Source: Thioalkalivibrio sp. ALE31
GTDB lineage: Bacteria; Pseudomonadota; Gammaproteobacteria; Ectothiorhodospirales; Ectothiorhodospiraceae
Direction: 5' to 3'
Length of the DNA: 64,000 bases
NCBI RefSeq assembly: GCF_000377405.1
Contig: NZ_KB905020.1
Span: forward strand, 558,001-622,000
The position numbers and the translations under genes were made by a program. The notes beneath the pieces are model-generated. The model searched no databases. It worked only from the letters and a program-made list of their open reading frames with translations, and was not told where the DNA came from. Shown here one piece after another: positions 1-64,000 of this stretch (positions are counted from its first letter, which is position 1; every line of letters begins with the position of its first letter).

Positions 1-2
1 CC

Positions 3-1025
3 AGCAGCGAGTCCGCCATCCAGGTGGCCGAGAAGATCCTGGAGAGCCTGCAGGCCCCGTTCCAGATCGGCGACCACGAACTGTTCGTCGGCGCCAGCAT
101 CGGCATCGCAATCTACCCGGATGCCGGCGACAACCTCGAGGCCCTGATCAAGAACGCGGACATCGCGATGTACCGCGAAAAAAGTACCGGCAAGACCGGG
201 GTGCGCGTGTACAGCCCGGACATGGGCGGCCACCCCCCGCGCCGGCTGCAGCTGGAACAGGACATGCGCCGCGCCCTGGAGCGCGACGAGTTCCATATCC
301 TCTATCAGCCTCAGGTCGACACGGAAACCGGGCAAATGGTCGGCGTCGAGGCGCTGATTCGCTGGGACCACCCGCAACTGGGGCTGCTGGGCCCGGCCGA
401 GTTCATCCCGGTCGCCGAGGACACCCGCCTGATCGTGGATCTCGACCGCCTGACCCTGCGCACCGCCATTCGCGAGGTGCAGCAGCACATGCAGGCGGGC
501 TATCCGGAACTACATTTGGCCGTGAACCTCTCCCCCGTACTGGTGGAGCGCGACGATTTCGTCGAGGACTTCCTGGGCATCCTGGGCGAGGCCGGCTTCC
601 CGCCCGATCTGCTGGAGGTGGAGATCACCGAGAACCTGCTGATGAGCGACACCCCGGACACGGTGCACAAACTGAACCGGCTGGGGGCCGCCGGCGTGCA
701 GATCGCGGTGGACGACTTCGGCACCGGCTACTCGTCCCTCAGCTACCTTCAGAAGCTGCCGATCCATACCCTCAAGATCGATCGCAGCTTCACGCAGACC
801 ATCTGCCGCGAGGACGAGGCCTGCATCGTCAACGCGATCATCTCCATGGCGCGCGGCCTGAACATGAATATCGTGGCCGAGGGGGTGGAGACCGACGCCC
901 ACCGCGATTACCTGCGCAAGCTGGAGTGTCCGATGATGCAGGGCTTCCTGTTCGGTCAGCCCGCCCCGCTGCACCGCCTGCTGGAGAACGACGCGATCGC
1001 GCCCCGGCCCGTAGCCTGTCAGTAG
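3..1025 (+). CDS. GGDEF-EAL cyclic-di-GMP phosphodiesterase, 5'-truncated by window edge
   Basis: Open from the window edge in frame 3. The first ~60 residues are the tail of a GGDEF domain (SIGIAIYP, NADIAMYREK). A complete EAL domain follows. It keeps the hallmark residues of an active c-di-GMP phosphodiesterase: EALIRW (codons 348-365), NLSP, EVEITEN, DDFGTGYSSL, LKIDRSF, VAEGVET and QGFLFGQP. c-di-GMP hydrolysis to pGpG is therefore the likely activity. Whether the GGDEF half still makes c-di-GMP cannot be judged, because its active loop lies outside. Any sensor domain is also upstream and unseen. The GTG at 24 is only an internal codon. Confidence 0.93.
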   Translation, partial: SSESAIQVAEKILESLQAPFQIGDHELFVGASIGIAIYPDAGDNLEALIKNADIAMYREKSTGKTGVRVYSPDMGGHPPRRLQLEQDMRRALERDEFHILYQPQVDTETGQMVGVEALIRWDHPQLGLLGPAEFIPVAEDTRLIVDLDRLTLRTAIREVQQHMQAGYPELHLAVNLSPVLVERDDFVEDFLGILGEAGFPPDLLEVEITENLLMSDTPDTVHKLNRLGAAGVQIAVDDFGTGYSSLSYLQKLPIHTLKIDRSFTQTICREDEACIVNAIISMARGLNMNIVAEGVETDAHRDYLRKLECPMMQGFLFGQPAPLHRLLENDAIAPRPVACQ

Positions 1026-1051
1026 GCCGCGACCACGACCGCCTGCTCGAC

Positions 1052-1534
1052 CTACTCGACCGCGGCCACCTGCGACTCGGTATCCGCCAGGAAGCGGTGC
1101 CCCTGGCGCAGGCAGTAGCGCAGCCACTTGTACAGGAACCGGTTGTGCCGCCAGCGACAGACCAGGCCCGGGTGGCCGCTCAGCATCTCCGGGACGGCAC
1201 CGTCCCCGATGCTCCGGCAGTGCAGCTCCAGCACCTCGGCCTGGCGCGCGTCATGGAACAGGCGCACGCGCATGTCTGGCTGCTCGCGGCGTTCACCCTG
1301 ATGATCGAACCGGTAGGTGAGGTGCAGCGTGGTGGTATAGCGGGTGCGCTCCAGCACCTCCAGGTACAGATCCAGCGCGCCCGCCACCCGCGAGACCGAA
1401 CGCACCGGCTGCCGCTCGAGTTCGGGACACAGACGGCGCAGCGCGAGGTAGTTCTCCTCGTACATCTCCATCAGTGCCGCGAAGCTCTCGGGCCTGGGTT
1501 CCAGGTGGGACGGGGTCTGACGCTCCAGCAACAT
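1052..1534 (-). CDS. DUF1249 (YqiB-like) protein
   Basis: 160 residues, about the size of E. coli YqiB (~140). It begins MLLERQTPSH and contains the family's aromatic/charged pattern: ENYLALRRL, LHLTYRF, RLFHDARQAEVLELHC and the C-terminal NRFLYKWLRYCLRQGHRF. DUF1249 proteins are soluble, widespread in Gammaproteobacteria and of unknown biochemical role. The same frame stays open far upstream, antisense to phosphoglucomutase, but the homology begins at this ATG. It is divergent from the phosphoglucomutase gene, with ~115 bp between the starts. Confidence 0.85.
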   Translation of the reverse strand: MLLERQTPSHLEPRPESFAALMEMYEENYLALRRLCPELERQPVRSVSRVAGALDLYLEVLERTRYTTTLHLTYRFDHQGERREQPDMRVRLFHDARQAEVLELHCRSIGDGAVPEMLSGHPGLVCRWRHNRFLYKWLRYCLRQGHRFLADTESQVAAVE

Positions 1535-1648
1535 GTCGCGCAGTCTAACAGGCCAGGGCGGCTTCGCCGCGAGCGCCAGTAGTGCCAGGCGGGACACCCC
1601 CCGGGGTTTTTGGTACCTTCGAATCGACCAACAAGGATCCGCGACCCC

Positions 1649-3286
1649 ATGGACATAAGCGTCGTCACCACCCGGCCCTTTTCCGACCAGAAGCCCGGCA
1701 CCTCCGGCCTGCGGAAGCGCGTCCGCCAGTTCCGCCAGCCGCACTACCTCGAGAACTACATCCAGAGCATCTTCGACGCCTGTCCCGACCTGAAGGACGG
1801 CGAACTGCTCCTGGGTGGCGACGGGCGCTTCCACAACCGCGAGGCGATCCAGCTGATCCTGCGCATGGCCCTGGCCAACGGTGTGAAGAAGGTCGCCGTG
1901 GGGCACGCCGGCCTCCTGTCGACCCCGGCCGCATCGCACCTCATCCGCTCGCGCGGGGCGACGGGCGCCCTGATCCTGTCTGCCTCGCACAACCCGGGAG
2001 GCCCGGAGGGCGATTTCGGGGTCAAGCTCAACACCGCCAACGGCGGCCCCGCTCCGCCCTCGGTGACCGACGCCATCTTCGAGCAGAGCACCCGCATCCA
2101 GCACTACCGCATCGCCAATGGCACCGAGCACGTGGACATCGATCACCTGCACGCTGGACAGCTGGGCGACATGGCCGTCGAGGTGGTCGATCCGGTCGGG
2201 ACCTATGCCGATTACATGGCCACCCTGTTCGACTTCGAGCGCATCGGCGAACTCCTGCGCTCCGATCACTTCCGCATGCGCTTCGATGCCATGCATGCCG
2301 TGACCGGCCCGTATGCCGAGGAGATCCTGGTCAACCGCCTGGGGGCCCCGGCCGAGACCATCCTGCGCGCCGAGCCGCTGGCCGACTTTGGGGGCCGCCA
2401 CCCGGACCCGAACCTGTCGCACGCGCGGGAGCTGCGCGAGGCCCTGTACGGCCGCGATGCCCCGGATTTTGGCGCCGCCTCGGACGGTGACGGCGACCGC
2501 AATATGATCCTCGGCCGGCATTTCTTCGTCACGCCTTCGGACAGCCTCGCGATCATGGCGGCCAACGCCCACCACATCCCGGCATTTGCCGACGGCCTGA
2601 AGGGCGTGGCGCGCAGCATGCCTACCAGTCAGGCCGTAGACGTGGTCGCCACAAAGCTGGACCTCCCCTGCTTCGAGACCCCGACCGGCTGGAAATTCTT
2701 CGGCAACCTGCTGGACGACGGACGCATCCGGCTGTGCGGCGAGGAAAGTTTCGGCACCAGTTCCGACCACGTGCGCGAAAAGGACGGCCTGTGGGCCGTG
2801 CTGTTCTGGCTCAACCTGCTGGCGGCCCGGCGCCAGTCGGTGGAGGAGATCGTGCGCGATCACTGGCGCCAGTACGGACGCCATTACTACACCCGGCACG
2901 ACTACGAGGCCGTGGAGAGCGACCGCGCCGAACAGGTGATGGCACGCATCCGCGAACAGCTCTCGGTGCTGCCGGGGCAATCCCTGGCCGGCATGCGCGT
3001 GGCGCGCGCGGACGACTTCGCCTACCGCGACCCGGTGGACAACAGCCTGACCGAGCACCAGGGCCTGCGCGTGCTGTTCGAGAGCGGTGCCCGCATCGTC
3101 TTCCGGCTGTCCGGCACCGGCACCGAGGGCGCCACGCTGCGCCTGTACATCGAGCAGCACGAGACCCATCCGGAACACCTCGATGCCGACCCGCAGGAAC
3201 TGCTGCGTCCGCTGATCGAGGCCGCCTCCCGGCTCGGCGACATCCCCGGCCTGACCCGCCGCGAGAAACCCGACGTCATCACCTGA
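1649..3286 (+). CDS. pgm: Alpha-D-glucose phosphate phosphoglucomutase
   Basis: 545 residues, normal for PGM1-type phosphoglucomutases (~545). It interconverts glucose 1-phosphate and glucose 6-phosphate, linking glycolysis to glycogen and nucleotide-sugar synthesis. The N-terminus has the PGM1-type signature QKPGTSGLRKRV. The phosphoserine loop SASHNPGG has its catalytic Ser near residue 113. The metal loop DGDGDR (D279, D281, D283), the sugar-specificity loop GEESFG (364-369) and the phosphate loop RLSGTGTEG near 490 are all intact. ATG 1649 was chosen because AAGGA lies 11 bases upstream; an in-frame start at 1610 lacks one. The transporter gene begins 15 bp downstream. Confidence 0.95.
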   Translation: MDISVVTTRPFSDQKPGTSGLRKRVRQFRQPHYLENYIQSIFDACPDLKDGELLLGGDGRFHNREAIQLILRMALANGVKKVAVGHAGLLSTPAASHLIRSRGATGALILSASHNPGGPEGDFGVKLNTANGGPAPPSVTDAIFEQSTRIQHYRIANGTEHVDIDHLHAGQLGDMAVEVVDPVGTYADYMATLFDFERIGELLRSDHFRMRFDAMHAVTGPYAEEILVNRLGAPAETILRAEPLADFGGRHPDPNLSHARELREALYGRDAPDFGAASDGDGDRNMILGRHFFVTPSDSLAIMAANAHHIPAFADGLKGVARSMPTSQAVDVVATKLDLPCFETPTGWKFFGNLLDDGRIRLCGEESFGTSSDHVREKDGLWAVLFWLNLLAARRQSVEEIVRDHWRQYGRHYYTRHDYEAVESDRAEQVMARIREQLSVLPGQSLAGMRVARADDFAYRDPVDNSLTEHQGLRVLFESGARIVFRLSGTGTEGATLRLYIEQHETHPEHLDADPQELLRPLIEAASRLGDIPGLTRREKPDVIT

Positions 3287-3301
3287 CCGGGCCCGCGCGG
3301 C

Positions 3302-4693
3302 ATGGATATCACCGCCACCCGCATCCGCTGGCGGCACGCCTATGCCTTCGTGCTGGCCGCCACTGCCTCGGCCGTCGGCCTGGGCAACATCTGGAAGTTC
3401 CCCTATATCCTGGGCGAGAACGGCGGGGGTGCGTTCCTGCTGGTCTACCTCGCGGCGATTGCCGTAATCGGTATCCCGGTCATGATGGCCGAGGTCATGA
3501 TCGGCCGGCGCGGGCGCCGGTCACCGGGCTATGCGGCGCTGGCCGTAGCCCGCGAGAGCCGGGCGCACGATGGCTGGCAGATGGTGGGCTGGATCGGGAT
3601 CCTAGCGTCATTCGTGATCATGGGCTTTTATGTGGTGGTGGCGGGGTGGGTGTTTTCCTACATCCCGCAGGCGGCGGCCGGGGCCTTTTCCCAGGCCGAT
3701 GGCGAACAGGTACGGGCGGTCTTCGTGGCCACCACCACCTCGGCCAGCGGAATGCTGTCGTGGACGGCCTTCGGGATCGGTGCCACCTTTCTGATCCTCG
3801 GCCTGGGGCTGCGCGGCGGCCTGGAACGCAGCGTCAGCGTCCTGATGCCCCTGCTGTTCGCGCTGTTGTTGCTGGCAATGGCCAGCGGCCTGTGGATCGG
3901 CGACGTCCGCAGCGCGGCCGCCTTCATGTTTTGGCCCGATTTCGCGGCACTGGAGCCGCGCAGCCTGCTGATCGCCGTCGGCCATGCCTTCTTTACCATG
4001 ACCCTCGCGGCCGGCGTGCTGATGATGTTCGGGGCCTACCTGCCACAGGAGATCTCGATCGGCGGCACCGCCGCCGGCATCGCAATCGCGGACACCCTGA
4101 TTGCCCTGACCGCGGGGCTCGCGATCTTTCCCGTTGTATTCGCCTTCGATCTCGATCCCACGGCCGGCCCCGCCCTGATGTTCGAAGCCCTGCCCCTGGC
4201 GCTCAGCGCGATCCCGGCCGGCGCGCTCCTGACCGTGCTGTTCTTCGTCATGCTGGGCCTTGCCGCCTTCGGCACGATGATCACCGGCGTTCAGGTCTTC
4301 GTGCACCTGCTCCACGAACGTTTCGGGCTTGGACACTGGTGGGCGTCCCTTACGGCCACGCTGAGCATCGGGGCCTGCAGTCTGATCACCATTTTTTCCT
4401 TCAGCGGGGCGGAATGGGCGCAGATCGATATCACGCTACTTGGGCGCGAACTGCCAACGCTTTACCACCTGCTGGAACACACCTCGATCAATATCCTGCT
4501 GCCCCTTTCCGGGCTGATGATCGCGGTGTTCGCAGGCTGGGTGGTCCCGGCGCACATCGCGGCGCAGGAGCTGCCGCACCGGCCGCTTGTCCTGGCCACC
4601 TGGCGCTGGACCCTGCGTTTCGTGGCCCCCGCCGCACTCCTGCTGCTGTTCTGGCAGCTCTCGTCCTTCGGCAGCCACCTGCCCCGCCTTTAG
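3302..4693 (+). CDS. Sodium-dependent transporter, NSS (SNF) family
   Basis: 463 residues, typical of bacterial 11-12-helix neurotransmitter:sodium symporters such as LeuT. Helix 1 carries the family signature SAVGLGNIWKFPY followed by ENGGGAF, the unwound segment that binds Na+ and substrate. About eleven hydrophobic helices are visible. These proteins move amino acids or related amines into the cytoplasm with Na+. The substrate cannot be read from sequence. The gene starts 15 bp after pgm and is probably co-transcribed with it, and it converges on the aminotransferase gene with a 16-bp gap. Na+ coupling would suit a saline habitat, which is inference. Confidence 0.92.
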   Translation: MDITATRIRWRHAYAFVLAATASAVGLGNIWKFPYILGENGGGAFLLVYLAAIAVIGIPVMMAEVMIGRRGRRSPGYAALAVARESRAHDGWQMVGWIGILASFVIMGFYVVVAGWVFSYIPQAAAGAFSQADGEQVRAVFVATTTSASGMLSWTAFGIGATFLILGLGLRGGLERSVSVLMPLLFALLLLAMASGLWIGDVRSAAAFMFWPDFAALEPRSLLIAVGHAFFTMTLAAGVLMMFGAYLPQEISIGGTAAGIAIADTLIALTAGLAIFPVVFAFDLDPTAGPALMFEALPLALSAIPAGALLTVLFFVMLGLAAFGTMITGVQVFVHLLHERFGLGHWWASLTATLSIGACSLITIFSFSGAEWAQIDITLLGRELPTLYHLLEHTSINILLPLSGLMIAVFAGWVVPAHIAAQELPHRPLVLATWRWTLRFVAPAALLLLFWQLSSFGSHLPRL

Positions 4694-4709
4694 GGAAATA
4701 CTGGGGTAA

Positions 4710-5900
4710 CTAACCCAGCAGGGTCTGCAGTCTCTCCACGGCCTCGCGCAGTCGGCTCTCGGACTGGGTATAGGCGATCCGCAGGTAATCTCGCCCCCGG
4801 GTCGGACTGAAATCCGTACCTGGCGTCAGGGCCACGCCGGCCTGGTCGAGAATGCGTGCGCAAAGCGCCTCGGAGTCCGCTCCGTGGGCGGTACAGTCGG
4901 CATAGATGTAGAACGCCCCTTCCGGACGCGCCTGGACCTCGAGCCCGAGCCCCGGCAGCGCGTCCAGGAGCACATCGCGCCGCTGTTCCAGCTCGCGCAC
5001 CTGCGTCTGCAGCAGCGCCTCGGTCGCCGGCGTGAAGGCCTCCAGTGCCGCCGTCTGGGCCATCGTGGCCGGGGCCACGAACAGGTTCTGCGCCAGGCGA
5101 CGCACCGGGTCCACCCAGGTCTCCGGCACCACCATCCAGCCCAGGCGCCAGCCGGTCATCGCGAAGTACTTGGAGAAGGAATTGATCACCACCACGTCCG
5201 GGAAGCCAGCCGCGGCACTGGGCTCGGGGCGGTCAAAGACGATCTGGGCGTAGATCTCGTCCATGATCACCAGCCCGCCGCGTTCGCGCACGACCTCGAC
5301 GATCGCGGTCAGGCGTTCGCGCGACAGGCAGGTCCCGGTCGGGTTCGCCGGGGAACCCAGCAGCACCGCCCGGGTGTTCGCGTGCCATGCCCCGGCGATG
5401 GCCTCGGGCGTCGGCTGGAAGGCATCCTCGGCGTGCACCGGCAGGCCCACGGGCATCGCGCCACGCGCGGCGACGAACTGCCGGTTGCAGGCGTAGCCCG
5501 GGTCTGGCAGCAGGACCTCCTCGCCCGGGTTCACCCCGGCGGCCAGGGCCAGCAGGATCGCCGCCGACGCGCCCGCCGTGATCACGATCCGCTCGGGATC
5601 CACATCGGCACCGTGGCGCCGATGGTAGTCGGCGGCCAGTGCCTCGCGCAGCGCGCGGGTCCCGTGGGCGGGGGTGTAGCGCGTATCCCCGGCGGCCAGC
5701 GCCGCACGACCGGCGGCAATCACCGGAGGCGGCGTCGGGAAGTCCGGCTCCCCGACCTCCAGATGGATGATATCGCGCCCGTTGCGCTCGGCCTCCTGGG
5801 CCCAGGCGAGGATGTCCATCACGCGGAACGGCTCGACCACCCTGGCGAATGCCGACAGGTCCGGGTCATGGGCCGGGCTGGCGAGAGGCGCCGAGGTCAT
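4710..5900 (-). CDS. Class I/II PLP-dependent aminotransferase
   Basis: 396 residues, normal for the aspartate aminotransferase fold type I family. Visible motifs are the substrate-arm stretch HLEVGEPDFPTPP, the cofactor segment TAGASAAI, the loop GSPANPTG, the DEIYAQIVFDRP strand whose Asp binds the pyridine nitrogen, and the Schiff-base lysine (about K244) in NSFSKYFAMTGWRLGW. The C-terminal Arg that binds the substrate carboxylate is in DYLRIAYT. It is last in the hisS-yfgM-bamB-der string, 7 bp after der. Subgroup features do not settle whether it takes aspartate, alanine or aromatic amino acids. Confidence 0.9.
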   Translation of the reverse strand: MTSAPLASPAHDPDLSAFARVVEPFRVMDILAWAQEAERNGRDIIHLEVGEPDFPTPPPVIAAGRAALAAGDTRYTPAHGTRALREALAADYHRRHGADVDPERIVITAGASAAILLALAAGVNPGEEVLLPDPGYACNRQFVAARGAMPVGLPVHAEDAFQPTPEAIAGAWHANTRAVLLGSPANPTGTCLSRERLTAIVEVVRERGGLVIMDEIYAQIVFDRPEPSAAAGFPDVVVINSFSKYFAMTGWRLGWMVVPETWVDPVRRLAQNLFVAPATMAQTAALEAFTPATEALLQTQVRELEQRRDVLLDALPGLGLEVQARPEGAFYIYADCTAHGADSEALCARILDQAGVALTPGTDFSPTRGRDYLRIAYTQSESRLREAVERLQTLLG

Positions 5901-5907
5901 CCTGGAC

Positions 5908-7368
5908 TCAGCGGCGCACGTGCCGCATCAGGCGCTTGCGCTTTTGCTGCTGCCGCGGAGTCAGCTTGTTGCGCCGGCCGGCATACGGATTGCGACCGGA
6001 CCGGAACTCCAGGCGCAGGGGCGTCCCGACCAGCTTGAGGTGCTTGCGGAAGAAGTTTTCCAGGTAGCGCTTGTAGCTGCCCGGCAGGGAATCGGTCTGG
6101 TTGCCGTGGACCACGATCACCGGCGGATTCTGCCCGCCCTGATGGGCGTAGCGCAGCTTGATCCGGCGGCCGCTGACCATGGGCGGCGCATGCTCCGCCA
6201 CCGCGGCCTCGAGCAGGCGCGTAAGTTCCGGCGTGGAGACCTTGCGAAAGGCGCTGGCATGCGCCTCGCGCACATCGTCCAGCAGGTGCCCGACATTGGT
6301 GCCGTGCAGTGCGGAGATCAGGCGCATGCGGGCGAAGTCGACAAAGCCCAGGCGGCGGTCCAGCTCGTCCCGGATGCGCTCGCGCGCATGGTCCTCCATG
6401 CCGTCCCACTTGTTGACCGCCAGCACCAGCGCGCGCCCTGCCTCGATCACCATGCCCAGCAGGTGCGAATCCTGGTCCGACAGCCCGGACTGGGCATCGA
6501 CCACCAGGATCACCACGTGCGCGGCCTCGATGGCCTGCAGCGTCTTGATCACGCTGAATTTCTCGATCACCTCGTGCACCCGCGCCCGGCGCCGCACACC
6601 GGCGGTATCGATCAGGGTGTAGTCGGTGCCGTCACGCTCGAAGGGTACGAAGATGCTGTCGCGGGTGGTCCCGGCGACATCGGTGGCCACCACGCGCTCG
6701 TCACCGAGAATACGATTGACCAGGGTCGACTTGCCGACGTTGGGGCGCCCGACAATCGCCACGCGGATGCCCGGCCAGTCGTCCAGGGCCGCCTGCTGCG
6801 AGGCCTCGTCGAGCCCGTCGCTGGACACCTCTTCGCCGGCCTCATCGCCACCGGCGTCCAGCGCCGCGCGGCGCGCCGCCGCCACGTCCTTGCGCACGCC
6901 CTGCATCAGGCCCTGCACACCGCGGCCGTGGGCGGCCGCGATGGCGGTGATCGAACCCAGGCCCAGCGCGTAGAACTCGGCACTGACCGAGTCGGCATCC
7001 AGGCCGTCGGTCTTGTTCACCACCACCCGGGCCTTCACGCCGGCCGCCCGCAGCTGGTCGGCGATGGCCTGGTCCTGCGGCGTCAGGCCATCGCGGGCGT
7101 CCACCAGGAACAGCACGTGATCGGCCTCGGCCACCGCGCGCCGAGTCTGCTCGGCCATCGCGCGGTCCATCTCCGCGCCCTCGCCCGACAGGCCACCGGT
7201 GTCCACCACCAGGTAGGGGAAGTCGCCCACCTTGCCAATGCCGTACTGGCGATCCCGCGTGAGCCCCGCGACATCGGCCACCAGGGCATCACGCGAGCGC
7301 GTGAGCTGATTGAACAGGGTGGACTTGCCGACATTCGGCCGCCCGACCAGCGCGATCACCGGGATCAT
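5908..7368 (-). CDS. der: Ribosome-associated GTPase Der (EngA)
   Basis: 486 residues with the tandem G-domain layout unique to Der. The first P-loop is [11 protein letters not shown] at residues 9-19 and the second is [11 protein letters not shown] near residue 206. Each is followed by its own DxxG and NKxD motif (VNKTDG and VNKWDG). The C-terminal KH-like domain ends in the basic stretch [24 protein letters not shown]. Der is an essential factor in maturation of the 50S ribosomal subunit. Its place after bamB matches E. coli gene order. Confidence 0.98.
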
Positions 7369-7417
7369 CGGCGTTCCCGACCCCCGCGGTACCCAGAGCC
7401 GGCTGGCCTAAGCGGGC

Positions 7418-8608
7418 TCACTCGGCGCCCCGGATCGCGGGGTTCACCGCGGTCAGTTGCCCGTTGTCGGTCACCACGTACAGCGTCCCGTTGACCAGCG
7501 TCGGGCGAGTCACCACGGAACCCGAGCTCGCGCGCAGCCGCGCGACGATGCGGCCGTCCTCGAGATCGATCCAGTGCAGGTAGCCCTCGTAATCGCCGAC
7601 GATCGCATGCGGTCCCACCACGACCGGCGCCGTGACCCCGCGCAGGCGCAGCCCGTCCATCTGCCACAGGTCGCCGCCACTGCGCGGCTGCAGGCCCCAC
7701 ACGTGGCTCTCGGCATCGGTCACCACCAGCACGTCGGAGTCGGTGTCCACGTCCGCGCCCTGGTAGGACGAGAAATCGCGGGTCCAGAAGAGCTCGCCGG
7801 AATTCAGATCCAGCGCGGCCAGCCGGCCCTGATAGCTCGCGGCAATGGCCGCACCGCGATACAGCGGGATATGGCCGTCCACGTCCACCATGCGCTCGAC
7901 CTCGGTGCGACCACTGGGGATGCCCAGCGTGGTCTCCCACAGGACATTGCCGCGATTAAGCCCCAGCATCAGCAGGCGCCCGTTGTCGAAACCGGCCAGC
8001 ACACGCCCGGAGGTGATCTGCGGGCGCTGGGCGCCGCGCAGGCTCAGCGAGGGCGTGGTCCGCAGCGCGGTCCACTGGGTCGCGCCCGAGGCGGCGTCCA
8101 GCGCATGCAGACGGCCGTCATTGGTGCGCACGACCACCAGCCCGCCAGCGACGTCCGAGACTGCCAGCACCTCGCTGGACAGCACGGCGCGCCAGCGTTC
8201 CCCGCCCCCTTCCAGGTCCAAGCCGATCGCGTAGCCGTCCAGGGTCCCAACCACCGCGAGGTCTGCGCCAACCCCGACACCGGCCGAGACTCGGGCGTCG
8301 TCCAGGCGCACCTGCCAGCGCTGGCTGCCACTCTCCGGATTCAGCCCGGAGACACGTCCGCCGGCGTCGGTCATCACCACAAGGTCGTCGGTGATCCCCG
8401 GGTAGACCTGCCACAGGAAACGCTCGCCGCCGCTGCCCACCGAGCGCGACCACAGCCGTTCCGGCTGTCCTTCCGCCTCGAACTCCGGCAGTTCGGCCGG
8501 GGGCTCGGTGGTATCACGCTGCCACAGCCCGCAGGCGCTGAGGGACAGGATCAGGGCGCCGGCAATCAGCAGACGCATGGCCGGACTTGCAAGGTAAGGC
8601 ACTGACAT
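7418..8608 (-). CDS. bamB: Outer membrane assembly lipoprotein BamB
   Basis: 396 residues, close to E. coli BamB (392). The lipoprotein signal peptide RLLIAGALILSLSAC ends in the lipobox LSAC; the Cys would be lipidated and the protein held on the inner face of the outer membrane. The rest is repeated ~40-residue propeller blades of the PQQ-like type (LDLEGGGERWRA, LDAASGATQWTA, LDLNSGELFWTRDF). BamB is a scaffold of the BAM complex that folds outer-membrane proteins. Two starts are possible: ATG 8608, with AGAGGA 11 bases upstream, or ATG 8578, directly before the signal peptide but without a ribosome site. I prefer 8608. Confidence 0.93.
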   Translation of the reverse strand: MSVPYLASPAMRLLIAGALILSLSACGLWQRDTTEPPAELPEFEAEGQPERLWSRSVGSGGERFLWQVYPGITDDLVVMTDAGGRVSGLNPESGSQRWQVRLDDARVSAGVGVGADLAVVGTLDGYAIGLDLEGGGERWRAVLSSEVLAVSDVAGGLVVVRTNDGRLHALDAASGATQWTALRTTPSLSLRGAQRPQITSGRVLAGFDNGRLLMLGLNRGNVLWETTLGIPSGRTEVERMVDVDGHIPLYRGAAIAASYQGRLAALDLNSGELFWTRDFSSYQGADVDTDSDVLVVTDAESHVWGLQPRSGGDLWQMDGLRLRGVTAPVVVGPHAIVGDYEGYLHWIDLEDGRIVARLRASSGSVVTRPTLVNGTLYVVTDNGQLTAVNPAIRGAE

Positions 8609-8693
8609 CGGGCGACAGATCCTCTAGGGAAACAAAAGTTTATGTACGCACTCGCGTTCGTGTCGCGGGTGCGCGCGAACGACGGGCGGCCCA

Positions 8694-8854
8694 GGAGTCT
8701 GTCGGATTCGGGCGATCGTCGCGAGCGTGGCGGGAGAGCGAGTCCATTTTTTCGGCCTCTCGGGCGCATGATGGGCACAATGTAACGAGAGAGAGCGGAA
8801 AAGGGGCCGTTCTCCCACGCGCGCAGCCGATCAGTTCCAAGTCCGACAGACTCC
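8694..8854. repeat. 161-bp segment bounded by 13-bp inverted repeats
   Basis: GGAGTCTGTCGGA at 8694-8706 is matched exactly by its reverse complement at 8842-8854, enclosing 135 bp. It fills most of the 257-bp gap between bamB and yfgM, which are normally adjacent. It ends 11 bp before the yfgM stop codon. No open reading frame in it resembles a protein. The arms are too far apart for a simple terminator, so a small non-autonomous mobile element or a pair of dispersed repeats is possible. Any bamB promoter must lie in or beside it. Confidence 0.5.
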
Positions 8855-8865
8855 GCCCCCCTCAT

Positions 8866-9480
8866 TCAAACGGAAAGCTCTTCGTATTTCAGGCGCAGGT
8901 ATTCGGGGCTGTGGCCCGCGTCCAGGGCCGCCTCGTAATGTTCCCGGGCGCCCTCGCGATCGCCGCGAGCACGGGCGAGATCGCCCTGCAGCTCGCGCTT
9001 CAGGCCGTTGAAGGCCTCACTGCGCACATCCGCGAGGGTGGTCTCGGCGTCGTCCAGACGCTCGGCCAGGATCATCTGGCGCGCGAGACGCAGGGTCAGC
9101 ACCTCGCGGTAGCCCCGATCGGGGGCCGCGTCGCGCGCGGCCTGCAGGGCGCTGATCGCCGTGTCGTGATCGTCCTGGGCGATGGCGACATCCGCGCGGT
9201 AGACCCAGGCCAGCGCGCGGTATGGCGTGCCCCGGCCCTGCTCGATGATCGCATCGGCCAGTTCCTGGGCGCGGTCGGTCTGCCCGGTCTGGCCGGCCAC
9301 CTGCAGGGCCTGATACATCTCCGAGGCCGCCTGGGCACGGGTTTCCTCGCGGTCGCTCCACCAGTTCCAGCCGAACAGGCCGGCGACCCCGAGGACCAGG
9401 CCGGCCACGATCGCAAGGCCGTTGTCCGCCCACCACTGTTTGATGCGTTCGGCTTTTTCTTCGTCGGTGAGATCGCTCAT
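8866..9480 (-). CDS. yfgM: YfgM-like membrane-anchored TPR protein
   Basis: 204 residues, as in E. coli YfgM (206). The N-terminus MSDLTDEEKAERIKQWW is cytoplasmic. It is followed by one transmembrane helix (GLAIVAGLVLGVAGLFGWNWW) and a periplasmic region of TPR-like helices ending in the conserved AGHSPEYLRLKYEEL. YfgM sits by the SecYEG translocon and works with periplasmic chaperones such as PpiD. ATG 9480 is used because it starts the conserved N-terminus; the open frame continues upstream without homology. It lies directly downstream of hisS. Confidence 0.92.
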   Translation of the reverse strand: MSDLTDEEKAERIKQWWADNGLAIVAGLVLGVAGLFGWNWWSDREETRAQAASEMYQALQVAGQTGQTDRAQELADAIIEQGRGTPYRALAWVYRADVAIAQDDHDTAISALQAARDAAPDRGYREVLTLRLARQMILAERLDDAETTLADVRSEAFNGLKRELQGDLARARGDREGAREHYEAALDAGHSPEYLRLKYEELSV

Positions 9481-9517
9481 GCTGTTCCTTGTTCTTGCTG
9501 GATCCGCGCTGGCGCGG

Positions 9518-10798
9518 TTACGACCGCTGCGCCAGCGCTGTACGGAGATGATCGGCCAGTGCGGCACGCTCCACGGCTACCTGCTCGCCGCCCTGCGATC
9601 TTAACGGCTTCACCGTCACGGTGCCCGCGGCGTGCTCGTCACTCCCGAGGACCAGGGCGTAGTGGGCGCCGAGGCGATCGGCCCGCTTCATCTGCGACTT
9701 GAAGCTGCCGCCGCCACAGTGCTGGACCAGGCGCAAGCCGGGCAGCTCGCCACGCAGCGCCTCGGCCAGTTGCAGCGCCGGCCCCACCAGTTCGTCGCCC
9801 CCGACGATCAGGTAGGCATCGGGTCCGGGCGCGGCGGGGGCCTCCTCGCGGGCCTCCAGCAACGCCACCAGGCGCTCCAGGCCCATGGCCATGCCGATGG
9901 CCGGGGTCCCGCGCCCCCCCAGCTGCTCGACCAGGCCATCGTACCGGCCCCCGGCGCAGACCGTGCCCTGGGCACCGAGATCGTCGGTGATCCACTCGAA
10001 CACGGTGTGCGTATAGTAATCGAGCCCGCGCACCAGTCGCGGATTGTGCTCGTAGGGGATGCCCAGCGCATCGAGGTGCGCGCACAGGGCATCGAAATGG
10101 GCACGGGAGGCCTCGTCGAGGTCGTCCATCAGGCTGGGGGCGTTGGCGACGATCGCACGGGTCTCTGGGTGCTTGCTGTCGAGGATGCGCATCGGGTTGT
10201 CGTAGAGCCGACGCTGCGCCTCCTCGTCCAGGGCCTCCCGGTGCTGTTCGAAATAGGCGATCAGATGGTCGCGGTACCGGCGGCGGCTTTCCGGCGTCCC
10301 CAGGGTGTTCAGCTCCAGGCGCACGTTGGCCAGCCCCAGCATGCGCCACAGGCGCGCGGTCATCGCCAGCATCTCGGCGTCCACATCCGGCCCCGGCAGA
10401 CCGAAGACCTCGACCCCGACCTGGTGGAACTGGCGGTAGCGCCCCTTCTGCGGCCGCTCGTGGCGGAACATCGGCCCCAGATACCACAGCCGCTGCACCT
10501 GGTTGTGCAGCAGCCCGTGCTGGATCCCCGCGCGCACGCAACTGGCCGTGCCCTCGGGGCGCAGGCTCAGGCTGTCGCCGTTGCGGTCATCGAAGGTGTA
10601 CATCTCCTTCTCGACGATGTCCGTGACATCCCCGATGGAACGCTTGAACAGCTCGGTCGCCTCGACGATCGGCATGCGGATTTCATGGTAGCCGTAGCCC
10701 TCCAGGACCTCGCGCAGCGTGTCTTCCAGGTGCTGCCAGACGTGAACGGACTCGGGCAGGATGTCGTGCATCCCGCGGATCGACTTGATCGCTTTCAT
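9518..10798 (-). CDS. hisS: Histidyl-tRNA synthetase
   Basis: 426 residues (E. coli 424). Class II synthetase that charges tRNA-His. It begins [14 protein letters not shown]. Motif 2 is the [17 protein letters not shown] region. The histidine-specific motif is [15 protein letters not shown]. Motif 3 lies at [13 protein letters not shown], and a C-terminal anticodon-binding domain follows. The start lies only 44 bp below the rodZ stop. The ispG gene that separates rodZ and hisS in E. coli is absent. Confidence 0.98.
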
Positions 10799-10842
10799 GA
10801 TGTCTTTTCTTGTACGTGATGGCCGCGCGGGCAGATCCCGCG

Positions 10843-12024
10843 TCAGCCTTCCAGGTCGAAGCGCGCGGTGCGGTCGCTCCGAATATGCGGCTCGAGATCG
10901 ACGGGCGTGCCATCCAGTGTCAGCGAGACCCCCTCGGCGTTGCCGAGGATCACACGGCCTGGCAATTCCAGGCGCAGCGTCTCGCGATCCCCCGAACTGA
11001 GAACGCCGGTCAGGACGACCTCGTCAGCGGCGTCGCGGATCTCCACCCAGGAGGTTTCGGAGAACTCCAGCACCAGCTCGGCGCCCCCTGCGGTGTCCGC
11101 CGGGGCCGGCGACGTCTCGGCCGGGGCTTCGGCCTCCGGCAGCGAGGCCATCTCGGACGCGACCTCGGGCGTGACCGGTTCCTCCGGCACGGCCACACGC
11201 TCGGTCAGGGACTCGGGCGTGATCGCGAGGGTCTGGCCATCCTCGATGCCAGTGTCAGGGGTACCCTCGCCCGACTCGATGGGCTCGGCTTCGGCGGCCT
11301 CGGCCGCCGCGCTATCCTCCGCTCCGCCCTCGGTCGGGAGCGCTTCCGGGGGCGCGGCTTCACCATCCGGCACCCCGGCCGGTTCTTCGTCCGTCAGCGC
11401 CGGATCCGCAAGCCCCTGTACAGCTTCCCGGGCATCCCCAAGGTTGATGGACGGCAGGCCGAGCGCGCCCGTGCGCTCGTTCCAGGCATAGCCCCCGAGC
11501 CCCAGCAGGGCCACAAGCAGCAACAGTGCCAGCCAGTAGATCCCGCGGCTGCGGCGGCGCCGGCGTGCCCGCGCCGAGGGAGTCGCGACCGCCTGCAGCT
11601 CGGGATCCACCAGCCCGTGCTGTTCGAACGACTGGATCCAGGGTCCCGCGTCCACCCCCAGCTCGCGGGCACAGGAGCGCAGGTACCCGCGTACGTAGGC
11701 CGGCGGCATGTGATGAAAGCGATTGGCCTCGAGATCTTCCAGTGTGCCGCGCCCGAGGTGGATCCGACTGGCCAGGGTCGCGGTATCGAGGCCCGCGGCC
11801 TCGCGGGCACGGCGCAGACTCGCACCGGGCTCGTTCTCGCCCCCGGGCGTCTCTGCCTCGGCCTCGGCGGGCCGGTCGCGCGTGGTCAGGCCGTGCGCGG
11901 CCGAGAACGACGGCTCGGGGTCCGGGTCGCTCCCCTCGGTACGCAGGGGGGCGACGTTGGTGGTCGAATCGTCAACGTCCTCGACCCGCCCCAGGTCCGG
12001 TTCCTTGTCGCGCGGATCACTCAT
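10843..12024 (-). CDS. rodZ: Cytoskeleton protein RodZ
   Basis: 393 residues. A cytoplasmic helix-turn-helix region ([34 protein letters not shown], given here as the span around residues 50-85) is followed by basic residues (RARRRRRS), one transmembrane helix ([20 protein letters not shown]) and a long acidic Ala/Glu/Pro-rich linker. A periplasmic DUF4115 domain closes the protein ([14 protein letters not shown]...[17 protein letters not shown]). RodZ links MreB to the wall-elongation complex and sets rod shape. Its start overlaps the pilF stop by 4 bp (ATGA), so the two are translationally coupled. Confidence 0.93.
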
Positions 12025-12791
12025 CCTTCACGCTCCAGACGCCGCAACTCGGTCATCTCGTCGCTGTCCGGATGCTGACGGCTCAGGCGCTCGGCACAAG
12101 CATTGGCCGCGCGGCTGTTCCCCAGCGCGGTTTCGGCCTGGTAGCACAACAGAAGGGTCTCGGCGCTCTCGATGCCCTGGCTGTCCAGCCGCTGCAGGAA
12201 GGCGCGGGTCTGCATCGGCCGGCCGTCCTGGTAGGTCAGCCGGGCCATCTCCAGCAGCGCGCGGGGATAGCCGGGATTGATCTCCAGCGCCTGACGGAGC
12301 TGGCGCTCCGCCTGCTCGGTATCGCCCGCATCGGCGTGGCAGACGCCGGAGTTCATGTAGGCGATGTCGCGGCGGTCATAATCCGGATTGTCGATGGCGC
12401 GCGCGAACAGGGCCTGCGCCTCGTCGAATTCCTCGCGGCTGCACAACAACGCCCCCAGGTTGGTCTGGGCGAAGGGGTTGCCCTCGTCACGGCGCAGGGC
12501 CCGGCGGTAATGTTCCTCGGCGCGATCCAGCTGGCCCTTGCGCTCGAGGACCGCGGCCATGCCGATATTGGCCAGGGCATCGCCGGGGTCATAGTCCAGC
12601 GCCCGACGCAGGTTGCGTTCGGCCTGTTCGAACTCGCCCTCGCGCAGATACCCGATCCCGAGCTCGGCGTGCACCTCGGCGGCCTCCTCGCGCTCGCCGG
12701 ATACCGGCCGGTCGGCCGTGGCGGCACAGCCCCCCAGCACCAGCGCCAGCGCCAACGCCGCGGCGAGGCGCCAACCCGCGCGTCCCGTCAT
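12021..12791 (-). CDS. pilF: Type IV pilus biogenesis TPR lipoprotein PilF/PilW
   Basis: 256 residues. The signal peptide [14 protein letters not shown] ends in a lipobox, so this is a lipoprotein. Six or so TPR units follow ([28 protein letters not shown] and similar). In Pseudomonas PilF pilots the secretin PilQ to the outer membrane for type IV pili. The placement between rlmN and rodZ is typical for the family. The gene overlaps both neighbours by 4 bp. No other pilus gene is in the window. Confidence 0.88.
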
Positions 12792-13921
12792 GAAGCCCTC
12801 CGATCCGTCTGTGGCAATTCGGCGTGCAGGCGGAACATGCGCATCCCGCGATTGGTACGGTCCTCGACCTGGCCCACCAGCTGGCCGCAGGCGGCATCGA
12901 TGTCATCCCCGCGGGTACGCCGCACGGTGGTGACGTAGCCGGCCTTTTGCAGCCGTCGTTCAAAGGCCAGCACATCGGCCTCCCGCGGGCGGTCGAACGG
13001 GGCCCCCGGGAACGGATTGAACGGGATCAGGTTGATCTTGCCGGGAATACCGCGCAACAGTCCGGCGAGCTCGTTGGCATGTTCCGGCTGGTCGTTGACC
13101 CCGGCCAGCAGCACGTATTCGAAGGTCACGCCGCTGTGGGCATCGGTCGCCTCCACATAGCGGCGACAGCTGTCCAGCAGCTCGGCGATCGGGTACTTGC
13201 GGTTGATCGGCACTAGACGGTCGCGCAGCGCATCATTCGGCGCGTGCAGACTGACGGCCAGCGCGACATCCGTGTGTTCGCTCAGACGATCCAGCGCCGG
13301 CACCAGACCGGAAGTGGACAGGGTCACGCGCCGCCGGCTCAGGCCGTAGGCGTTGTCGTCGGTCATGAGCTGGCAGGCCGGCACGACCGCGTCGAAGTTG
13401 GCCAGCGGCTCGCCCATCCCCATCAGCACCACGTTGCTCACCGCCCGCTTGCGCCCTTCCGGCGCCGGCAGGCGCTGCATGGCCAGCCACACCTGGCCGA
13501 TGATCTCGGCGCTGGTCAGGTTGCGGTTGAAACCCTGCTGAGCGGTGGAACAGAAGGTGCAGTCGAGCGCGCAGCCGACCTGGGAGGAGATGCACAGCGT
13601 GCCGCGCCCGCCCTCGGGGATGAAGACGGTCTCGATGGCATTGCCGTCGGGGAGCCGCAGCACCCACTTGACGGTGCCGTCGGCGGAGGCCTTTTCCAGC
13701 CCGATCTCGGGGACGCGGATCTCGGTCTCGCGCGCCAGGCGCTCGCGCAGCTTGCGCGAGACGTCGGTCATCTGCTCGAAGTCGGTGACCCCGCGCTGAT
13801 GGATCCACTTGACGAGCTGGGTGGCACGAAAACGCGGTTCACCCCACTGCGCCAGCAGCTCGACAAGCTGTTGGTGGCTGTAGCCCAGCAGATTCAGGGG
13901 GGTGGAGGATGCGCTTGCCAT
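12788..13921 (-). CDS. rlmN: Dual-specificity RNA (adenine-C2)-methyltransferase RlmN
   Basis: 377 residues, standard for RlmN. It methylates A2503 of 23S rRNA and A37 of some tRNAs by radical SAM chemistry. The 4Fe-4S cluster motif is [15 protein letters not shown] (C-x3-C-x2-C). The SAM-binding [10 protein letters not shown] and a conserved C-terminal Cys region ([14 protein letters not shown]) are present. ATG 13921 starts [15 protein letters not shown], which matches the family N-terminus; the frame is open to 14017 without homology. Confidence 0.97.
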
Positions 13922-13979
13922 ATCAGGGACCGGTTGGCTCAAGTCCCCTAGTGTACTGTGCCGAAGGGATGCCTGCCTA

Positions 13980-14011
13980 CGGGGCCCGGCGCGCGGTGCA
14001 ACCGGGCCCCG
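13980..14011. other. GC-rich hairpin between ndk and rlmN
   Basis: A 10-bp perfect stem, CGGGGCCCGG at 13980-13989 and its complement at 14002-14011, with a 12-base loop. It lies in the 113-bp gap downstream of ndk. No T-run follows on either strand, so it is not a classic intrinsic terminator; it could slow RNA decay or transcription. Confidence 0.4.
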
Positions 14012-14034
14012 CAGCACATGCGGTGCGGACCGTC

Positions 14035-14466
14035 TTAGCGGGTGCGCGGGCAGACGCCGTCGTCACCGAAGAAGAAGGCGATCTCGCGCTCGGCGGTCTC
14101 CGGGGCATCGGAGCCGTGCACGGCGTTCTCGTCGATGGATACGGCGAAATCGGCGCGGATGGTGCCCGGGGCCGCTTCCTTCGGGTTGGTCGCGCCCATG
14201 ATGTCGCGGTTCTTGGCGATGGCGTCTTCGCCTTCGAGGACCTGAACCAGCACCGGGCCGGAGATCATGAACTCAACCAGATCGTTGAAGAACGGGCGCT
14301 CCTTGTGCACGTCGTAGAAGCCTTCGGCCTGTTCGCGGCTCAGGTGCATCATGCGCGCGCCAACGACCTTCAGGCCGGCCTTCTCGAAGCGGCCGATGAT
14401 GTCGCCGATCGCGTTCTTGGCAACGGCGTCGGGCTTGATGATGGAAAGGGTGCGTTCAACGGCCAT
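14035..14466 (-). CDS. ndk: Nucleoside diphosphate kinase
   Basis: 143 residues, exactly the bacterial size. It passes the gamma phosphate of ATP to other nucleoside diphosphates. The N-terminus is [12 protein letters not shown] and the active-site histidine lies in the signature [20 protein letters not shown]. The substrate-binding [17 protein letters not shown] is intact. It heads the ndk-rlmN-pilF-rodZ-hisS string, as in E. coli. Confidence 0.98.
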
Positions 14467-14525
14467 GGGGCGGCTCTCCTGCTACTTGGATGGATGTCAT
14501 TCGCCGGGCCCGTCTGTAAACGCGA

Positions 14526-14547
14526 GAACCCGCCGTACGGCGGGTTC
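14526..14547. other. Perfect 22-bp palindrome upstream of ndk
   Basis: A perfect palindrome with half-site GAACCCGCCGT, centred between 14536 and 14537, 60 bp upstream of the ndk start. As RNA it would form a stem of about 9 bp. There is no T-run of note. It could be a weak terminator of isc read-through or a protein site for ndk; sequence alone does not decide. Confidence 0.35.
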
Positions 14548-14634
14548 CCAACGCAAAACGACGCGGACACAACGTGCGGCGCGTAGTCTAGCGACCTCCC
14601 ACGCCCACGGCAATCCACCGCCGCAAACCCCGAT

Positions 14635-14871
14635 TTCACCACGAAGCACACGAAGGCACGAAGAAGGTCAAGGTCGGTTGAACCACGGAGTTCTCGGAGG
14701 ACACGGAGCCAATGGATGAAAAACACCAAAGTACTGGGCTGGGGCGTCAACCAAACCCGAAAGCGGATGGTGCTTCAACGCACTTCCCTTCTCTGTGTCC
14801 TCTGTGTTCTCAGTGGTGGAAAAGGGTTTCGCCCTTGAATTTCTTCGTGCCTTCGTGAGCTTCGTGGTGAA
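14635..14871. repeat. CACGAAG-type imperfect palindromic repeat, copy 1
   Basis: A 31-base arm starting TTCACCACGAAGCACACGAA at 14635-14665 pairs with an arm at 14841-14871 with a single mismatch. Inside, a second and more diverged pair (CCACGGAGTTCTCGGAGGAC region near 14690, CTCTGTGTCCTCTGTGTTCT near 14793) faces the same way. The block occupies most of the 434-bp gap between iscX and ndk, which otherwise holds no gene I can support. A close relative lies at 23198-23494. Confidence 0.75.
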
Positions 14872-14900
14872 TAAACGCCCTTGAACGCCGAAGCGCCCGG

Positions 14901-15104
14901 TCAGTCGTCGACGTCGGCCTCGTCCATCCAGGCGGCCTGGATCGCCTCGAGGATGCGCTCGCCGGAGCGGTTGGGGTCATCGTCGAAGTCCGGCAGGTTC
15001 ATCACCCACTGGCGCAGGTCCACGAAGTTGATGTTGCGCGGGTCGACGTCCGGGTGTTCGTCGGCCAGCTGCATCGCGATTTCCTGGGTATCGGTCCACT
15101 TCAT
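14901..15104 (-). CDS. iscX: Fe-S assembly protein IscX
   Basis: 67 residues, the normal size (E. coli 66). A small acidic helical protein with the conserved MKWTDTQEIA, HPDVDPRNINFVDLRQWV and ILEAIQAAWMDE. It binds IscS and iron and tunes cluster assembly, competing with frataxin. It is the last gene of the isc operon and starts 14 bp after fdx. Confidence 0.96.
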   Translation of the reverse strand: MKWTDTQEIAMQLADEHPDVDPRNINFVDLRQWVMNLPDFDDDPNRSGERILEAIQAAWMDEADVDD

Positions 15105-15118
15105 CGCCTTTCCCTCGC

Positions 15119-15457
15119 TCAGTGGTTCTCGGAGACCTGATTGATAGTGTACTTCGGCAGTTCCACCACGAGGTCCGTGTCCGCGACGATCGCCTGACAG
15201 GACAGCCGCGAGTCCGGCTCCAGGCCCCAGGCCTTGTCGAGCATGTCCTCTTCGTCCTCGGTGGCCTCCTCCAGACTGTCCAGCCCCTCGCGCACGTAGA
15301 CGTGGCAGGTCGTGCAGGCACAGGACTTCTCGCAGGCGTGTTCGATCTCGATCCCGTTTTTCAGGGCGAGATCGCAGATGCTGATGCCCGGCTCGGCCTC
15401 GATGGAGGCCCCCTCCGGGCAGATTTCCTCGTGGGGCAGAAAGATTACCTGGGGCAT
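15119..15457 (-). CDS. fdx: ISC-type 2Fe-2S ferredoxin
   Basis: 112 residues (E. coli Fdx 111). It supplies electrons for Fe-S assembly on IscU. Cluster cysteines lie in HACEKSCACTTCHVY and SCQAIV. The C-terminus has the adrenodoxin-type LPKYTINQVSENH. ATG 15457 begins MPQVIFLPHEEICPEG, the family N-terminus; the frame is open to 15523 without homology. It starts 4 bp below the hscA stop. Confidence 0.97.
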   Translation of the reverse strand: MPQVIFLPHEEICPEGASIEAEPGISICDLALKNGIEIEHACEKSCACTTCHVYVREGLDSLEEATEDEEDMLDKAWGLEPDSRLSCQAIVADTDLVVELPKYTINQVSENH

Positions 15458-15461
15458 GGTG

Positions 15462-17345
15462 TCAGTTCCCTGCGTCGTATTCGCTAACGTTGTGTCCGGC
15501 GAGCGCGCGCCGGATGCTGTCATTCATGCGCCGCGCGACAAAGGCCTCGGAGGCCTGCTCCACGCGCTTGCGCGCCGCCTCGATGGCGTCGGGGTCGGCC
15601 CCCTTCTCGCGTTCGGCGCGCAGGGCGTCGCGCGCCTGCTCGATGGTCTGGCGTTCCGCGGCCTCGAGGTAGCGGTCACCGTCCGTCTCCAGCGCGGCGT
15701 CCAGCGCCTCGAGCACGCGGTCGGCCTCGACCTGTTCCTCGCGCAAGCGCCGCGCCTCCATGTCCTCGCGCGCGGAGGAGGCGGAATCGCGCAACATCTG
15801 CTCGATCTCGGAATCGGTCAGGCCGTAGCTCGGCTTGACCTCGATATGCGCCTCCACACCCTGGGTCTGCTCGCGTGCCGTTACGTTCAGCAGGCCGTCG
15901 GCGTCCACCTGGAAGGTCACGCGAATGCGCGCAGCACCCGCGACCATCGGCGGGATGCCCGACAATGTGAACCGGGCGAGCGAGCGGTTGGCATCGACCA
16001 CATCGCGTTCGCCCTGCACCACGTGCAGCGACATCGCGGTCTGGCCGTCCTTGAAGGTGGTGAACTCCTGCGCCCGCGTGACCGGGATGGTGGTGTTGCG
16101 CGGGACGATGAACTCGACCAGACCGCCCATCGTCTCCAGCCCCAGCGACAGCGGGATCACGTCCAGCAGCACCAGTTCGGTATCCGGCTTGTTGCCGGCG
16201 AGGATGTCCGCCTGTTGCGCGGCCCCGATCGCGACCACGCGGTCCGGGTCGATGCCGGCGTGCGGGGTGCGGCCGAAGAAGCCCTCCACCGCCTCGCGCA
16301 CCGCCGGCATGCGGGTGGAACCACCCACCAGCACCACCTCGTCGATGGCGCCGGGCTCCAGCCCGGCATCCTCCAGCACCTGCCGGCAGGCGGCCATGGT
16401 GCGCTCCAGCAACGGCCGCGCCAGCTCCACCAGGGTGTCGCGATCCAGCTCGCCGGACCAGGTGGAGCCGTCGGCGCGCCTGACCTCGACCGGGGTACGC
16501 GCGGCATCGGTCAGGGCCTCCTTGGCCTGGCGGGCGGCCAGCAGCACGCGGCGCAGGCGCTGCGGATCGGTCTCTCCGGCCATGCCGGCCTGGTTCAGCA
16601 GCCAGTCGGCGATGGCGCGGTCGATGTCGTCGCCGCCCAGGGCGGAATCACCGCCGGTCGCCAGCACCTCGAACACCCCGCGGCGCAGCTGCAGGATAGA
16701 GATATCGAACGTACCGCCGCCCAGGTCATAGACGGCAATGGTGTTCTCTTCGCCCTGGTCCAGTCCGTAGGCGACCGCCGCCGCGGTCGGCTCGCTGATC
16801 AGGCGGAAGACATTCAGGCCGGCCAGCTGTGCGGCGTCCCGCGTGGCCTGGCGCTGGGCATCGTCGAAGTACGCGGGCACGGTGATCACCACGCCTTCGA
16901 GTTCGTCGCCCAAGGTCTCCTCGGCCCGCTGGCGCAGGGTATGCAGGATCTCCGCGGACACCTCCACCGCCGTCTTGTCGCCCGCGGCGGTCTCGATGCG
17001 CGGCACGCTGGACTCGCCGGTCTTCAGCCGGAACGGCAGCTCGCCGGACAGCGTGGCGACGTCCGCCGCGCCGCGCCCGATGAGCCTTTTGACCGAGGCG
17101 ATGGTGTTGTGCGGGTCATCCGCGGCGTGCTCGGCAGCCGCATGCCCCACGCTCACCGCATCCGCGGCATAGTGCACCACCGACGGCAGGATATGCCGAC
17201 CCTGTTCGTCGGGCAGCGTGTCCGCCTCGCCGCTGCGCACGGTCGCGACCAGCGAGTGGGTCGTGCCGAGGTCGATCCCGGCCGCGAGATGGCGCTGGTG
17301 CGGCGCGGACTCGGCTCCGGGTTCGGTGATCTGCAATAACGCCAT
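15462..17345 (-). CDS. hscA: Fe-S cluster assembly chaperone HscA (Hsp70)
   Basis: 627 residues, slightly above E. coli HscA (616). The nucleotide-binding domain has [42 protein letters not shown] and [14 protein letters not shown]. The substrate-binding domain follows from about residue 390. It recognises the LPPVK loop of IscU, which is intact in this operon, and promotes cluster transfer with HscB. It lies between hscB and fdx in standard order. Confidence 0.97.
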
Positions 17346-17381
17346 CGGGTATTCGGCTCCTTCACACGGGCGCGGCGGGTG

Positions 17382-17909
17382 CTACTTGCCGCGCGCCAGG
17401 TTCTGTCGGGTTCGTTTCGTTTCTTCCAGCAGGCGATCGAAGAAGCGCAGCTCCAGCACCCGGTCCTTGGCATCCGGCGCCGGGGTCCCCGGCTCCTTCA
17501 GGGCATCCGCCACCTTCGCCCGTGCCTCGGCGCGGGCCTGCGCCAGCTCGGTCGCGACCGCTTCCAGTCCGGCCGCATCCCCGCTCGCCGCGGTCTCCTC
17601 CAGGCGTTCACGCCATTCGATCTGCGCCTCGATGAACTCGATGTCCTGACTGGTATCGCGTTCGGGGTCAAAGGCCACCCCGGTCCGTTCCAGCAGGTGC
17701 ACCGCCCGGCGGTAGTCGTCACCCAGGATCGCGTAGGCCTCGTTCACGTCGGCCGCCACCGCCGCCGCCATGCGGCGCGCCTGGTCACCCTGGCGCACGA
17801 AGCGGTCCGGGTGCAGTTCCGCCTGCAGGCGACGAAAGCGCTCGTCCAGCTGTTGCCGGTCGACCTCGAAGGCCACCGGCAGGTCAAACTGCTCGAATGA
17901 GTCGTTCAT
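17382..17909 (-). CDS. hscB: Fe-S co-chaperone HscB
   Basis: 175 residues (E. coli 171). The N-terminal J-domain keeps the HPDRF motif that triggers HscA ATPase. A C-terminal three-helix domain binds IscU. ATG 17909 (MNDSFEQFDLPVAFEVD) is preceded by AAGGGA at good spacing; the open frame continues to 17981 but has no homology there. A 104-bp gap with strong hairpins separates it from iscA. Confidence 0.95.
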   Translation of the reverse strand: MNDSFEQFDLPVAFEVDRQQLDERFRRLQAELHPDRFVRQGDQARRMAAAVAADVNEAYAILGDDYRRAVHLLERTGVAFDPERDTSQDIEFIEAQIEWRERLEETAASGDAAGLEAVATELAQARAEARAKVADALKEPGTPAPDAKDRVLELRFFDRLLEETKRTRQNLARGK

Positions 17910-17940
17910 TGCGTCCCTTGCGACGGGCTTGCAAAAGAAA

Positions 17941-17998
17941 AGGGGTGGTACGACAGCCACCGGGGACGTATCCCCGGGCAACCGCCATGCACCACCCC
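17941..17998. other. Nested hairpin between iscA and hscB
   Basis: Outer arms AGGGGTGGT (17941-17949) and ACCACCCC (17991-17998) surround a perfect 7-bp inner stem, CCGGGGA (17960-17966) and TCCCCGG (17971-17977), with a 4-base loop. It lies in the only sizeable gap between iscA and fdx. A role in mRNA processing or in lowering hscBA expression relative to iscRSUA is plausible but unproven. Confidence 0.5.
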
Positions 17999-18013
17999 GC
18001 GTGCGAGGCTCAG

Positions 18014-18337
18014 TCAGATGCTGAAGCTTTCACCGCAGCCGCACCGGGCCTTCTCGTTCGGGTTGTTGAACTTGAACCCCTCGTTCAGGCCTTCCTTGCC
18101 GAAGTCCAGCTCGGTGCCATCCAGGTACACAAGGGACTTCGGGTTCACGACCAGCTTCACGCCGCGATCCTCGAACACCGTATCGGTGTCCTCGATATCG
18201 TCGGCGAACTCCACCACGTAGGCCATGCCGGAGCAGCCGGTCGTCCTGACGCCCAGCCGAACGCCCACACCCTTGCCCCGCTTCTCGAGGAAGTTGTGGA
18301 TGCGTTCGGCCGCGGGTTCGGTCACTGTAATCGCCAT
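18014..18337 (-). CDS. iscA: A-type Fe-S carrier IscA
   Basis: 107 residues, the exact family size. It carries iron or Fe-S clusters to apoproteins. The three cysteines typical of A-type carriers are present: one in [14 protein letters not shown] and two in the C-terminal CGCGESFSI. It is 7 bp downstream of iscU. Confidence 0.97.
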
Positions 18338-18344
18338 AGAGCCC

Positions 18345-18755
18345 TCAGGCAGATTTCTTCTCGGCTTCCGCGGCCTGGCCGTGGCGCTCCTGGTAGTTCG
18401 ACACCGCCGCCTTGATGGCGTCCTCGGCCAGCACGGAGCAGTGGATCTTCACCGGCGGCAGGGCCAGCTCTTCGGCGATCTGGGTGTTCTTGATCTGGCT
18501 CGCCTCTTCCAGGGTCTTGCCACGCACCCATTCGGTGAGCAGCGAGCTGGAGGCGATCGCCGAGCCGCAGCCGTAGGTCTTGAACTTGGCGTCCTCGATG
18601 ATGCCCTCGTCGTTGACCTTGATCTGCAGCTTCATCACGTCGCCGCAGGCCGGGGCGCCGACCATGCCGGTGCCGACCGTGTCGTCGTTCTTGTCGAAGC
18701 TGCCGACGTTGCGCGGATTTTCATAGTGGTCCAGAACCTTGTCACTGTACGCCAT
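18345..18755 (-). CDS. iscU: Fe-S cluster scaffold IscU
   Basis: 136 residues (E. coli 128; the extra length is an Ala/Glu/Lys tail). Cluster ligands C37, D39, C63 and C106 match E. coli numbering exactly. The HscA recognition motif LPPVK is at 99-103. IscU receives sulfur from IscS and builds 2Fe-2S clusters. Confidence 0.98.
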
Positions 18756-18809
18756 GACCGTTCTCCTGTTGCGTGTGTACGCGTTGCGTTAGTGGTGTCG
18801 AGCGGGCCC

Positions 18810-20033
18810 CTAGTGGGCCGCCCACTCGACGGTGCTCAGATCGATGCCGTCCTGGTACATCTCCCACAGCGGGGAGAGCTCGCGCAGCTTGGCGACCGCG
18901 GCGCGCACGATCTCGACCGTATGGTCGATCTCCTCCACGGTGGTGTAGCGACCGATGGAGAAGCGGATCGAGCTGTGTGCCAGCTCGTCGTCGCGGCCCA
19001 GTGCGCGCAGCACGTAGGACGGCTCCAGGCTGGCCGAGGTGCAGGCCGAGCCGGAGGACACCGCGATGTCGCGCAGCGCCATGATCAGGCTCTCGCCCTC
19101 GACGAAGTTGAACGACACGTTCAGGTTGTGCGCGACACGCTGTTCCTGGTCACCGTTCAGGTAGACCTCTTCCATGCCGTCGAGACCGGCCCAGAGGCGG
19201 TCGCGCAGCATGCGCACGCGCTCCAGCTCGGGACCCATCTCGGCACCGGCGATCGCGAATGCCTCGCCCATGCCGACGATCTGGTGCGGCGCCAGCGTGC
19301 CGGAGCGCATGCCGCGCTCGTGGCCACCGCCGTGCATCTGGGCCTCGATACGCACCCGCGGCTTGCGCCGCACGAACAGCGCGCCGATGCCCTTCGGACC
19401 GTAGGTCTTGTGCGCGGAGAAGCTCATCAGGTCTACCGGCAGCTTCGACAGATCGATCGCGACCTTGCCGGTGGACTGCGCGGCGTCCACATGGAACACG
19501 ATCCCGCGCTCGCGGCACAGGTTGCCGATCGCCTCGATGTCCTGGATGACACCGATCTCGTTGTTCACGTGCATCACCGAGACCACGATGGTGTCGTCAC
19601 GCATCGCGTCTTCCAGCTCCTGCATGTCGACCAGGCCGTTTTCCTTCACGCCCAGGTAGGTGACCTCGAAGCCTTCGCGCTCAAGCTGGCGCGTGGTGTC
19701 CAGCACGGCCTTGTGCTCGGTCTTCACCGTGATGATGTGCTTGCCCTTGCGCTGGTAGAAGTGCGCAGCACCCTTGATCGCCAGGTTGTCGGCCTCGGTC
19801 GCGCCGGAGGTCCAGATGATCTCCTTCGGATCGGCGCCCACCAGCTGGGCCACCTGGCCCCGGGCGTTCTCGACCGCCTTCTCCGCGTTCCAGCCAAAAC
19901 TGTGGCTGCGCGAGGCCGGGTTCCCGAACAGCCCGTCCTTGGTCAGGCAGCCCGCCATCTTTTCCGCCACGCGCTCATCGACCGGCGTGGTGGAGGAATA
20001 GTCGAGATAGATCGGCAGTTTCAGGTCACTCAT
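18810..20033 (-). CDS. iscS: Cysteine desulfurase IscS
   Basis: 407 residues (E. coli 404). A PLP enzyme that takes sulfur from cysteine for Fe-S clusters, tRNA thiolation and cofactors. The PLP lysine is about K209 in [12 protein letters not shown]. The persulfide cysteine is about C331 in [10 protein letters not shown]. The C-terminal IscU/TusA docking region is complete. It starts 6 bp below the iscR stop. Confidence 0.98.
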
Positions 20034-20039
20034 GGGGCG

Positions 20040-20552
20040 TTAGCTCCTCTCCGCGGCCGTCTCGGCGGCCGCATGGCTTTTGTCGGACGAGGCCTGCAGG
20101 GAGGCGCCGTGCATCACGACCTCCTGCACACCGTCTTTTTCCATTTGTTCGCGGTGGCGCTGCAGCACATCCGCCAGCGAGCGGGTACTGAGAAAGTCGT
20201 AGACCTGCTGGCTCAGATCGGTCCACAGGTCGTGCGTCAGGCAGCGCGAATCGGAATTGCAGTTGGCCTTGCCACCGCAGCGGGTCACGTCCACCGGCTC
20301 GTCCACCGCCACCACGATATCGGCGACGCTGATGCCCTCCGGATCCCGGCTCAGGGCATAGCCTCCGCCCGGCCCGCGGCTGCTGTTCACCAGCCCCTTG
20401 CGGCGCAGCCTGGAAAAGAGCTGCTCCAGATAGGACAATGAAAGCTTCTGCCGGCGCGCCACCTCGGCCAGGGATACCGGCCCGTTGCGGGTGTGCATCG
20501 CCACATCCAGCATGGCGGTCACGGCGTAGCGGCCTTTGGTCGTCAGTTTCAT
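20040..20552 (-). CDS. iscR: Fe-S cluster regulator IscR
   Basis: 170 residues. An Rrf2-family repressor that senses Fe-S status. The winged helix is in the first ~70 residues ([46 protein letters not shown]). The cluster ligands C92, C98, C104 and H107 fall at exactly the E. coli positions. Holo-IscR would repress this operon through the type 1 site found 42 bp upstream. ATG 20552 gives the canonical [11 protein letters not shown]; the longer open frame runs into cysE. Confidence 0.97.
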
Positions 20553-20593
20553 GGTTGAGTGCACTTGTCGGTCATTTGCCGGCAAGCTTAGCA

Positions 20594-20618
20594 ATACCTG
20601 ACAAAAACGATCAAGTAT
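20594..20618 (-). promoter_or_regulatory. IscR type 1 operator of the isc operon
   Basis: Read on the minus strand, the 25 bases start ATACTTGATC and end TGTCAGGTAT. They match the published type 1 consensus (ATASYYGACTRWWWYAGTCRRSTAT) at 22 of 25 positions by my count, the differences being at positions 9, 10 and 16. The site ends 41 bp before the iscR ATG. TTGATC inside it can serve as a -35 element. It overlaps the cysE stop codon (20611-20613). Confidence 0.8.
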
Positions 20619-21438
20619 TCCCCTGCTGTTTACGTTCTTGTTCGCTCGTGGCGGCTCCCGGGACCTCGCATTCGTCCGGCTCCAGGCCCTCCAGATCGCA
20701 GGCCTCCAGCGGGCCGGAATCGTCTTCGCCCAGGGCCTCGCCCGGATCGATCCCGGCGCGCTTGAGCGCCTGGCAGGCCCGCTCCATGCGTTCGTCCAGG
20801 TCGTGCACACGCTGAACGATACGGTGGATCGCGTTGGCCACCGGGTCGGGCATGTCGCGCGACAGGCCGTAGGCATCGAAGCCCATGCGGTCGGCCATCT
20901 GCTGGAATCGCGGATCGGGCTCGGGCCGTGGCCCGATGACCCGGGCCGGGATGCCGACCGCGGTCGCATCGGCCGGCACGTCCTTCAGTACCACCGCGTT
21001 GGAGCCGATGCGCGCATGGTCGCCAACGTGGATCGGGCCCAACAGCTTGGCACCCGCCCCGATGACCACCTCGTTGCCGAGCGTCGGGTGGCGCTTGCCC
21101 CCCTCCCAGGTCGTGCCGCCCAGGGTGACCTGGTGATAGATCGTGCAGTCGTCGCCCACCTCGGCGGTCTCGCCGATCACCACGCCCATGCCGTGGTCGA
21201 TGAAGAAGCGCCTGCCAATGGTCGCACCGGGATGGATCTCGATGCCGGTGAGCCAGCGGCTGAAGTTGCCGACCACCCGGCCCAGCCAGCGCAGGCGATG
21301 CGTCCACAGCCAGTGCGCGAGGCGGTGATACCACAGGGCATGCAGCCCGGGGTACGCGGTCAGCACCTCGAAGGCGTTGCGTGCCGCCGGGTCGCGGTCA
21401 AACACGCAGCGAATGTCCTCGCGCATCCTGTCAAACAT
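20611..21438 (-). CDS. cysE: Serine O-acetyltransferase
   Basis: 275 residues. It makes O-acetylserine, the precursor of cysteine. An N-terminal helical domain is followed by the left-handed beta-helix with hexapeptide repeats ([25 protein letters not shown] around residues 70-95; [25 protein letters not shown]). The catalytic His and Asp lie in the DHGMGVV and HPT regions. Unlike the E. coli enzyme it has a ~95-residue helical, acidic C-terminal extension. Its position before iscR links cysteine supply to sulfur transfer. Its stop codon lies within the IscR operator. Confidence 0.95.
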
Positions 21439-21494
21439 CGGCCGGCCTCATTCCTGAGTATCGCACTAAGGTATCACGTGCCCCGCACGCGCCC

Positions 21495-22238
21495 TCAGCG
21501 GCCCCTTTCCGTGTGCGTCAATATACCGCGCAGCATGCGCACCTCGCTGGCGCTCAGGCCGGCCCGCAGATACAGGTGGCGCAGGCGCCGCATCAGGTGG
21601 CGCGGGTTGTCCGGATCGAGCACGTCGATGGTGGTCAGGGCCTGCTCGAAATGCCGGAACAGCCCCTCCATCTCCGCCTGGGTCGCGGGCGGGTCCCGCT
21701 CCACCCCGGTCGGCTCGGCTCCGGACACGGCGGGTGCTTCGCCATTCAGCGCCGCCATGCGCAGCGCGTAGGTCATCACCTGAACGCTGCCGGCCAGATT
21801 CAGGGAGCTGAAATCGGGGACGGTGGGTATCTGCACAAAGGCATTGCAATGATCGAGTTCGGCGTTGGTCAGACCGCTGTGCTCGCGGCCAAAGACCAGG
21901 GCCACCGGCCCCTCGGCGGCGTTCGCCAGCGCCTGCCCGGCCGCGTCAGCGGGCCCCAGAACCGGTACCGAGTGGGTCCGCAGACGGGCGCTGGTCCCCA
22001 CCACCCAGACACAGTCGCGGATCGCGGCGGCGAGATCCTCGACCACGCGCGCACCCGCCAGCAGATCGTCCGCGCCCGAAGCCAGCGCCGTTGCATCGGC
22101 ATGCGGGAACCGCTCCGGCGCCACCAGCACGAGGTCGGTCACCCCCATGGCCTTCATCGCACGTGCGGCGGAACCGATGTTGCCGGGGTGCGTCGTGCCC
22201 ACCAGCACGACCCGCACCCGACCGAGGCGTTCTTCCAT
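21495..22238 (-). CDS. trmJ: tRNA (cytidine/uridine-2'-O)-methyltransferase TrmJ
   Basis: 247 residues (E. coli 246). A SPOUT-class enzyme that 2'-O-methylates position 32 of some tRNAs. Conserved segments are VLVGTTHPGNIGSAARAMKAMG, the knot motif ALVFGREHSGLTNAEL and the SAM loop IPTVPDFSSLNLAGSVQVMTYALR (residues ~135-160). ATG 22238 gives MEERLGRVRVVLVGTTHP. It is divergent from suhB, as in E. coli. Confidence 0.95.
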   Translation of the reverse strand: MEERLGRVRVVLVGTTHPGNIGSAARAMKAMGVTDLVLVAPERFPHADATALASGADDLLAGARVVEDLAAAIRDCVWVVGTSARLRTHSVPVLGPADAAGQALANAAEGPVALVFGREHSGLTNAELDHCNAFVQIPTVPDFSSLNLAGSVQVMTYALRMAALNGEAPAVSGAEPTGVERDPPATQAEMEGLFRHFEQALTTIDVLDPDNPRHLMRRLRHLYLRAGLSASEVRMLRGILTHTERGR

Positions 22239-22386
22239 TCCCGGGGCCCTGTATTGAACGGTGCGGGATTGTACACGCGCACGGTCACGACTTCCCAAGA
22301 AAGAGCCGCTTGTGTATTGTTCGCGGCCTTCCCGCGGCGCGCCACAGGCGCCCGCCGGACACCCCGCAGAACACCAGGAGACCCCC

Positions 22387-23199
22387 ATGCACCCCATGCT
22401 GAACACGGCGGTATCGGCGGCCCGCGAGGCCGGACGCATCACCACCCGCGCCTGGGGCCGGCCGGATCGCATGAATACCCGCGAGAAGGCCCGCAACGAC
22501 TGGGTTTCGGACGTCGACCTCTCGGCGGAACAGGCGATCGTGCAGACCCTGCGCCGCGCCTACCCCGATCACGCGATCATGGCCGAGGAAGGCGGCGAGC
22601 AAAGCGGTGCCGACGCCGATTTCGTCTGGATCATCGACCCGCTGGACGGCACCACCAACTACCTGCGCGAGATCCCGCAGTACGGCATCTCCATCGCGCT
22701 GAAGCACAAGGGACGGCTGGAACAGGCGGTGGTCTACGACCCGCTGAAGGAAGAGCTCTTCACCGCCACCCGAGGTGCCGGTGCCTTCCTCAACAGCCGC
22801 CGCATCCGGGTCTCCGAGCGCAAGGACCTCAACGGCGCGCTTCTGGGTACCGGCATCCCGTTTCGCGAGGGCCAGGACCTGGAACGCTACCTCAGCAGCC
22901 TGCGCCACCTGATCCCGGGCACGGCCGGCGTGCGCCGCCCGGGCTCGGCCGCGCTGGATCTGGCCTGGGTCGCCTGCGGGCGCTTCGACGGCTTCTGGGA
23001 GATGGGCCTGCAGCCCTGGGACATGGCCGCGGGCCTGCTGCTGGTGCAGGAAGCCGGCGGCGTGGTCAGCGACTGGCAGGGCAACCCGGACGTGATGCGC
23101 CGCGGCGACGTCGTCGCCGGCAACCCCAAGGTCCTCAAGGCGATGCTCCAGCGCCTGCACAAGGCCGAAAAGGAAGCCTCCGCCCGCTCCGACACCTGA
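22387..23199 (+). CDS. suhB: Inositol-1-monophosphatase family protein SuhB
   Basis: 270 residues (E. coli SuhB 267). A Mg2+-dependent phosphatase; in E. coli it also acts in rRNA transcription complexes. The metal and catalytic motifs are EEGG, DPLDGTTNYL and WDMAAGLLLVQEAGG. ATG 22387 follows AGGAG (22376-22380). The TGA stop at 23197-23199 lies within the left arm of the inverted repeat 23198-23494. Confidence 0.96.
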   Translation: MHPMLNTAVSAAREAGRITTRAWGRPDRMNTREKARNDWVSDVDLSAEQAIVQTLRRAYPDHAIMAEEGGEQSGADADFVWIIDPLDGTTNYLREIPQYGISIALKHKGRLEQAVVYDPLKEELFTATRGAGAFLNSRRIRVSERKDLNGALLGTGIPFREGQDLERYLSSLRHLIPGTAGVRRPGSAALDLAWVACGRFDGFWEMGLQPWDMAAGLLLVQEAGGVVSDWQGNPDVMRRGDVVAGNPKVLKAMLQRLHKAEKEASARSDT

Positions 23200-23494
23200 A
23201 GGGCCTGTTGGGTCACCACGAAGCACACGAAGGCACGAAGAAGGTCAAGGGCGGTTGCACCACAGAGAGCACAGAGGACACGGATAAAGGCCGAGTTCGG
23301 GTCAAGAACGTCCGTCGCATCGGGGTAAAACCCTCGCGGTCCGCCGAAGCCGCTAAACGCCGCCAAAGCCATCCGCCGACCTGAAAGCCTTCCAAGTTTT
23401 CTCCGTGAACTCCGTGTCCTCTGTGGTCAACCCGCCTTTGACCTTGACCTTCTTCGTGCCTTCGTGCGCTTCGTGGTGACCCAACAAGCCCTTC
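23198..23494. repeat. CACGAAG-type long inverted repeat, copy 2
   Basis: A 53-base arm at 23198-23250 (starting GAAGGGCCTGTTGGGTCACC) pairs with 23442-23494 with two mismatches. Within it are the CACGAAG motif and ACCACAGAGGACACGG-type inner repeats seen in copy 1 at 14635-14871. It fills the whole gap between suhB and the convergent DUF255 gene. The arm ends carry parts of both stop codons. The centre (about 23290-23395) shows no gene. Confidence 0.8.
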
Positions 23495-25385
23495 AGCGAT
23501 CGCGCTGCTGCAGCCAGAGGATCAGGCGGGCGTGGTGGTGCGGGTCGGATTCGATGGCGCGCCCCGGGCGCAGGTCGTATTCCGCGAACGCCGCATCCAC
23601 CGCTTCGCTGGCATCACGCCACTCCGCGCTGAGCCGGAAGATCAGGGTCGTCGGCGACGGCCGATGGACCGCCGGATGGAAGCGCTGCGAGATCATCCCC
23701 GGCAGCGGCGGCTCCGGCTCCGAGCGGAAGCCGTCGTCATCGCGGAAGCGTTCCCAGGCCGCCTCCAGCAGTGCCAGCGCCGGCCCCTGCTCGCCCTCGC
23801 CCGTGGCGGGCTTCCAGTCCCGCAGGCCGCGCGCGACAAAGGCGTAATCATTCAGCGTGGCCGTCCCGGCCTGATCCGCGGGCAGCCCCATAAGCGTGGG
23901 CAATTGGTCGGGATCGGAAGCGACCTCCAGCAGCCAGCCGTGCACCGCCGCACCCGCCTCTCGGAAGCGCTCGTCATGCTGCGCCCCCTCCGCGAGGGCG
24001 GAGAGCAGCAGGCCATGCGCCCCGGTCAGGACCTTTTCGTCCCGCGGCAGGCCGCGCGCCTCGCGCGCCCGGATCAGCATCTCGCGCCCGGCGTTCACCT
24101 GCTCGCGAACCTCCGCCTCGTCCAGGTCAAAGCGCTCCGCCAGGGCCTCGACCCCCGCGCCGCGCCGGGGCAGGTAGCCGAGATCGAACACGGAACTCCC
24201 CTCCATGCCGAACCACGCGCGCACCAGGTCCGGGTAGTCATGGTCCGCCAGCGCGGACTCCAGATCCGCCTCGGGCCACAGGTAGGCACCCCCCTCACGC
24301 CCTTCCTCGTCGACCGCCGACAGGCTGGAGGCGAACCCGCGGAAACCACCCTCGGCGGTATCCGCCTGCTCGCCGGTCTCGTCCTCGCGCAGGGCCATGT
24401 CGCGCTTGACGAAGTCGAGGTTCTCCAGCCCCAGCTCGATCCAGTCTTCGCGACCGAAATGCTCACCGGCCCGTAGATACAAAAGCGCGAGCTGGGCCTG
24501 ATCCTCCAGCATCACCTCGAAGTGGGGCTCGTTCCAGTCCGGCGACTCGGAATAGCGGAAGAAACCTCCCCCCAGCACGTCGCGCAGACCGGAGTGGGCC
24601 ATCTCGTCGAGCGTGATTTCCAGGAACTCGCCGACCCAGCCAGGCGCGGTGCCCGCCTGCACGGCCTCCAGCATCGCGTGCAGATACGGCGAATGCGGGA
24701 ACTTGGTGGAGCTGCCGAACCCGCCCTGCAGGTCGTCGGCCTCGCGCTCCAGGCGACTCCACAACACCTGCGGCAGGCGGCCGGCACGGCTTTCCGACAG
24801 GGGCTCCTCGCCCGCACGCAGTTGCTGGGTCAGCTCGTCACTGCCGCGCCGCGCCAGATCGACCAGCCGGTCGTAGTCCGCCTCCAGGCGTTCGGTAATG
24901 CCGTCGAGGAACTCGGCGAACTGATCGCGCGGGGCATAGACCACGCCGGTCAGTGCATGCCCCTGGGGCGTAACCACCACGTTGAGCGGCCAGCCCGCGC
25001 TCCCGGCGGTGGCGCGCTGAAACTCCAGCAGGTAGCTGTCCAGCGCCCCGTCGACCTCGCGATCGACCTTCACCGGGATGAAATTCTCGTTCAGCCGCTC
25101 GGCAATGCCCTCGTCCTGGAAGCTCTCTTCCTGCATGACATGGCAGTAGAAGCAGGAGTAGTAACCGCTGGAGATCAACAGCGGCCGCCGCTCCTCCCTG
25201 GCCTGTTCCAGCAGGGCCGGATCCCAGGCCCGCCACTGGACGGGGTCGTCCGTGTGCAGCCGGAGGTAGGGCGAGATGCTGTCGGCCATCTCGGGGTTGG
25301 CCTGCGCCGCGCCGGGCATCGCGAGGGCTGCGACCAGCAGCGAAACGACCAGACCGGCCCGGCGATTTTCCGGCGTTGCAAACAT
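23493..25385 (-). CDS. Exported DUF255 thioredoxin-like / six-hairpin protein (YyaL/SPATA20 family)
   Basis: 630 residues. The signal peptide AGLVVSLLVAALAMPGAAQA ends near residue 30. A thioredoxin-fold DUF255 domain follows with the CxxC motif SGYYSCFYCHVMQEESF. A long alpha/alpha-toroid part (DEMAHSGLRDVLGGGFFRYS, VLTGAHGLLLSALAEGA) makes up the rest. Family members are usually ~600-700 residues, often cytoplasmic; export would put the CxxC pair in the periplasm. Function is unknown. ATG 25385 was chosen because GGAGG lies 6 bases upstream. It is divergent from the CarH/LitR-like gene and may share its operator. Confidence 0.88.
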   Translation of the reverse strand: MFATPENRRAGLVVSLLVAALAMPGAAQANPEMADSISPYLRLHTDDPVQWRAWDPALLEQAREERRPLLISSGYYSCFYCHVMQEESFQDEGIAERLNENFIPVKVDREVDGALDSYLLEFQRATAGSAGWPLNVVVTPQGHALTGVVYAPRDQFAEFLDGITERLEADYDRLVDLARRGSDELTQQLRAGEEPLSESRAGRLPQVLWSRLEREADDLQGGFGSSTKFPHSPYLHAMLEAVQAGTAPGWVGEFLEITLDEMAHSGLRDVLGGGFFRYSESPDWNEPHFEVMLEDQAQLALLYLRAGEHFGREDWIELGLENLDFVKRDMALREDETGEQADTAEGGFRGFASSLSAVDEEGREGGAYLWPEADLESALADHDYPDLVRAWFGMEGSSVFDLGYLPRRGAGVEALAERFDLDEAEVREQVNAGREMLIRAREARGLPRDEKVLTGAHGLLLSALAEGAQHDERFREAGAAVHGWLLEVASDPDQLPTLMGLPADQAGTATLNDYAFVARGLRDWKPATGEGEQGPALALLEAAWERFRDDDGFRSEPEPPLPGMISQRFHPAVHRPSPTTLIFRLSAEWRDASEAVDAAFAEYDLRPGRAIESDPHHHARLILWLQQRDR

Positions 25386-25497
25386 GTGACCCTCCAGCAG
25401 CATCTAGAAAAGGTTGCTACCCTTTGGGACGCGAAGACCGGGAAGGTTCATCCCTGCAGCCCAATGGTCTCCGCGGATCGCATCCGGGATCCGGCAC

Positions 25498-25528
25498 TTG
25501 TACATGCGCTGTATAAATGTCGTACAAT
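25498..25528 (+). promoter_or_regulatory. Three 11-bp direct repeats overlapping a promoter (CarH/LitR-type operator)
   Basis: TGTACA at 25499, TGTATA at 25510 and CGTACA at 25521 are exactly 11 bp apart. B12-dependent CarH is described as binding 11-bp direct repeats with a TnTACA-like core, and MerR relatives such as MlrA also bind TGTACA. A possible -35 TTGTAC (25498-25503) and -10 TACAAT (25523-25528) lie in the same bases, 19 bp apart. Bound regulator would therefore block RNA polymerase. The outer hexamers TTGTAC and GTACAA also form an inverted pair, so divergent control of the DUF255 gene is possible. Confidence 0.6.
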
Positions 25529-25534
25529 TTCTCC

Positions 25535-26527
25535 ATGGCGAGCGCAACGCACATCGAACTTCAAGACGAAGAAGGCCTGTACCCGATCCGGCACGTGTGC
25601 GCGGAGACGGGCATTAACGACGTGACGCTGCGCGCCTGGGAGCGTCGCTACGGGCTCATTCGTCCCATGCGCACGCCCAAGGGCCACCGGCTCTACAGCC
25701 CCGGCGATATCGCCCGCATCAAGCGGATCATGGAACTGCTGGACCAGGGCATCCCGGTCTCCCAGGTCCACCGGGTTCTGGACGACGAACCCGCAGCCGC
25801 CACTCCCCGTCCGGATCCGGACGCGACCGAAGACGCCCCGGACACCACCACAACGCCCCGTCATCGCGACAGCCCCGGCCCCGGGATCGCACCCCACACC
25901 ATGGACCCGGTTGCCGAGGCACTGTACGACTCGGTCACGGATCTGGATGCAGGGGAGCTGGATCGCGTCTACGCCCGGCTGGTCATGCGCCACGGCTGGA
26001 ATGGCGTGCACGAAAGCGCCTTCCTCGAGGTGTACCGCCGCCTGCGCGAGGAATCCCGACACAATGCCGAGGGCGAGGTCCGCCTGGCGGTGTTCGCCGC
26101 CTGGGCCACGGCGGCATTCGCGGACCAGCTGCGCTCGGCCACGCGCGCCTGCGACGACCCGTCCTACCCCTGCCTGGTGCTCGGCGGCGGCCACCAGCAA
26201 GTCGGCGGACTGCTGCTGCAGCTTGCCTGCGCCCGCCGCGGCCTGAAGACCCTGCCCCTGTTCGACGCCACCAGCCCCGAGGGCCTGGAGACGCTGATGC
26301 GCCGTCTGCGTGCCCCGGCGCTGATCATCCATGGTTCCTCGCAGTTGATGCGCAGCCCCGAACTGCCCCGGGTGGAGGCCATCCTCAACCAAGCCGGACC
26401 GCCCTGCTACCTTGCCGGCTCGGCCGCGCTGGAGCTTTCCAAGGTCAAGCACGGCCGCACGGTGGAGGTTCTGCCCGGACCGCCGCTGGAGGCCGCCGCA
26501 CGACTCTCCCGGCACCTGCCCCAGTAG
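25535..26527 (+). CDS. MerR-family CarH/LitR-like transcriptional regulator
   Basis: 330 residues. Residues ~12-80 are a MerR winged helix (LYPIRHVCAETGINDVTLRAWERRYG, then PKGHRLYSPGDI). A low-complexity Pro/Asp/Thr linker (~88-118) follows. Next come a four-helix-bundle-like part and a Rossmann-like part (CLVLGGGHQQVGGLLLQLAC), the layout of CarH/LitR photoreceptors. The usual B12 ligand motif ExHxxG appears as GGHQQVG: the His (H220) is shifted one place. The W-x9-EH signature of the bundle is not found. B12 binding is therefore doubtful. It likely represses itself and the photolyases downstream. ATG 25517 is possible, but a -10 at 25523-25528 suggests a near-leaderless start at 25535. Confidence 0.8.
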   Translation: MASATHIELQDEEGLYPIRHVCAETGINDVTLRAWERRYGLIRPMRTPKGHRLYSPGDIARIKRIMELLDQGIPVSQVHRVLDDEPAAATPRPDPDATEDAPDTTTTPRHRDSPGPGIAPHTMDPVAEALYDSVTDLDAGELDRVYARLVMRHGWNGVHESAFLEVYRRLREESRHNAEGEVRLAVFAAWATAAFADQLRSATRACDDPSYPCLVLGGGHQQVGGLLLQLACARRGLKTLPLFDATSPEGLETLMRRLRAPALIIHGSSQLMRSPELPRVEAILNQAGPPCYLAGSAALELSKVKHGRTVEVLPGPPLEAAARLSRHLPQ

Positions 26528-26551
26528 CCGCCGCGCGCGCCTCCCGGCTCA

Positions 26552-28114
26552 GTGGCCACCTCCGCCGCATCCGTGCGCACCCTCCTGGTTGTGCTCGGCG
26601 ACCAGCTCGCCCCCGACCACCCGGTTCTGCAGGAGCTGGACCCCGACCGGGATGCCGTGTGGATGGCCGAGGTGGCCCACGAATCCCGCCACGTCCTCTC
26701 GCATGCGGCCCGCACCACCCTGTTTCTGTCGGCGATGCGCCACTTCGCCCGGCAGCTCCGCAAGGCAGGCCTGAGCGTTCACTATCGCCATCTCGGGGAG
26801 CACCCCGAGCCAACCCTGGGCGAGGCCCTGGACACCGACCTGGAACGGCTCCAGCCGACCCGGGTGATCGTCCTCCAGCCGGGGGAACATCGTGTATGCC
26901 GTCAGCTTGAGGCCACCTGCCGCACCCGGGGCGTGCCACTGGAGGTCCGCGAGGATCCCTGCTTCCTGGTGTCGCAGACGACCTTCGAGCAATGGGCCGG
27001 GACGCGCAAGCAGCTGCGCATGGAGTACTTCTACCGCCAGCAGCGAGCCGCCCTGGGCATCCTGATGAATGGCGACGAACCCGCCGGCGGACAGTGGAAC
27101 TTTGACGCCGACAACCGCGGACATTTCGGCCGGGACGGGCCCGGCCTGCTGCCGCCCCCCGTCGCCTTCGAACCCGACAAGATCACGCGCGAATGCCGGG
27201 ATGCCGTCGCCCGGTATCTGCCGGAACTGGCGGGCCAGACGGATGCGTTCGACTGGCCGGTCACCCCGGAACAGGCACAACAGGCCCTGGCCGACTTCAT
27301 CCAGCACCGCCTGCCCCTGTTCGGCACCTATCAGGACGCGATGTGGACCGACCAGCCGTGGCTCTATCACGCCCGCCTGTCCGCCGCGCTCAACCTGCAC
27401 CTGATCCATCCGCGCTCGGTGATCGACGCGGCGGAACAGGCCTGGCGCGACGGCCATGCGCCGCTCCCCGCGGTCGAGGGGTTCATCCGGCAGATCCTCG
27501 GCTGGCGCGAATACGTGCGCGGGCTGTACTTCCACTTTGGCGAGGCCTGGCACGAATGGAACGCCCTGGAGGCGGAGCAGCCGCTGCCGGCCCTCTACTG
27601 GGACGCCGACACCTCCATGCAGTGCCTGCACCAGGCCGTGGGCCAGACCCTGAAACGCGGTTATGCGCACCATATCCAGCGACTAATGGTCACCGGGCTG
27701 TTCGCCCAGCTCCTGGGCGTGCGCCCGGCCGAGATCCATGCCTGGTATCTGGGTATCTACGTCGATGCCGTGGAGTGGGTGGAACTCCCCAACGTGGTCG
27801 GCATGTCGCAGTATGCCGACGGCGGCCGCATGGCCTCCAAGCCGTACGTCGCCACCGGCCGCTACATTCAGCGCATGAGCAACTACTGCCGGCACTGCCC
27901 GTTCGACCCGGCCGAGGCCCTCGGTGCGAAGGCCTGTCCGTTCACCACGCTCTACTGGGACTTCCTCGACCGTCACCGCGAGCGCTTCGCCCGCCACCCG
28001 CGCACCGCGCTGCAGTGGAAGCACCTCGAGAAGATGGACCCCGAACGCCTGGAGGCCATCCGCGCCCAGGCCCACCACATCCGCAACACACTCGCGCAGG
28101 GAGACCGTATTTGA
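26552..28114 (+). CDS. Iron-sulfur bacterial cryptochrome/photolyase (FeS-BCP, CryB/PhrB type)
   Basis: 520 residues with GTG start, 24 bp after the regulator. This class repairs (6-4) photoproducts or acts as a cryptochrome. Four cysteines for a 4Fe-4S cluster occur at C358, C446, C449 and C462. Their spacing (88, 3, 13) is the same as in Rhodobacter CryB and Agrobacterium PhrB (346, 434, 437, 450). The N-terminal domain starts LLVVLGDQLAPDHP. Flavin-domain motifs include GFIRQILGWREYVRG and the C-terminal MASKPYVATGRYIQRMSNYC. The stop overlaps the next ATG (TGATG). Confidence 0.92.
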   Translation: MATSAASVRTLLVVLGDQLAPDHPVLQELDPDRDAVWMAEVAHESRHVLSHAARTTLFLSAMRHFARQLRKAGLSVHYRHLGEHPEPTLGEALDTDLERLQPTRVIVLQPGEHRVCRQLEATCRTRGVPLEVREDPCFLVSQTTFEQWAGTRKQLRMEYFYRQQRAALGILMNGDEPAGGQWNFDADNRGHFGRDGPGLLPPPVAFEPDKITRECRDAVARYLPELAGQTDAFDWPVTPEQAQQALADFIQHRLPLFGTYQDAMWTDQPWLYHARLSAALNLHLIHPRSVIDAAEQAWRDGHAPLPAVEGFIRQILGWREYVRGLYFHFGEAWHEWNALEAEQPLPALYWDADTSMQCLHQAVGQTLKRGYAHHIQRLMVTGLFAQLLGVRPAEIHAWYLGIYVDAVEWVELPNVVGMSQYADGGRMASKPYVATGRYIQRMSNYCRHCPFDPAEALGAKACPFTTLYWDFLDRHRERFARHPRTALQWKHLEKMDPERLEAIRAQAHHIRNTLAQGDRI

Positions 28115-29520
28115 TGCCGCGCCCCGGCCCCACCCTCGTCTGGCTGCGCCGCGACCTGCGCCTGGCCGACCAGCCTGCCCTGCACGCCGCCAGCGAGCGC
28201 GGCGGGCCGGTCATCCCGGTGTTCATCCATGCCCCGGAGGACGAGGCGCCCTGGCAACCGGGGGCCGCATCCCGCTGGTGGCTGCATCACAGCCTGCAGG
28301 CGCTGGACCAGGACCTTAGCAAGAACGGTTCGCGCCTGATCCTGCGCGCCGGCCCCGCCCTTGACACCCTGCGGACCCTGGTACGCGAGACCGGTGCCAC
28401 TGCCGTCTACTGGAACCGCCTGTACGAGCCCGCCCGGGTCCTGCGCGACCCGGAGATCAAGGCCGGCCTGCGCGCCGATGGCCTCGAAGTCCACAGCTTC
28501 AATGCCCACCTGCTGGTCGAGCCCTGGGAGGTCGAAACCGGCCAGGGCCGGCCCTACAAGGTCTTCACCCCATTCTGGAAGGCCTGCCTGCACCGCGGCA
28601 TTGATCGCGACCCGCTGCCCGCGCCCAACGACCTGCCGCCCCCCGATGCCTGGCCCGCCAGCCTGCGCCCGGAAGACCTCGGACTCCTGCCCGAGATCGA
28701 CTGGGCCGGGGGCCTGCGCGCCGCCTGGACGCCCGGGGAGGACGCGGCCCACCAGCGGCTGACGCAATTCCTCGACGGCGCGCTGCACGCCTACGCCAGC
28801 GAACGCGACCGCCCGGACCATGACGGTACCTCGCGCCTGTCACCGCATCTGCACTTCGGCGAGCTCTCCCCGCGCCAGATCCTGCGCGCCCTGCGCCAAA
28901 CCGGCCTGCATCCGGACCACGGAGGACCCGAGGCCTTCGTGCGCGAGCTCGGCTGGCGCGACTTCGCCCATCACGTGCTCTATCACTTCCCGCACACCCC
29001 GGAACGACCGCTGAACCCGCGCTTCGAGGCCTTCCCCTGGCGCGAGGACGCGGCGGACCTGCGCGCCTGGCAGCAGGGCCGCACTGGGCTCCCGATCGTC
29101 GATGCCGCCATGCACCAGTTGTGGGAGACCGGCTGGATGCACAACCGCCTGCGCATGGTGGTCGGCTCCTTCCTGACCAAGAACCTGCGCCTGCACTGGC
29201 AGCACGGCGCGCACTGGTTCTGGGACACCCTCGTGGATGCCGACCTCGCCGCCAACACCCTGGGCTGGCAGTGGGCCGGAGGCTGCGGCGCCGATGCCGC
29301 GCCCTACTTTCGCGTGTTCAACCCGCAAACCCAGGGCGAACGCCACGACCCCGACGGCGCCTTCGTGCGCCGCTTCGTCCCCGTACTCAAGGACGTCGAA
29401 ACGCGGTATATTCACGCGCCCGGCGCCAGCGGCGCACGCGGCTATCCGGCCCCCATCGTGGACCTGAAAGCCAGCCGCCAGGCCGCACTCGAGGCCTTCC
29501 AGGCCATCAAAGACCACTGA
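28114..29520 (+). CDS. phrB: Class I deoxyribodipyrimidine (CPD) photolyase
   Basis: 468 residues (E. coli PhrB 472). It reverses cyclobutane pyrimidine dimers with blue light. The antenna domain starts TLVWLRRDLRLADQPAL. The FAD domain carries SRLSPHLHFGELSPRQI, RELGWRDFAHHVLYHFP, GLPIVDAAMHQLWETGWMHN and GWQWAGGCGADAAPYFR. ATG 28114 shares a base with the previous stop and is preceded by GGGAGA. The same frame is open far upstream, over the FeS-BCP gene, but without homology. Confidence 0.97.
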   Translation: MPRPGPTLVWLRRDLRLADQPALHAASERGGPVIPVFIHAPEDEAPWQPGAASRWWLHHSLQALDQDLSKNGSRLILRAGPALDTLRTLVRETGATAVYWNRLYEPARVLRDPEIKAGLRADGLEVHSFNAHLLVEPWEVETGQGRPYKVFTPFWKACLHRGIDRDPLPAPNDLPPPDAWPASLRPEDLGLLPEIDWAGGLRAAWTPGEDAAHQRLTQFLDGALHAYASERDRPDHDGTSRLSPHLHFGELSPRQILRALRQTGLHPDHGGPEAFVRELGWRDFAHHVLYHFPHTPERPLNPRFEAFPWREDAADLRAWQQGRTGLPIVDAAMHQLWETGWMHNRLRMVVGSFLTKNLRLHWQHGAHWFWDTLVDADLAANTLGWQWAGGCGADAAPYFRVFNPQTQGERHDPDGAFVRRFVPVLKDVETRYIHAPGASGARGYPAPIVDLKASRQAALEAFQAIKDH

Positions 29521-29538
29521 TCGAAACAGGCCCCTACC

Positions 29539-29802
29539 ATGAGCTTCTCCGAACAGAACCTGCAGTACCCCAAGGACGTGAGCTACAACTTCAGCCGCTA
29601 CGACGACACCACCCCGGTACGCGTCACCCACGAGGGCAAGCGCTTCATCGGCCAGCTGCTGAACCACGAGGCTCCCTACCGTATCCGCATCACCGAGGAG
29701 GTCGTCAGGCCGGGCGCCTCGCGCTTCATCCCGGTGCGCGAGATCCAGGTCCAGACCCTCGAAGCGGTGGAATATCTGCACAACGGCCACCACGGGCACT
29801 AA
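29539..29802 (+). CDS. Small conserved-looking hypothetical protein
   Basis: 87 residues starting MSFSEQNLQYPKDVSYNFSR, with no signal peptide or membrane segment. It is rich in charged residues with alternating beta-like strands (TPVRVTHEGKRFIGQLL, PYRIRITEEVV, FIPVREIQVQTLE) and ends NGHHGH. I do not recognise the family. It lies 18 bp after phrB, ahead of a hairpin terminator, so it is probably the last gene of the photolyase unit. Codon use matches its neighbours. Confidence 0.65.
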   Translation: MSFSEQNLQYPKDVSYNFSRYDDTTPVRVTHEGKRFIGQLLNHEAPYRIRITEEVVRPGASRFIPVREIQVQTLEAVEYLHNGHHGH

Positions 29803-29812
29803 GCCACTGCCG

Positions 29813-29842
29813 ACGGCCGCGCCCGACTCCGGGCGCGGCCGT
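29813..29842 (+). terminator. Hairpin after the photolyase unit
   Basis: A 13-bp GC-rich stem, ACGGCCGCGCCCG (29813-29825) with its complement (29830-29842) and a 4-base loop. It ends ...GTTCCCC, so the T-run is short. It is placed 11 bp after the last stop of the unit. Confidence 0.55.
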
Positions 29843-29931
29843 TCCCCCGGCGTCGACCCGACATCGCTGCACGCAGCGCGCGCGGGACTGCTACTCTCGT
29901 AACAGGATCTCCGCCAAAAGGGACGACTGCC

Positions 29932-30423
29932 ATGCACCGCTTACTTGCATCTTTCCTGCTTGGTGCCCTGCTGCTCCCCGGCCTGGCACTCGCCGACAAA
30001 CCCGGCGATCAGCGTGCCATTGCCGGCATGGACACCGGGCGCATCCTCTGGGACATCACCATCGGCGAACCCGACCGGCTGATCGCCCGCCTGAGCGTGA
30101 TCCGCGAGACCTACGACGACATGCAGCGCCAGGGCCTGGAGCCGGAGATGGTGTTTGCCTTCCGGGGCGGCGCGGCGGGGCTGATCGCCCGCTCCACCGA
30201 CCACCTCGATATCGAGGACGTCTCCACCGTGCGCCATATCCACGAACGGCTGGAGGGCCTGCTGGAACTGGACGGCATCCACATGGAGGCCTGCAGCATT
30301 GCCACGCGGCGCTTCGACCTCGAACAGGACGACCTGCTGCCCGGGATTCACCTGGTCGGCAACACGTTCCTCTCGATCATGGGCTACGAAAACCAGGGCT
30401 ATGCAACCATCCGCATTGACTGA
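29932..30423 (+). CDS. Exported DsrE/DsrF-like protein
   Basis: 163 residues. The signal peptide RLLASFLLGALLLPGLALA is cut before DKPGDQ. The mature part has the DsrE-type alpha/beta order (ILWDITIGEPDRLIARLSVI, EMVFAFRGGAAGLI, IHMEACSIATRRFDL, LVGNTFLSIMGYENQGYATIRID). DsrE relatives often take part in sulfur transfer. Only one Cys remains (ACSIATR), so sulfur transfer cannot be assumed. Periplasmic members of this family sit near sulfur or redox genes in sulfur oxidisers. Moderately sure of family, not of role. Confidence 0.7.
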   Translation: MHRLLASFLLGALLLPGLALADKPGDQRAIAGMDTGRILWDITIGEPDRLIARLSVIRETYDDMQRQGLEPEMVFAFRGGAAGLIARSTDHLDIEDVSTVRHIHERLEGLLELDGIHMEACSIATRRFDLEQDDLLPGIHLVGNTFLSIMGYENQGYATIRID

Positions 30424-30435
30424 CCCCGGCCGCGG

Positions 30436-30570
30436 AATGCCGGTACAATCAACCCGGACGGAGATGGGGCCCGCCCCTGCACCGCAAATGCGGCGGCGGC
30501 CCGGTACACGAACGCCCTGACCGGATCGCGGAAGGCCACAAACGGCCGCTGACGAAGAAGACGGGAGACC
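30436..30570 (+). promoter_or_regulatory. Structured leader resembling a variant cobalamin riboswitch
   Basis: Pieces typical of cobalamin riboswitches occur in the usual order. First is GCCGGTACAATCAACCCGG, then CCTGCACCGCAAATGCGG in place of the usual CTGCCCCCGCAACGG. Next is GCCCTGACC...GCGGAAGGCC in place of CCACTG...GGGAAGGC, and last GACGGGAGACCTGC in place of GTCCGGAGACCGGCC. Several conserved bases differ, so it may be a divergent or decayed copy, or another structured RNA. The 3' end contains the only Shine-Dalgarno-like sequence (GGGAGA) for the gene behind it, which would allow direct control of translation. Confidence 0.4.
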
Positions 30571-30573
30571 TGC

Positions 30574-33500
30574 TTGGCGCATATGGAAATCACGACCTTC
30601 GGCACCGTCGGCGTGCGCGTGGAGGACCGTGACATACCCGCTCTCTCCGGGACGAAACTCGGCCTGCTCCTCACCTATGTGGCGGCCGAGAGCCCGCGGC
30701 GTATCCCGCGCGAGGAACTGGCGCGCCTGTTCTGGCCCGACTTGGACGCCGACAGCGCCCGGGTCAACCTGCGCCAGGGCCTGTTCCAGCTGCGTCGCCA
30801 GCTACCCGCCGGCGACCCGCCCCTGCTCGACACGACGCCCCGCTATGTGCGCTTCCAGCCGCAAGCGGACTCGCGCATCGACTTCCTCACCCTGCAGCGT
30901 GCGCGCTCCGAGCGCCGCACGACCGAGGGGCGGGAGACCACGGCACCCCCGCCGGACCTGGCCATTGTGTGCGAGTACCGCGGACACTTCCTCGAGGGCC
31001 TGCGCGCCCTGCAGGACCTGCCGGAACTATCCGCCTGGGCCCAGTCCCAGCGCGACCATCACTGGCAGAATCTTCTGGTCTTCATCGGCCACAATCTCCC
31101 CGAACTCGCCAAGCCCAACGAGGGCGAACCCCTGCTGGCCGAGCTCCACCGCCTGCTGGCCATGGAGCCCCACGACGAGACCCTGCACCACCTCCTGATG
31201 AAGGCCCTGGCGGCCAGCGGCCACCCCAAGCGCGCGCTCGAGCACTATGCCCACCTGGAGGCCGAGGCCGGCAAGCCCCCGGGCGAACTGCTGGCGCGCA
31301 CGCGCGAGGAAATCCTGGGCGCCGAACGCGCCGAGGCCAGCCATCAGCACGCCAGCCCCGAGGATGCCGAGCCCGCCACCCTGCGCCCCGAGCGCCGTCG
31401 GGTCACGGTCGTGGCCTGCCATGTACAGCCCGATGCCGACGCCGACATCGAGATCCAGCAGCAACAGGTCAACCGCACGCTGGAGCATGTCGACTTCGTC
31501 CTGTTGAGCCACCACGGCCATGTCGTGCCCTCGCCCGGCCATGGCCTGCTCGCCTATTTCGGCTATCCCGCCGGACGCGAAGAGGCGACGGTCGACGCCG
31601 TGCATGCCGCCTGGCAGGCGCTGGAGAGCGCCCCCGGTGACTGCCAGCTGCGCCTCGCCGTGGATACCGACCTGATCGTCACCGGCGCCGACCCGGATCT
31701 GCCCGACCCCGCCGGCCAGCTCACCGCCCGCGTACACGAGTGCGCCCAGCGCGCCGACCCCGGCACCCTGCGCGTCAGCGCACCCACCCATGCCCGCGTG
31801 TCCGGCTACTTCAGCTTCCGCGAGGCGGAGGACGGCACGGGCGCCTACCGCGTCACCGGCGATCCCGGTCCGCTGGACCGCGTGGATGCCCAGACCCTGC
31901 GTGGCCTGACGCCGCTGACCGGCCGCAGCCCGGAACTGCAGGCACTGCGTAGCCACTGGGATCAGGTGCTCGACCGCGACGAGGTCCGCTTCGTGCTGGT
32001 TCAGGGCGAGGCCGGTCTGGGCAAGAGCCGCCTGGCCCGCGGGCTCGATCTCCAGGTCCGCGGCCAGGCCCGCTCACGCTACCTGCTCAAGTGCCGTGAA
32101 GACCGCGCCCGCCAGCTCCTGGCCCCGGTACGCCAGGCCTTCGCCACCTGGATGGGACACGACACCCTGCGCGATGCCCGGAAGCGCCGACTCGCCGGCG
32201 CCCTCAAGCATGCCGGGGTCGCCCCGGAGCTTGCGCCACGCCTGGCCCACTGGCTCACCCATCCGGACGCCGACGGTCCCGAAAGCCTCGCCCACGAAGG
32301 GCTGGACCGCGACCGCATCATCGACACCCTGGTCGAACTGGTGCAGCGGCGCGCCGCCCACGGTCCGACCCTCCTGATCTGCGACGATCTCCACTGGATG
32401 GACTCGGGCACGGCGGAGTTCCTGCGCCGGCTGTACCAGCGCCTGCAGCACCAGCCCCTGATGGCCATCCTGACCGCGCGCATGAGCTTCCGCTCCTCCT
32501 GGCGCGATCTCTCGCTGCAGCACATCCGCCTGCACGGCCTGGACGATGCCGCCGCCCGCGACCTGGTCGATCGCCTGGACCCCCACGGCCGCCTGGCCAG
32601 CGGCCTGCGCGACCAGCTGGTCGAACGCGGCGAAGGCGTGCCGCTGTTCCTCGAGGAACTCACGCGGTATGCCCTGGAGGCTGCCCGCAGCGGTCAGCTC
32701 CCGGACACCCTGCCACCCGGTCTCTCCAACCTGCTGGTCGCACGCCTGGAACAGCTGGGCAGCGCCCGGGAACTGGCCCACTCGGCCGCAGTCATCGGCC
32801 GCGACTTCGATACCCGCATCCTCAGCCGACTGCGTGGTCAACCCGCCGACACCATCCGGCGGCAGCTGACCCGGCTGACCGGAAAGGGATTCATCGAACC
32901 CGCCGGCATGGTGGACGGCGTGCGCTATCGCTTCCGCCACGCCCTGTTCCGTCAGGCGGCCTACGAGTCGATGCTGCTGAGTGAACGCACGCGCCTGCAC
33001 GGCCAGCTGGCCGACCTGATGCAGGAAGACGGCGAGAACGGCATGCAGACCGCGGACTGGGGCCGCATCGCCAGCCACCTCTACCATGCCGCTCGCTACC
33101 CCGAGGCGGTCAGCGCCTGGCTGCATGCCGGCGAGGCGGCGTTCGCGCGCGGCCTCCTGCCCGAGGCCTCGCACTACTTCGAGGATGCCCTGGCCTGCCT
33201 GGAGCGCCATCCGGAGGCTCACAAGGAACATGAGCCGACGGATTTGGAACACAACACGCTGCGCGCCCTCGGCGGGCTCGGCGCGTCCAATCTGGCCCTG
33301 CTGGGCTATGGCTCACGCACGGTCAATGACATCTTCGAACGGGCCATGCACCTGACCGCGCCGGAGCAGGATCCGGTGCAGTACTTCCGCGTGCTGTGGG
33401 GTTTGTGGCACGGCGCCGGCTCCTGGCATGGCTTCACCGAGGCCCACCGTCTCGCCGGGGAGATGGAACAGCTCGCCGAGCGATCCGGCGACCGCCTGCT

Positions 33501-34398
33501 GCGGATCGCCGCCCATTACGTACAGGGCAACACCCACTTCTGGACCGGTCGCTTCGCCGAGGCCCTGGAACATCAGACCCGGGCGGTGGAGCTCTATCGC
33601 GAGGAAGACCACGCCGCCCTGGTAGCCCGGCACACCGAGAACCCGGCCATCAGCGCGCGCGGCTTCATGGCCTGGACGCTGCTCCACCTGGGGAACCACG
33701 CGCGCGCCTGGGCCGAGATGGACACCGCCTGCGAGCAGGCGGTCGCACTCGGCCATCGGCCCACCGAGGCCTTCGTGCAGGCCTTCCGCGCCGTGCTCGG
33801 CTTCTACAGCGGGGATCCGGACTCCACCCTGCCGGCGGCACGCCGAACGCTCGCCATCGCGCACGATTACGACTACCCGCTGTGGCGCGCCGCCGGCATC
33901 ACCCTCGAGAGCTGGGCCCTCGCCCGCCAGGGACAGGGCGACGCCTGCCAGGCCATAAAGCAGCAGGTGGAGGCCATGCGTCACATCATGGACGGGGTCA
34001 ACACCATCTTCCAGTACATCCTGCTGGACGCCCTGCAGGCCAGCGGCGCCGCGGCGGACCAACGCCTGAGCGTCGCCGACGACGCCCTGGCCGGCTGCCG
34101 CAAGCGGGGCGACCTCGCGTTCGAAGCGCCGGTCCGGCGCCTGCGCGCCGTGGCCCTGCTCGACCAGAGCCAGGGACGCGACGAAGAAGGCTGGCACGAA
34201 CTCGAGCGCGCCCGCCGTATCGCCCACGAACAGGGCAACCCCAATATCGAGCGCCAGGCCCTACTGGACCATGCGCGCTACGCCACGGACCCCCAGGTGC
34301 AGTCCTGGGCCGAGCGCGAACTCCTGCGCATCAACCACTGCATCATCCCCCGCCCGCACCCCGACGAACCCCGCCAGCGCGACCCCCGCCTCGCCTGA
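30574..34398 (+). CDS. Large BTAD-AAA-TPR transcriptional regulator with degenerate cyclase domain
   Basis: 1,274 residues. Residues ~5-100 resemble the winged helix of SARP/AfsR proteins (EITTFGTVGVRV, RIPREELARLFWPD), and ~130-250 form the BTAD helical domain. Residues ~270-460 look like a class III nucleotide cyclase domain, but its metal aspartates are replaced (ACHV for the usual CDLV, GHGLLAYFG for GDGLLAYFG), so it should be inactive. A STAND/AAA ATPase follows: Walker A GEAGLGKSRLA near 478, Walker B LLICDDLHWMD near 600. TPR-like helices fill the rest. TTG 30574 sits 5 bases after GGGAGA; ATG 30583 is the alternative. Targets are unknown. Confidence 0.82.
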   Translation: MAHMEITTFGTVGVRVEDRDIPALSGTKLGLLLTYVAAESPRRIPREELARLFWPDLDADSARVNLRQGLFQLRRQLPAGDPPLLDTTPRYVRFQPQADSRIDFLTLQRARSERRTTEGRETTAPPPDLAIVCEYRGHFLEGLRALQDLPELSAWAQSQRDHHWQNLLVFIGHNLPELAKPNEGEPLLAELHRLLAMEPHDETLHHLLMKALAASGHPKRALEHYAHLEAEAGKPPGELLARTREEILGAERAEASHQHASPEDAEPATLRPERRRVTVVACHVQPDADADIEIQQQQVNRTLEHVDFVLLSHHGHVVPSPGHGLLAYFGYPAGREEATVDAVHAAWQALESAPGDCQLRLAVDTDLIVTGADPDLPDPAGQLTARVHECAQRADPGTLRVSAPTHARVSGYFSFREAEDGTGAYRVTGDPGPLDRVDAQTLRGLTPLTGRSPELQALRSHWDQVLDRDEVRFVLVQGEAGLGKSRLARGLDLQVRGQARSRYLLKCREDRARQLLAPVRQAFATWMGHDTLRDARKRRLAGALKHAGVAPELAPRLAHWLTHPDADGPESLAHEGLDRDRIIDTLVELVQRRAAHGPTLLICDDLHWMDSGTAEFLRRLYQRLQHQPLMAILTARMSFRSSWRDLSLQHIRLHGLDDAAARDLVDRLDPHGRLASGLRDQLVERGEGVPLFLEELTRYALEAARSGQLPDTLPPGLSNLLVARLEQLGSARELAHSAAVIGRDFDTRILSRLRGQPADTIRRQLTRLTGKGFIEPAGMVDGVRYRFRHALFRQAAYESMLLSERTRLHGQLADLMQEDGENGMQTADWGRIASHLYHAARYPEAVSAWLHAGEAAFARGLLPEASHYFEDALACLERHPEAHKEHEPTDLEHNTLRALGGLGASNLALLGYGSRTVNDIFERAMHLTAPEQDPVQYFRVLWGLWHGAGSWHGFTEAHRLAGEMEQLAERSGDRLLRIAAHYVQGNTHFWTGRFAEALEHQTRAVELYREEDHAALVARHTENPAISARGFMAWTLLHLGNHARAWAEMDTACEQAVALGHRPTEAFVQAFRAVLGFYSGDPDSTLPAARRTLAIAHDYDYPLWRAAGITLESWALARQGQGDACQAIKQQVEAMRHIMDGVNTIFQYILLDALQASGAAADQRLSVADDALAGCRKRGDLAFEAPVRRLRAVALLDQSQGRDEEGWHELERARRIAHEQGNPNIERQALLDHARYATDPQVQSWAERELLRINHCIIPRPHPDEPRQRDPRLA

Positions 34399-34466
34399 GG
34401 CCGGACACGATCCAGCGAACGGGGCAGACCGCAACCGGGGCCGCGGCGGTGGTGCTGCCACCACCC

Positions 34467-34501
34467 AAAAAAGAAAAGGCCCGAACCTTCCGGTTCGGGC
34501 C
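34467..34501 (-). terminator. Intrinsic terminator after tRNA-Glu
   Basis: A perfect 10-bp stem, GGCCCGAACC (34478-34487) and its complement (34492-34501), with a 4-base loop. On the minus strand it is followed by a T-rich tract (34477 down to 34467). It ends the gltX-tRNA unit. Confidence 0.88.
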
Positions 34502-34512
34502 TTCTCGGGATA

Positions 34513-34588
34513 TGGCGTCCCCACGGGGATTCGAACCCCGGTCGCCGCCGTGAAAGGGCGGTGTCCTAGGCCTCTAGACGATGGGGAC
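34513..34588 (-). tRNA. tRNA-Glu (anticodon TTC)
   Basis: 76 nt including an encoded 3' CCA. On the minus strand it starts GTCCCCATCGTCTAGAGGCC. The anticodon stem-loop is CCGCC-CTTTCAC-GGCGG, giving anticodon TTC. The T-loop GGTTCGAATCC and a matched acceptor stem (GTCCCC / GGGGAC) are intact. Confidence 0.97.
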
Positions 34589-34608
34589 GTAGAGGCAACG
34601 TCTTGTTG

Positions 34609-34833
34609 CTATTCCGGTGGGCCTTTGGGCCGGTCTTCTTCGCTACCCGGTGGCCGATGCAGAAGCGTCGTCACCAGACCGTTGAATACCAGCAAAAACC
34701 CGATCGGTACCAGCGCGATGAGGGGCTTGGACCAGGTCTGTTCCCCGGTGAGCATCAGCCCGAATCCGCCGATCAATCCGACTACTGCCAGCACCAATCC
34801 AACGTAGAGTGATATGACCCCGAAACGATGCAT
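34609..34833 (-). CDS. Small two-helix membrane protein
   Basis: 74 residues starting MHRFGVISLYVGLVLAVVGL. Two hydrophobic helices (about residues 6-28 and 37-60) are joined by a short TGEQTWSKP loop; the tail is charged and Pro-rich (PPGSEEDRPKGPPE). I do not recognise a family. It lies between tRNA-Ala and tRNA-Glu on the same strand and is probably read from the gltX transcript. Confidence 0.6.
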   Translation of the reverse strand: MHRFGVISLYVGLVLAVVGLIGGFGLMLTGEQTWSKPLIALVPIGFLLVFNGLVTTLLHRPPGSEEDRPKGPPE

Positions 34834-34857
34834 TGATGAACTCGCAAATCACCTGAG

Positions 34858-34933
34858 TGGTGGAGCCAGGCGGGATCGAACCGCCGACCTCCTGCATGCC
34901 ATGCAGGCGCTCTCCCAGCTGAGCTATGGCCCC
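34858..34933 (-). tRNA. tRNA-Ala (anticodon GGC)
   Basis: 76 nt with encoded CCA. On the minus strand it begins GGGGCCATAGCTCAGCTGGG. The anticodon stem-loop CCTGC-ATGGCAT-GCAGG gives anticodon GGC. The T-loop GGTTCGATCCC is intact. It lies 42 bp downstream of gltX. Confidence 0.97.
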
Positions 34934-34975
34934 GTGTCAGGCGAGCGCGTACTGTAGCCAGCACCCCGAAATGTG

Positions 34976-36382
34976 TCAACCCGCTTCGGCGGAAATTTTC
35001 GCCAGCGCGCGGTCGATGCGGGCCAGGGCGCGCTCGCGCCCGATGAGCACCAGCGTATCATCGATAGGCGGGGAGACCGTACCCCCGGTGAGGGCCACGC
35101 GCAGCGGCTGTGCGACCTTGCCGAGCTTCAACTCCAGGCGCTCGCCGGTATGCACCACCACCTCGTGCAGCGGCTCCTTTTCCCAGGCGCCCAGTGCGCT
35201 GAACCCGTCGTGCAGGGTCTGCAGCACGGGCTTTGCCTCGGCGGTCAGCTGCTTGCGTGCGGCCTTCTCGTCGTAGTCCTCGAACTCGCGATAGAAGTAC
35301 ACGCTGTTCTCGGCCATCTCGCGCAGCGTGCGCGCGCGTTCGCGCTGCGCGATCACCACATCGCGCATCGCCGGACCATTGGCCGGATCGATGCCCAGCT
35401 GGCCCAGGTGCCAGCCGAACTCCAGCGCCACATGATCCGGGTCCAGCGTCTTGATGTAGTGCTGGTTCAGCCACAGGAGCTTGTCGGGGTTGATCGCCGA
35501 GGCGGACTGGTTGACGTCCTCGATATCGAACAGCCGCACCAGTTCGTCCACCGAGAAGATCTCCTGGTCGCCGTGGGCCCAGCCCAGGCGCACCAGGTAG
35601 TTCAGCAGCGCCTCCGGCAGGTAGCCCTCGTCACGGTACTGCATCACCGAGACCGCGCCGTGGCGCTTGGACAGCTTGGCACCGTCCGGGCCCATGATCA
35701 TCGGCAGGTGGCCGTAGCGCGGCGGTTCCACGCCCAGCGCTTTCAGGATGTTGATCTGGCGCGGGGTATTGTTCAGGTGGTCATCGCCACGGACCACATG
35801 GGTGATCCCCATGTCCATGTCGTCGACCACCACCGTCAGGTTGTAGGTCGGCGAGCCGTCGGAGCGGGCGATGATCAGGTCGTCCAGCTCGCTGTTCTGG
35901 AACGCGACCTTGCCGCGCACCATGTCATCGACGACGGTCACGCCCTCGTCCGGCGTGCGAAAGCGGATGACCGGCTCCACGCCCTCGCGCGGCTCGGTGC
36001 GCGCACGGCAACGACCGTCATAGCGTGGCTTTTCCTTGCGCGCCTTCTGCTCCTCGCGCATCGCGTCCAGCTCTTCCTTGGTGCAGTAGCAGCGATAGGC
36101 CTGGCCTGCGGCCATCAACTCGTCGATCACTTCCTTGTACCGGTCGAAGCGTTCCGTCTGGTAGAACGGCCCGTGATCGTAGGTCAGCCCCAGCCAGTTC
36201 ATGCCCTCGAGGATCGCATTCACCGACTCCGCGGTGCTGCGCTCCAGATCGGTGTCCTCGATCCGCAGTACGAACTCGCCACCGTGGTGGCGGGCGTACA
36301 GCCAGGAGAACAGCGCGGTGCGGGCACCGCCAATATGCAGATAGCCGGTCGGACTGGGGGCAAAACGGGTGCGAAAACTCAT
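34976..36382 (-). CDS. gltX: Glutamyl-tRNA synthetase
   Basis: 468 residues (E. coli 471). Class I synthetase; motif HIGH appears as [15 protein letters not shown] and KMSKS as [12 protein letters not shown]. It begins [13 protein letters not shown], so ATG 36382 is the start although the frame is open to 36910. A zinc-type Cys cluster region ([13 protein letters not shown]...RYDGRCR) is present. tRNA-Ala and tRNA-Glu follow on the same strand. Confidence 0.97.
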
Positions 36383-36520
36383 GCGGGCTACTCGTCTCGA
36401 TCGGGAGGTGGAAAACGAAGGCGCATAGGGTAGCAGAACGCCACTGCACTGCCGCGCGGACCGCCGACTATACTCGAAATGAGTACACAGACCGGCCGAA
36501 CCCGGGCCCAAGGAGTACCC

Positions 36521-36964
36521 ATGAATACCGCTCTTACTCGGCTCTCCACGCTGCTCGTGCTGACGGGAGGCCTCGCGCTGGCCGGAAGTGCCATGGGCAG
36601 CGACCGCATCGCGCCGCCGGATGGCGCGAAGGTCTATTTCATCAGCCCGCAGGATGGCGAAACGCTCGAAAGCCCGGTGCGGGTCCAGATGGGCCTGCGC
36701 GGCATGGGTGTCGCCCCGGCCGGTGTGGAGATGGACAACACCGGCCACCACCACCTGCTGGTGAACAAGCCGCTCGACGAGGTGGACCTGGACGCCTCGC
36801 TGCCCTTCTCCGACCACAAGCGCCATTTCGGCGGCGGGCAGACCGAGGGCGAGCTGGAACTGGAACCCGGCGAATACACCCTGCAACTGCTGTTCATGGA
36901 CTACCGTCACATCAGCTTCGACCCGCCCGTTGTCTCCGAGAAGATCACGATTACGGTGGAATAG
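36521..36964 (+). CDS. Exported DUF4399 protein
   Basis: 147 residues. A signal peptide ([19 protein letters not shown]) is cut near SDRIAPP. The mature part carries the DUF4399 pattern: [58 protein letters not shown]. The GHHHLL cluster could bind a metal, which is inference. AGGAG just upstream supports ATG 36521 over 36479. Periplasmic, function unknown. It converges on the cytochrome c peroxidase gene. Confidence 0.85.
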
Positions 36965-36985
36965 ATCTGTACCACCCCATCAAAA

Positions 36986-37013
36986 AGCCCCCCTCCGTTT
37001 CCGGAGGGGGGCT
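36986..37013 (-). terminator. Intrinsic terminator of the cytochrome c peroxidase gene
   Basis: A perfect 12-bp stem, AGCCCCCCTCCG (36986-36997) and its complement (37002-37013), with loop TTTC. On the minus strand the stem ends in CTTTTTG. It lies 27 bp past the peroxidase stop codon. Confidence 0.85.
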
Positions 37014-37039
37014 GGCGCATTCGATTCCGATGCGGCCGG

Positions 37040-38044
37040 TTACGGCAGCGCAGGAATCTCGAACTGCGGCATTTCGCCGGTCAGCGCGTGCATGAAGGCC
37101 TCGATATCCGCGACCTCGTCATCACTGAAGTCCTGCCCCAGCATTTCCTCGCCCATGATGCGGATCGCCTCTTCCAGCGTGGCGGTCTCCCCGTTGTTCA
37201 TGTAGGGGTAGGTCAGGGCCACGTTGCGCAGGGTCGGGGTCTTGAACGCAAACCGGTCGCTCTCCTCACCCGTGACCAGGTAGCGGCCCTCGTCCTCCGA
37301 ACCCGGCACCTGGATGCGGTGGAAGTTGCTGTCGGTCAGCGCCGGCCCACGGTGACAGGCCACGCAGCCGTTGTCGGCGAACAGCTTCATCCCGCGCATC
37401 TGCTGCTCGCTCATCGCGCCCTCATCCCCGGCCAGCCAGCGATCCAGCGGCGAGTTCGGGGTGTTCAGCGTACGCTGGAACGTCGCCAGCGCCTTGGCCA
37501 CGTGGTCGGTATTGATCACGTTGTCGCCGTCATAGTCGGGATAGGCGGCCTCGAATTTCTCCTGGTACTCATTGAACTCCTCCAGGCGGGCGATCGCATC
37601 CTCCAGCGGCATCGCCATCTCGATCGCGTCCTGGATCGGGCCCAGGGCCTGCCCCTCCAGGTCGTCCTCTCGGCCATCCCAGAACTGCGCGGTGAAGAAG
37701 CCGGAATTCAGCACGGTCGGGGTATTGCGCTCGCCAACCTGGCCGTCATGGCCTACCGCGCGCGGGATGCGGTCCGCCCAGCCCAGCGCCGGGTTGTGGC
37801 AGGTCGCGCAGGAGATCACGCCGGAGCTGGAGATGCGCGGCTCGAAGAACAGCATCTTGCCCAGCTCGATCTTCTCCTTGGTCATCGAGTTGTCCGCCGG
37901 GATCGGCGGCAGCGCCGGCAGCGGCTCGAACACATCGCGATACTGCGAGTAATCAGTATCCGCCACGGCGGGCGCGGCCACGCCCAGCGCCAGGGCGGTG
38001 CAGGCCGAAAAGATGGCGCTGCGAAGATAAGAACCTCGGATCAT
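37040..38044 (-). CDS. ccpA: Di-heme cytochrome c peroxidase
   Basis: 334 residues, typical of periplasmic bacterial CCPs. A signal peptide ends near VAAPAVA. Two c-type heme sites are visible: SCATCHNPALGW for the peroxidatic heme and GCVACHRGPAL for the electron-transfer heme. ELGKMLFFEP, WDGREDDLEGQ and TPTLRNVALTYPYMNNG are family hallmarks. It reduces H2O2 with electrons from cytochrome c. An FNR-type box lies ~120 bp upstream, so low-oxygen control is likely. Confidence 0.94.
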   Translation of the reverse strand: MIRGSYLRSAIFSACTALALGVAAPAVADTDYSQYRDVFEPLPALPPIPADNSMTKEKIELGKMLFFEPRISSSGVISCATCHNPALGWADRIPRAVGHDGQVGERNTPTVLNSGFFTAQFWDGREDDLEGQALGPIQDAIEMAMPLEDAIARLEEFNEYQEKFEAAYPDYDGDNVINTDHVAKALATFQRTLNTPNSPLDRWLAGDEGAMSEQQMRGMKLFADNGCVACHRGPALTDSNFHRIQVPGSEDEGRYLVTGEESDRFAFKTPTLRNVALTYPYMNNGETATLEEAIRIMGEEMLGQDFSDDEVADIEAFMHALTGEMPQFEIPALP

Positions 38045-38164
38045 GGCAAAGTCTCCCTGAGATTGGATCGGTGTCGGCGAAGACCGATATAGACTCGGTC
38101 CAAATCACCTGAATCCCACCCTATCGACCCGGTATTCGATCGACCAGCGAAATCAGCGCTCCCG

Positions 38165-38178
38165 TTGATCCAGATCAA
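38165..38178. promoter_or_regulatory. FNR/ANR-type box
   Basis: TTGATCCAGATCAA fits the FNR consensus TTGAT-N4-ATCAA exactly. It lies between ccpA (start 38044, minus) and the riboswitch-controlled porin gene (plus). A -41.5 placement would put the ccpA transcript start near 38130. ccpA homologues in Pseudomonas are known FNR-family targets. The palindrome does not exclude control of the plus-strand genes. Confidence 0.7.
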
Positions 38179-38250
38179 TCACTGCGGTTGGTCGCTCATC
38201 AGACGCTCTTCTTGCCAGCCTGTTTGCACCCCAGTACCCTTCGCCCCGCC

Positions 38251-38444
38251 TCCAGGTGCCCTGGCGTTCCATCGCCGGGGATAATCGGGAAGCCGGTGCG
38301 CGAACTGCCGTTCGCAATGCCGGCACTGCCCCCGCAACGGTAGGTGAAGACAACGGATCAACAACCACTGCGCCGCAATTCGGTGTGGGAAGGCGATCCG
38401 CCCGGGCACCCCCGCCCGCTTCACGAGTCCGGAGACCGGCCAGG
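38251..38444 (+). promoter_or_regulatory. Cobalamin riboswitch upstream of porin and cytochrome genes
   Basis: The conserved parts occur in order: ATAATCGGGAAGCCGGTG (38281-38298), the B12-box region CACTGCCCCCGCAACGGTA (38324-38342), CCACTG...TGTGGGAAGGC (38366-38393) and GAGTCCGGAGACCGGCC (38425-38441). It is clearer than the leader at 30.4 kb. The next plus-strand genes are a porin and a cytochrome c'-like protein. A GGTCGGG...CCCCGACC pairing (about 38478-38514) between riboswitch and gene could serve as the switching terminator. Confidence 0.9.
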
Positions 38445-38569
38445 AGGAAACCTGACGCTGCGGCGGGCAAGCGGTCGGGTCGGGCTTGCTGTGTCTATAG
38501 TCCCCGACCTCCCCTGGCCCACCCAGCGTCGTTCCATCCACGGCGCACGGGGTGTGCGTCCCAGGGAGA

Positions 38570-39700
38570 ATGACCTTGAACAAACCGACCCGACGACCCG
38601 GCCGGCCGCCACTCCTGGCTCCGGCCCCGACCCTTCTCGGCCTGTTGATCGCCAGTGGCGGGGCTTCCCCCCTCCAGGCACAGTTCGAGTTCGGCAGCGA
38701 AGCCGACGGCTTCGCCATCACCCTGGACCCGCTCATCCAGGGCCGCTACGCCATCGAGCGGGGCGACGAGGGAACCACCACCGAATTCGACTTTCGCCGC
38801 GCCTGGCTGGATACGACGGGCACCCTCTTCCACCCCGATCTTAGTTTTCGCCTGCAGCCCGACTTCAGCAGCGGCGAGCTCTCGATGCGCGATGTCTGGC
38901 TCCAATACGCACTGACCGAGTCCCTCGACCTGCGCGCCGGCCAGTTCACCGTACCCTTCGGCCTGCCGCGGGACATCGGTGGCCCCAACCGGCTGTTCAC
39001 CGAATTGAGCATCGCGGGGAATCAGTTCGAGGTCCCGGCTGGACGCGATACCGGCGTCACCCTACTGGGGGGCGACAGCGACGACCGGGCCTGGGCCATC
39101 GGCGTGTTTGATGGTCGCGGCCGCCTTGACCAGCGGGATGACCGACCGTCCACCTCCGGCCACCTGTTCAGCGCTCGGGGGGCCTGGGCACCGGTAGGCA
39201 CCCTTCCACGCGACAACACGACCGTCGGCAAGCCGGTCGAGCATACAGTGGCCCACGGCGTCGGCCTGCAGGCGGCGAACCGCAATCACCTGCGCGACTG
39301 GACTCGCGGGCGGGAGAACCAGGTAAATCAGCAACGCGCCGACTGGGTCACCGCAACGGCCGACAGCGTCGTCAAGTTTGCCCGCACCGCCATTTCATTC
39401 GCCGCCTTCCGCCGCGACGTATCGCCCGATCACGGCCCCTCCTACCACGACTTGGGCGCCGAACTCGAGCTGGCTCAGGCACTGCCCTGGGAGGGGCTCG
39501 AGGTTGCCGCGCGCCACGCTGTGCTGCGCCACGACGCCGGCAACGACCTCGGCACCGACGAGCGCTGGCAGCGCGAGCGGGGCGCCGGCCTCAACTGGTA
39601 CCACCGCGGCCAGCGACAAAAAACCCAATTGATGTGGCTGGACCGCGACGCCGGCACTTCGGACTGGGAGCTGCACTTGCAGCACCAATTCCGCTTCTGA
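38570..39700 (+). CDS. Outer-membrane porin, phosphate-selective (OprO/OprP)-like
   Basis: 376 residues. A signal peptide (LLAPAPTLLGLLIASGGASPLQA) is followed by amphipathic beta strands and family landmarks: DFRRAWLDTTGTLF, LSFRLQPDFSSGELSMRDVWLQYAL and LRAGQFTVPFGLPRDIGG. The last residues ELHLQHQFRF end in Phe, as outer-membrane barrels require. The substrate cannot be inferred. Control by a cobalamin riboswitch suggests a corrinoid or cobalt link. ATG 38570 is too close to AGGGAG; TTG 38576, seven bases after it, is an alternative start. Confidence 0.83.
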   Translation: MTLNKPTRRPGRPPLLAPAPTLLGLLIASGGASPLQAQFEFGSEADGFAITLDPLIQGRYAIERGDEGTTTEFDFRRAWLDTTGTLFHPDLSFRLQPDFSSGELSMRDVWLQYALTESLDLRAGQFTVPFGLPRDIGGPNRLFTELSIAGNQFEVPAGRDTGVTLLGGDSDDRAWAIGVFDGRGRLDQRDDRPSTSGHLFSARGAWAPVGTLPRDNTTVGKPVEHTVAHGVGLQAANRNHLRDWTRGRENQVNQQRADWVTATADSVVKFARTAISFAAFRRDVSPDHGPSYHDLGAELELAQALPWEGLEVAARHAVLRHDAGNDLGTDERWQRERGAGLNWYHRGQRQKTQLMWLDRDAGTSDWELHLQHQFRF

Positions 39701-39720
39701 CACTGGAAAGGAGATCCGAC

Positions 39721-40278
39721 ATGACTCGACCCCCCTTTACACCGGCCCTCCGGATCGCCGGCCTTGTCCTGTTCCTGCTTGCCGCCACCGGCGCCCATGG
39801 CGACGAGGTGACGCTCCCCATGCCCGGCCCCTGGGGCAAAGACTACAGCGAGACGATGGACAACCCGGCCACAGTGGACGCCACCGAGGCCTTCCAGCGC
39901 TTCCGCCAGCAAAGCATGCAGGGCACCTCAGCCACCTACCGCAGCATCGAGCAGATCCTGCGCTACGACGCACCGTTCGCCGAGCGCCTGCCCGACCTCG
40001 CCGAGGAACTGGCGCGCCGAGCCGCCGACATCGAAACCTGGTTCGCTCGCGAGACCCCGGCGCGGGGCGGCGAACCCGGCGCCCTGCCCGCGGCCTGGGA
40101 GGACCCGGAGTTCTCCGAGTACAAGGCAGCCTACCGCGAGGCCGCCGAACGACTGCAGCGCAAGGTCGAGGCGGCCGAGGACCTGGAGAACGAAGACTTC
40201 CAGCTTCGCGCCACCGAGGCCCTGAACGGCGTGCGCCACCATTGCTTGGCCTGCCACGACCACTACCGCCGCCGCTAA
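39721..40278 (+). CDS. Cytochrome c'-like exported monoheme protein
   Basis: 185 residues. A signal peptide (IAGLVLFLLAATGAHG) precedes a mostly helical mature protein. The single heme motif is at the extreme C-terminus, CLACHDHYRRR. CxxCH near the end followed by YR is the mark of class II cytochromes (c' and c-556). The upstream AAGGAGA supports ATG 39721. It lies 20 bp after the porin and is surely co-transcribed. Cytochromes c' bind gases such as NO; this one may differ. Confidence 0.82.
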   Translation: MTRPPFTPALRIAGLVLFLLAATGAHGDEVTLPMPGPWGKDYSETMDNPATVDATEAFQRFRQQSMQGTSATYRSIEQILRYDAPFAERLPDLAEELARRAADIETWFARETPARGGEPGALPAAWEDPEFSEYKAAYREAAERLQRKVEAAEDLENEDFQLRATEALNGVRHHCLACHDHYRRR

Positions 40279-40295
40279 ACCGGGCGGGAACCAAG

Positions 40296-40318
40296 GGGCC
40301 GCCTCACGGCGGCCCTTT
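40296..40318 (+). terminator. Terminator after the cytochrome c'-like gene
   Basis: An 8-bp stem, GGGCCGCC (40296-40303) and its complement (40308-40315), with loop TCAC and a short T-run. It follows the stop by 17 bp. Confidence 0.65.
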
Positions 40319-40346
40319 CCGTGGTCCTGATCGAGAAGAAACCGCC

Positions 40347-40406
40347 TTCGCCTGCAAGCAGACTCCTACAGGTTCCTGGCGATGTGGGAACCTGCTTGCA
40401 GGCGAA
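40347..40406. repeat. REP-like palindrome in the convergent gap
   Basis: TTCGCCTGCAAGCAG (40347-40361) pairs exactly with 40392-40406. An inner GGTTCC/GGAACC pair makes a bulged hairpin. It also contains ACTCCTACA, as the 53.7-kb palindrome does (CTCCTACA). It lies between the convergent cytochrome and cobM genes. Confidence 0.6.
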
Positions 40407-40472
40407 AAGCCCAGTGCCCCACAACACCCACCGGAGTCACCCCTGCCTGCGGAAGATCGGGGCCGCCGCCGC

Positions 40473-41237
40473 TTAGTCCCCGTCCATGCCGCGGTAACGG
40501 CGCACATGCGCCGGGTCGTACAGCGCACTGTCGCGGAAATCGCCCGGGTCCAGCGCCGGGCCCACCAGGATCAGCGCCGAGCGCCGCGTGGTCAGGGCCT
40601 GCGCCCGTTCCGCGATATTCCCCAGCGAACCGCGCACCACGGTCTCGTCCGGCCAGCTGGCACGGAAGACGATGGCCACCGGGCAGTCGCAGCCGTAGTG
40701 CGGCCGCAGGTCCTCGACCACGGTCTCGATATTGTGCAGCGAAAGATGGATCGCCAGGGTCGCCCCGGTGGCGGCAAAGCTCGCCAGCCGTTCGCGCTCC
40801 GGCATGGAGGACGCCCGTCCCGGCGTGCGCGTCAGCACCACCGACTGCGCCACCTCCGGCACCGTCAGTTCCCGCCCCAGGGTCGCGGCGGCGGCGGAGA
40901 ATGCCGGCACGCCGGGCGTGATGCTGTACTCGATCCCGGCCGCCTCCAGCCGACGGATCTGCTCGCCCAGCGCGCTGTAGACCGACAGGTCGCCGGAGTG
41001 CAGGCGCGCCACGTCCTGGCCCGCCGCGTGGGCGCGTTCGATCTCCTCCATGATCGCGTCCAGCGTCAGCGGCGCGGTGTTGACCACGCGCGCCCCCTCC
41101 GGGGCATGTTCCAGCACGGCCTCCGGCACCAGTGAACCCGCGTACAGGCACACCGGACAGGCCGCAATACGATCCCGGCCGCGCAGGGTCAGCAGATCCG
41201 CGGCACCCGGGCCTGCACCGACAAAATGAACCGTCAT
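40473..41237 (-). CDS. cobM: Precorrin-4 C11-methyltransferase
   Basis: 254 residues, standard. It methylates C11 of the corrin precursor using SAM. The fold-typical motifs are [15 protein letters not shown] at the N-terminus, [15 protein letters not shown] in mid-protein, [13 protein letters not shown], and the CobM-type [15 protein letters not shown]. Its start overlaps the cobE stop by 4 bp. It is the last gene of the corrin region. Confidence 0.95.
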
Positions 41238-41659
41238 GATGACTCCTCGAAAAGATGTTGGCGGTCGACCCAGGCCACCGCGCAGCTGGCCTGCGGTGAC
41301 AGACGCCGCGGCAACAGCAGACGCGCGCCCTCGCCGGCCGCTGCCAGCGCCGCTGCCTCGGCCACGGAACCGACCCCGGCCGTTGCACGCACCCGTGGCG
41401 ACTCCGTCAGCACTCCCCCCTGGCAGTCCGCAAGGGCGGCCATGGACGGGAATACGAGTTCCAGTTCCAGCTCCCGCGCGACCGTCGCCAGCATGCGACT
41501 GTCACTCTTATGCACCGGTGCCGCCAGCTGCCGGGCCCCGAGCACTCCGGCACGCTCCACTCCCAGCACGGCGCGAGCCTCGGCCAGTACCTCGCGCATC
41601 AGACCCTCCAGCTCCCGGGCCGTACAGGCGGAGGCGAAGCCGACGCCCGGCACGACCAA
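41234..41659 (-). CDS. cobE: Cobalamin biosynthesis protein CobE (CbiG C-terminal domain)
   Basis: 141 residues, the usual CobE size. Motifs are [50 protein letters not shown] and a Gly/Ala-rich core. CobE resembles the C-terminal domain of CbiG, which in the anaerobic route helps remove the C2 unit from the ring; its role in the aerobic route is not settled. TTG 41659 is chosen because AGGAGG ends 5 bases upstream; GTG 41653 is possible. The start lies inside the end of cobL (stop 41674), separated from it by 14 bp. Confidence 0.85.
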
Positions 41660-41673
41660 GCCCCCCTCCTGGT

Positions 41674-42909
41674 TCAGATCCGGCGCAGGGCCCACAGGGT
41701 CACCGGCCGCAGCGGTTTCCAGCCGGACATCGCGCCCAGCGGTTCCGAGCGACTCACATTGATGCGTGTCAGCTCGCCACCATGGCGCTCGCGAGCCGCC
41801 GCCAACACCGCATCGCCCTCCACCGTCACGCTGCTGGCGACCAGGCGCCCCCCCGGGCACAGACGCTCCACGCAGTGTTCCACCAGCCCGGGCGTCGTCA
41901 GCCCACCACCGATGAAGATCGCGTCGGGGGCAGACAGGTCATCCAGCGCCTCCGGCGCGCGCCCGTGGATGCGGCGCAGTGCCGGCACCCCCAGCGCGCT
42001 CGCGTTGCGCGCGATGCGTTCCAGACGCTCCGCACGCGGCTCGATGGCCACCGCTTCATTGGCCGGGTCCGCCAGCATCCACTCGATGCCGATGGAACCG
42101 GAACCGGCACCCACGTCCCAGAGCCGTTCGCCACGACCAGGTGCCAGCAGGGCCAGTGCCACCGCACGCACCTCGCGCTTGGTAATCTGACCATCCTGCT
42201 CGAACTCCGCCTCCGGCCGACCGGCGCTCGCCGCAAGCACCGTTGCTGCCGGATCGGCCCGGCACTCCAGCGCCACGGTGTTCAGTGCCTCGATCCCGAC
42301 CTCCGGCCAGGCATCGGCACGCGCGCTGACGGCCGTCTCGTTGGCCGCGCCCAGGGACTGCAGTACGGTCAGGGTGGAATCACCGAAGCCGAGCCCGGTC
42401 AACCAGCGTGCCAGCTCCGCCGGCGTGTCTCCGTCGCGGCTCAGGATCAGCAACCGCGCGCCGTTGTGCAGCCAGGGCCGCAGCGCCTCCATGGGCCGGC
42501 CGTGCACCGACAGGCAGCGGGTCTGCTGCAGCGGCCAGCCCATCCGCGCAGCCGCCAGGCTGAACGCCGAGGGCGCGGGCCAAACACAGGTCTGAGCGAC
42601 CGGGAAACGTCGCATCAGGGTCGCCCCCACCCCGAACCAGAAGGGGTCGCCGCTGGCGAGCACGCACAGCGGCTGCCCGGCGCGTGCCTCGATCCAGTCC
42701 AGCGCGGTCTCCAGCGGCGACGGCCACACCAGGCGCTCCTGCCCCGGCCGCTCCGACAGCATCTCCAGATGCCGGGCGCCGCCGATCACCGTCGCCGCCG
42801 TGTCCAGCGCCATGCGGGCCCCGGGTGCCAGCCCGGCAAGCCCCTCCGCGCCTACGCCGACGATATTCAGCCATGGCGTTGGTTCACTGTTCGTCGCTAG
42901 ACTGGTCAT
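41674..42909 (-). CDS. cobL: Precorrin-6B C5,15-methyltransferase/decarboxylase, CbiE-CbiT fusion
   Basis: 411 residues, the normal size for fused CobL. The CbiE-like half (to ~200) has IVGVGAEGLAGLAPGAR and CVLASGDPFWFGVGATLM. The CbiT-like half has GQITKREVRAVALALLAP and the SAM loop LWDVGAGSGSIGIEW. It methylates C5 and C15 and decarboxylates the C12 side chain. Its start is divergent from cobK; a further ATG at 42915 would make the two start codons overlap within the palindrome CTCATGAG. Confidence 0.95.
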   Translation of the reverse strand: MTSLATNSEPTPWLNIVGVGAEGLAGLAPGARMALDTAATVIGGARHLEMLSERPGQERLVWPSPLETALDWIEARAGQPLCVLASGDPFWFGVGATLMRRFPVAQTCVWPAPSAFSLAAARMGWPLQQTRCLSVHGRPMEALRPWLHNGARLLILSRDGDTPAELARWLTGLGFGDSTLTVLQSLGAANETAVSARADAWPEVGIEALNTVALECRADPAATVLAASAGRPEAEFEQDGQITKREVRAVALALLAPGRGERLWDVGAGSGSIGIEWMLADPANEAVAIEPRAERLERIARNASALGVPALRRIHGRAPEALDDLSAPDAIFIGGGLTTPGLVEHCVERLCPGGRLVASSVTVEGDAVLAAARERHGGELTRINVSRSEPLGAMSGWKPLRPVTLWALRRI

Positions 42910-42913
42910 CCTC

Positions 42914-43714
42914 ATGAGCTCCCGTTCATCTCCTGACTCCAGCCCCCGGGCGGCTCGCCCGCGGCAGATCCTGCTGCTGGGCGGCACGACCGAGGCCGCG
43001 GCGCTGGAACCACTGCTGGATGTGCACCCGCGGCTGCAGGCCACCGTCTCGCTGGCCGGGCGCACCCGAAAACCGGGGCCGGCGCGGCTGCCTCGGCGCA
43101 CCGGCGGGTTCGGCGGCGTCGACGGCCTCGCCGCCTGGCTGCACGAACACGCCATCGACGCCCTGGTGGACGCGACCCACCCGTTCGCACGGCAGATCTC
43201 GGCCAACGCCGTCTCGGCTGCGCGCCAGACCGGCATCCCGCTGGCCCGCCTGACCCGACCGTCGTGGGAGGCCGGACCGGAGGACCGCTGGATCCGCGTG
43301 CCCGACCTCGCGGCCGCCGCCCGCGCCCTTCCGGAACTCGGCCGGCGCGTGCTGCTGACCACCGGCCGCCAGCACCTGGAGGCCTTCGAGGCCGCGCCCG
43401 AACTGGACTACGTCATCCGCACCATCGACCCGCCCGAACCACCGCCGGCGCTGCCGCGGGTTACCTGGATCCACGCCCGGGGCCCGTTCACGGCCGAAGA
43501 CGAGGCGCGCCTTTTGCGGGAACACACGATTGACGTGCTGGTGACCAAGGACAGCGGCGGCGATGCCACGGCCGCCAAGCTGCAGGCGGCCCGCGAACGG
43601 GGTATGCCGGTTGTGATGGTGGAGCGCCCGCCGGATGCCCCCGGGGTGCCGCGATTCCACGCCCCGCAGGCGGTACTCGACTGGCTGGAGGATCTCCCGG
43701 ACGCGCACGGCTAA
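42914..43714 (+). CDS. cobK: Precorrin-6A reductase
   Basis: 266 residues. It reduces precorrin-6A to 6B with NADPH. Motifs are ILLLGGTTEAAALEPLL, VDATHPFARQISANA, RWIRVPDL, VLLTTGRQHLEAF and LVTKDSGGDATAAKL. It is the only cob gene on the plus strand, lying between cobL and cobJ; it converges on cobJ with a 13-bp gap. Expression must come from a separate promoter, probably inside cobL. Confidence 0.94.
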   Translation: MSSRSSPDSSPRAARPRQILLLGGTTEAAALEPLLDVHPRLQATVSLAGRTRKPGPARLPRRTGGFGGVDGLAAWLHEHAIDALVDATHPFARQISANAVSAARQTGIPLARLTRPSWEAGPEDRWIRVPDLAAAARALPELGRRVLLTTGRQHLEAFEAAPELDYVIRTIDPPEPPPALPRVTWIHARGPFTAEDEARLLREHTIDVLVTKDSGGDATAAKLQAARERGMPVVMVERPPDAPGVPRFHAPQAVLDWLEDLPDAHG

Positions 43715-43727
43715 CGCGGCTCCCGCC

Positions 43728-44513
43728 TCATTCCGCGGACTCGACATAACGCGGGGTGTACACGTGCCGCCGGCCCGAAGGACGCTCCAGCACCCGAGTG
43801 GAGGCGGCGCCCACGATCACCAGCGTGCTCATGTTCGCCGTCGTCGGGTCCACCTCGCCGAGGGTGGAGATCTGCACGTCTTCGCGTTCGCCGCGGCCCA
43901 CCGCGGTGGCCAGCACGACCAGGGTGTCCGGCCCCTGCACCTCGCGCACGATGCCCAGTGCCTCGCCCAGCTGCCAGGGACGTGCGCGCGAGATCGGGTT
44001 GTAGAAGGCCATGGCGAAGTCGGCCTCGGCCGCCAGCCGTACCCGACGCTGGATCAGCGACCAGGGCTTGAGGTTGTCCGACAGCGAGATCACGCAGAAA
44101 TCGTTTCCCAGCGGTGCACCCAGCCGCGCCGCGGCGGCCTGCATCGCCGACACCCCGGGCAGCACCTCCACCGTCACCGCGTCCCAGCGACCCGGCTCCG
44201 AGCCTTCCAGGGCCTCGAAGACCGCGGCCGCCATCGCGAACACACCCGGGTCGCCGCCCGAAACCACCGCTACGTCCCGCCCCTCGGCGGCCAAATCCAG
44301 GGCGTGGGTTGCGCGCGCCAGTTCCTCGCGGTTGTCCGAGGCGTGCACACGGTGGTGGGCGGCCGCAATCCGTTCCAGGTACGGCCCGTATCCCACCAGG
44401 TCGGTCGCCGCTTCGAGACGGGCAGCGACCTCCGGCGTGATCCATTCCGGCCCCGCCGGACCCACCCCGACCACACTCAACCGACCGACCACCGGACCAC
44501 CATCCCCGCTCAT
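43728..44513 (-). CDS. cobJ: Precorrin-3B C17-methyltransferase
   Basis: 261 residues. It performs ring contraction with C17 methylation. Motifs are VVGVGPAGPEWITPEV, the family-specific DLVGYGPYLERI, VVSGGDPGVFAMAAAV, PLGNDFCVISLSDNLKPW and MAFYNPISRARPWQL. It overlaps cobI by 4 bp. Confidence 0.96.
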   Translation of the reverse strand: MSGDGGPVVGRLSVVGVGPAGPEWITPEVAARLEAATDLVGYGPYLERIAAAHHRVHASDNREELARATHALDLAAEGRDVAVVSGGDPGVFAMAAAVFEALEGSEPGRWDAVTVEVLPGVSAMQAAAARLGAPLGNDFCVISLSDNLKPWSLIQRRVRLAAEADFAMAFYNPISRARPWQLGEALGIVREVQGPDTLVVLATAVGRGEREDVQISTLGEVDPTTANMSTLVIVGAASTRVLERPSGRRHVYTPRYVESAE

Positions 44514-45265
44514 CGCCGAACCCCGCGCCCGGGGATCACGATCATCGAGAAATAGGGCACCCGCTCCGGGATCTCGGACACTGGCAGGACCCGCTCCTCG
44601 GCGGTGCTGGCGCGTTCCACGTACCAGGCGCGCTCGTCCAGCCCCAGCTCCTGAAGGACACCCACCACCGCATCGCGATGGGTTCCGACCTTCATGATGA
44701 CCGCCGCATCGGTCCCCTGCAGGGCCTGGCGCAGATCGTCGATCGGCATCGTGCCGGGGATCACCGTCAGCAGGTCATCGCGCATGGTCAGCGGCGTCGA
44801 CAATTGCGCAGCCGAGGCCATCATCGAGGTCACGCCAGGGACCACGTGGGTGGGAAACCGATCCTTCAGCCGCAGGTAGACGTGCATGAACGATCCGTAG
44901 AAGAACGGATCGCCCTCGTTCAACACCACCACCGAACGCCCGGCTGCCAGTTCGGCAGCCAGTTGCTCGGCGGCGGCGTCGAAGAACTGCTCGATGCGGC
45001 GGCGATACTCGTCAGAGCCGTGCGGGATCTCGTTGGTCACCGGATACTCCAGCGGCATCTCCTGCTGCCCCGTGCCCAGGTGGGCGTCCACGATGGCGCG
45101 CGCCTGGCCACGGCCACCCCGGCGACAGAAATAGGCCACTACCGGGCTCTCTGCAATCAGGCGCGCGGCCTTCAGCGTCAGCAACTCGGGATCACCCGGC
45201 CCGGTGCCCACGCCGTACAGACAACCCGCGGCCGCGGGTTCATGCAGCTTGGGGGATGTCGTCAT
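44510..45265 (-). CDS. cobI: Precorrin-2 C20-methyltransferase
   Basis: 251 residues. It adds the C20 methyl group. Motifs are GVGTGPGDPELLTLKAARLI, VVAYFCRRGGRGQAR, VVLNEGDPFFYGSFMHVYLRL and VPGVTSMMASAAQL. It overlaps cobH and cobJ by 4 bp each, so translation is coupled. Confidence 0.96.
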   Translation of the reverse strand: MTTSPKLHEPAAAGCLYGVGTGPGDPELLTLKAARLIAESPVVAYFCRRGGRGQARAIVDAHLGTGQQEMPLEYPVTNEIPHGSDEYRRRIEQFFDAAAEQLAAELAAGRSVVVLNEGDPFFYGSFMHVYLRLKDRFPTHVVPGVTSMMASAAQLSTPLTMRDDLLTVIPGTMPIDDLRQALQGTDAAVIMKVGTHRDAVVGVLQELGLDERAWYVERASTAEERVLPVSEIPERVPYFSMIVIPGRGVRR

Positions 45266-45915
45266 ATCCGGTCACTCGCAAAGGCGTTGATGGCCGCCGC
45301 GGCCATGGCGCTGCCACCGCGGCGTCCGAAGATGGTCAGGTACTCGAGGTCCAGCGGGCTGGCGGCCAGCGCCTCCTTGCTCTCCACCGCACCGACAAAG
45401 CCCACCGGGATACCGAGTACCGCGGCCGGACGCGGCGCGCCCTGGTGCAGCATCTCCAGCAGGTGAAACAGGGCCGTGGGCGCATTCCCGATCGCCACCA
45501 CCGCACCCTCCATATGCGGTCGCCACCATTCCAGCGCCGCCGCCGAACGCGTTGTGCCCATACGCTCGGCAGCAGCCACCACTCCGTCCTCGCGCAGGCT
45601 GCAGATCACCGGGTTATCCGCCGGCAGCCGGGCGCGCGTGACCCCATGCGCCACCATGTTGCTGTCGCAGAGGATCGGCGCGCCAGCAGCCAGCGCCGCG
45701 CGAGCCGCCCGGGCCACGCCAGCCGAAAACCCGACGTCCTGCGGCAGGTCGGTCATACCGCAGGCATGGATCATGCGTACCACCGCAGACACCAGATCCT
45801 CCGGAAAACGATCCAGCGCCGCCTCGGATCGAATAATCGCGAAGGATTCCCGGTAGATGGCTGCGCCGTCGCGCTCGTAATCCGGTACGACCCCCGCGGT
45901 ATCGCTCTGCGTCAT
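45262..45915 (-). CDS. cobH: Precorrin-8X methylmutase
   Basis: 217 residues. It moves the C11 methyl group to C12, giving hydrogenobyrinic acid. The catalytic histidine is H50 in RMIHACGMTDLPQDV. PILCDSNMVAHGV, AIGNAPTALFHLLE and IPVGFVGAVESKEAL are family signatures. It overlaps the cobG stop by 4 bp. Confidence 0.97.
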   Translation of the reverse strand: MTQSDTAGVVPDYERDGAAIYRESFAIIRSEAALDRFPEDLVSAVVRMIHACGMTDLPQDVGFSAGVARAARAALAAGAPILCDSNMVAHGVTRARLPADNPVICSLREDGVVAAAERMGTTRSAAALEWWRPHMEGAVVAIGNAPTALFHLLEMLHQGAPRPAAVLGIPVGFVGAVESKEALAASPLDLEYLTIFGRRGGSAMAAAAINAFASDRI

Positions 45916-47318
45916 GTTTCTTCTCCGTTATTCATCATCGCGTTGAGGCGCCGACGCAGGTCGGTCGGGCCCAGCCTGCGCAGGGCCGCGAACATCCCGA
46001 CGCGCTCTGCGTGCGTAATCTGTTCAAGCGCCGACAGGGCCGCTCGCAGCTGATCCGGTGAAAGACCCTCAAGAAGGGCCTCCCAGTGCGCCGGGGCAGA
46101 TTGCAGCGACAGGTCGTAATGCCCCGCCCGCGCCGCAAGGACCACCCGGGCATTCGCGGGCCTCCCGCAGTGCTTCTCGCAGCCACTGACATGCAGATAT
46201 TCGTCATCCGCCAGCAGCCCGCGGGCGGCTGTCCCGAGCATCGCGGCGTCCGCCCGAGTGAATGTCGTACCCGCCGAGCATCCCCCCTGACCGACACAGG
46301 CGCTCACCACTAGGCGAGGATCTCGTGGATCCGTTACTCCGCCCCATTCAGCCAGCCGGTCCAGGGTGATCGGCCGCGCCCCGACCAGCAGCACGCTGCG
46401 CCAGGGAGTCAGCCGCAGGCGCCCTTCTTGGCCGCGGATCTGCTCGGCCAGCCCCCGCAGGGCCTCGGCGCGCAGGGATCCGAACGGGAACGCGACCCCG
46501 AAGGCATCGCCATTCAGGCACGCACCAATCCCGGAGTCGGCGTTTTCGCTGCTCCGTGCCGCAACCGGATCCCCACCCGGAAGCACCCGCTCCAGCCCGG
46601 GAGGCGTCAGGGCCTTCGCGCCGAACCGAGCCAGTGCGCCGGGCAAACGGCCCGGCGGATCCGGATCCCCCTGGCGCAGCGCCACGAATTGCTCGAGGAC
46701 TTGCAGGGCAGCGTCCACGGCCTTCTCCGGGCGTGCCCACCCAAGCACCGTCGCGGCGTGAGCCGACGCCCCGACGGCCACGCGAATCCACACGCCACCC
46801 GGTCCCGTACAGGCCTCCAGTCGAAGGTCCGCCGGCACTCTACCCAGCGGCAACCCGCCACCCGCCTCCACCAGCACCCCGACCTTCGGCGGCAGTGCGC
46901 GCAGGCGCGGGGTTGCGCCCAGTGCCCGCGCAAGTTGCCGCGCGATGGGCTGTACATCCATGGCGGCCTCCGGGTCGATATCCGTCGCTGGTGCCACCAG
47001 CACATTGCGCACCGCCTCCGCCTCGGGATCGCGATCCGCCAGACCCGCCGCCTCCAGTTCGGCCCGTGCCGTCTCCAGGCCCGGCGTGTCCAGACCGCGC
47101 AATTGCAGATTGCCGCGACTGGTCAGCTCCAGGTCACCGGAACCGAAACGCAGCGCCACCTCGGCGAGGATGCGCGCCTGCGCCGCGTCAAGCCCTCCGA
47201 TCGGGTGACGTACCCGCATCAGAAGCCCGTCTCCGGTCGTCATGGGCGCAGCGACTCCGGGACACGCCCGGCGCACACGCGGATGCTCGGCACCCAACGG
47301 CTTCGGACCCCTGCTCAT
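45912..47318 (-). CDS. cobG: Precorrin-3B synthase (oxygen-dependent)
   Basis: 468 residues (Pseudomonas denitrificans CobG ~460). A nitrite/sulfite reductase-like enzyme that hydroxylates C20 and forms the lactone, using O2. Two half-domains are visible (LLMRVRHPIGGLDAAQARIL, LELTSRGNLQLRGL). The 4Fe-4S ligands are ACVGQGGCSAG (C-x5-C) and SGCEKHCGRP (C-x3-C). Its presence assigns the pathway to the aerobic type. ATG 47318 overlaps the upstream permease stop by 4 bp; the longer open frame lies over the ABC genes. Confidence 0.93.
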   Translation of the reverse strand: MSRGPKPLGAEHPRVRRACPGVAAPMTTGDGLLMRVRHPIGGLDAAQARILAEVALRFGSGDLELTSRGNLQLRGLDTPGLETARAELEAAGLADRDPEAEAVRNVLVAPATDIDPEAAMDVQPIARQLARALGATPRLRALPPKVGVLVEAGGGLPLGRVPADLRLEACTGPGGVWIRVAVGASAHAATVLGWARPEKAVDAALQVLEQFVALRQGDPDPPGRLPGALARFGAKALTPPGLERVLPGGDPVAARSSENADSGIGACLNGDAFGVAFPFGSLRAEALRGLAEQIRGQEGRLRLTPWRSVLLVGARPITLDRLAEWGGVTDPRDPRLVVSACVGQGGCSAGTTFTRADAAMLGTAARGLLADDEYLHVSGCEKHCGRPANARVVLAARAGHYDLSLQSAPAHWEALLEGLSPDQLRAALSALEQITHAERVGMFAALRRLGPTDLRRRLNAMMNNGEET

Positions 47319-48088
47319 GACCGGATCCGCACGCCGCGAGCGACCAGGGTCCAGGCCACCCCGCCGACAACCAGGGTGGTCCCCACGAGCACCCAGAAGG
47401 TTGTGGCCCAGGCGAAGGACCCGGTCCCCAACAGGCCGTAGCGAAAGCCCTCGACCATGTAGTACAGCGGGTTCAGCGCTGCCAGCGACTGCCAGGGCTC
47501 GGGCATCCGTTCCACCGGATAGAACAGCCCTCCCAGATAGATCAGGGGGGTCAGCACAAACGTCGCCACCACGGAGGTGTGGTCGAAACTGCGCGCGTAC
47601 AGGCCATTCAGCAGGCCGGCCAGGGCGAACAGCGTGGCACTGACCAGCGCGATCCCCAGAGTCGCCGCCAGGTGGTGCAGTTGCAGGTTGGTAAACGGGA
47701 TCGCAACCAGCGCCACTAGCGCCCCGGCCAGCAGACCGCGGATCACCCCGCCGGTTGCAAAGCCCGCCACGATCAGCCAGGCGGGGAGTGGCGCAACCAG
47801 CAATTCCTCGATGTGCCGCTGCAGGCGCGCGCCATAGAACGCCAGCGTCACATTGCTGTAGGCGTTGGTGGACACGGCCAGGATGATCAGGCCCGGCAGG
47901 ATGAAATCGGCGTAGTCGACGCCACGCATGGTGCCCAGCTCGCGCCCGACCAGGTGGCCAAAGATCACCAGAAACAGAACGGTCGTCACCACCGATGGCA
48001 GCAGGTTCTGCACCCAGGCACGCAGGAAGCGGCGCACCTGCTTGATCACCATCCCGCGGTAGGCAAATCCGTAAGCCGCGAGCCTCAT
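47315..48088 (-). CDS. ABC-2 type transporter permease
   Basis: 257 residues with six hydrophobic helices. The ABC-2 signature is near the C-terminus (LIYLGGLFYPVERMPEPWQSL, LNPLYYMVEGFRYGLLG). It resembles the YadH/DrrB/NodJ group of export permeases. It is coupled by 4-bp overlaps to the ATPase upstream and to cobG downstream, so it is a fixed part of the cob operon. The substrate is unknown. Confidence 0.9.
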   Translation of the reverse strand: MRLAAYGFAYRGMVIKQVRRFLRAWVQNLLPSVVTTVLFLVIFGHLVGRELGTMRGVDYADFILPGLIILAVSTNAYSNVTLAFYGARLQRHIEELLVAPLPAWLIVAGFATGGVIRGLLAGALVALVAIPFTNLQLHHLAATLGIALVSATLFALAGLLNGLYARSFDHTSVVATFVLTPLIYLGGLFYPVERMPEPWQSLAALNPLYYMVEGFRYGLLGTGSFAWATTFWVLVGTTLVVGGVAWTLVARGVRIRS

Positions 48089-49029
48089 GTCCCGGCCCCC
48101 TGCGATGCACTGGCACGTTCCGCGATGCGCTGCAGGAACAGCGACTCGAGCCGGTTGCGCTTGTTGCGCAGGCCCGCCACCCGGACACCGTACACACCGA
48201 GACGCTCAAAAAGCGCGTTCACCTCCATACCCTGCGGCAGGTCAATCTCCAGGGTCCAGCGATCCACCCGCCGGATCGCCAACCCTTCCAGCTCGGGGCA
48301 CGCATCAAGGGGGGCGCTCAACTCGAGCACCAGGGTCTGCACGTTCAGCCCGTGCAGCAGTTCGCCGGTCTCGCCGCGCGCAACGATCTCGCCCTGACCC
48401 AGAATCGCCAGCGAATCGCACAGCGCTTCCGCCTCCTCGAGGTAGTGCGTCGTCAGGAGGATGGTCACACCATCCGCATTCAGCGCACGCAGCAGTTCCC
48501 AGGTTGTATGGCGTCCCTCGAGGTCAACCCCCGCGGTCGGCTCGTCCAGCAGCAGCACGCGCGGGCGGTGCACCAGCGCCCGGGCAATCATCAGCCGGCG
48601 CTTCATTCCGCCCGACAGCCCCCAGGCGGACTGCCGCCGCCGGTCCGCCAGGCCCACCTGTTCCAGTACCTGGCCAGTACGCTCGCGCGCCCGCCGCGGG
48701 GACAATCCGTAATAGGCCGCCTGGGCTTCAACAATCTCGCCCACCGGCTCGAAGCTGTTGAAGTTGATCTCCTGCGGCACCACGCCCATGCAGGCCTTCG
48801 CCGCAACCGCCTGTGTCGCCACGTCGAAGCCGCAGACCCGGATCGACCCGCGATCGGCCCGCACCAGCGTGGTCAGCAGTCCCACCAGGGTCGTCTTGCC
48901 GGCCCCATTCGGCCCCAGCAGGCCGAAAAAGCGGCCCGCCGGGACTTCCAGGTCCACGTCCGCCAGCCCGACCCGGCCACCGGCATAGCGCTTGGCCACC
49001 GACTTCAGGGCGATTGCCGGGGCCATCAT
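48085..49029 (-). CDS. ABC-2 transporter ATP-binding protein
   Basis: 314 residues (YadG/DrrA type, ~310). Walker A is LLGPNGAGKTTLVGLL, the signature is WGLSGGMKRRLMIARAL, Walker B is RVLLLDEPTAGVD, and the switch His is in LLTTHYLEEAEAL. The C-terminal ~90 residues form the domain typical of exporters with ABC-2 permeases. The start (tandem ATG) overlaps the cbiD stop. It pairs with the permease gene directly downstream. Confidence 0.93.
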   Translation of the reverse strand: MMAPAIALKSVAKRYAGGRVGLADVDLEVPAGRFFGLLGPNGAGKTTLVGLLTTLVRADRGSIRVCGFDVATQAVAAKACMGVVPQEINFNSFEPVGEIVEAQAAYYGLSPRRARERTGQVLEQVGLADRRRQSAWGLSGGMKRRLMIARALVHRPRVLLLDEPTAGVDLEGRHTTWELLRALNADGVTILLTTHYLEEAEALCDSLAILGQGEIVARGETGELLHGLNVQTLVLELSAPLDACPELEGLAIRRVDRWTLEIDLPQGMEVNALFERLGVYGVRVAGLRNKRNRLESLFLQRIAERASASQGAGT

Positions 49030-50171
49030 GGCGCCAGCCCCCCGGTGTCCCTGGCCAACCCGACGATGCGTCCGGCCCGATCCACCGCGCAGACCTCCAG
49101 CGCCGTGGTCTCCGGCAGCATCCCGCGCGCCCGCTTCCAGGCGCGCGCACTGATACGGTCGGCCAGCGCCACACCCTGCTCCAGGCAATCCGCAAGCGCC
49201 TGGGCGCTGGTATTCGCCGCGCGGATGCGCGCGACTAGTTCCTGGCTGCCTCCCAGATCCGCCGCCTCCTCCGCCAGCGCGTCGAGATCGATGCGCGACT
49301 TGCGGCTGTGGGCATCCAGGTGTCCGGCCGCGAATTTGCTGAGCTTGCCGAACCCCGCGGCCAGCACCACCGCAGGCAGAGGATGACGCCCCAGGTACTT
49401 CAGTGCCGCCCCGAACAGATCCCCCATCTCGATCAGCGCCATGTCGTCCAGGCCGTACTGTTCGCGCATCGCCGCCTCGCTGGTACCCCCGGTGCAGCAG
49501 GCCACACGCGGACAGCCGTTGGCGCGGGCCACGTCTATGGCCTGATGAATGGATGCGATATAGGCGGCGCAGGAAAACGGCCGGACGATGCCGGTGGTGC
49601 CCAGGATCGAGAGCCCCCCGAGGATCCCCAGGCGGGCGTTCATGGTCCGCCCGGCAATGCGTTCGCCACCGTCCACGCCGACCGTGACCCTGAAGCCCCC
49701 GCTGTACCCAGCGGCTGCAGCCAGTGTCTCCAGATGCCCCTGGATCATGCGTCGGGGGACCGGATTGATGGCGGGCTCGCCCGGCTCCAGCACCAGGCCC
49801 GGGCGCGTGACCGTCCCGACCCCGGCACCCGCCACGAACTCGACACCGGGCGCACCGCACAGATTCACCTCCACCCAGACCCGGGCCCCGTGGGTGGCAT
49901 CCGGGTCGTCGCCGGCATCCTTGATGACCCCGGCAACCGCGCCGCCCGGAGTGGGTTCGAGGTCGTTCAGTGTCAGGCTCACGACCTGTCCCTTCGGCAG
50001 GATGACTTCCACCATCTCGAGCCGCCGCCCCTCCAGCAGCCAGCGTGCGCCGGCAACGGCACCGGCGGTCGCACACACACCGGTGGTCAGCCCCGTGCGC
50101 AGACGCCCGCTCGTCTCGGGCGTCTCCGGGCGCATTCCGCCCGCCGAGCTGTTCTGCTCAGCCGGTTTCAT
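49026..50171 (-). CDS. cbiD: Cobalt-precorrin-5B C1-methyltransferase CbiD
   Basis: 381 residues. It carries the CbiD signatures LRTGLTTGVCATAGAVAGA, GGAVAGVIKDAGDDPDATHG, AINPVPRRMI, LSILGTTGIVRPFS and AAGFGKLSKFAAG. In the anaerobic route CbiD methylates C1 with loss of the C2 unit. Here it takes the place of CobF, which is absent from this cluster. ATG 50171 lies inside the end of cobA (14-bp overlap); ATG 50195 is a weaker option. Confidence 0.93.
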   Translation of the reverse strand: MKPAEQNSSAGGMRPETPETSGRLRTGLTTGVCATAGAVAGARWLLEGRRLEMVEVILPKGQVVSLTLNDLEPTPGGAVAGVIKDAGDDPDATHGARVWVEVNLCGAPGVEFVAGAGVGTVTRPGLVLEPGEPAINPVPRRMIQGHLETLAAAAGYSGGFRVTVGVDGGERIAGRTMNARLGILGGLSILGTTGIVRPFSCAAYIASIHQAIDVARANGCPRVACCTGGTSEAAMREQYGLDDMALIEMGDLFGAALKYLGRHPLPAVVLAAGFGKLSKFAAGHLDAHSRKSRIDLDALAEEAADLGGSQELVARIRAANTSAQALADCLEQGVALADRISARAWKRARGMLPETTALEVCAVDRAGRIVGLARDTGGLAP

Positions 50172-51012
50172 GCGTTCCCGGGACGGACTCGGCACCCTGC
50201 GTGGCGATCGTCTCGCGCAGGCGCACGACCTCGCCCGCGATCAGCAGCGCCGGCGACTGGATATCCAGATCCGCCACCCGCGCGGGGAGGTCGGCCAGAA
50301 CGCCTTCGATGACACGCTGGCCCGGGCGCGTCCCCTGTTCGACCAGCGCGGCCGGCATCGCGCCGTCCGCACCCGCCGCCATCATCTCGCCACAGACCTC
50401 GGCCAGGGTATGCAGCCCCATGTAGACGACCAGGGTCTGCTGCGGATGCACCAGCGAGGCCCAGTCCAGATTGGTCTCGCCGGCACGCCGGTGGGCGGTC
50501 ACGAACTGGCAGCGATAGGCGTGATCGCGATGGGTCAGCGGGATCCCTGCATAGGCTGCACAGCCACCGGCTGCGGTAATCCCCGGCACGATGCGCACTG
50601 GCACCCCGGCGGCGGCAATCGCGGCGGCCTCCTCGCCGCCCCGCCCGTAGACAAACGGGTCACCCCCCTTCAGGCGCACCACGTAGTGCCCCTCCCGGGC
50701 CAGCGCGACCATGCGATCGTTCAGATCGCCCTGATCACAACTGTGCCGCGAGCGCGCCTTGCCCACGTACAGACGCTGCGCCTTGGGGTTTGCCAGATCC
50801 AGGATCGCCTGCGGGATCAGGCGGTCGTGCAGCAGGATCTCCGCGTGCTGCATCGCGCTGAGCGCGTCCAGTGTCAGCAGGCCTGGATCGCCCGGCCCCG
50901 CGCCCACCAGATCCACGCACCCGGCCCGCCGCTCGCCGCGAAACGGGAGGGTCACCCCAGGGCGCGCACCGGATCCGATCCTGGCCACCTTGTGCTGCCC
51001 TGTACCGCTCAT
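50158..51012 (-). CDS. cobA: Uroporphyrinogen-III C-methyltransferase
   Basis: 284 residues. It makes precorrin-2 by adding methyl groups at C2 and C7, the entry to siroheme and corrin. Motifs are VDLVGAGPGDPGLLTL, EILLHDRLIP, RLKGGDPFVYGRGGEEA, VPGITAAGGCAAYAGIPLTHRD and TLVVYMGL. It is a single-domain SUMT without the CysG dehydrogenase/chelatase part. The first ~30 residues are an unconserved extension. It overlaps cobB by 4 bp. Confidence 0.95.
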   Translation of the reverse strand: MSGTGQHKVARIGSGARPGVTLPFRGERRAGCVDLVGAGPGDPGLLTLDALSAMQHAEILLHDRLIPQAILDLANPKAQRLYVGKARSRHSCDQGDLNDRMVALAREGHYVVRLKGGDPFVYGRGGEEAAAIAAAGVPVRIVPGITAAGGCAAYAGIPLTHRDHAYRCQFVTAHRRAGETNLDWASLVHPQQTLVVYMGLHTLAEVCGEMMAAGADGAMPAALVEQGTRPGQRVIEGVLADLPARVADLDIQSPALLIAGEVVRLRETIATQGAESVPGTHETG

Positions 51013-52301
51013 GCCTGGAACAGTCGCGCCGTGGCCTGCGGGTTGGAGGGGAACCAGGCATGCAGATAGGTCGCGGTCAGGCGCCCGTCACGATAGATCG
51101 CCTCGCCCTGCGACCCCGTCCCGCGCGCACGCCAGCAATGACCATAGGGCTCGAGCCCGACCTCGGAATGGGTGTGATGGAAGGTGTGCCCGCGCAGCTC
51201 GCCCTCCGGCAGCGGGGCCGCCTGGAGCCCCAGACCCTGCAGGCGGTCTGCCAGCTGGGCCTTGCCCGGCACCAGCCCGGCCATGGCCGCGGCATGACCC
51301 TCGCGATTGGCCAGTTCATCCAGCAGGTAGAGAAAGCCCCCGCACTCCGCCAGGATGGGGCGACCCGCCGCATGATGGGCCTCAAGGTCCGACTTCAGGA
51401 CAGCATTGGCGGACAGCTGATCCAGATACAACTCGGGGTAGCCACCCGGCAGCCAGACGGCATCGGCCTCTGGTAACCCGTCCCCCGCAAGCGGGGAAAA
51501 GAACCGCAGTTCGGCGCCCATCTTCTCCAGCAGGCGCAGGTTGGCCGGATACATGAAAGCAAAAGCCGCATCCCGCGCGATCGCAATGCGCACGCCGGAC
51601 AGCGCCGCCTCGATCGGCGCAATTGTTTCCGGATCAAAGCGCACCGGCTCCGGGAGCCCTGTCACCCCAGCCTCTTCAATCGCGGCCGCTGCCGCCTCCA
51701 GCCGCGCATCCAGATCGGCGATCTCGCCGGCCTGCACCAGCCCCAGGTGACGATCCGGGACACTCAGCGTTTCGTTACGCTGCACGGCACCAAAGAAGCG
51801 GATCGCCTCCGGGGTGCAATCCTCCAGCATCCGCGCATGGCCCGGACTGCCCACCCGGTTGGCAATCACGCCCGCGAAGGACAGACCCGGGCGGTAGGTC
51901 GACAGGCCATGCACCAGCGCCCCGAATGTCTGGCCCATGCCGCTGGCGTCCACCATGGCCAGGATCGGCAAACCGAAGGCCTGCGCCAGATCCGCCCCGG
52001 AGGGATCGCCATCGAACAGCCCCATCGAGCCCTCGACCAGGATCAGATCGGCATCCTGTGCGGCCTCGTACAGCATCGCTCGACAGGCTTCTTCCCCGAC
52101 CATCCACAGATGCAGGGCGTCGACCGGATGCCCGGATGCCTGTTCCAGGATCATCGGGTCGAGGAAGTCGGGGCCGGTCTTGAACACGCGCACGCGCAAA
52201 CCCTGGTTGCGGTGGTAACGGGCGATGGCGGCGGTGATCGTGGTCTTGCCCTGCCCCGAGGCCGGGGCCGCCACGAACGCCGCGGGGCAGCTCACACTCA
52301 C
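51009..52301 (-). CDS. cobB: Hydrogenobyrinic/cobyrinic acid a,c-diamide synthase
   Basis: 430 residues, standard for CobB/CbiA. It amidates the a and c carboxylates with glutamine and ATP. The N-terminal ATPase domain has the P-loop VAAPASGQGKTTIT. The C-terminal class I glutamine amidotransferase has its nucleophile in PILAECGGFLYLLDE and conserved His residues in GHTFHHTHSE. It overlaps cobO by 4 bp. Confidence 0.96.
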   Translation of the reverse strand: MSVSCPAAFVAAPASGQGKTTITAAIARYHRNQGLRVRVFKTGPDFLDPMILEQASGHPVDALHLWMVGEEACRAMLYEAAQDADLILVEGSMGLFDGDPSGADLAQAFGLPILAMVDASGMGQTFGALVHGLSTYRPGLSFAGVIANRVGSPGHARMLEDCTPEAIRFFGAVQRNETLSVPDRHLGLVQAGEIADLDARLEAAAAAIEEAGVTGLPEPVRFDPETIAPIEAALSGVRIAIARDAAFAFMYPANLRLLEKMGAELRFFSPLAGDGLPEADAVWLPGGYPELYLDQLSANAVLKSDLEAHHAAGRPILAECGGFLYLLDELANREGHAAAMAGLVPGKAQLADRLQGLGLQAAPLPEGELRGHTFHHTHSEVGLEPYGHCWRARGTGSQGEAIYRDGRLTATYLHAWFPSNPQATARLFQA

Positions 52302-52912
52302 AGCTCGATCCCCTTCTGCGCCTTGATGCCGGCCTGAAAGGCATGCTTGACCACGCCGATCTCGCTCACGGTGTCGGCCGCCTCGATCAGTGCCTTCGGC
52401 GCGGCGCGGCCGGTGGTAATCACGTGCTGCATCGGCGGGCGATTGGCGAGATCCTCCAGCACCTCGTCCACATCCAGGTACTGATATTTCAGCGCGATGT
52501 GCAGCTCGTCGAGCAGCACCAGGTCGACGTTCGGGTCGTGCAGCATGTCGCGGGCATGTGCCCAGGCCTCGCGGGCCGCGGCCACATCCTTGTCGCGGTC
52601 TTGGGTCTCCCAGGTGTAGCCCTCGCCCATCACGTGGTACTGCACCTTGTCCTGGCCACGGAAGAAGGCCTCCTCGCCGGTGGCGAACTGGCCCTTGATG
52701 AACTGCACGATGCCGACGTGCATGCCGTGCCCCAGGGCGCGCGCAACCATGCCGAAGCCGGAGGAGCTCTTGCCCTTGCCGTTTCCGGTCAGGATCAGGA
52801 ACACGCCCTTTTCTTCCTGGGCCTCGGCGATCTTGCGGTCCACCACTTCCTTCTTGCGCGCCATACGCTGCGCGTGGCGTTCGGCCTTGGCCGCGTCGGT
52901 ATCGTTGGTCAT
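52298..52912 (-). CDS. cobO: Cob(I)yrinic acid a,c-diamide adenosyltransferase, CobA/BtuR type
   Basis: 204 residues. It transfers the adenosyl group of ATP to cobalt. The P-loop is LTGNGKGKSSSGFG (GNGKGKSS near residue 45). Other signatures are GIVQFIKGQFATGEE, DLVLLDELHIAL and HVITTGRAAPKALIE. A second, unrelated adenosyltransferase (PduO type) lies upstream in the same run of genes. Confidence 0.96.
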   Translation of the reverse strand: MTNDTDAAKAERHAQRMARKKEVVDRKIAEAQEEKGVFLILTGNGKGKSSSGFGMVARALGHGMHVGIVQFIKGQFATGEEAFFRGQDKVQYHVMGEGYTWETQDRDKDVAAAREAWAHARDMLHDPNVDLVLLDELHIALKYQYLDVDEVLEDLANRPPMQHVITTGRAAPKALIEAADTVSEIGVVKHAFQAGIKAQKGIEL

Positions 52913-52964
52913 GTTGATGTACTCCTTGAGTTCATTGCTTGTTCGGGGTGCGCAGGGGGCGGGC

Positions 52965-53255
52965 CTACTCGCCGATCAGGATCATTCGTCCGGTCTCCGG
53001 GTCACGGTAGACCTGGCCCATCGACTCGAAGCCGGAGCCGGCCTCGCCGGCGCCCTCGGGCGGGTCCGGGATCTCGCGCCCGGGTTCGATCTCGGCACCG
53101 CCGCTGGCCGGTTCCAGTCCGCTGCCCGAGGCGGCCATCACCACCATCAGGCCGACAGCGAACACGAGCATGATGTCGGCCAGATTGGCCAGTGGGCCCA
53201 TCGGCTCTTCGTCAGGGGCATCGAAGCGGCTGGCGCGGTAGTGCGGGACCCTCAT
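52965..53255 (-). CDS. DUF2149 protein, ExbD-like inner-membrane component
   Basis: 96 residues with one N-terminal transmembrane helix. The segment NLADIMLVFAVGLMVVM matches the ExbD/TolR pattern (FIDVMLVLLIIFMV in ExbD), including the membrane Asp that carries protons. A short periplasmic tail ends DPETGRMILIGE, typical of DUF2149. It overlaps the ExbB-like gene by 4 bp. This two-gene pair is known to me from loci with CobN-like proteins. An energising role with ExbB is inference. Confidence 0.8.
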   Translation of the reverse strand: MRVPHYRASRFDAPDEEPMGPLANLADIMLVFAVGLMVVMAASGSGLEPASGGAEIEPGREIPDPPEGAGEAGSGFESMGQVYRDPETGRMILIGE

Positions 53256-53695
53256 GCCGCCGCCTCCAGGCGCTCCATCGCGGCGTCATACCAGCGCCGA
53301 CGGAGGCGTCCAAGCAGGAAGCCGAGGATGCCGACCAGCAGCCCCAGCACCGTGGTGTTGAACGCCACCGTAACGGCCTGGGCCAGGATTTCCAGTTCGC
53401 CCCGGCCCATCGCGGCCAGCCCGGGACCCAGCGGAATCAACGTCCCCATCAGCCCGAGCATCGGGCCGATGCGTGCCAGCAGATCCGCGCGGTCGATGCG
53501 GCGTCGTGCGCGGTAGGCCAGTCGCTCGGCGTCACCGGTGGCCTCCAGCCGGCGCACTCCGCCGGAACGTTCACCCAGTGCCAGCCCAAGCTCCCACACG
53601 GCGACCGCGACCAGCACCAGCAGACCGACGATCACCGGCTCCAGCAGCCAGCGCACCACGGTGTCCATCAGTTCCATCGTGATCGAGAACGGCAT
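53252..53695 (-). CDS. MotA/TolQ/ExbB-family proton channel protein
   Basis: 147 residues, shorter than ExbB (~240). Three hydrophobic helices are visible (PVIVGLLVLVAVAVWELGLAL, IGPMLGLMGTLIPLGPGLAAM, VTVAFNTTVLGLLVGILGFLL). The core LLARIGPMLGLMGTLIPLGPGL and the VAFNTTVLGL helix match the TolQ/ExbB signature, including the Thr of the proton path. It forms a unit with the DUF2149 gene and the CobN-like gene upstream. Confidence 0.85.
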   Translation of the reverse strand: MPFSITMELMDTVVRWLLEPVIVGLLVLVAVAVWELGLALGERSGGVRRLEATGDAERLAYRARRRIDRADLLARIGPMLGLMGTLIPLGPGLAAMGRGELEILAQAVTVAFNTTVLGLLVGILGFLLGRLRRRWYDAAMERLEAAA

Positions 53696-53741
53696 TCGCG
53701 TTTACCTCATTAACCTTTGTTCAGCGCTTCCCACGTTCTTA

Positions 53742-53812
53742 TGTAGGAGGCCAGCCCTCTGGCCGATGAGCCGCCGGACATACCCCATCGGCCAGAGGGC
53801 TGGCCTCCTACA
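53742..53812. repeat. REP-like 27-bp perfect inverted repeat
   Basis: The arm at 53742-53768 (TGTAGGAGGCCAGCCCTCTG...) is exactly complementary to 53786-53812; the loop is 17 bases. It sits in the 137-bp gap between the CobN-like stop and the ExbB-like start. As RNA it would be a very stable hairpin inside the operon, able to stabilise the cobN mRNA or reduce read-through. Confidence 0.8.
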
Positions 53813-53832
53813 GGAGACATTTCCAGCGGCGG

Positions 53833-56800
53833 TTATCGCCGTCGGCCGGCGGCGACACCACCGATCAGAAGCAGGAACAGCACGCCGGCGACCAGCCACG
53901 GGAGCCAGGGCATGCCCCCCGCCTCGTCGCCAGCCTCCTGCCCGCCGTCGGCCTCGGCCGGTTCGGGGATCTCCGGCATCTCTTGCGCCGCCGGGTCTTC
54001 CAGCGGCTGGATCTCGGTGACACGGCTGGGGTCGGCCTCCGCCTGTGCGCGATCGATCTGCGCGGACGCGCGCACGGCCTCGAAGGCCTCGCGCAGTTCG
54101 GGCTCCTCCAGGCGCTCGGCCACCTCGTCCAGCATCGGGTGGTCGGGGCGCGTGTGCCCGCTGCCCGGCAGGCCGTGTTCCGCCACCAGTTCGGCAAAGC
54201 GTTCGGACAGGGCCTCCAGTACCTCCGGATCGGCCTCCCAGAACCCACGACTGGCGGCCACCAGATGCACGGCCTGCAGGTGGGTCTTCACATGCACGTT
54301 GTGGCCGTCGGCGAGGAATTCGTCCACGCCCAGGCCGTGGCGGTCCTGCAGATACACGTCATGCACCTCGTCCCAGACCCAGGAGCGGATGATCTCGGGA
54401 TTGGTGGCCTGCCAGCCCCACAGGTTGTCGACGAAGTCGCGGGCCATGGTCCGCGCCCCGGCATAGCCGTGGTCCATCAGCGGCTCGATCCACTGCGGGT
54501 TCAGGTTCTGCCCCTGCAGCTCGCGCATCAGCGCGCGGCCCAGCGTCTCCACCCGCGGGTCGTCCGGATCGGCGTGCTGCAGCACGCGGTTGTCCGGCAC
54601 AGCGCCGCGAATACTTTCGACCGCGGTCGAGAGCCCGCCCTGGAAGTCAAAACCGTCGTCGTTGTCCAGCAGGCCGTAGAGGTGCGAGGCGCGCCCGAGA
54701 TAGGTGCGCCCGACCTGGCCCAGCCGGGCCTCGAAGGCCTCGTGCGCGGAGCCACCGGATTCGTCCGCCCCGTAGGCGTGGCCCATCCGGCGCAGATAGG
54801 CCGCGCCCAGTTCGGCTCGGTCCTCCCAGGCCCCGGAACGGTCCGCGAGACGATTGACCCCGGCCCCATAGGCCCCGGGGGCGGTACCGAACACCCGCAG
54901 CGCGGCCTGCTGACCCGCCTCGAGGCCATTGAGGCCTGCGGCGCGCAGGGCCTGGGTGTCCTCCACCCATTGGGCGGCCACATCGTTGCGCGCCAGGGGC
55001 TCGGTGCCCGGATCGCGCAGGTCTTGCCCCAGCGGGGCCAACGCCGCTTCCAGTGCCTCTTCCAGCTCGGGGTACTCGGCAAGAATGGTCTCGGACGATC
55101 CGTCCAGCGCGAGGCGCGCGGCCCGGTCCAGCCACACCAGCTGGTCCTCGTAGAGGTCGCGGAACAGACCGGAGGTGGTAAACAGGGCATCGCGACGTCG
55201 ATCGCGCCCGGCTTCATCAAGGTCCATGCGCTCCAGCCCCTGGACGATCCCGCGACTGTTCCAGGCCGGACGAATGCCCAGCATGTCCATGCCAAAGGCG
55301 ATCATCACGCCCTCGTCACGCACAGTATCCGACGCCCAGAGGATGATCGCCTCGCTGCCATCCGCCTCGGGATCACCGTGCTCGCGGGCATCCGCGGCCA
55401 GCTCCTGACCGATACCCCAGGCGATACGCGTGGGGACCAGGTCCGCCGCCAGCGCGTGGAAGTTGCGCCCGGTCGGCAATACCTCCGGCGTACGGATCGG
55501 GTCGTTGCCCTGCCCTGGCGGCACGAAACGGCCTTCCAGCGCCGCCAGCAGATGCGCGCGCTCGCTCGCCGGGGACCCACGCAGCTTGGCGTCCCAGTCG
55601 TCGCCGACCGCGTCGTCACCCGCCATCGACTCGAGCATCGTGTCCACAGCCTCGTCGCTCCAGTCGCGTCCGAACACATGCAGCCCCAGCGGCATCTGGT
55701 CTTCCTGCATGTCGGTCAGGTAATGCCCGATCTCGTGGACCAGCAACTCCTCGTCCATCTCCGCCAGCACGGTCGTTGCATGTTCACCATGGCCCTCGTC
55801 CGCGTGGTCATGCTCATGGGCGTGTTCGTGCTCTTCATCCCCGTGTTCCCGGTGATGGTCCGCGTCGCGATGTTCGTCGCCGTGTTCGTCTCCGTGGCCT
55901 TCGCCATGTCCCGCGTGGTCCTCGTCGTGATGCCCCTCGTGATGATCACCGTGATCATCATGGTGATGCCCGTGATCGTGATGGTGACCCCGCGCCAGTT
56001 CACGCTCGATGGTCTCGGTCAGGCCAAGGTCCTCGATACGTTCGCGCAGGGTCTGGACGGCCCGCGAGCGCGTCGCGGCATCCGGCTGCGCGGCGGCCTC
56101 GTAGGTCTCCACCAGCTGGCGCAGTTCCAGCAGGCTGTCGTAGAGCTCGGTGGCCGCCAGCGGCGGGGTCAGGTGGCTGATCATCACGCCCATGGCGCGG
56201 CGCTTGGCCTGGATACCCTCGCCCACACCATCGACGATGTAGGGATAGATGATCGGCAGGGCGCCCCCGAGGATCTCGGGATAGTCATCCGGTGCCAGCC
56301 CCGCGCGCCGGCGCGGCAGGAATTCGCGGGTCGAGTGGCGGCCGACATAGACCAGTGCATCGGCCTCGAAGTGATCGCGGATCCAGTGATAGAAGCCGAC
56401 ATACTGGTGGGTCGGCGGGAACGTGGTATTCGCGTGCAGCAGGCGCTCGCTGACCTCCCAGCCGCGCGGCGGCTGCGGGCCGATGAACACATTGCCGAAC
56501 TCGATCCCCGGGAACAGCATCTCGCCATCGCGGGTCATCGCCTCGCCCGGCGGCTCGCCCCAGCCGGTCAGGCCGGGGATGCCCGTGCGCACCAACGCCT
56601 TGCGCAACTGCTCAGTGGTCGCGTGGGCATCTTCTCCCGCCAGCGTGGCCTCCCAGGCCTCCTCGTACTGGGCCAGCAGGTCCAGTGCCCGCTCCTGCGC
56701 CGCGTGCGGATAACTCTCGAGCATGTGGCGCAGATCACCAACGCCGCTCTCCAGCGCAGCTTGCGCGATCTCGACCTTGTCGGCGGCCCTGGCGGCCTCC

Positions 56801-58371
56801 AGGCGTGCCTGCAGATAGCCGATCGGGCCGTCGACCAGTTCGGCCCGGACGGGCTCCGGCAGGCTATCGAAATACGCCTGATACTGGTCGCGATCCAGCG
56901 AGGCGACCCGGCCGGCGATCGCGTCCAGCGCGTCCGCCTGTTCCGGCAGGTTCACGGCCCGATCCTGGATCATCTCCAGCAGGGTCTCGGCGTCCTCCGG
57001 CACCGCGTCGCCCAGGTCGTACCCGGCAGCCTCGAGGCGCTGCAGGATCTCCAGCAGCGACTCGGGGACATCCAGCTTGTCCGCACCGATGTTCTGGCGA
57101 CCCGGCGGATGGTTGTAGTAGACCACCGCCACGCGCTTGTCCGCGTTGTCCAGGCGGCGCAGCCGCTGCCAGCTCGCCACCCGATCGGCCAGGGCCTCGA
57201 CCCGCTCGTCGACCGGCTCGGTCAGGGTCAGGCGCACGCCGGTGCGTTCGTCCTGTTCCGGCGCGCCCGCGGTCGCGAGCACCATCGGCTGGCTCATGCC
57301 CTGCAACTCCGGCATGGCCACGTGGTAGTGGACCTTGTCCCAGGGGATGCCCTCGTGCGACAGCCGCCACTGGGTCGCGCTCACATCTGCCAGACGGATG
57401 CCCTTGATCACCGGGACATCCAGCTCGCCGAAGGCCTCGGCCACCGCCTCGCGGTTGCCGCCCCCGCCGACCACGAAGTCCTGCAGGCTGACGATACCCG
57501 CCAGATCCGCCGGCCCGGCCGCCTCGGCCAGCGTCTCGACCGCCTCGCGGCTGGCCCCGCCCCAGCGCGCCAGCACCGCAAAGCACTGGATGTCTCGCGC
57601 CTCCAGGGCTTCGCAGGCTGCGTCCAGCAGCGCGCGGTCTCCCGGCCGGTCACCGGTATCCAGGTCCAGCAACGCCACGGCGGGCCCGTCGTCCAGCTCG
57701 AGATCGTCCGGGTCGGGAGTGGAGTTCCCATGCCGGTAATAGCGGATGGTCTCGCGCGGGTCCGGCTCCGGAACTTCGTTCTCGTGCCCGCCGCGCGCGG
57801 CCAGCCAGCGCATCAGCCCCTCCATATTCTCCGGTGTACGCCCCTGATAGAACGCGCGCCCGGTCAGCCAGTCCGCCTGTTCGGGGAAACGCTCCCGCTG
57901 TTGGGCCAGGTGCACGCGCGGGTCTTCGCCCGGGTCGGGGTTGGCCGCCAGTTCGGTTCGCTTCTCGTCATCGAGACCCACGAGTACGGCCTCGCCGCCG
58001 ATCCGGGACAGCGCCGTCAGGTGACGCACGCTGTTAATGGCCAGAATCGGGGCCCCCTCGGGCGGCGGGGCCTCCCGCAACAGACGGTCGAGGCGCGCGG
58101 CCTGGTCCCCGAAAACAGCCGCAACGAGTATGGCGTCGGCCTCCCGCCACAGCGCCGATACCGCCTCGTCCGACTTGTCCGCGAGTTGCTCCGGTGTCCG
58201 CAGGATCACCTCCGCCTGCGGATGAGCCTCCAGGAAGCGATGCGCGCCAGCGGCCACCTCCGCCGCCGAGCGATCGGAGACCACACCCACCACGAGCGGA
58301 CCCGCATGGGCCGGTACCATTCCGAAAAGAAAAAGCGCGAAGATGCTCAGGATCGTGCAACGAAAACGCAT
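53833..58371 (-). CDS. Exported, membrane-anchored CobN-like chelatase subunit with His-rich insert
   Basis: 1,512 residues. A signal peptide (RCTILSIFALFLFGMVPAHA) starts the protein and a single helix (LPWLVAGVLFLLLIGGVAAGRRR, residues ~1488-1510) ends it, so the bulk should be periplasmic. The middle is CobN/BchH-like: GIRLADVSATQWRLSHEGIPWDKVHYHVAMPE region, QPPRGWEVSERLLHANTTFPPTHQY region, DALVYVGRHSTREFLPRR, PIIYPYIVDGVGEG. Residues ~795-862 are an insert dominated by His, Asp, Glu and Gly, likely a metal store. Cytoplasmic CobN works with CobS/CobT and ATP; neither is here. Relatives include HmuS of Bacteroidetes. Start ATG 58371 gives the signal peptide; the frame is open to 58473. 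Confidence 0.88.
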   Translation of the reverse strand: MRFRCTILSIFALFLFGMVPAHAGPLVVGVVSDRSAAEVAAGAHRFLEAHPQAEVILRTPEQLADKSDEAVSALWREADAILVAAVFGDQAARLDRLLREAPPPEGAPILAINSVRHLTALSRIGGEAVLVGLDDEKRTELAANPDPGEDPRVHLAQQRERFPEQADWLTGRAFYQGRTPENMEGLMRWLAARGGHENEVPEPDPRETIRYYRHGNSTPDPDDLELDDGPAVALLDLDTGDRPGDRALLDAACEALEARDIQCFAVLARWGGASREAVETLAEAAGPADLAGIVSLQDFVVGGGGNREAVAEAFGELDVPVIKGIRLADVSATQWRLSHEGIPWDKVHYHVAMPELQGMSQPMVLATAGAPEQDERTGVRLTLTEPVDERVEALADRVASWQRLRRLDNADKRVAVVYYNHPPGRQNIGADKLDVPESLLEILQRLEAAGYDLGDAVPEDAETLLEMIQDRAVNLPEQADALDAIAGRVASLDRDQYQAYFDSLPEPVRAELVDGPIGYLQARLEAARAADKVEIAQAALESGVGDLRHMLESYPHAAQERALDLLAQYEEAWEATLAGEDAHATTEQLRKALVRTGIPGLTGWGEPPGEAMTRDGEMLFPGIEFGNVFIGPQPPRGWEVSERLLHANTTFPPTHQYVGFYHWIRDHFEADALVYVGRHSTREFLPRRRAGLAPDDYPEILGGALPIIYPYIVDGVGEGIQAKRRAMGVMISHLTPPLAATELYDSLLELRQLVETYEAAAQPDAATRSRAVQTLRERIEDLGLTETIERELARGHHHDHGHHHDDHGDHHEGHHDEDHAGHGEGHGDEHGDEHRDADHHREHGDEEHEHAHEHDHADEGHGEHATTVLAEMDEELLVHEIGHYLTDMQEDQMPLGLHVFGRDWSDEAVDTMLESMAGDDAVGDDWDAKLRGSPASERAHLLAALEGRFVPPGQGNDPIRTPEVLPTGRNFHALAADLVPTRIAWGIGQELAADAREHGDPEADGSEAIILWASDTVRDEGVMIAFGMDMLGIRPAWNSRGIVQGLERMDLDEAGRDRRRDALFTTSGLFRDLYEDQLVWLDRAARLALDGSSETILAEYPELEEALEAALAPLGQDLRDPGTEPLARNDVAAQWVEDTQALRAAGLNGLEAGQQAALRVFGTAPGAYGAGVNRLADRSGAWEDRAELGAAYLRRMGHAYGADESGGSAHEAFEARLGQVGRTYLGRASHLYGLLDNDDGFDFQGGLSTAVESIRGAVPDNRVLQHADPDDPRVETLGRALMRELQGQNLNPQWIEPLMDHGYAGARTMARDFVDNLWGWQATNPEIIRSWVWDEVHDVYLQDRHGLGVDEFLADGHNVHVKTHLQAVHLVAASRGFWEADPEVLEALSERFAELVAEHGLPGSGHTRPDHPMLDEVAERLEEPELREAFEAVRASAQIDRAQAEADPSRVTEIQPLEDPAAQEMPEIPEPAEADGGQEAGDEAGGMPWLPWLVAGVLFLLLIGGVAAGRRR

Positions 58372-58405
58372 GGAAACTTCCCGATAAACAGGTGCAATAG
58401 GGCGC

Positions 58406-58428
58406 GAGGCGTGTACTCGACACGCCTC
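58406..58428. other. Hairpin between PduO-type and CobN-like genes
   Basis: A 9-bp perfect stem, GAGGCGTGT (58406-58414) and its complement (58420-58428), with a 5-base loop, in the 111-bp gap between the two genes. No T-run follows. It could adjust expression of the giant gene relative to btuB. Confidence 0.45.
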
Positions 58429-58482
58429 GACCGTTGCAATGGGAATGGGACGCCGCCACCGCGGCGCCCCCACGAAGACCCG

Positions 58483-59037
58483 TCAGCCGCGCTGGTTCGC
58501 CGGTTGCCAGAGGACCTCGGTACCGTTTTCGTGACGAGCCAGCACACGGCAGAGCACGAACAGGAGATCCGACAACCGGTTGACATAGGCCAGCGACGCC
58601 GGACGCAATGCCTCGTGGTGATTGAGCGCCACCAGACGCCGTTCCGCACGCCGGCAGACGGTGCGCGCAATGTGACAGTCGGCTGTAGCGGGACCCCCAC
58701 CCGGAAGGATGAACTCCTTCAGGGCGGGCAGATCGGCGTTGAAGGACTCCAGCTCCACGTCCAGCCGCTCCACGGAAGCCTCCGGGAGGGCCTGATGCCC
58801 CGGCACTGCCAGTTCCGCTCCGAGATCAAACAACTCGTGCTGCACCAGAGCCAGCGAGCGACGAACCTCTTCGGGCAGGTCGTGGACCAGGACCCGGCCC
58901 ACGACACTGTTCAGCTCGTCCACGTCGCCAAAGGCCTCGACGCGGTGGCTGTCCTTGTCCACCCGCGAGCCATCGCCCAGCCCGGTCCGGCCTTCGTCGC
59001 CGGTACGCGTTGCGATCTTCGACAGTCGATTACCCAT
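58483..59037 (-). CDS. pduO: PduO-type ATP:cob(I)alamin adenosyltransferase
   Basis: 184 residues. A trimeric helical-bundle enzyme unrelated in fold to CobO. ATP-binding N-terminus TRTGDEGRTGLGDGSRV; further signatures FGDVDELNSVVG, FILPGGGPATADCHIARTVCRRAER and YVNRLSDLLFVLCRV. It starts 3 bp below the btuB stop and so belongs to the uptake part of the operon, where it would adenosylate imported corrinoid. Confidence 0.95.
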   Translation of the reverse strand: MGNRLSKIATRTGDEGRTGLGDGSRVDKDSHRVEAFGDVDELNSVVGRVLVHDLPEEVRRSLALVQHELFDLGAELAVPGHQALPEASVERLDVELESFNADLPALKEFILPGGGPATADCHIARTVCRRAERRLVALNHHEALRPASLAYVNRLSDLLFVLCRVLARHENGTEVLWQPANQRG

Positions 59038-59040
59038 GAA

Positions 59041-60849
59041 TCACCTCTGCTGATAGCGCAGCTTCAAGAACGCGGCCCGGCCCGGCTGGTTGTAGTCAAC
59101 GCCGTCCCACGAATTCCTAGCGACTACGTAATCGCGGTCAAACACATTCTGGACAGAGGCCTCCAGACGCCATTCAGAGGACAGCCGGTAACTAGCCCGA
59201 AGGTTCAGTAGGCCATAGCCAGACAGCCGTTCCTCGTTGCTGGCATCGTTGTACGAGCGACTCTTCGCGATCACAGACCCCCCTACCGCGAAACTTTGGA
59301 ACTGCCGATCCAGATCGAAGCGGGCAGTTACCGGGGACCGGCGAGGAAGTTCATTGCCTGTTTCACGATCCTCTGCATTCAGAAGGGTCAACGAAGCGCG
59401 CGAAATCCAATCATAACGTTCATATCCACCCTCCAACTCAAGCCCGGAGATCCTCGCTTCGTCAACGTTTTCAGGCGGCCAAACTGGAATCATTTTTTCC
59501 ACTCTCGATTGAAAAATAGAGGCATCCAGATACCCTTTATCAAAGCTAGCGCGAAGGCCTATTTCAGCCGTTTCAGACTCTTCTGCTTGAAGTTCTGGAT
59601 CACCCGAACCCGGCCAATACAGTTGGTTAAACGTAGGCGCATTGAAGGCCGTGCCATAAGACGCGCGCAGCCGTAGGATGTTGGTGGCCTGCATGCCCCA
59701 GGCTACCTGCCCCGTCACCTTGTCGCCGAACTGCTCATTGTCGTCGTAACGCAAACTTCCCTCGAGATCATGGCGGCCCAGGCCAACCTGCACCACCGAG
59801 TATGCACCAACGTTGTACCGCGACTCTTCAACGTAATCGGTGGTGCTATCCACTCGGTCTTCATACGCATCGATTCCGGCAATCAAATAAACACGATCGG
59901 TTATCTCGAGGTCGTTTCGCCAATCCACACCGATGCGTTTAGTATCGAAGCGAGAAGAAAAGACGCCTTCGCTAAAATTATCGTTCTCATCGCGGCTGTG
60001 GCTAACACTGACTTCGGTATCCCAAAGCGGTGTTACAGGCACTCGCAAGCCAGCACGAAGGGCAGCATGCCGAAAATCGGTTTCATCTTCGGTGCCGTCG
60101 AACTCGGTTCTACCCTCGGAATACAGCACACTACCGAAAACCTCGACCCCATTATCGAGCCGGTGCGAGACCTTGGTGGCAAGTGAGGTGTTGTCATAGC
60201 CATCGCGGTCTTCATCGCCCACACCGTCCTGGACGTTGATACCGTCGGTATCAAAGTGGCTGACCGAAAAGCTGTAGTTCGTATTATCGGTACCCCCGGC
60301 GACACCGACCCCGGTCTCCCAGGTATTGAAGCTCCCACCGCCGACGAAGGCATTGACCTTCGGTGGGCCCTTGCGGCCCTCACGGGTAAAGACTTGCACG
60401 ACCCCGCCGATCGCGTCCGAACCATAGATGCTGGTGCGCGGGCCGCGCACGATCTCCACCCGCTCGATCTCTTCCGGAGGCAGGAATTGCCAGCTTGCCC
60501 CGCCACCCGTCGCCGAACCCATTCGAACTCCATCGACCAGCAACAGGGTGTGCCCAGAGCTCGACCCCCGCGTGAAGACGGAAGTGGACTTGCCGAAAGC
60601 GCTGTTCTGGGAAGTTTCGACCCCCGCGCGGCCCTCCAGCAGATCGGTGAACTGCTGGGGCTGCAGGCGCTCGATCTCTTCGCGGTCGATGATGGTCACC
60701 GAAGCGAGCGTCTCGTCGACGGTCTGCGCGATGCGAGAGGCGGTGACCTGGACGGTCTCCAGGGTCTGCGCGTCGTTGGTATCCGGCGTATCCGCCAGAG
60801 CGGGACTGGTGGCCAGCAGGATGGCCGTGGAAAGTGCTGTGCGTTTCAT
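59041..60849 (-). CDS. btuB: TonB-dependent vitamin B12 receptor
   Basis: 602 residues (E. coli BtuB 614). The signal peptide ALSTAILLATSPALA is followed by a TonB-box-like LETVQVTASRI. The plug domain has RLQPQQFTDLLEGRAGVETS, TLLLVDGVRMGS and VEIVRGPRTSIYGSDAIGG. The barrel ends NQPGRAAFLKLRYQQR. It imports cobalamin and cobinamide across the outer membrane. A strong cobalamin riboswitch precedes it. Much of the barrel (about 59,380-60,260) is visibly richer in A+T than surrounding genes. Confidence 0.95.
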   Translation of the reverse strand: MKRTALSTAILLATSPALADTPDTNDAQTLETVQVTASRIAQTVDETLASVTIIDREEIERLQPQQFTDLLEGRAGVETSQNSAFGKSTSVFTRGSSSGHTLLLVDGVRMGSATGGGASWQFLPPEEIERVEIVRGPRTSIYGSDAIGGVVQVFTREGRKGPPKVNAFVGGGSFNTWETGVGVAGGTDNTNYSFSVSHFDTDGINVQDGVGDEDRDGYDNTSLATKVSHRLDNGVEVFGSVLYSEGRTEFDGTEDETDFRHAALRAGLRVPVTPLWDTEVSVSHSRDENDNFSEGVFSSRFDTKRIGVDWRNDLEITDRVYLIAGIDAYEDRVDSTTDYVEESRYNVGAYSVVQVGLGRHDLEGSLRYDDNEQFGDKVTGQVAWGMQATNILRLRASYGTAFNAPTFNQLYWPGSGDPELQAEESETAEIGLRASFDKGYLDASIFQSRVEKMIPVWPPENVDEARISGLELEGGYERYDWISRASLTLLNAEDRETGNELPRRSPVTARFDLDRQFQSFAVGGSVIAKSRSYNDASNEERLSGYGLLNLRASYRLSSEWRLEASVQNVFDRDYVVARNSWDGVDYNQPGRAAFLKLRYQQR

Positions 60850-61005
60850 GTCGTCCGTGTCTCCCGGCGAGCCGCCCGCACGCCGTTGATTCGTCGGGAT
60901 CGCGCAGACAGGGGGAGACAGACACGAGGGGGATCGGCCACGACCGGCGAACGGCCCGGCACGATCATCCGCCTCGCATGCCCGCCGCATGCCGCGCGAT
61001 CATTC

Positions 61006-61222
61006 CCTGGCCGGTCTCCGGGCTGACGAGCGTTCTGGCGCGGCGCCTTCCCGAACCTCAGGTTCAGTGGCACTGGCCGCGACCATCAGGGACCGTCTGG
61101 CGGTCCCTCGCTCGATCACCGTTGCGGGGGCAGCGTCGGTTTCGCCCACGGCTCCCGAGGACCCGTCTGGACTCACCGAACTTCCCGTTTAACCCGCCAG
61201 GTCGAGCCTGGCCGGGCACCGG
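61006..61222 (-). promoter_or_regulatory. Cobalamin riboswitch upstream of btuB and the cob operon
   Basis: On the minus strand the conserved parts are: CGGTGCCCGGCC, GGGTTAAACGGGAAG (61182-61196), GACGCTGCCCCCGCAACGGTG (the B12-box region, near 61118-61137), GCCACTG...TTCGGGAAGGCGCC (near 61043-61073) and GTCAGCCCGGAGACCGGCC (61008-61026). It ends about 155 bp before the btuB ATG. It should shut down btuB and the linked genes when adenosylcobalamin is plentiful. Confidence 0.93.
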
Positions 61223-61325
61223 GGAACGCGGCGAACACTACACAATTGGGCGCAAAATTACCAGCCGGGGGCGACTCGATCTCGCGCAACCGGAACCGTC
61301 GAACCAGGCCCGTCGCGACGGATCA

Positions 61326-63224
61326 TCAGCGGCGGCGCCGCTCCTCGGCGTGGAGATAACGGGTCCCGCGCTTCAGCAGCAGGCCCCAGGTCTTGTCCTG
61401 CAGCATGGCGTCAAACTCGGGCGACCGCTCGGCGCGCAGTGCCACGGGATGCGACTCGTCGCCGGCATGCGTTGCCAGCATGTCCAGGCGCTCGCGGTTG
61501 GCGCCGTACTGCTCGACCAGGAAATCGCGCATCGAATCGCTCAAAGGCAGGTGATAGATACGCGTGAGGCGCATCGCCAGCCATTCGGCCATGCGCCCGA
61601 GATCCTGGCGGACCTTGCGCACCATGGCCGAGCCCAGACCCGCCTTGGCATCCGCGCTCATGCCCACATACAGCCCCCCGAGATACGCGGCCGGGTTGGC
61701 GTAGATCGCGCGCTGGATGCTCGGGTTGGTGAGGTCCACCAGCGGCTCCAGGATCAGGGCCAGCTGGATGCCGATGCGCTTGGCCGTCTCGGCGTCCAGC
61801 GCTGCCCCTCCGAAGTAGAACAGATCGCCCTCACGCTGGATCTTCAGCTCCCTGAGGAAGTTGCAGAAGTCGTTGGCCAGCTTCAGCTTCTGGTCATCGG
61901 TCAGCTCGATCAGCTCCTCGCTGACCCGGATACCGCGCACACTGCGCTTGAACCAGCGCTTCTCGCCCCGCTTCTCCACCTGGGCGCGGCGCAGGGCCTC
62001 CCAGCGCTCCACCGCATTGGCGTAACGGCTCTGCGCCTGCATCAGCTGGTCGCGCGCCTCGCGCAGGTCCTCGACCCGCCGCAGTGCCAGCCCCAGGAGC
62101 TGGCCTTCCGGCGAATGTTCCCCCGGTTCCCGATCCTCCAGGGTGCGCAGGGCCTCCAGGACCTGGCGCCCCAAGTCGGTTACGGGCTCGCGCAGGACCT
62201 GCGGATCCAGCCCCGAGGCATCGCTCTGGGACAGCAGAATACCGAGCGAGCGCAGGCGGCTGACCACCCCGGCCTGCGCCACGCGAAAGCGGTTGCCCTG
62301 GGATTCCAGTCGATCCAGGGCGGCCCCGAGCTGCCAGCCACCGGACCATTCGAAGCTCAGGCGCTTGATCTGGCGCCCGTTCACGAGCTCGAACGCGAGC
62401 ACGAAGATCGCCTGCACATCGTCGAGGGTGCACCGGGCCAGGTCGTCGGCATCGGCGGCGGAAAACAGGCGGTCCAGGAACTGGTCCACGCGGCGCACGC
62501 CATCCTCCTGGGTCGGCGCCACGCCGCGCAACCGATCGCGCAGCAGGTCGGCGACCTCCGGGGCCTCGTGGTGCAGCTTCTCCAGGGCCGCGAGCCGCGA
62601 ATCCTCGGTCGCGCCCACCAGATCGCCCACGCGCGAGCGCAGGCCCAGGCGGCGATAGATCTCGATCTGCTCCGCGGCAGCCGCCAGGCTGGTATCGCCG
62701 GTCATCTCGCGCACCGCGACGGCCACCCCCTCGGGCGAGATATCCACCTCGTGGAGCAGCACCTCGGCCGCCTTGCGCCGGCGCATGTCCGGTGCGAGCT
62801 CGCTCATGGCCAGATCGCGGGTCACGAACAGCAGGTCCGGCAGCAGGTCGATCGTGTTGCGCAGCTGGTCGCGCGACTGTTCCTGGCGTTTGCCGCGGGT
62901 GGCATCGGCGACAAAGCGCGCCACCAGGCCGATCACCCCGAACAGCAGGGTGTAGACGGCGAAGAAGATGAAGTTCTGTGCCGGGGCGGCATGCCCGAAA
63001 CCGAGAAAATACCCGCCCTGCATGGCCAGGAACGTGACCGGTCCCGCCGCCCACAGCAGCTGGAGGAAATTGAGCGACCAGGGGACGCGCCGCGCGGTGG
63101 CCGCCACCTCGGTGATGCGGCTGCGGCCGGCCGCCTCGATCAGGACGTTCTCCTGCGACGGCCCGACGGCCTGCGGGTCTTCCTGACCCGGTGCCTCCCT
63201 GCGTTTACGAAAGCGACCGAACAC
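61326..63224 (-). CDS. Large hypothetical membrane protein
   Basis: 632 residues. A basic N-terminus (FGRFRKRRE) precedes two transmembrane helices (about residues 50-70 and 80-102, NFLQLLWAAGPVTFLAMQGG and FIFFAVYTLLFGVIGLVARF). The rest is a soluble, charged helical region with a coiled-coil-like stretch (~385-430, LRRVEDLREARDQLMQAQSR). I do not recognise the family. It is upstream of the btuB riboswitch on the same strand, with 103 bp before the switch begins. No obvious link to corrinoids. Confidence 0.7.
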   Translation of the reverse strand: MFGRFRKRREAPGQEDPQAVGPSQENVLIEAAGRSRITEVAATARRVPWSLNFLQLLWAAGPVTFLAMQGGYFLGFGHAAPAQNFIFFAVYTLLFGVIGLVARFVADATRGKRQEQSRDQLRNTIDLLPDLLFVTRDLAMSELAPDMRRRKAAEVLLHEVDISPEGVAVAVREMTGDTSLAAAAEQIEIYRRLGLRSRVGDLVGATEDSRLAALEKLHHEAPEVADLLRDRLRGVAPTQEDGVRRVDQFLDRLFSAADADDLARCTLDDVQAIFVLAFELVNGRQIKRLSFEWSGGWQLGAALDRLESQGNRFRVAQAGVVSRLRSLGILLSQSDASGLDPQVLREPVTDLGRQVLEALRTLEDREPGEHSPEGQLLGLALRRVEDLREARDQLMQAQSRYANAVERWEALRRAQVEKRGEKRWFKRSVRGIRVSEELIELTDDQKLKLANDFCNFLRELKIQREGDLFYFGGAALDAETAKRIGIQLALILEPLVDLTNPSIQRAIYANPAAYLGGLYVGMSADAKAGLGSAMVRKVRQDLGRMAEWLAMRLTRIYHLPLSDSMRDFLVEQYGANRERLDMLATHAGDESHPVALRAERSPEFDAMLQDKTWGLLLKRGTRYLHAEERRRR

Positions 63225-63355
63225 GCGCCCCTGCTCCGGAATGGATGGTCACCGCCGGCATGGCCGCAACGTCCCCATTAGTGTAGGGAAAGTACGTTCG
63301 GTTCGCGCGCTCCGGGCCCCGTTTTCGCGCCGTTCCCGGCGCATTCGGCCACCCC

Positions 63356-64000
63356 TCAGGCCGCGTTGCTGCGCCGTGCCTGGGCCTCGCCGGGCGGGAT
63401 CGAGACCACCTCGGAGGCATCGTCGCGATAGAGGTAGTCGCGCGTCAACGGCACCGCGTCCTGCTGCTTGGCCATCTGCACGTGGAAGACCACCTGTCCC
63501 CACCAGCGGAAGGTCCCCTCGCAACTGGCCAGATAGAACTCCCACATGCGGCAGAAGCGCTCGTCAAAGCGCGTCACGGCCTCGGCTCGGACCTTCTGGA
63601 AGCGGCGGTACCACTCAGCCAGTGTCTCGGCATAGTGCAGCCGCCAGAACTCGATGTCCGTGGTGTACAGCGGGGTGGGTTCCAGCGCACTCATCACCTC
63701 GGACAGCGCCGGGGTGTACCCGCCCGGAAAGATGTATTTGCTGAGCCACGGGTTGGAGGTGCCCGGCGGCTCCTGCCGCCCGATGGTATGCAGCACGGCG
63801 ATGCCGTCGGGCGTCAGGAGGTCGTGTACCCGCTGGAAGAACGTACCGTAGTTGGGTGTGCCGACATGCTCGAACATGCCGACGCTGACAATCCGGTCGT
63901 ACTGGTCCTCGTGCTCGCGGTAGTCCTGGTAGAGAAACCGCACCCGATCCTCCAGCCCGCGTCGCCCGGCCTCCTCCCGGGCCACCCGCAGCTGCTCCCG
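63356..64000 (-). CDS. cfa: Cyclopropane-fatty-acyl-phospholipid synthase, C-terminal part (cut by window edge)
   Basis: 214 codons run from the window edge to the stop; the N-terminus lies beyond 64000. It methylenates unsaturated acyl chains of membrane lipids with SAM. Family motifs are YDRIVSVGMFEHVGTPNYGTFF, IFPGGYTPALSEV, LHYAETLAEWYRRF, RMWEFYLASCEGTFR and the C-terminal VFHVQMAKQQDAVPLTRDYLY. The codon at 63985 is internal. The 131-bp gap to the next gene holds nothing I can name. Confidence 0.93.
   Translation of the reverse strand, partial: REQLRVAREEAGRRGLEDRVRFLYQDYREHEDQYDRIVSVGMFEHVGTPNYGTFFQRVHDLLTPDGIAVLHTIGRQEPPGTSNPWLSKYIFPGGYTPALSEVMSALEPTPLYTTDIEFWRLHYAETLAEWYRRFQKVRAEAVTRFDERFCRMWEFYLASCEGTFRWWGQVVFHVQMAKQQDAVPLTRDYLYRDDASEVVSIPPGEAQARRSNAA

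Follow-up and report, generated by a model that had tools for sequence, protein, structure and literature searches.

A cobalamin riboswitch precedes a porin and a divergent cytochrome c' at the end of a B12-acquisition gene cluster in Thioalkalivibrio

Cobalamin riboswitches serve to read off B12 genes, and their known targets comprise B12 synthesis, uptake, cobalt supply and B12-independent isoenzymes (PMC7689651, in its accessible part). What, then, are a porin and a c-type cytochrome doing behind such a switch? The question arises from Thioalkalivibrio sp. ALE31, which belongs to the sulfur bacteria of soda lakes, in a 64,000-nucleotide stretch of contig NZ_KB905020.1 (hereafter the window, whose positions are used throughout); the genome (G000) amounts to 2.77 Mb in 16 contigs. 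Standing outside the usual target list, the pair of genes points to an unassigned step between the outside and the periplasm, and suggests that B12 acquisition has a redox-linked side so far unrecognised. If the cytochrome serves that step, the acquisition of B12 or cobalt gains c-type cytochromes among its components, and the two small genes become a direct handle on what exported CobN-family proteins do beside BtuB. If the pair is merely hitch-hiking, it is a warning against naming genes by their switch. Literature searches joining riboswitch with porin and cytochrome or with cobalt, and Thioalkalivibrio with cobalamin, found no description of the pair in the portions of the papers available, and a second Thioalkalivibrio study (PMC8092127) says nothing of it in the sections accessible.

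Is the element really a cobalamin riboswitch? The original prediction had read one from the letters, and the covariance model agrees: RF00174 matches 38237-38458 on the plus strand over its full length (model positions 1-189 of 189) at 90.3 bits and E 5.1e-21, the gathering score being 31.5 bits. The start first proposed, 38251, falls 14 nt inside the element. The porin ATG follows 111 nt after its end on the same strand, and the intervening leader (38459-38569, plus strand), a probable expression platform, ends in GGGAGAATG, which by eye is Shine-Dalgarno-like. Nine aligned leaders give a consensus fold with a long helix and a hairpin, the hairpin standing just 5' of the Shine-Dalgarno-like GGGAG. 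Of its 50 predicted pairs, six show changes on both sides in one sequence or more, with a covariation term of only -0.12, and the window's leader folded singly gives z -1.96, 8 of 200 shuffles being equally stable. Such a fold would be compatible with control at the level of translation. A terminator between switch and porin, named with the original prediction as something that would refute it, was not found by a consensus scan of 38000-40500; this is weak evidence, because the scan returned one site where shuffles expect 1.5, and that site lies on the opposite strand beyond the pair (40361-40342). A hairpin 3' of the pair (40296-40320, plus strand; GGGGCCGCC-TCAC-GGCGGCCC-TTT) looks terminator-like by eye and is absent from the scan's list. 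By analogy with known cobalamin switches, B12 very probably controls the pair, and would do so by repression. The locus resembles the cobalamin regulons of btuB, cob/cbi, cobalt transport, metE and nrd in aptamer family, in leader position and, probably, in translational control, and differs from them in its targets, a porin and a c-type cytochrome.

Where does the switch come from? The genome holds three cobalamin riboswitches: that of the pair, one heading the btuB cluster (60992-61238, minus strand; RF00174, 79.4 bits) and a third at locus L001, where by eye the switch precedes genes resembling bluB and further cob genes and lies opposite btuF-like ones. An identity of only 48-53% (seven of the 11 pair switches against four btuB switches) rules out that the switch of the pair was freshly copied from that of btuB; identity to the one bluB-side switch compared with the same seven is 59-63%. 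Among themselves these seven are 75-99% identical, far closer to each other than to the btuB switches, and therefore represent an old separate switch.

What do the two genes encode? The first (38570-39700, plus strand, stop included, ATG at 38570) yields a protein of the Porin_O_P family, as proposed from the letters: PF07396 matches at E 2.6e-14 and 53.7 bits, above the gathering score of 20.9, over residues 62-209 only. The protein has a signal-peptide-like N-terminus and a C-terminal Phe. Its presumed mature part is net acidic (37 K+R, 49 D+E), a composition which does not favour selectivity for phosphate or other anions. Sequence comparison with solved structures and with plasmid records returned no match, and the AlphaFold model (mean pLDDT 29.4) is too poor for a fold search. 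A role as substitute for BtuB is ruled out, a BtuB-like receptor being already present in the neighbouring cluster.

The second gene (39721-40278, plus strand, stop included, ATG at 39721) begins 20 nt after the porin stop, and the two look co-transcribed from their layout. Its product is a divergent cytochrome c', predicted to be exported; here too the first reading of the letters stands, PF01322 matching at E 2.9e-13 and 51.3 bits for a cut-off of 26.5 (51.9 bits in the genome-wide Pfam screen). It shares with the cytochromes c' the C-terminal CxxCHD as well as the family score, and differs from them by its divergence and by a conserved N-terminal extension (MPGPWG). The ordinary cytochrome c' of the same genome scores 104 bits against 51.9 and is 30% identical to it. 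The single CxxCH of the pair's protein sits at the C-terminus, in CLACHDHYR, and is invariant in all 11 sequences. An MtrAB-type porin-cytochrome conduit is ruled out, since one CxxCH does not make a multihaem protein. Is the haem site that of a gas binder or of an electron carrier? Met66 aligns with the distal Leu of a solved cytochrome c', and we take it that a Met at this position could give a six-coordinate electron carrier of the c-556 kind. This residue is not special to the pair's cytochrome, because the ordinary cytochrome c' has a Met there too. The AlphaFold model is helical and, with a mean pLDDT of 55.7, too poor for a fold search.

How widespread is the arrangement? The family-level search covered 47 genomes, 30 of them in the genus Thioalkalivibrio, and an order-level search gave the same 47. 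At E 1e-10 the porin is present in 11 of the 30 genus genomes and absent from the 17 other family members; the same 11 give strong matches to the cytochrome. In every one of these genomes an RF00174 element lies upstream of the porin on the same strand, and switch, porin and cytochrome (hereafter the trio) keep identical order and orientation; the check proposed with the original prediction, to look for the same pair behind riboswitches of related genomes, thus has a positive outcome. Compared with the proteins of the window, identity in the 10 other genomes is 76-90% for the porin and 75-86% for the cytochrome, and the eight named porin relatives in the genome collection, all from Thioalkalivibrio, are 75-90% identical. 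Median dN/dS is 0.16 for the porin and 0.25 for the cytochrome (36 pairs each, from nine of the 11 sequences), and both are therefore kept as proteins by purifying selection.

Weak cytochrome matches in G028, G030 and G036 (E about 6e-7) and G045 (E 7.6e-19) were left out of the count of pairs, and none of these four loci has a switch. That of G045, which belongs to another genus of the family, is a degenerate relative at about 9434-9814 of locus L085, with the CxxCH end missing. Apart from the genome of the window itself, 369 genomes of the class gave six weak, partial matches to the porin profile (E 2.9e-13 to 8.2e-9) and a single weak one to the cytochrome profile (E 1.3e-8), with no close relative of either; a search of about 1.5 kb of flank found a switch at none of these seven loci, four trio control loci being positive in the same search. 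Of 229 genomes screened with Pfam, 59 have a cytochrome c', at 75 places in total including that of the window. No cobalamin switch lies near any of 60 other cytochrome c' loci, which cover 61 of the remaining 74 places (about 3 kb on each side, some cut by contig ends); the 13 places outside this screen are mostly short, weak matches. An SAH riboswitch at 4147-4245 of locus L121, in a genome of the same class, has a cytochrome c' gene roughly 0.9 kb away. Judged by these searches, the pair is a lineage-restricted addition to a well-known cobalamin regulon, because outside the genus the 369 class genomes gave no close relative and the 60 other cytochrome c' loci no switch within the stretch covered.

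What surrounds the trio? To map the cluster, 22 window proteins and one btuF-like protein were placed on the corresponding regions from 15 genomes. The trio has the same setting in all 11 carriers: a MauG-like gene on one side and, on the other, the end of a convergent btuB / CobN-family cluster. The MauG/CCP-type di-haem protein (37040-38044, minus strand; PF03150, E 5.1e-57), divergent from the trio, stays under the NCBIfam cut-off for MauG (230 against 443.85 bits), and together with a small exported protein (36523-36964) it forms the cluster's constant flank. Further out on that side, a very large open frame (30574-34398, 1274 aa) reads by eye as a SARP/cyclase-type regulator with an ATPase domain. 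On the other side, the carriers share an order that runs from the trio through ring genes, if present, cobB, cobO, DUF2149, exbB, the CobN-family gene, pduO and btuB to the cluster's own riboswitch, 13 to 24 kb from that of the pair. In the window these are cobM, cobL/cbiET, cobK (on the plus strand), cobJ, cobI, cobH, a cobG-like gene, an ABC permease and ATPase, cbiD, cobA, cobB and cobO (40473-52912), and then, all on the minus strand, a DUF2149 protein (52965-53255; PF09919, E 3.7e-9), an ExbB-like proton channel (53252-53695; PF01618, E 9.3e-10), the CobN-family protein (53833-58371; PF02514, E 8e-245), a pduO-type cob(I)alamin adenosyltransferase (58483-59037; TIGR00636, 197.6 bits, cut-off 108.45) and a BtuB-like TonB-dependent receptor (59041-60849; TIGR01779, E 7e-154, its 513.7 bits just below the cut-off of 599.7). 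The ABC permease and ATPase genes (47315-49029), named by eye from sequence, lie inside the cob cluster in nine of nine full clusters.

Does the pair belong to this cluster? The CobN-family gene is present in 14 of the 30 genus genomes, and the pair in 11 of these 14 against none of the 16 others, seven of which are less than 90% complete. The one-sided Fisher test gives 6.7e-6, and 2.7e-4 when restricted to the 23 genomes with a completeness of 90% or more; both values ignore shared ancestry, and the carriers may be one clade. The exceptions are instructive. In G012, which has ring genes and the CobN-family gene and lacks the pair, cobM adjoins the MauG-like gene; G024 and G026 have the CobN-family gene with neither ring genes nor pair. 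With three genomes doing without it, the pair is dispensable to the cluster. In G020 the cluster is shorter and lacks both the CobN-family gene and the pair. Corrin-ring genes accompany nine of the 11 carriers; the other two, G018 and G025, retain the pair although their cluster has none, and neither genome has a cobM above cut-off at any place.

The CobN-family protein itself deserves attention. It has more than 1500 residues, is hydrophobic at its N-terminus and in a segment 5 residues short of its C-terminal end, and contains a His-rich insert with 29 His within 100 residues; by its hydropathy it looks exported and membrane-anchored. Which chelatase is it? It stays under every NCBIfam equivalog cut-off (CobN, 527 against 822 bits; BchH, 543 against 829), and compared with solved structures it reaches E 2.4e-100 for CobN, 4.1e-99 for HmuS and 3.1e-98 for ChlH. 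Being equally near to all three, it is not filed as HmuS. It is the sole PF02514 protein of a genome that has corrin-ring genes and in which CbiX found no match. HmuS is described as membrane-bound, with transmembrane segments at both ends; it takes iron from haem, using NADH as reductant in vitro (PMC12583661, accessible part). BtuS1 and BtuS2 are predicted to be periplasmic, membrane-anchored relatives (PMC6460266, likewise in part). The neighbouring protein likewise has hydrophobic ends and sits beside a TonB receptor and an ExbB-like gene. HmuS needs a reductant and, in the portion of PMC12583661 available, no cytochrome is reported with it. The locus here differs in that its receptor is BtuB-like. 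Could the cytochrome pass electrons in the periplasm to the CobN-family protein, whose substrate the porin admits? Such a B12-controlled redox route would remake or dismantle corrinoids, or extract cobalt, outside the cytoplasm, as a corrinoid counterpart of haem de-chelation by HmuS. We consider so specific a scheme improbable.

How might the pair work? The switch, the gene order, the conservation, the selection and the cluster membership are direct results. In the scheme that we prefer, B12 bound to the leader would lower the output of porin and cytochrome, probably at translation, and a shortage of B12 would raise the pair together with the btuB cluster, the latter through its own switch. 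The products, a porin in the outer membrane and a c-type cytochrome that is exported and belongs to the c' family, would assist the B12-acquisition cluster alongside (btuB, the CobN-family protein, exbB, DUF2149, cobO and cobB) as an optional accessory. For corrinoid supply the porin would pass a small solute, be it a cobalt species or a fragment of a corrinoid; the cytochrome would carry electrons in the periplasm so that cobalt or a corrinoid can be reduced. That the porin admits cobalt or corrinoids and the cytochrome reduces them had been suggested from the letters; it is possible, and synteny favours it, as all 11 trios end the btuB / CobN-family cluster. A part of some kind in B12 or cobalt acquisition seems likely to us. 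The whole explanation, a B12-repressed accessory of B12 acquisition in outer membrane and periplasm, is put forward tentatively, at somewhat less than an even chance, and the particular jobs, solute passage for the porin and electron carriage for the cytochrome, are rather doubtful. A partial parallel exists in Mycobacterium tuberculosis, where a cobalamin switch precedes an unexpected protein, PPE2, with cob genes alongside, as here (PMC11260477, accessible part). That source suspects PPE2 of cobalt transport; unlike the pair, PPE2 is not a PF07396-family porin and, as far as the same portion goes, has no cytochrome with it.

What else could explain these observations? Perhaps the pair supplies cobalt for de novo ring synthesis, the porin admitting Co(II), possibly as carbonate complexes of the alkaline brine, and the cytochrome freeing Co(II) by reducing Co(III) species. 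Pair and ring genes do go together in nine of the 10 ring-bearing CobN-family genomes, against two of the four without ring genes, and cobalt transport is a standard riboswitch target (PMC7689651, accessible part). A precedent for a metal-admitting porin comes from the delta-proteobacteria Geobacter and Desulfuromonas, in which Fur-controlled porins, one of them weakly PF07396-like, are proposed to take up ferrous iron (PMC545781, as far as the text is accessible). As would be the case for the porin here, they are under starvation control, and the Fur targets also list a putative cytochrome operon; the control there lies with a protein repressor and iron instead of a riboswitch and B12, and porin and cytochrome are in separate operons. 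Against cobalt for ring synthesis, G012 lacks the pair despite its ring genes, and the porin, being net acidic, would not obviously carry anionic complexes. G018 and G025 keep the pair without ring genes, which together with synteny favours corrinoid acquisition over cobalt for ring synthesis. We regard this alternative as unlikely, while giving it real weight. Somewhat harder to believe is that a porin-cytochrome operon with another job was captured by a cobalamin switch and persisted in a single clade, with no B12 role. The limitation of the pair to 11 genomes of one genus and its optional presence within the cluster would suit such hitch-hiking. It sits poorly with the conservation observed: in all 11 genomes the switch, the gene order and both frames persist, protein identity is 75-90%, and the cluster end that the trio occupies never varies.

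Cytochromes c' bind NO, and the pair's cytochrome belongs to PF01322. Might it then be a shield, binding NO or other ligands that attack cobalamin, with the porin as a general exchange route and both raised when B12 is short? Arsenite stress raised B12 synthesis genes in T. thiocyanoxidans ARh2 (PMC6620896, accessible part), a strain whose record carries the trio. The Met at the distal Leu position speaks against an open gas site, the porin is left unexplained, and our literature search found no paper joining cytochrome c prime, nitric oxide and cobalamin; protection strikes us as very improbable. The original prediction had also considered a stand-in for a B12-dependent activity, in the manner of metE for metH, and B12-independent isoenzymes are indeed known switch targets (PMC7689651, same part). 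Neither protein has a domain of a B12-dependent enzyme or an enzyme domain of the isoenzyme kind, and a porin cannot replace an enzyme, so that this proposal was dropped as scarcely credible.

A minor observation concerns the porin of strain ALJ7 (G018; locus L005, 1501-2628), which is a mosaic. Its first 200 or so residues are nearly those of the window's porin and the remainder is like that of locus L006, and intragenic recombination is therefore suggested.
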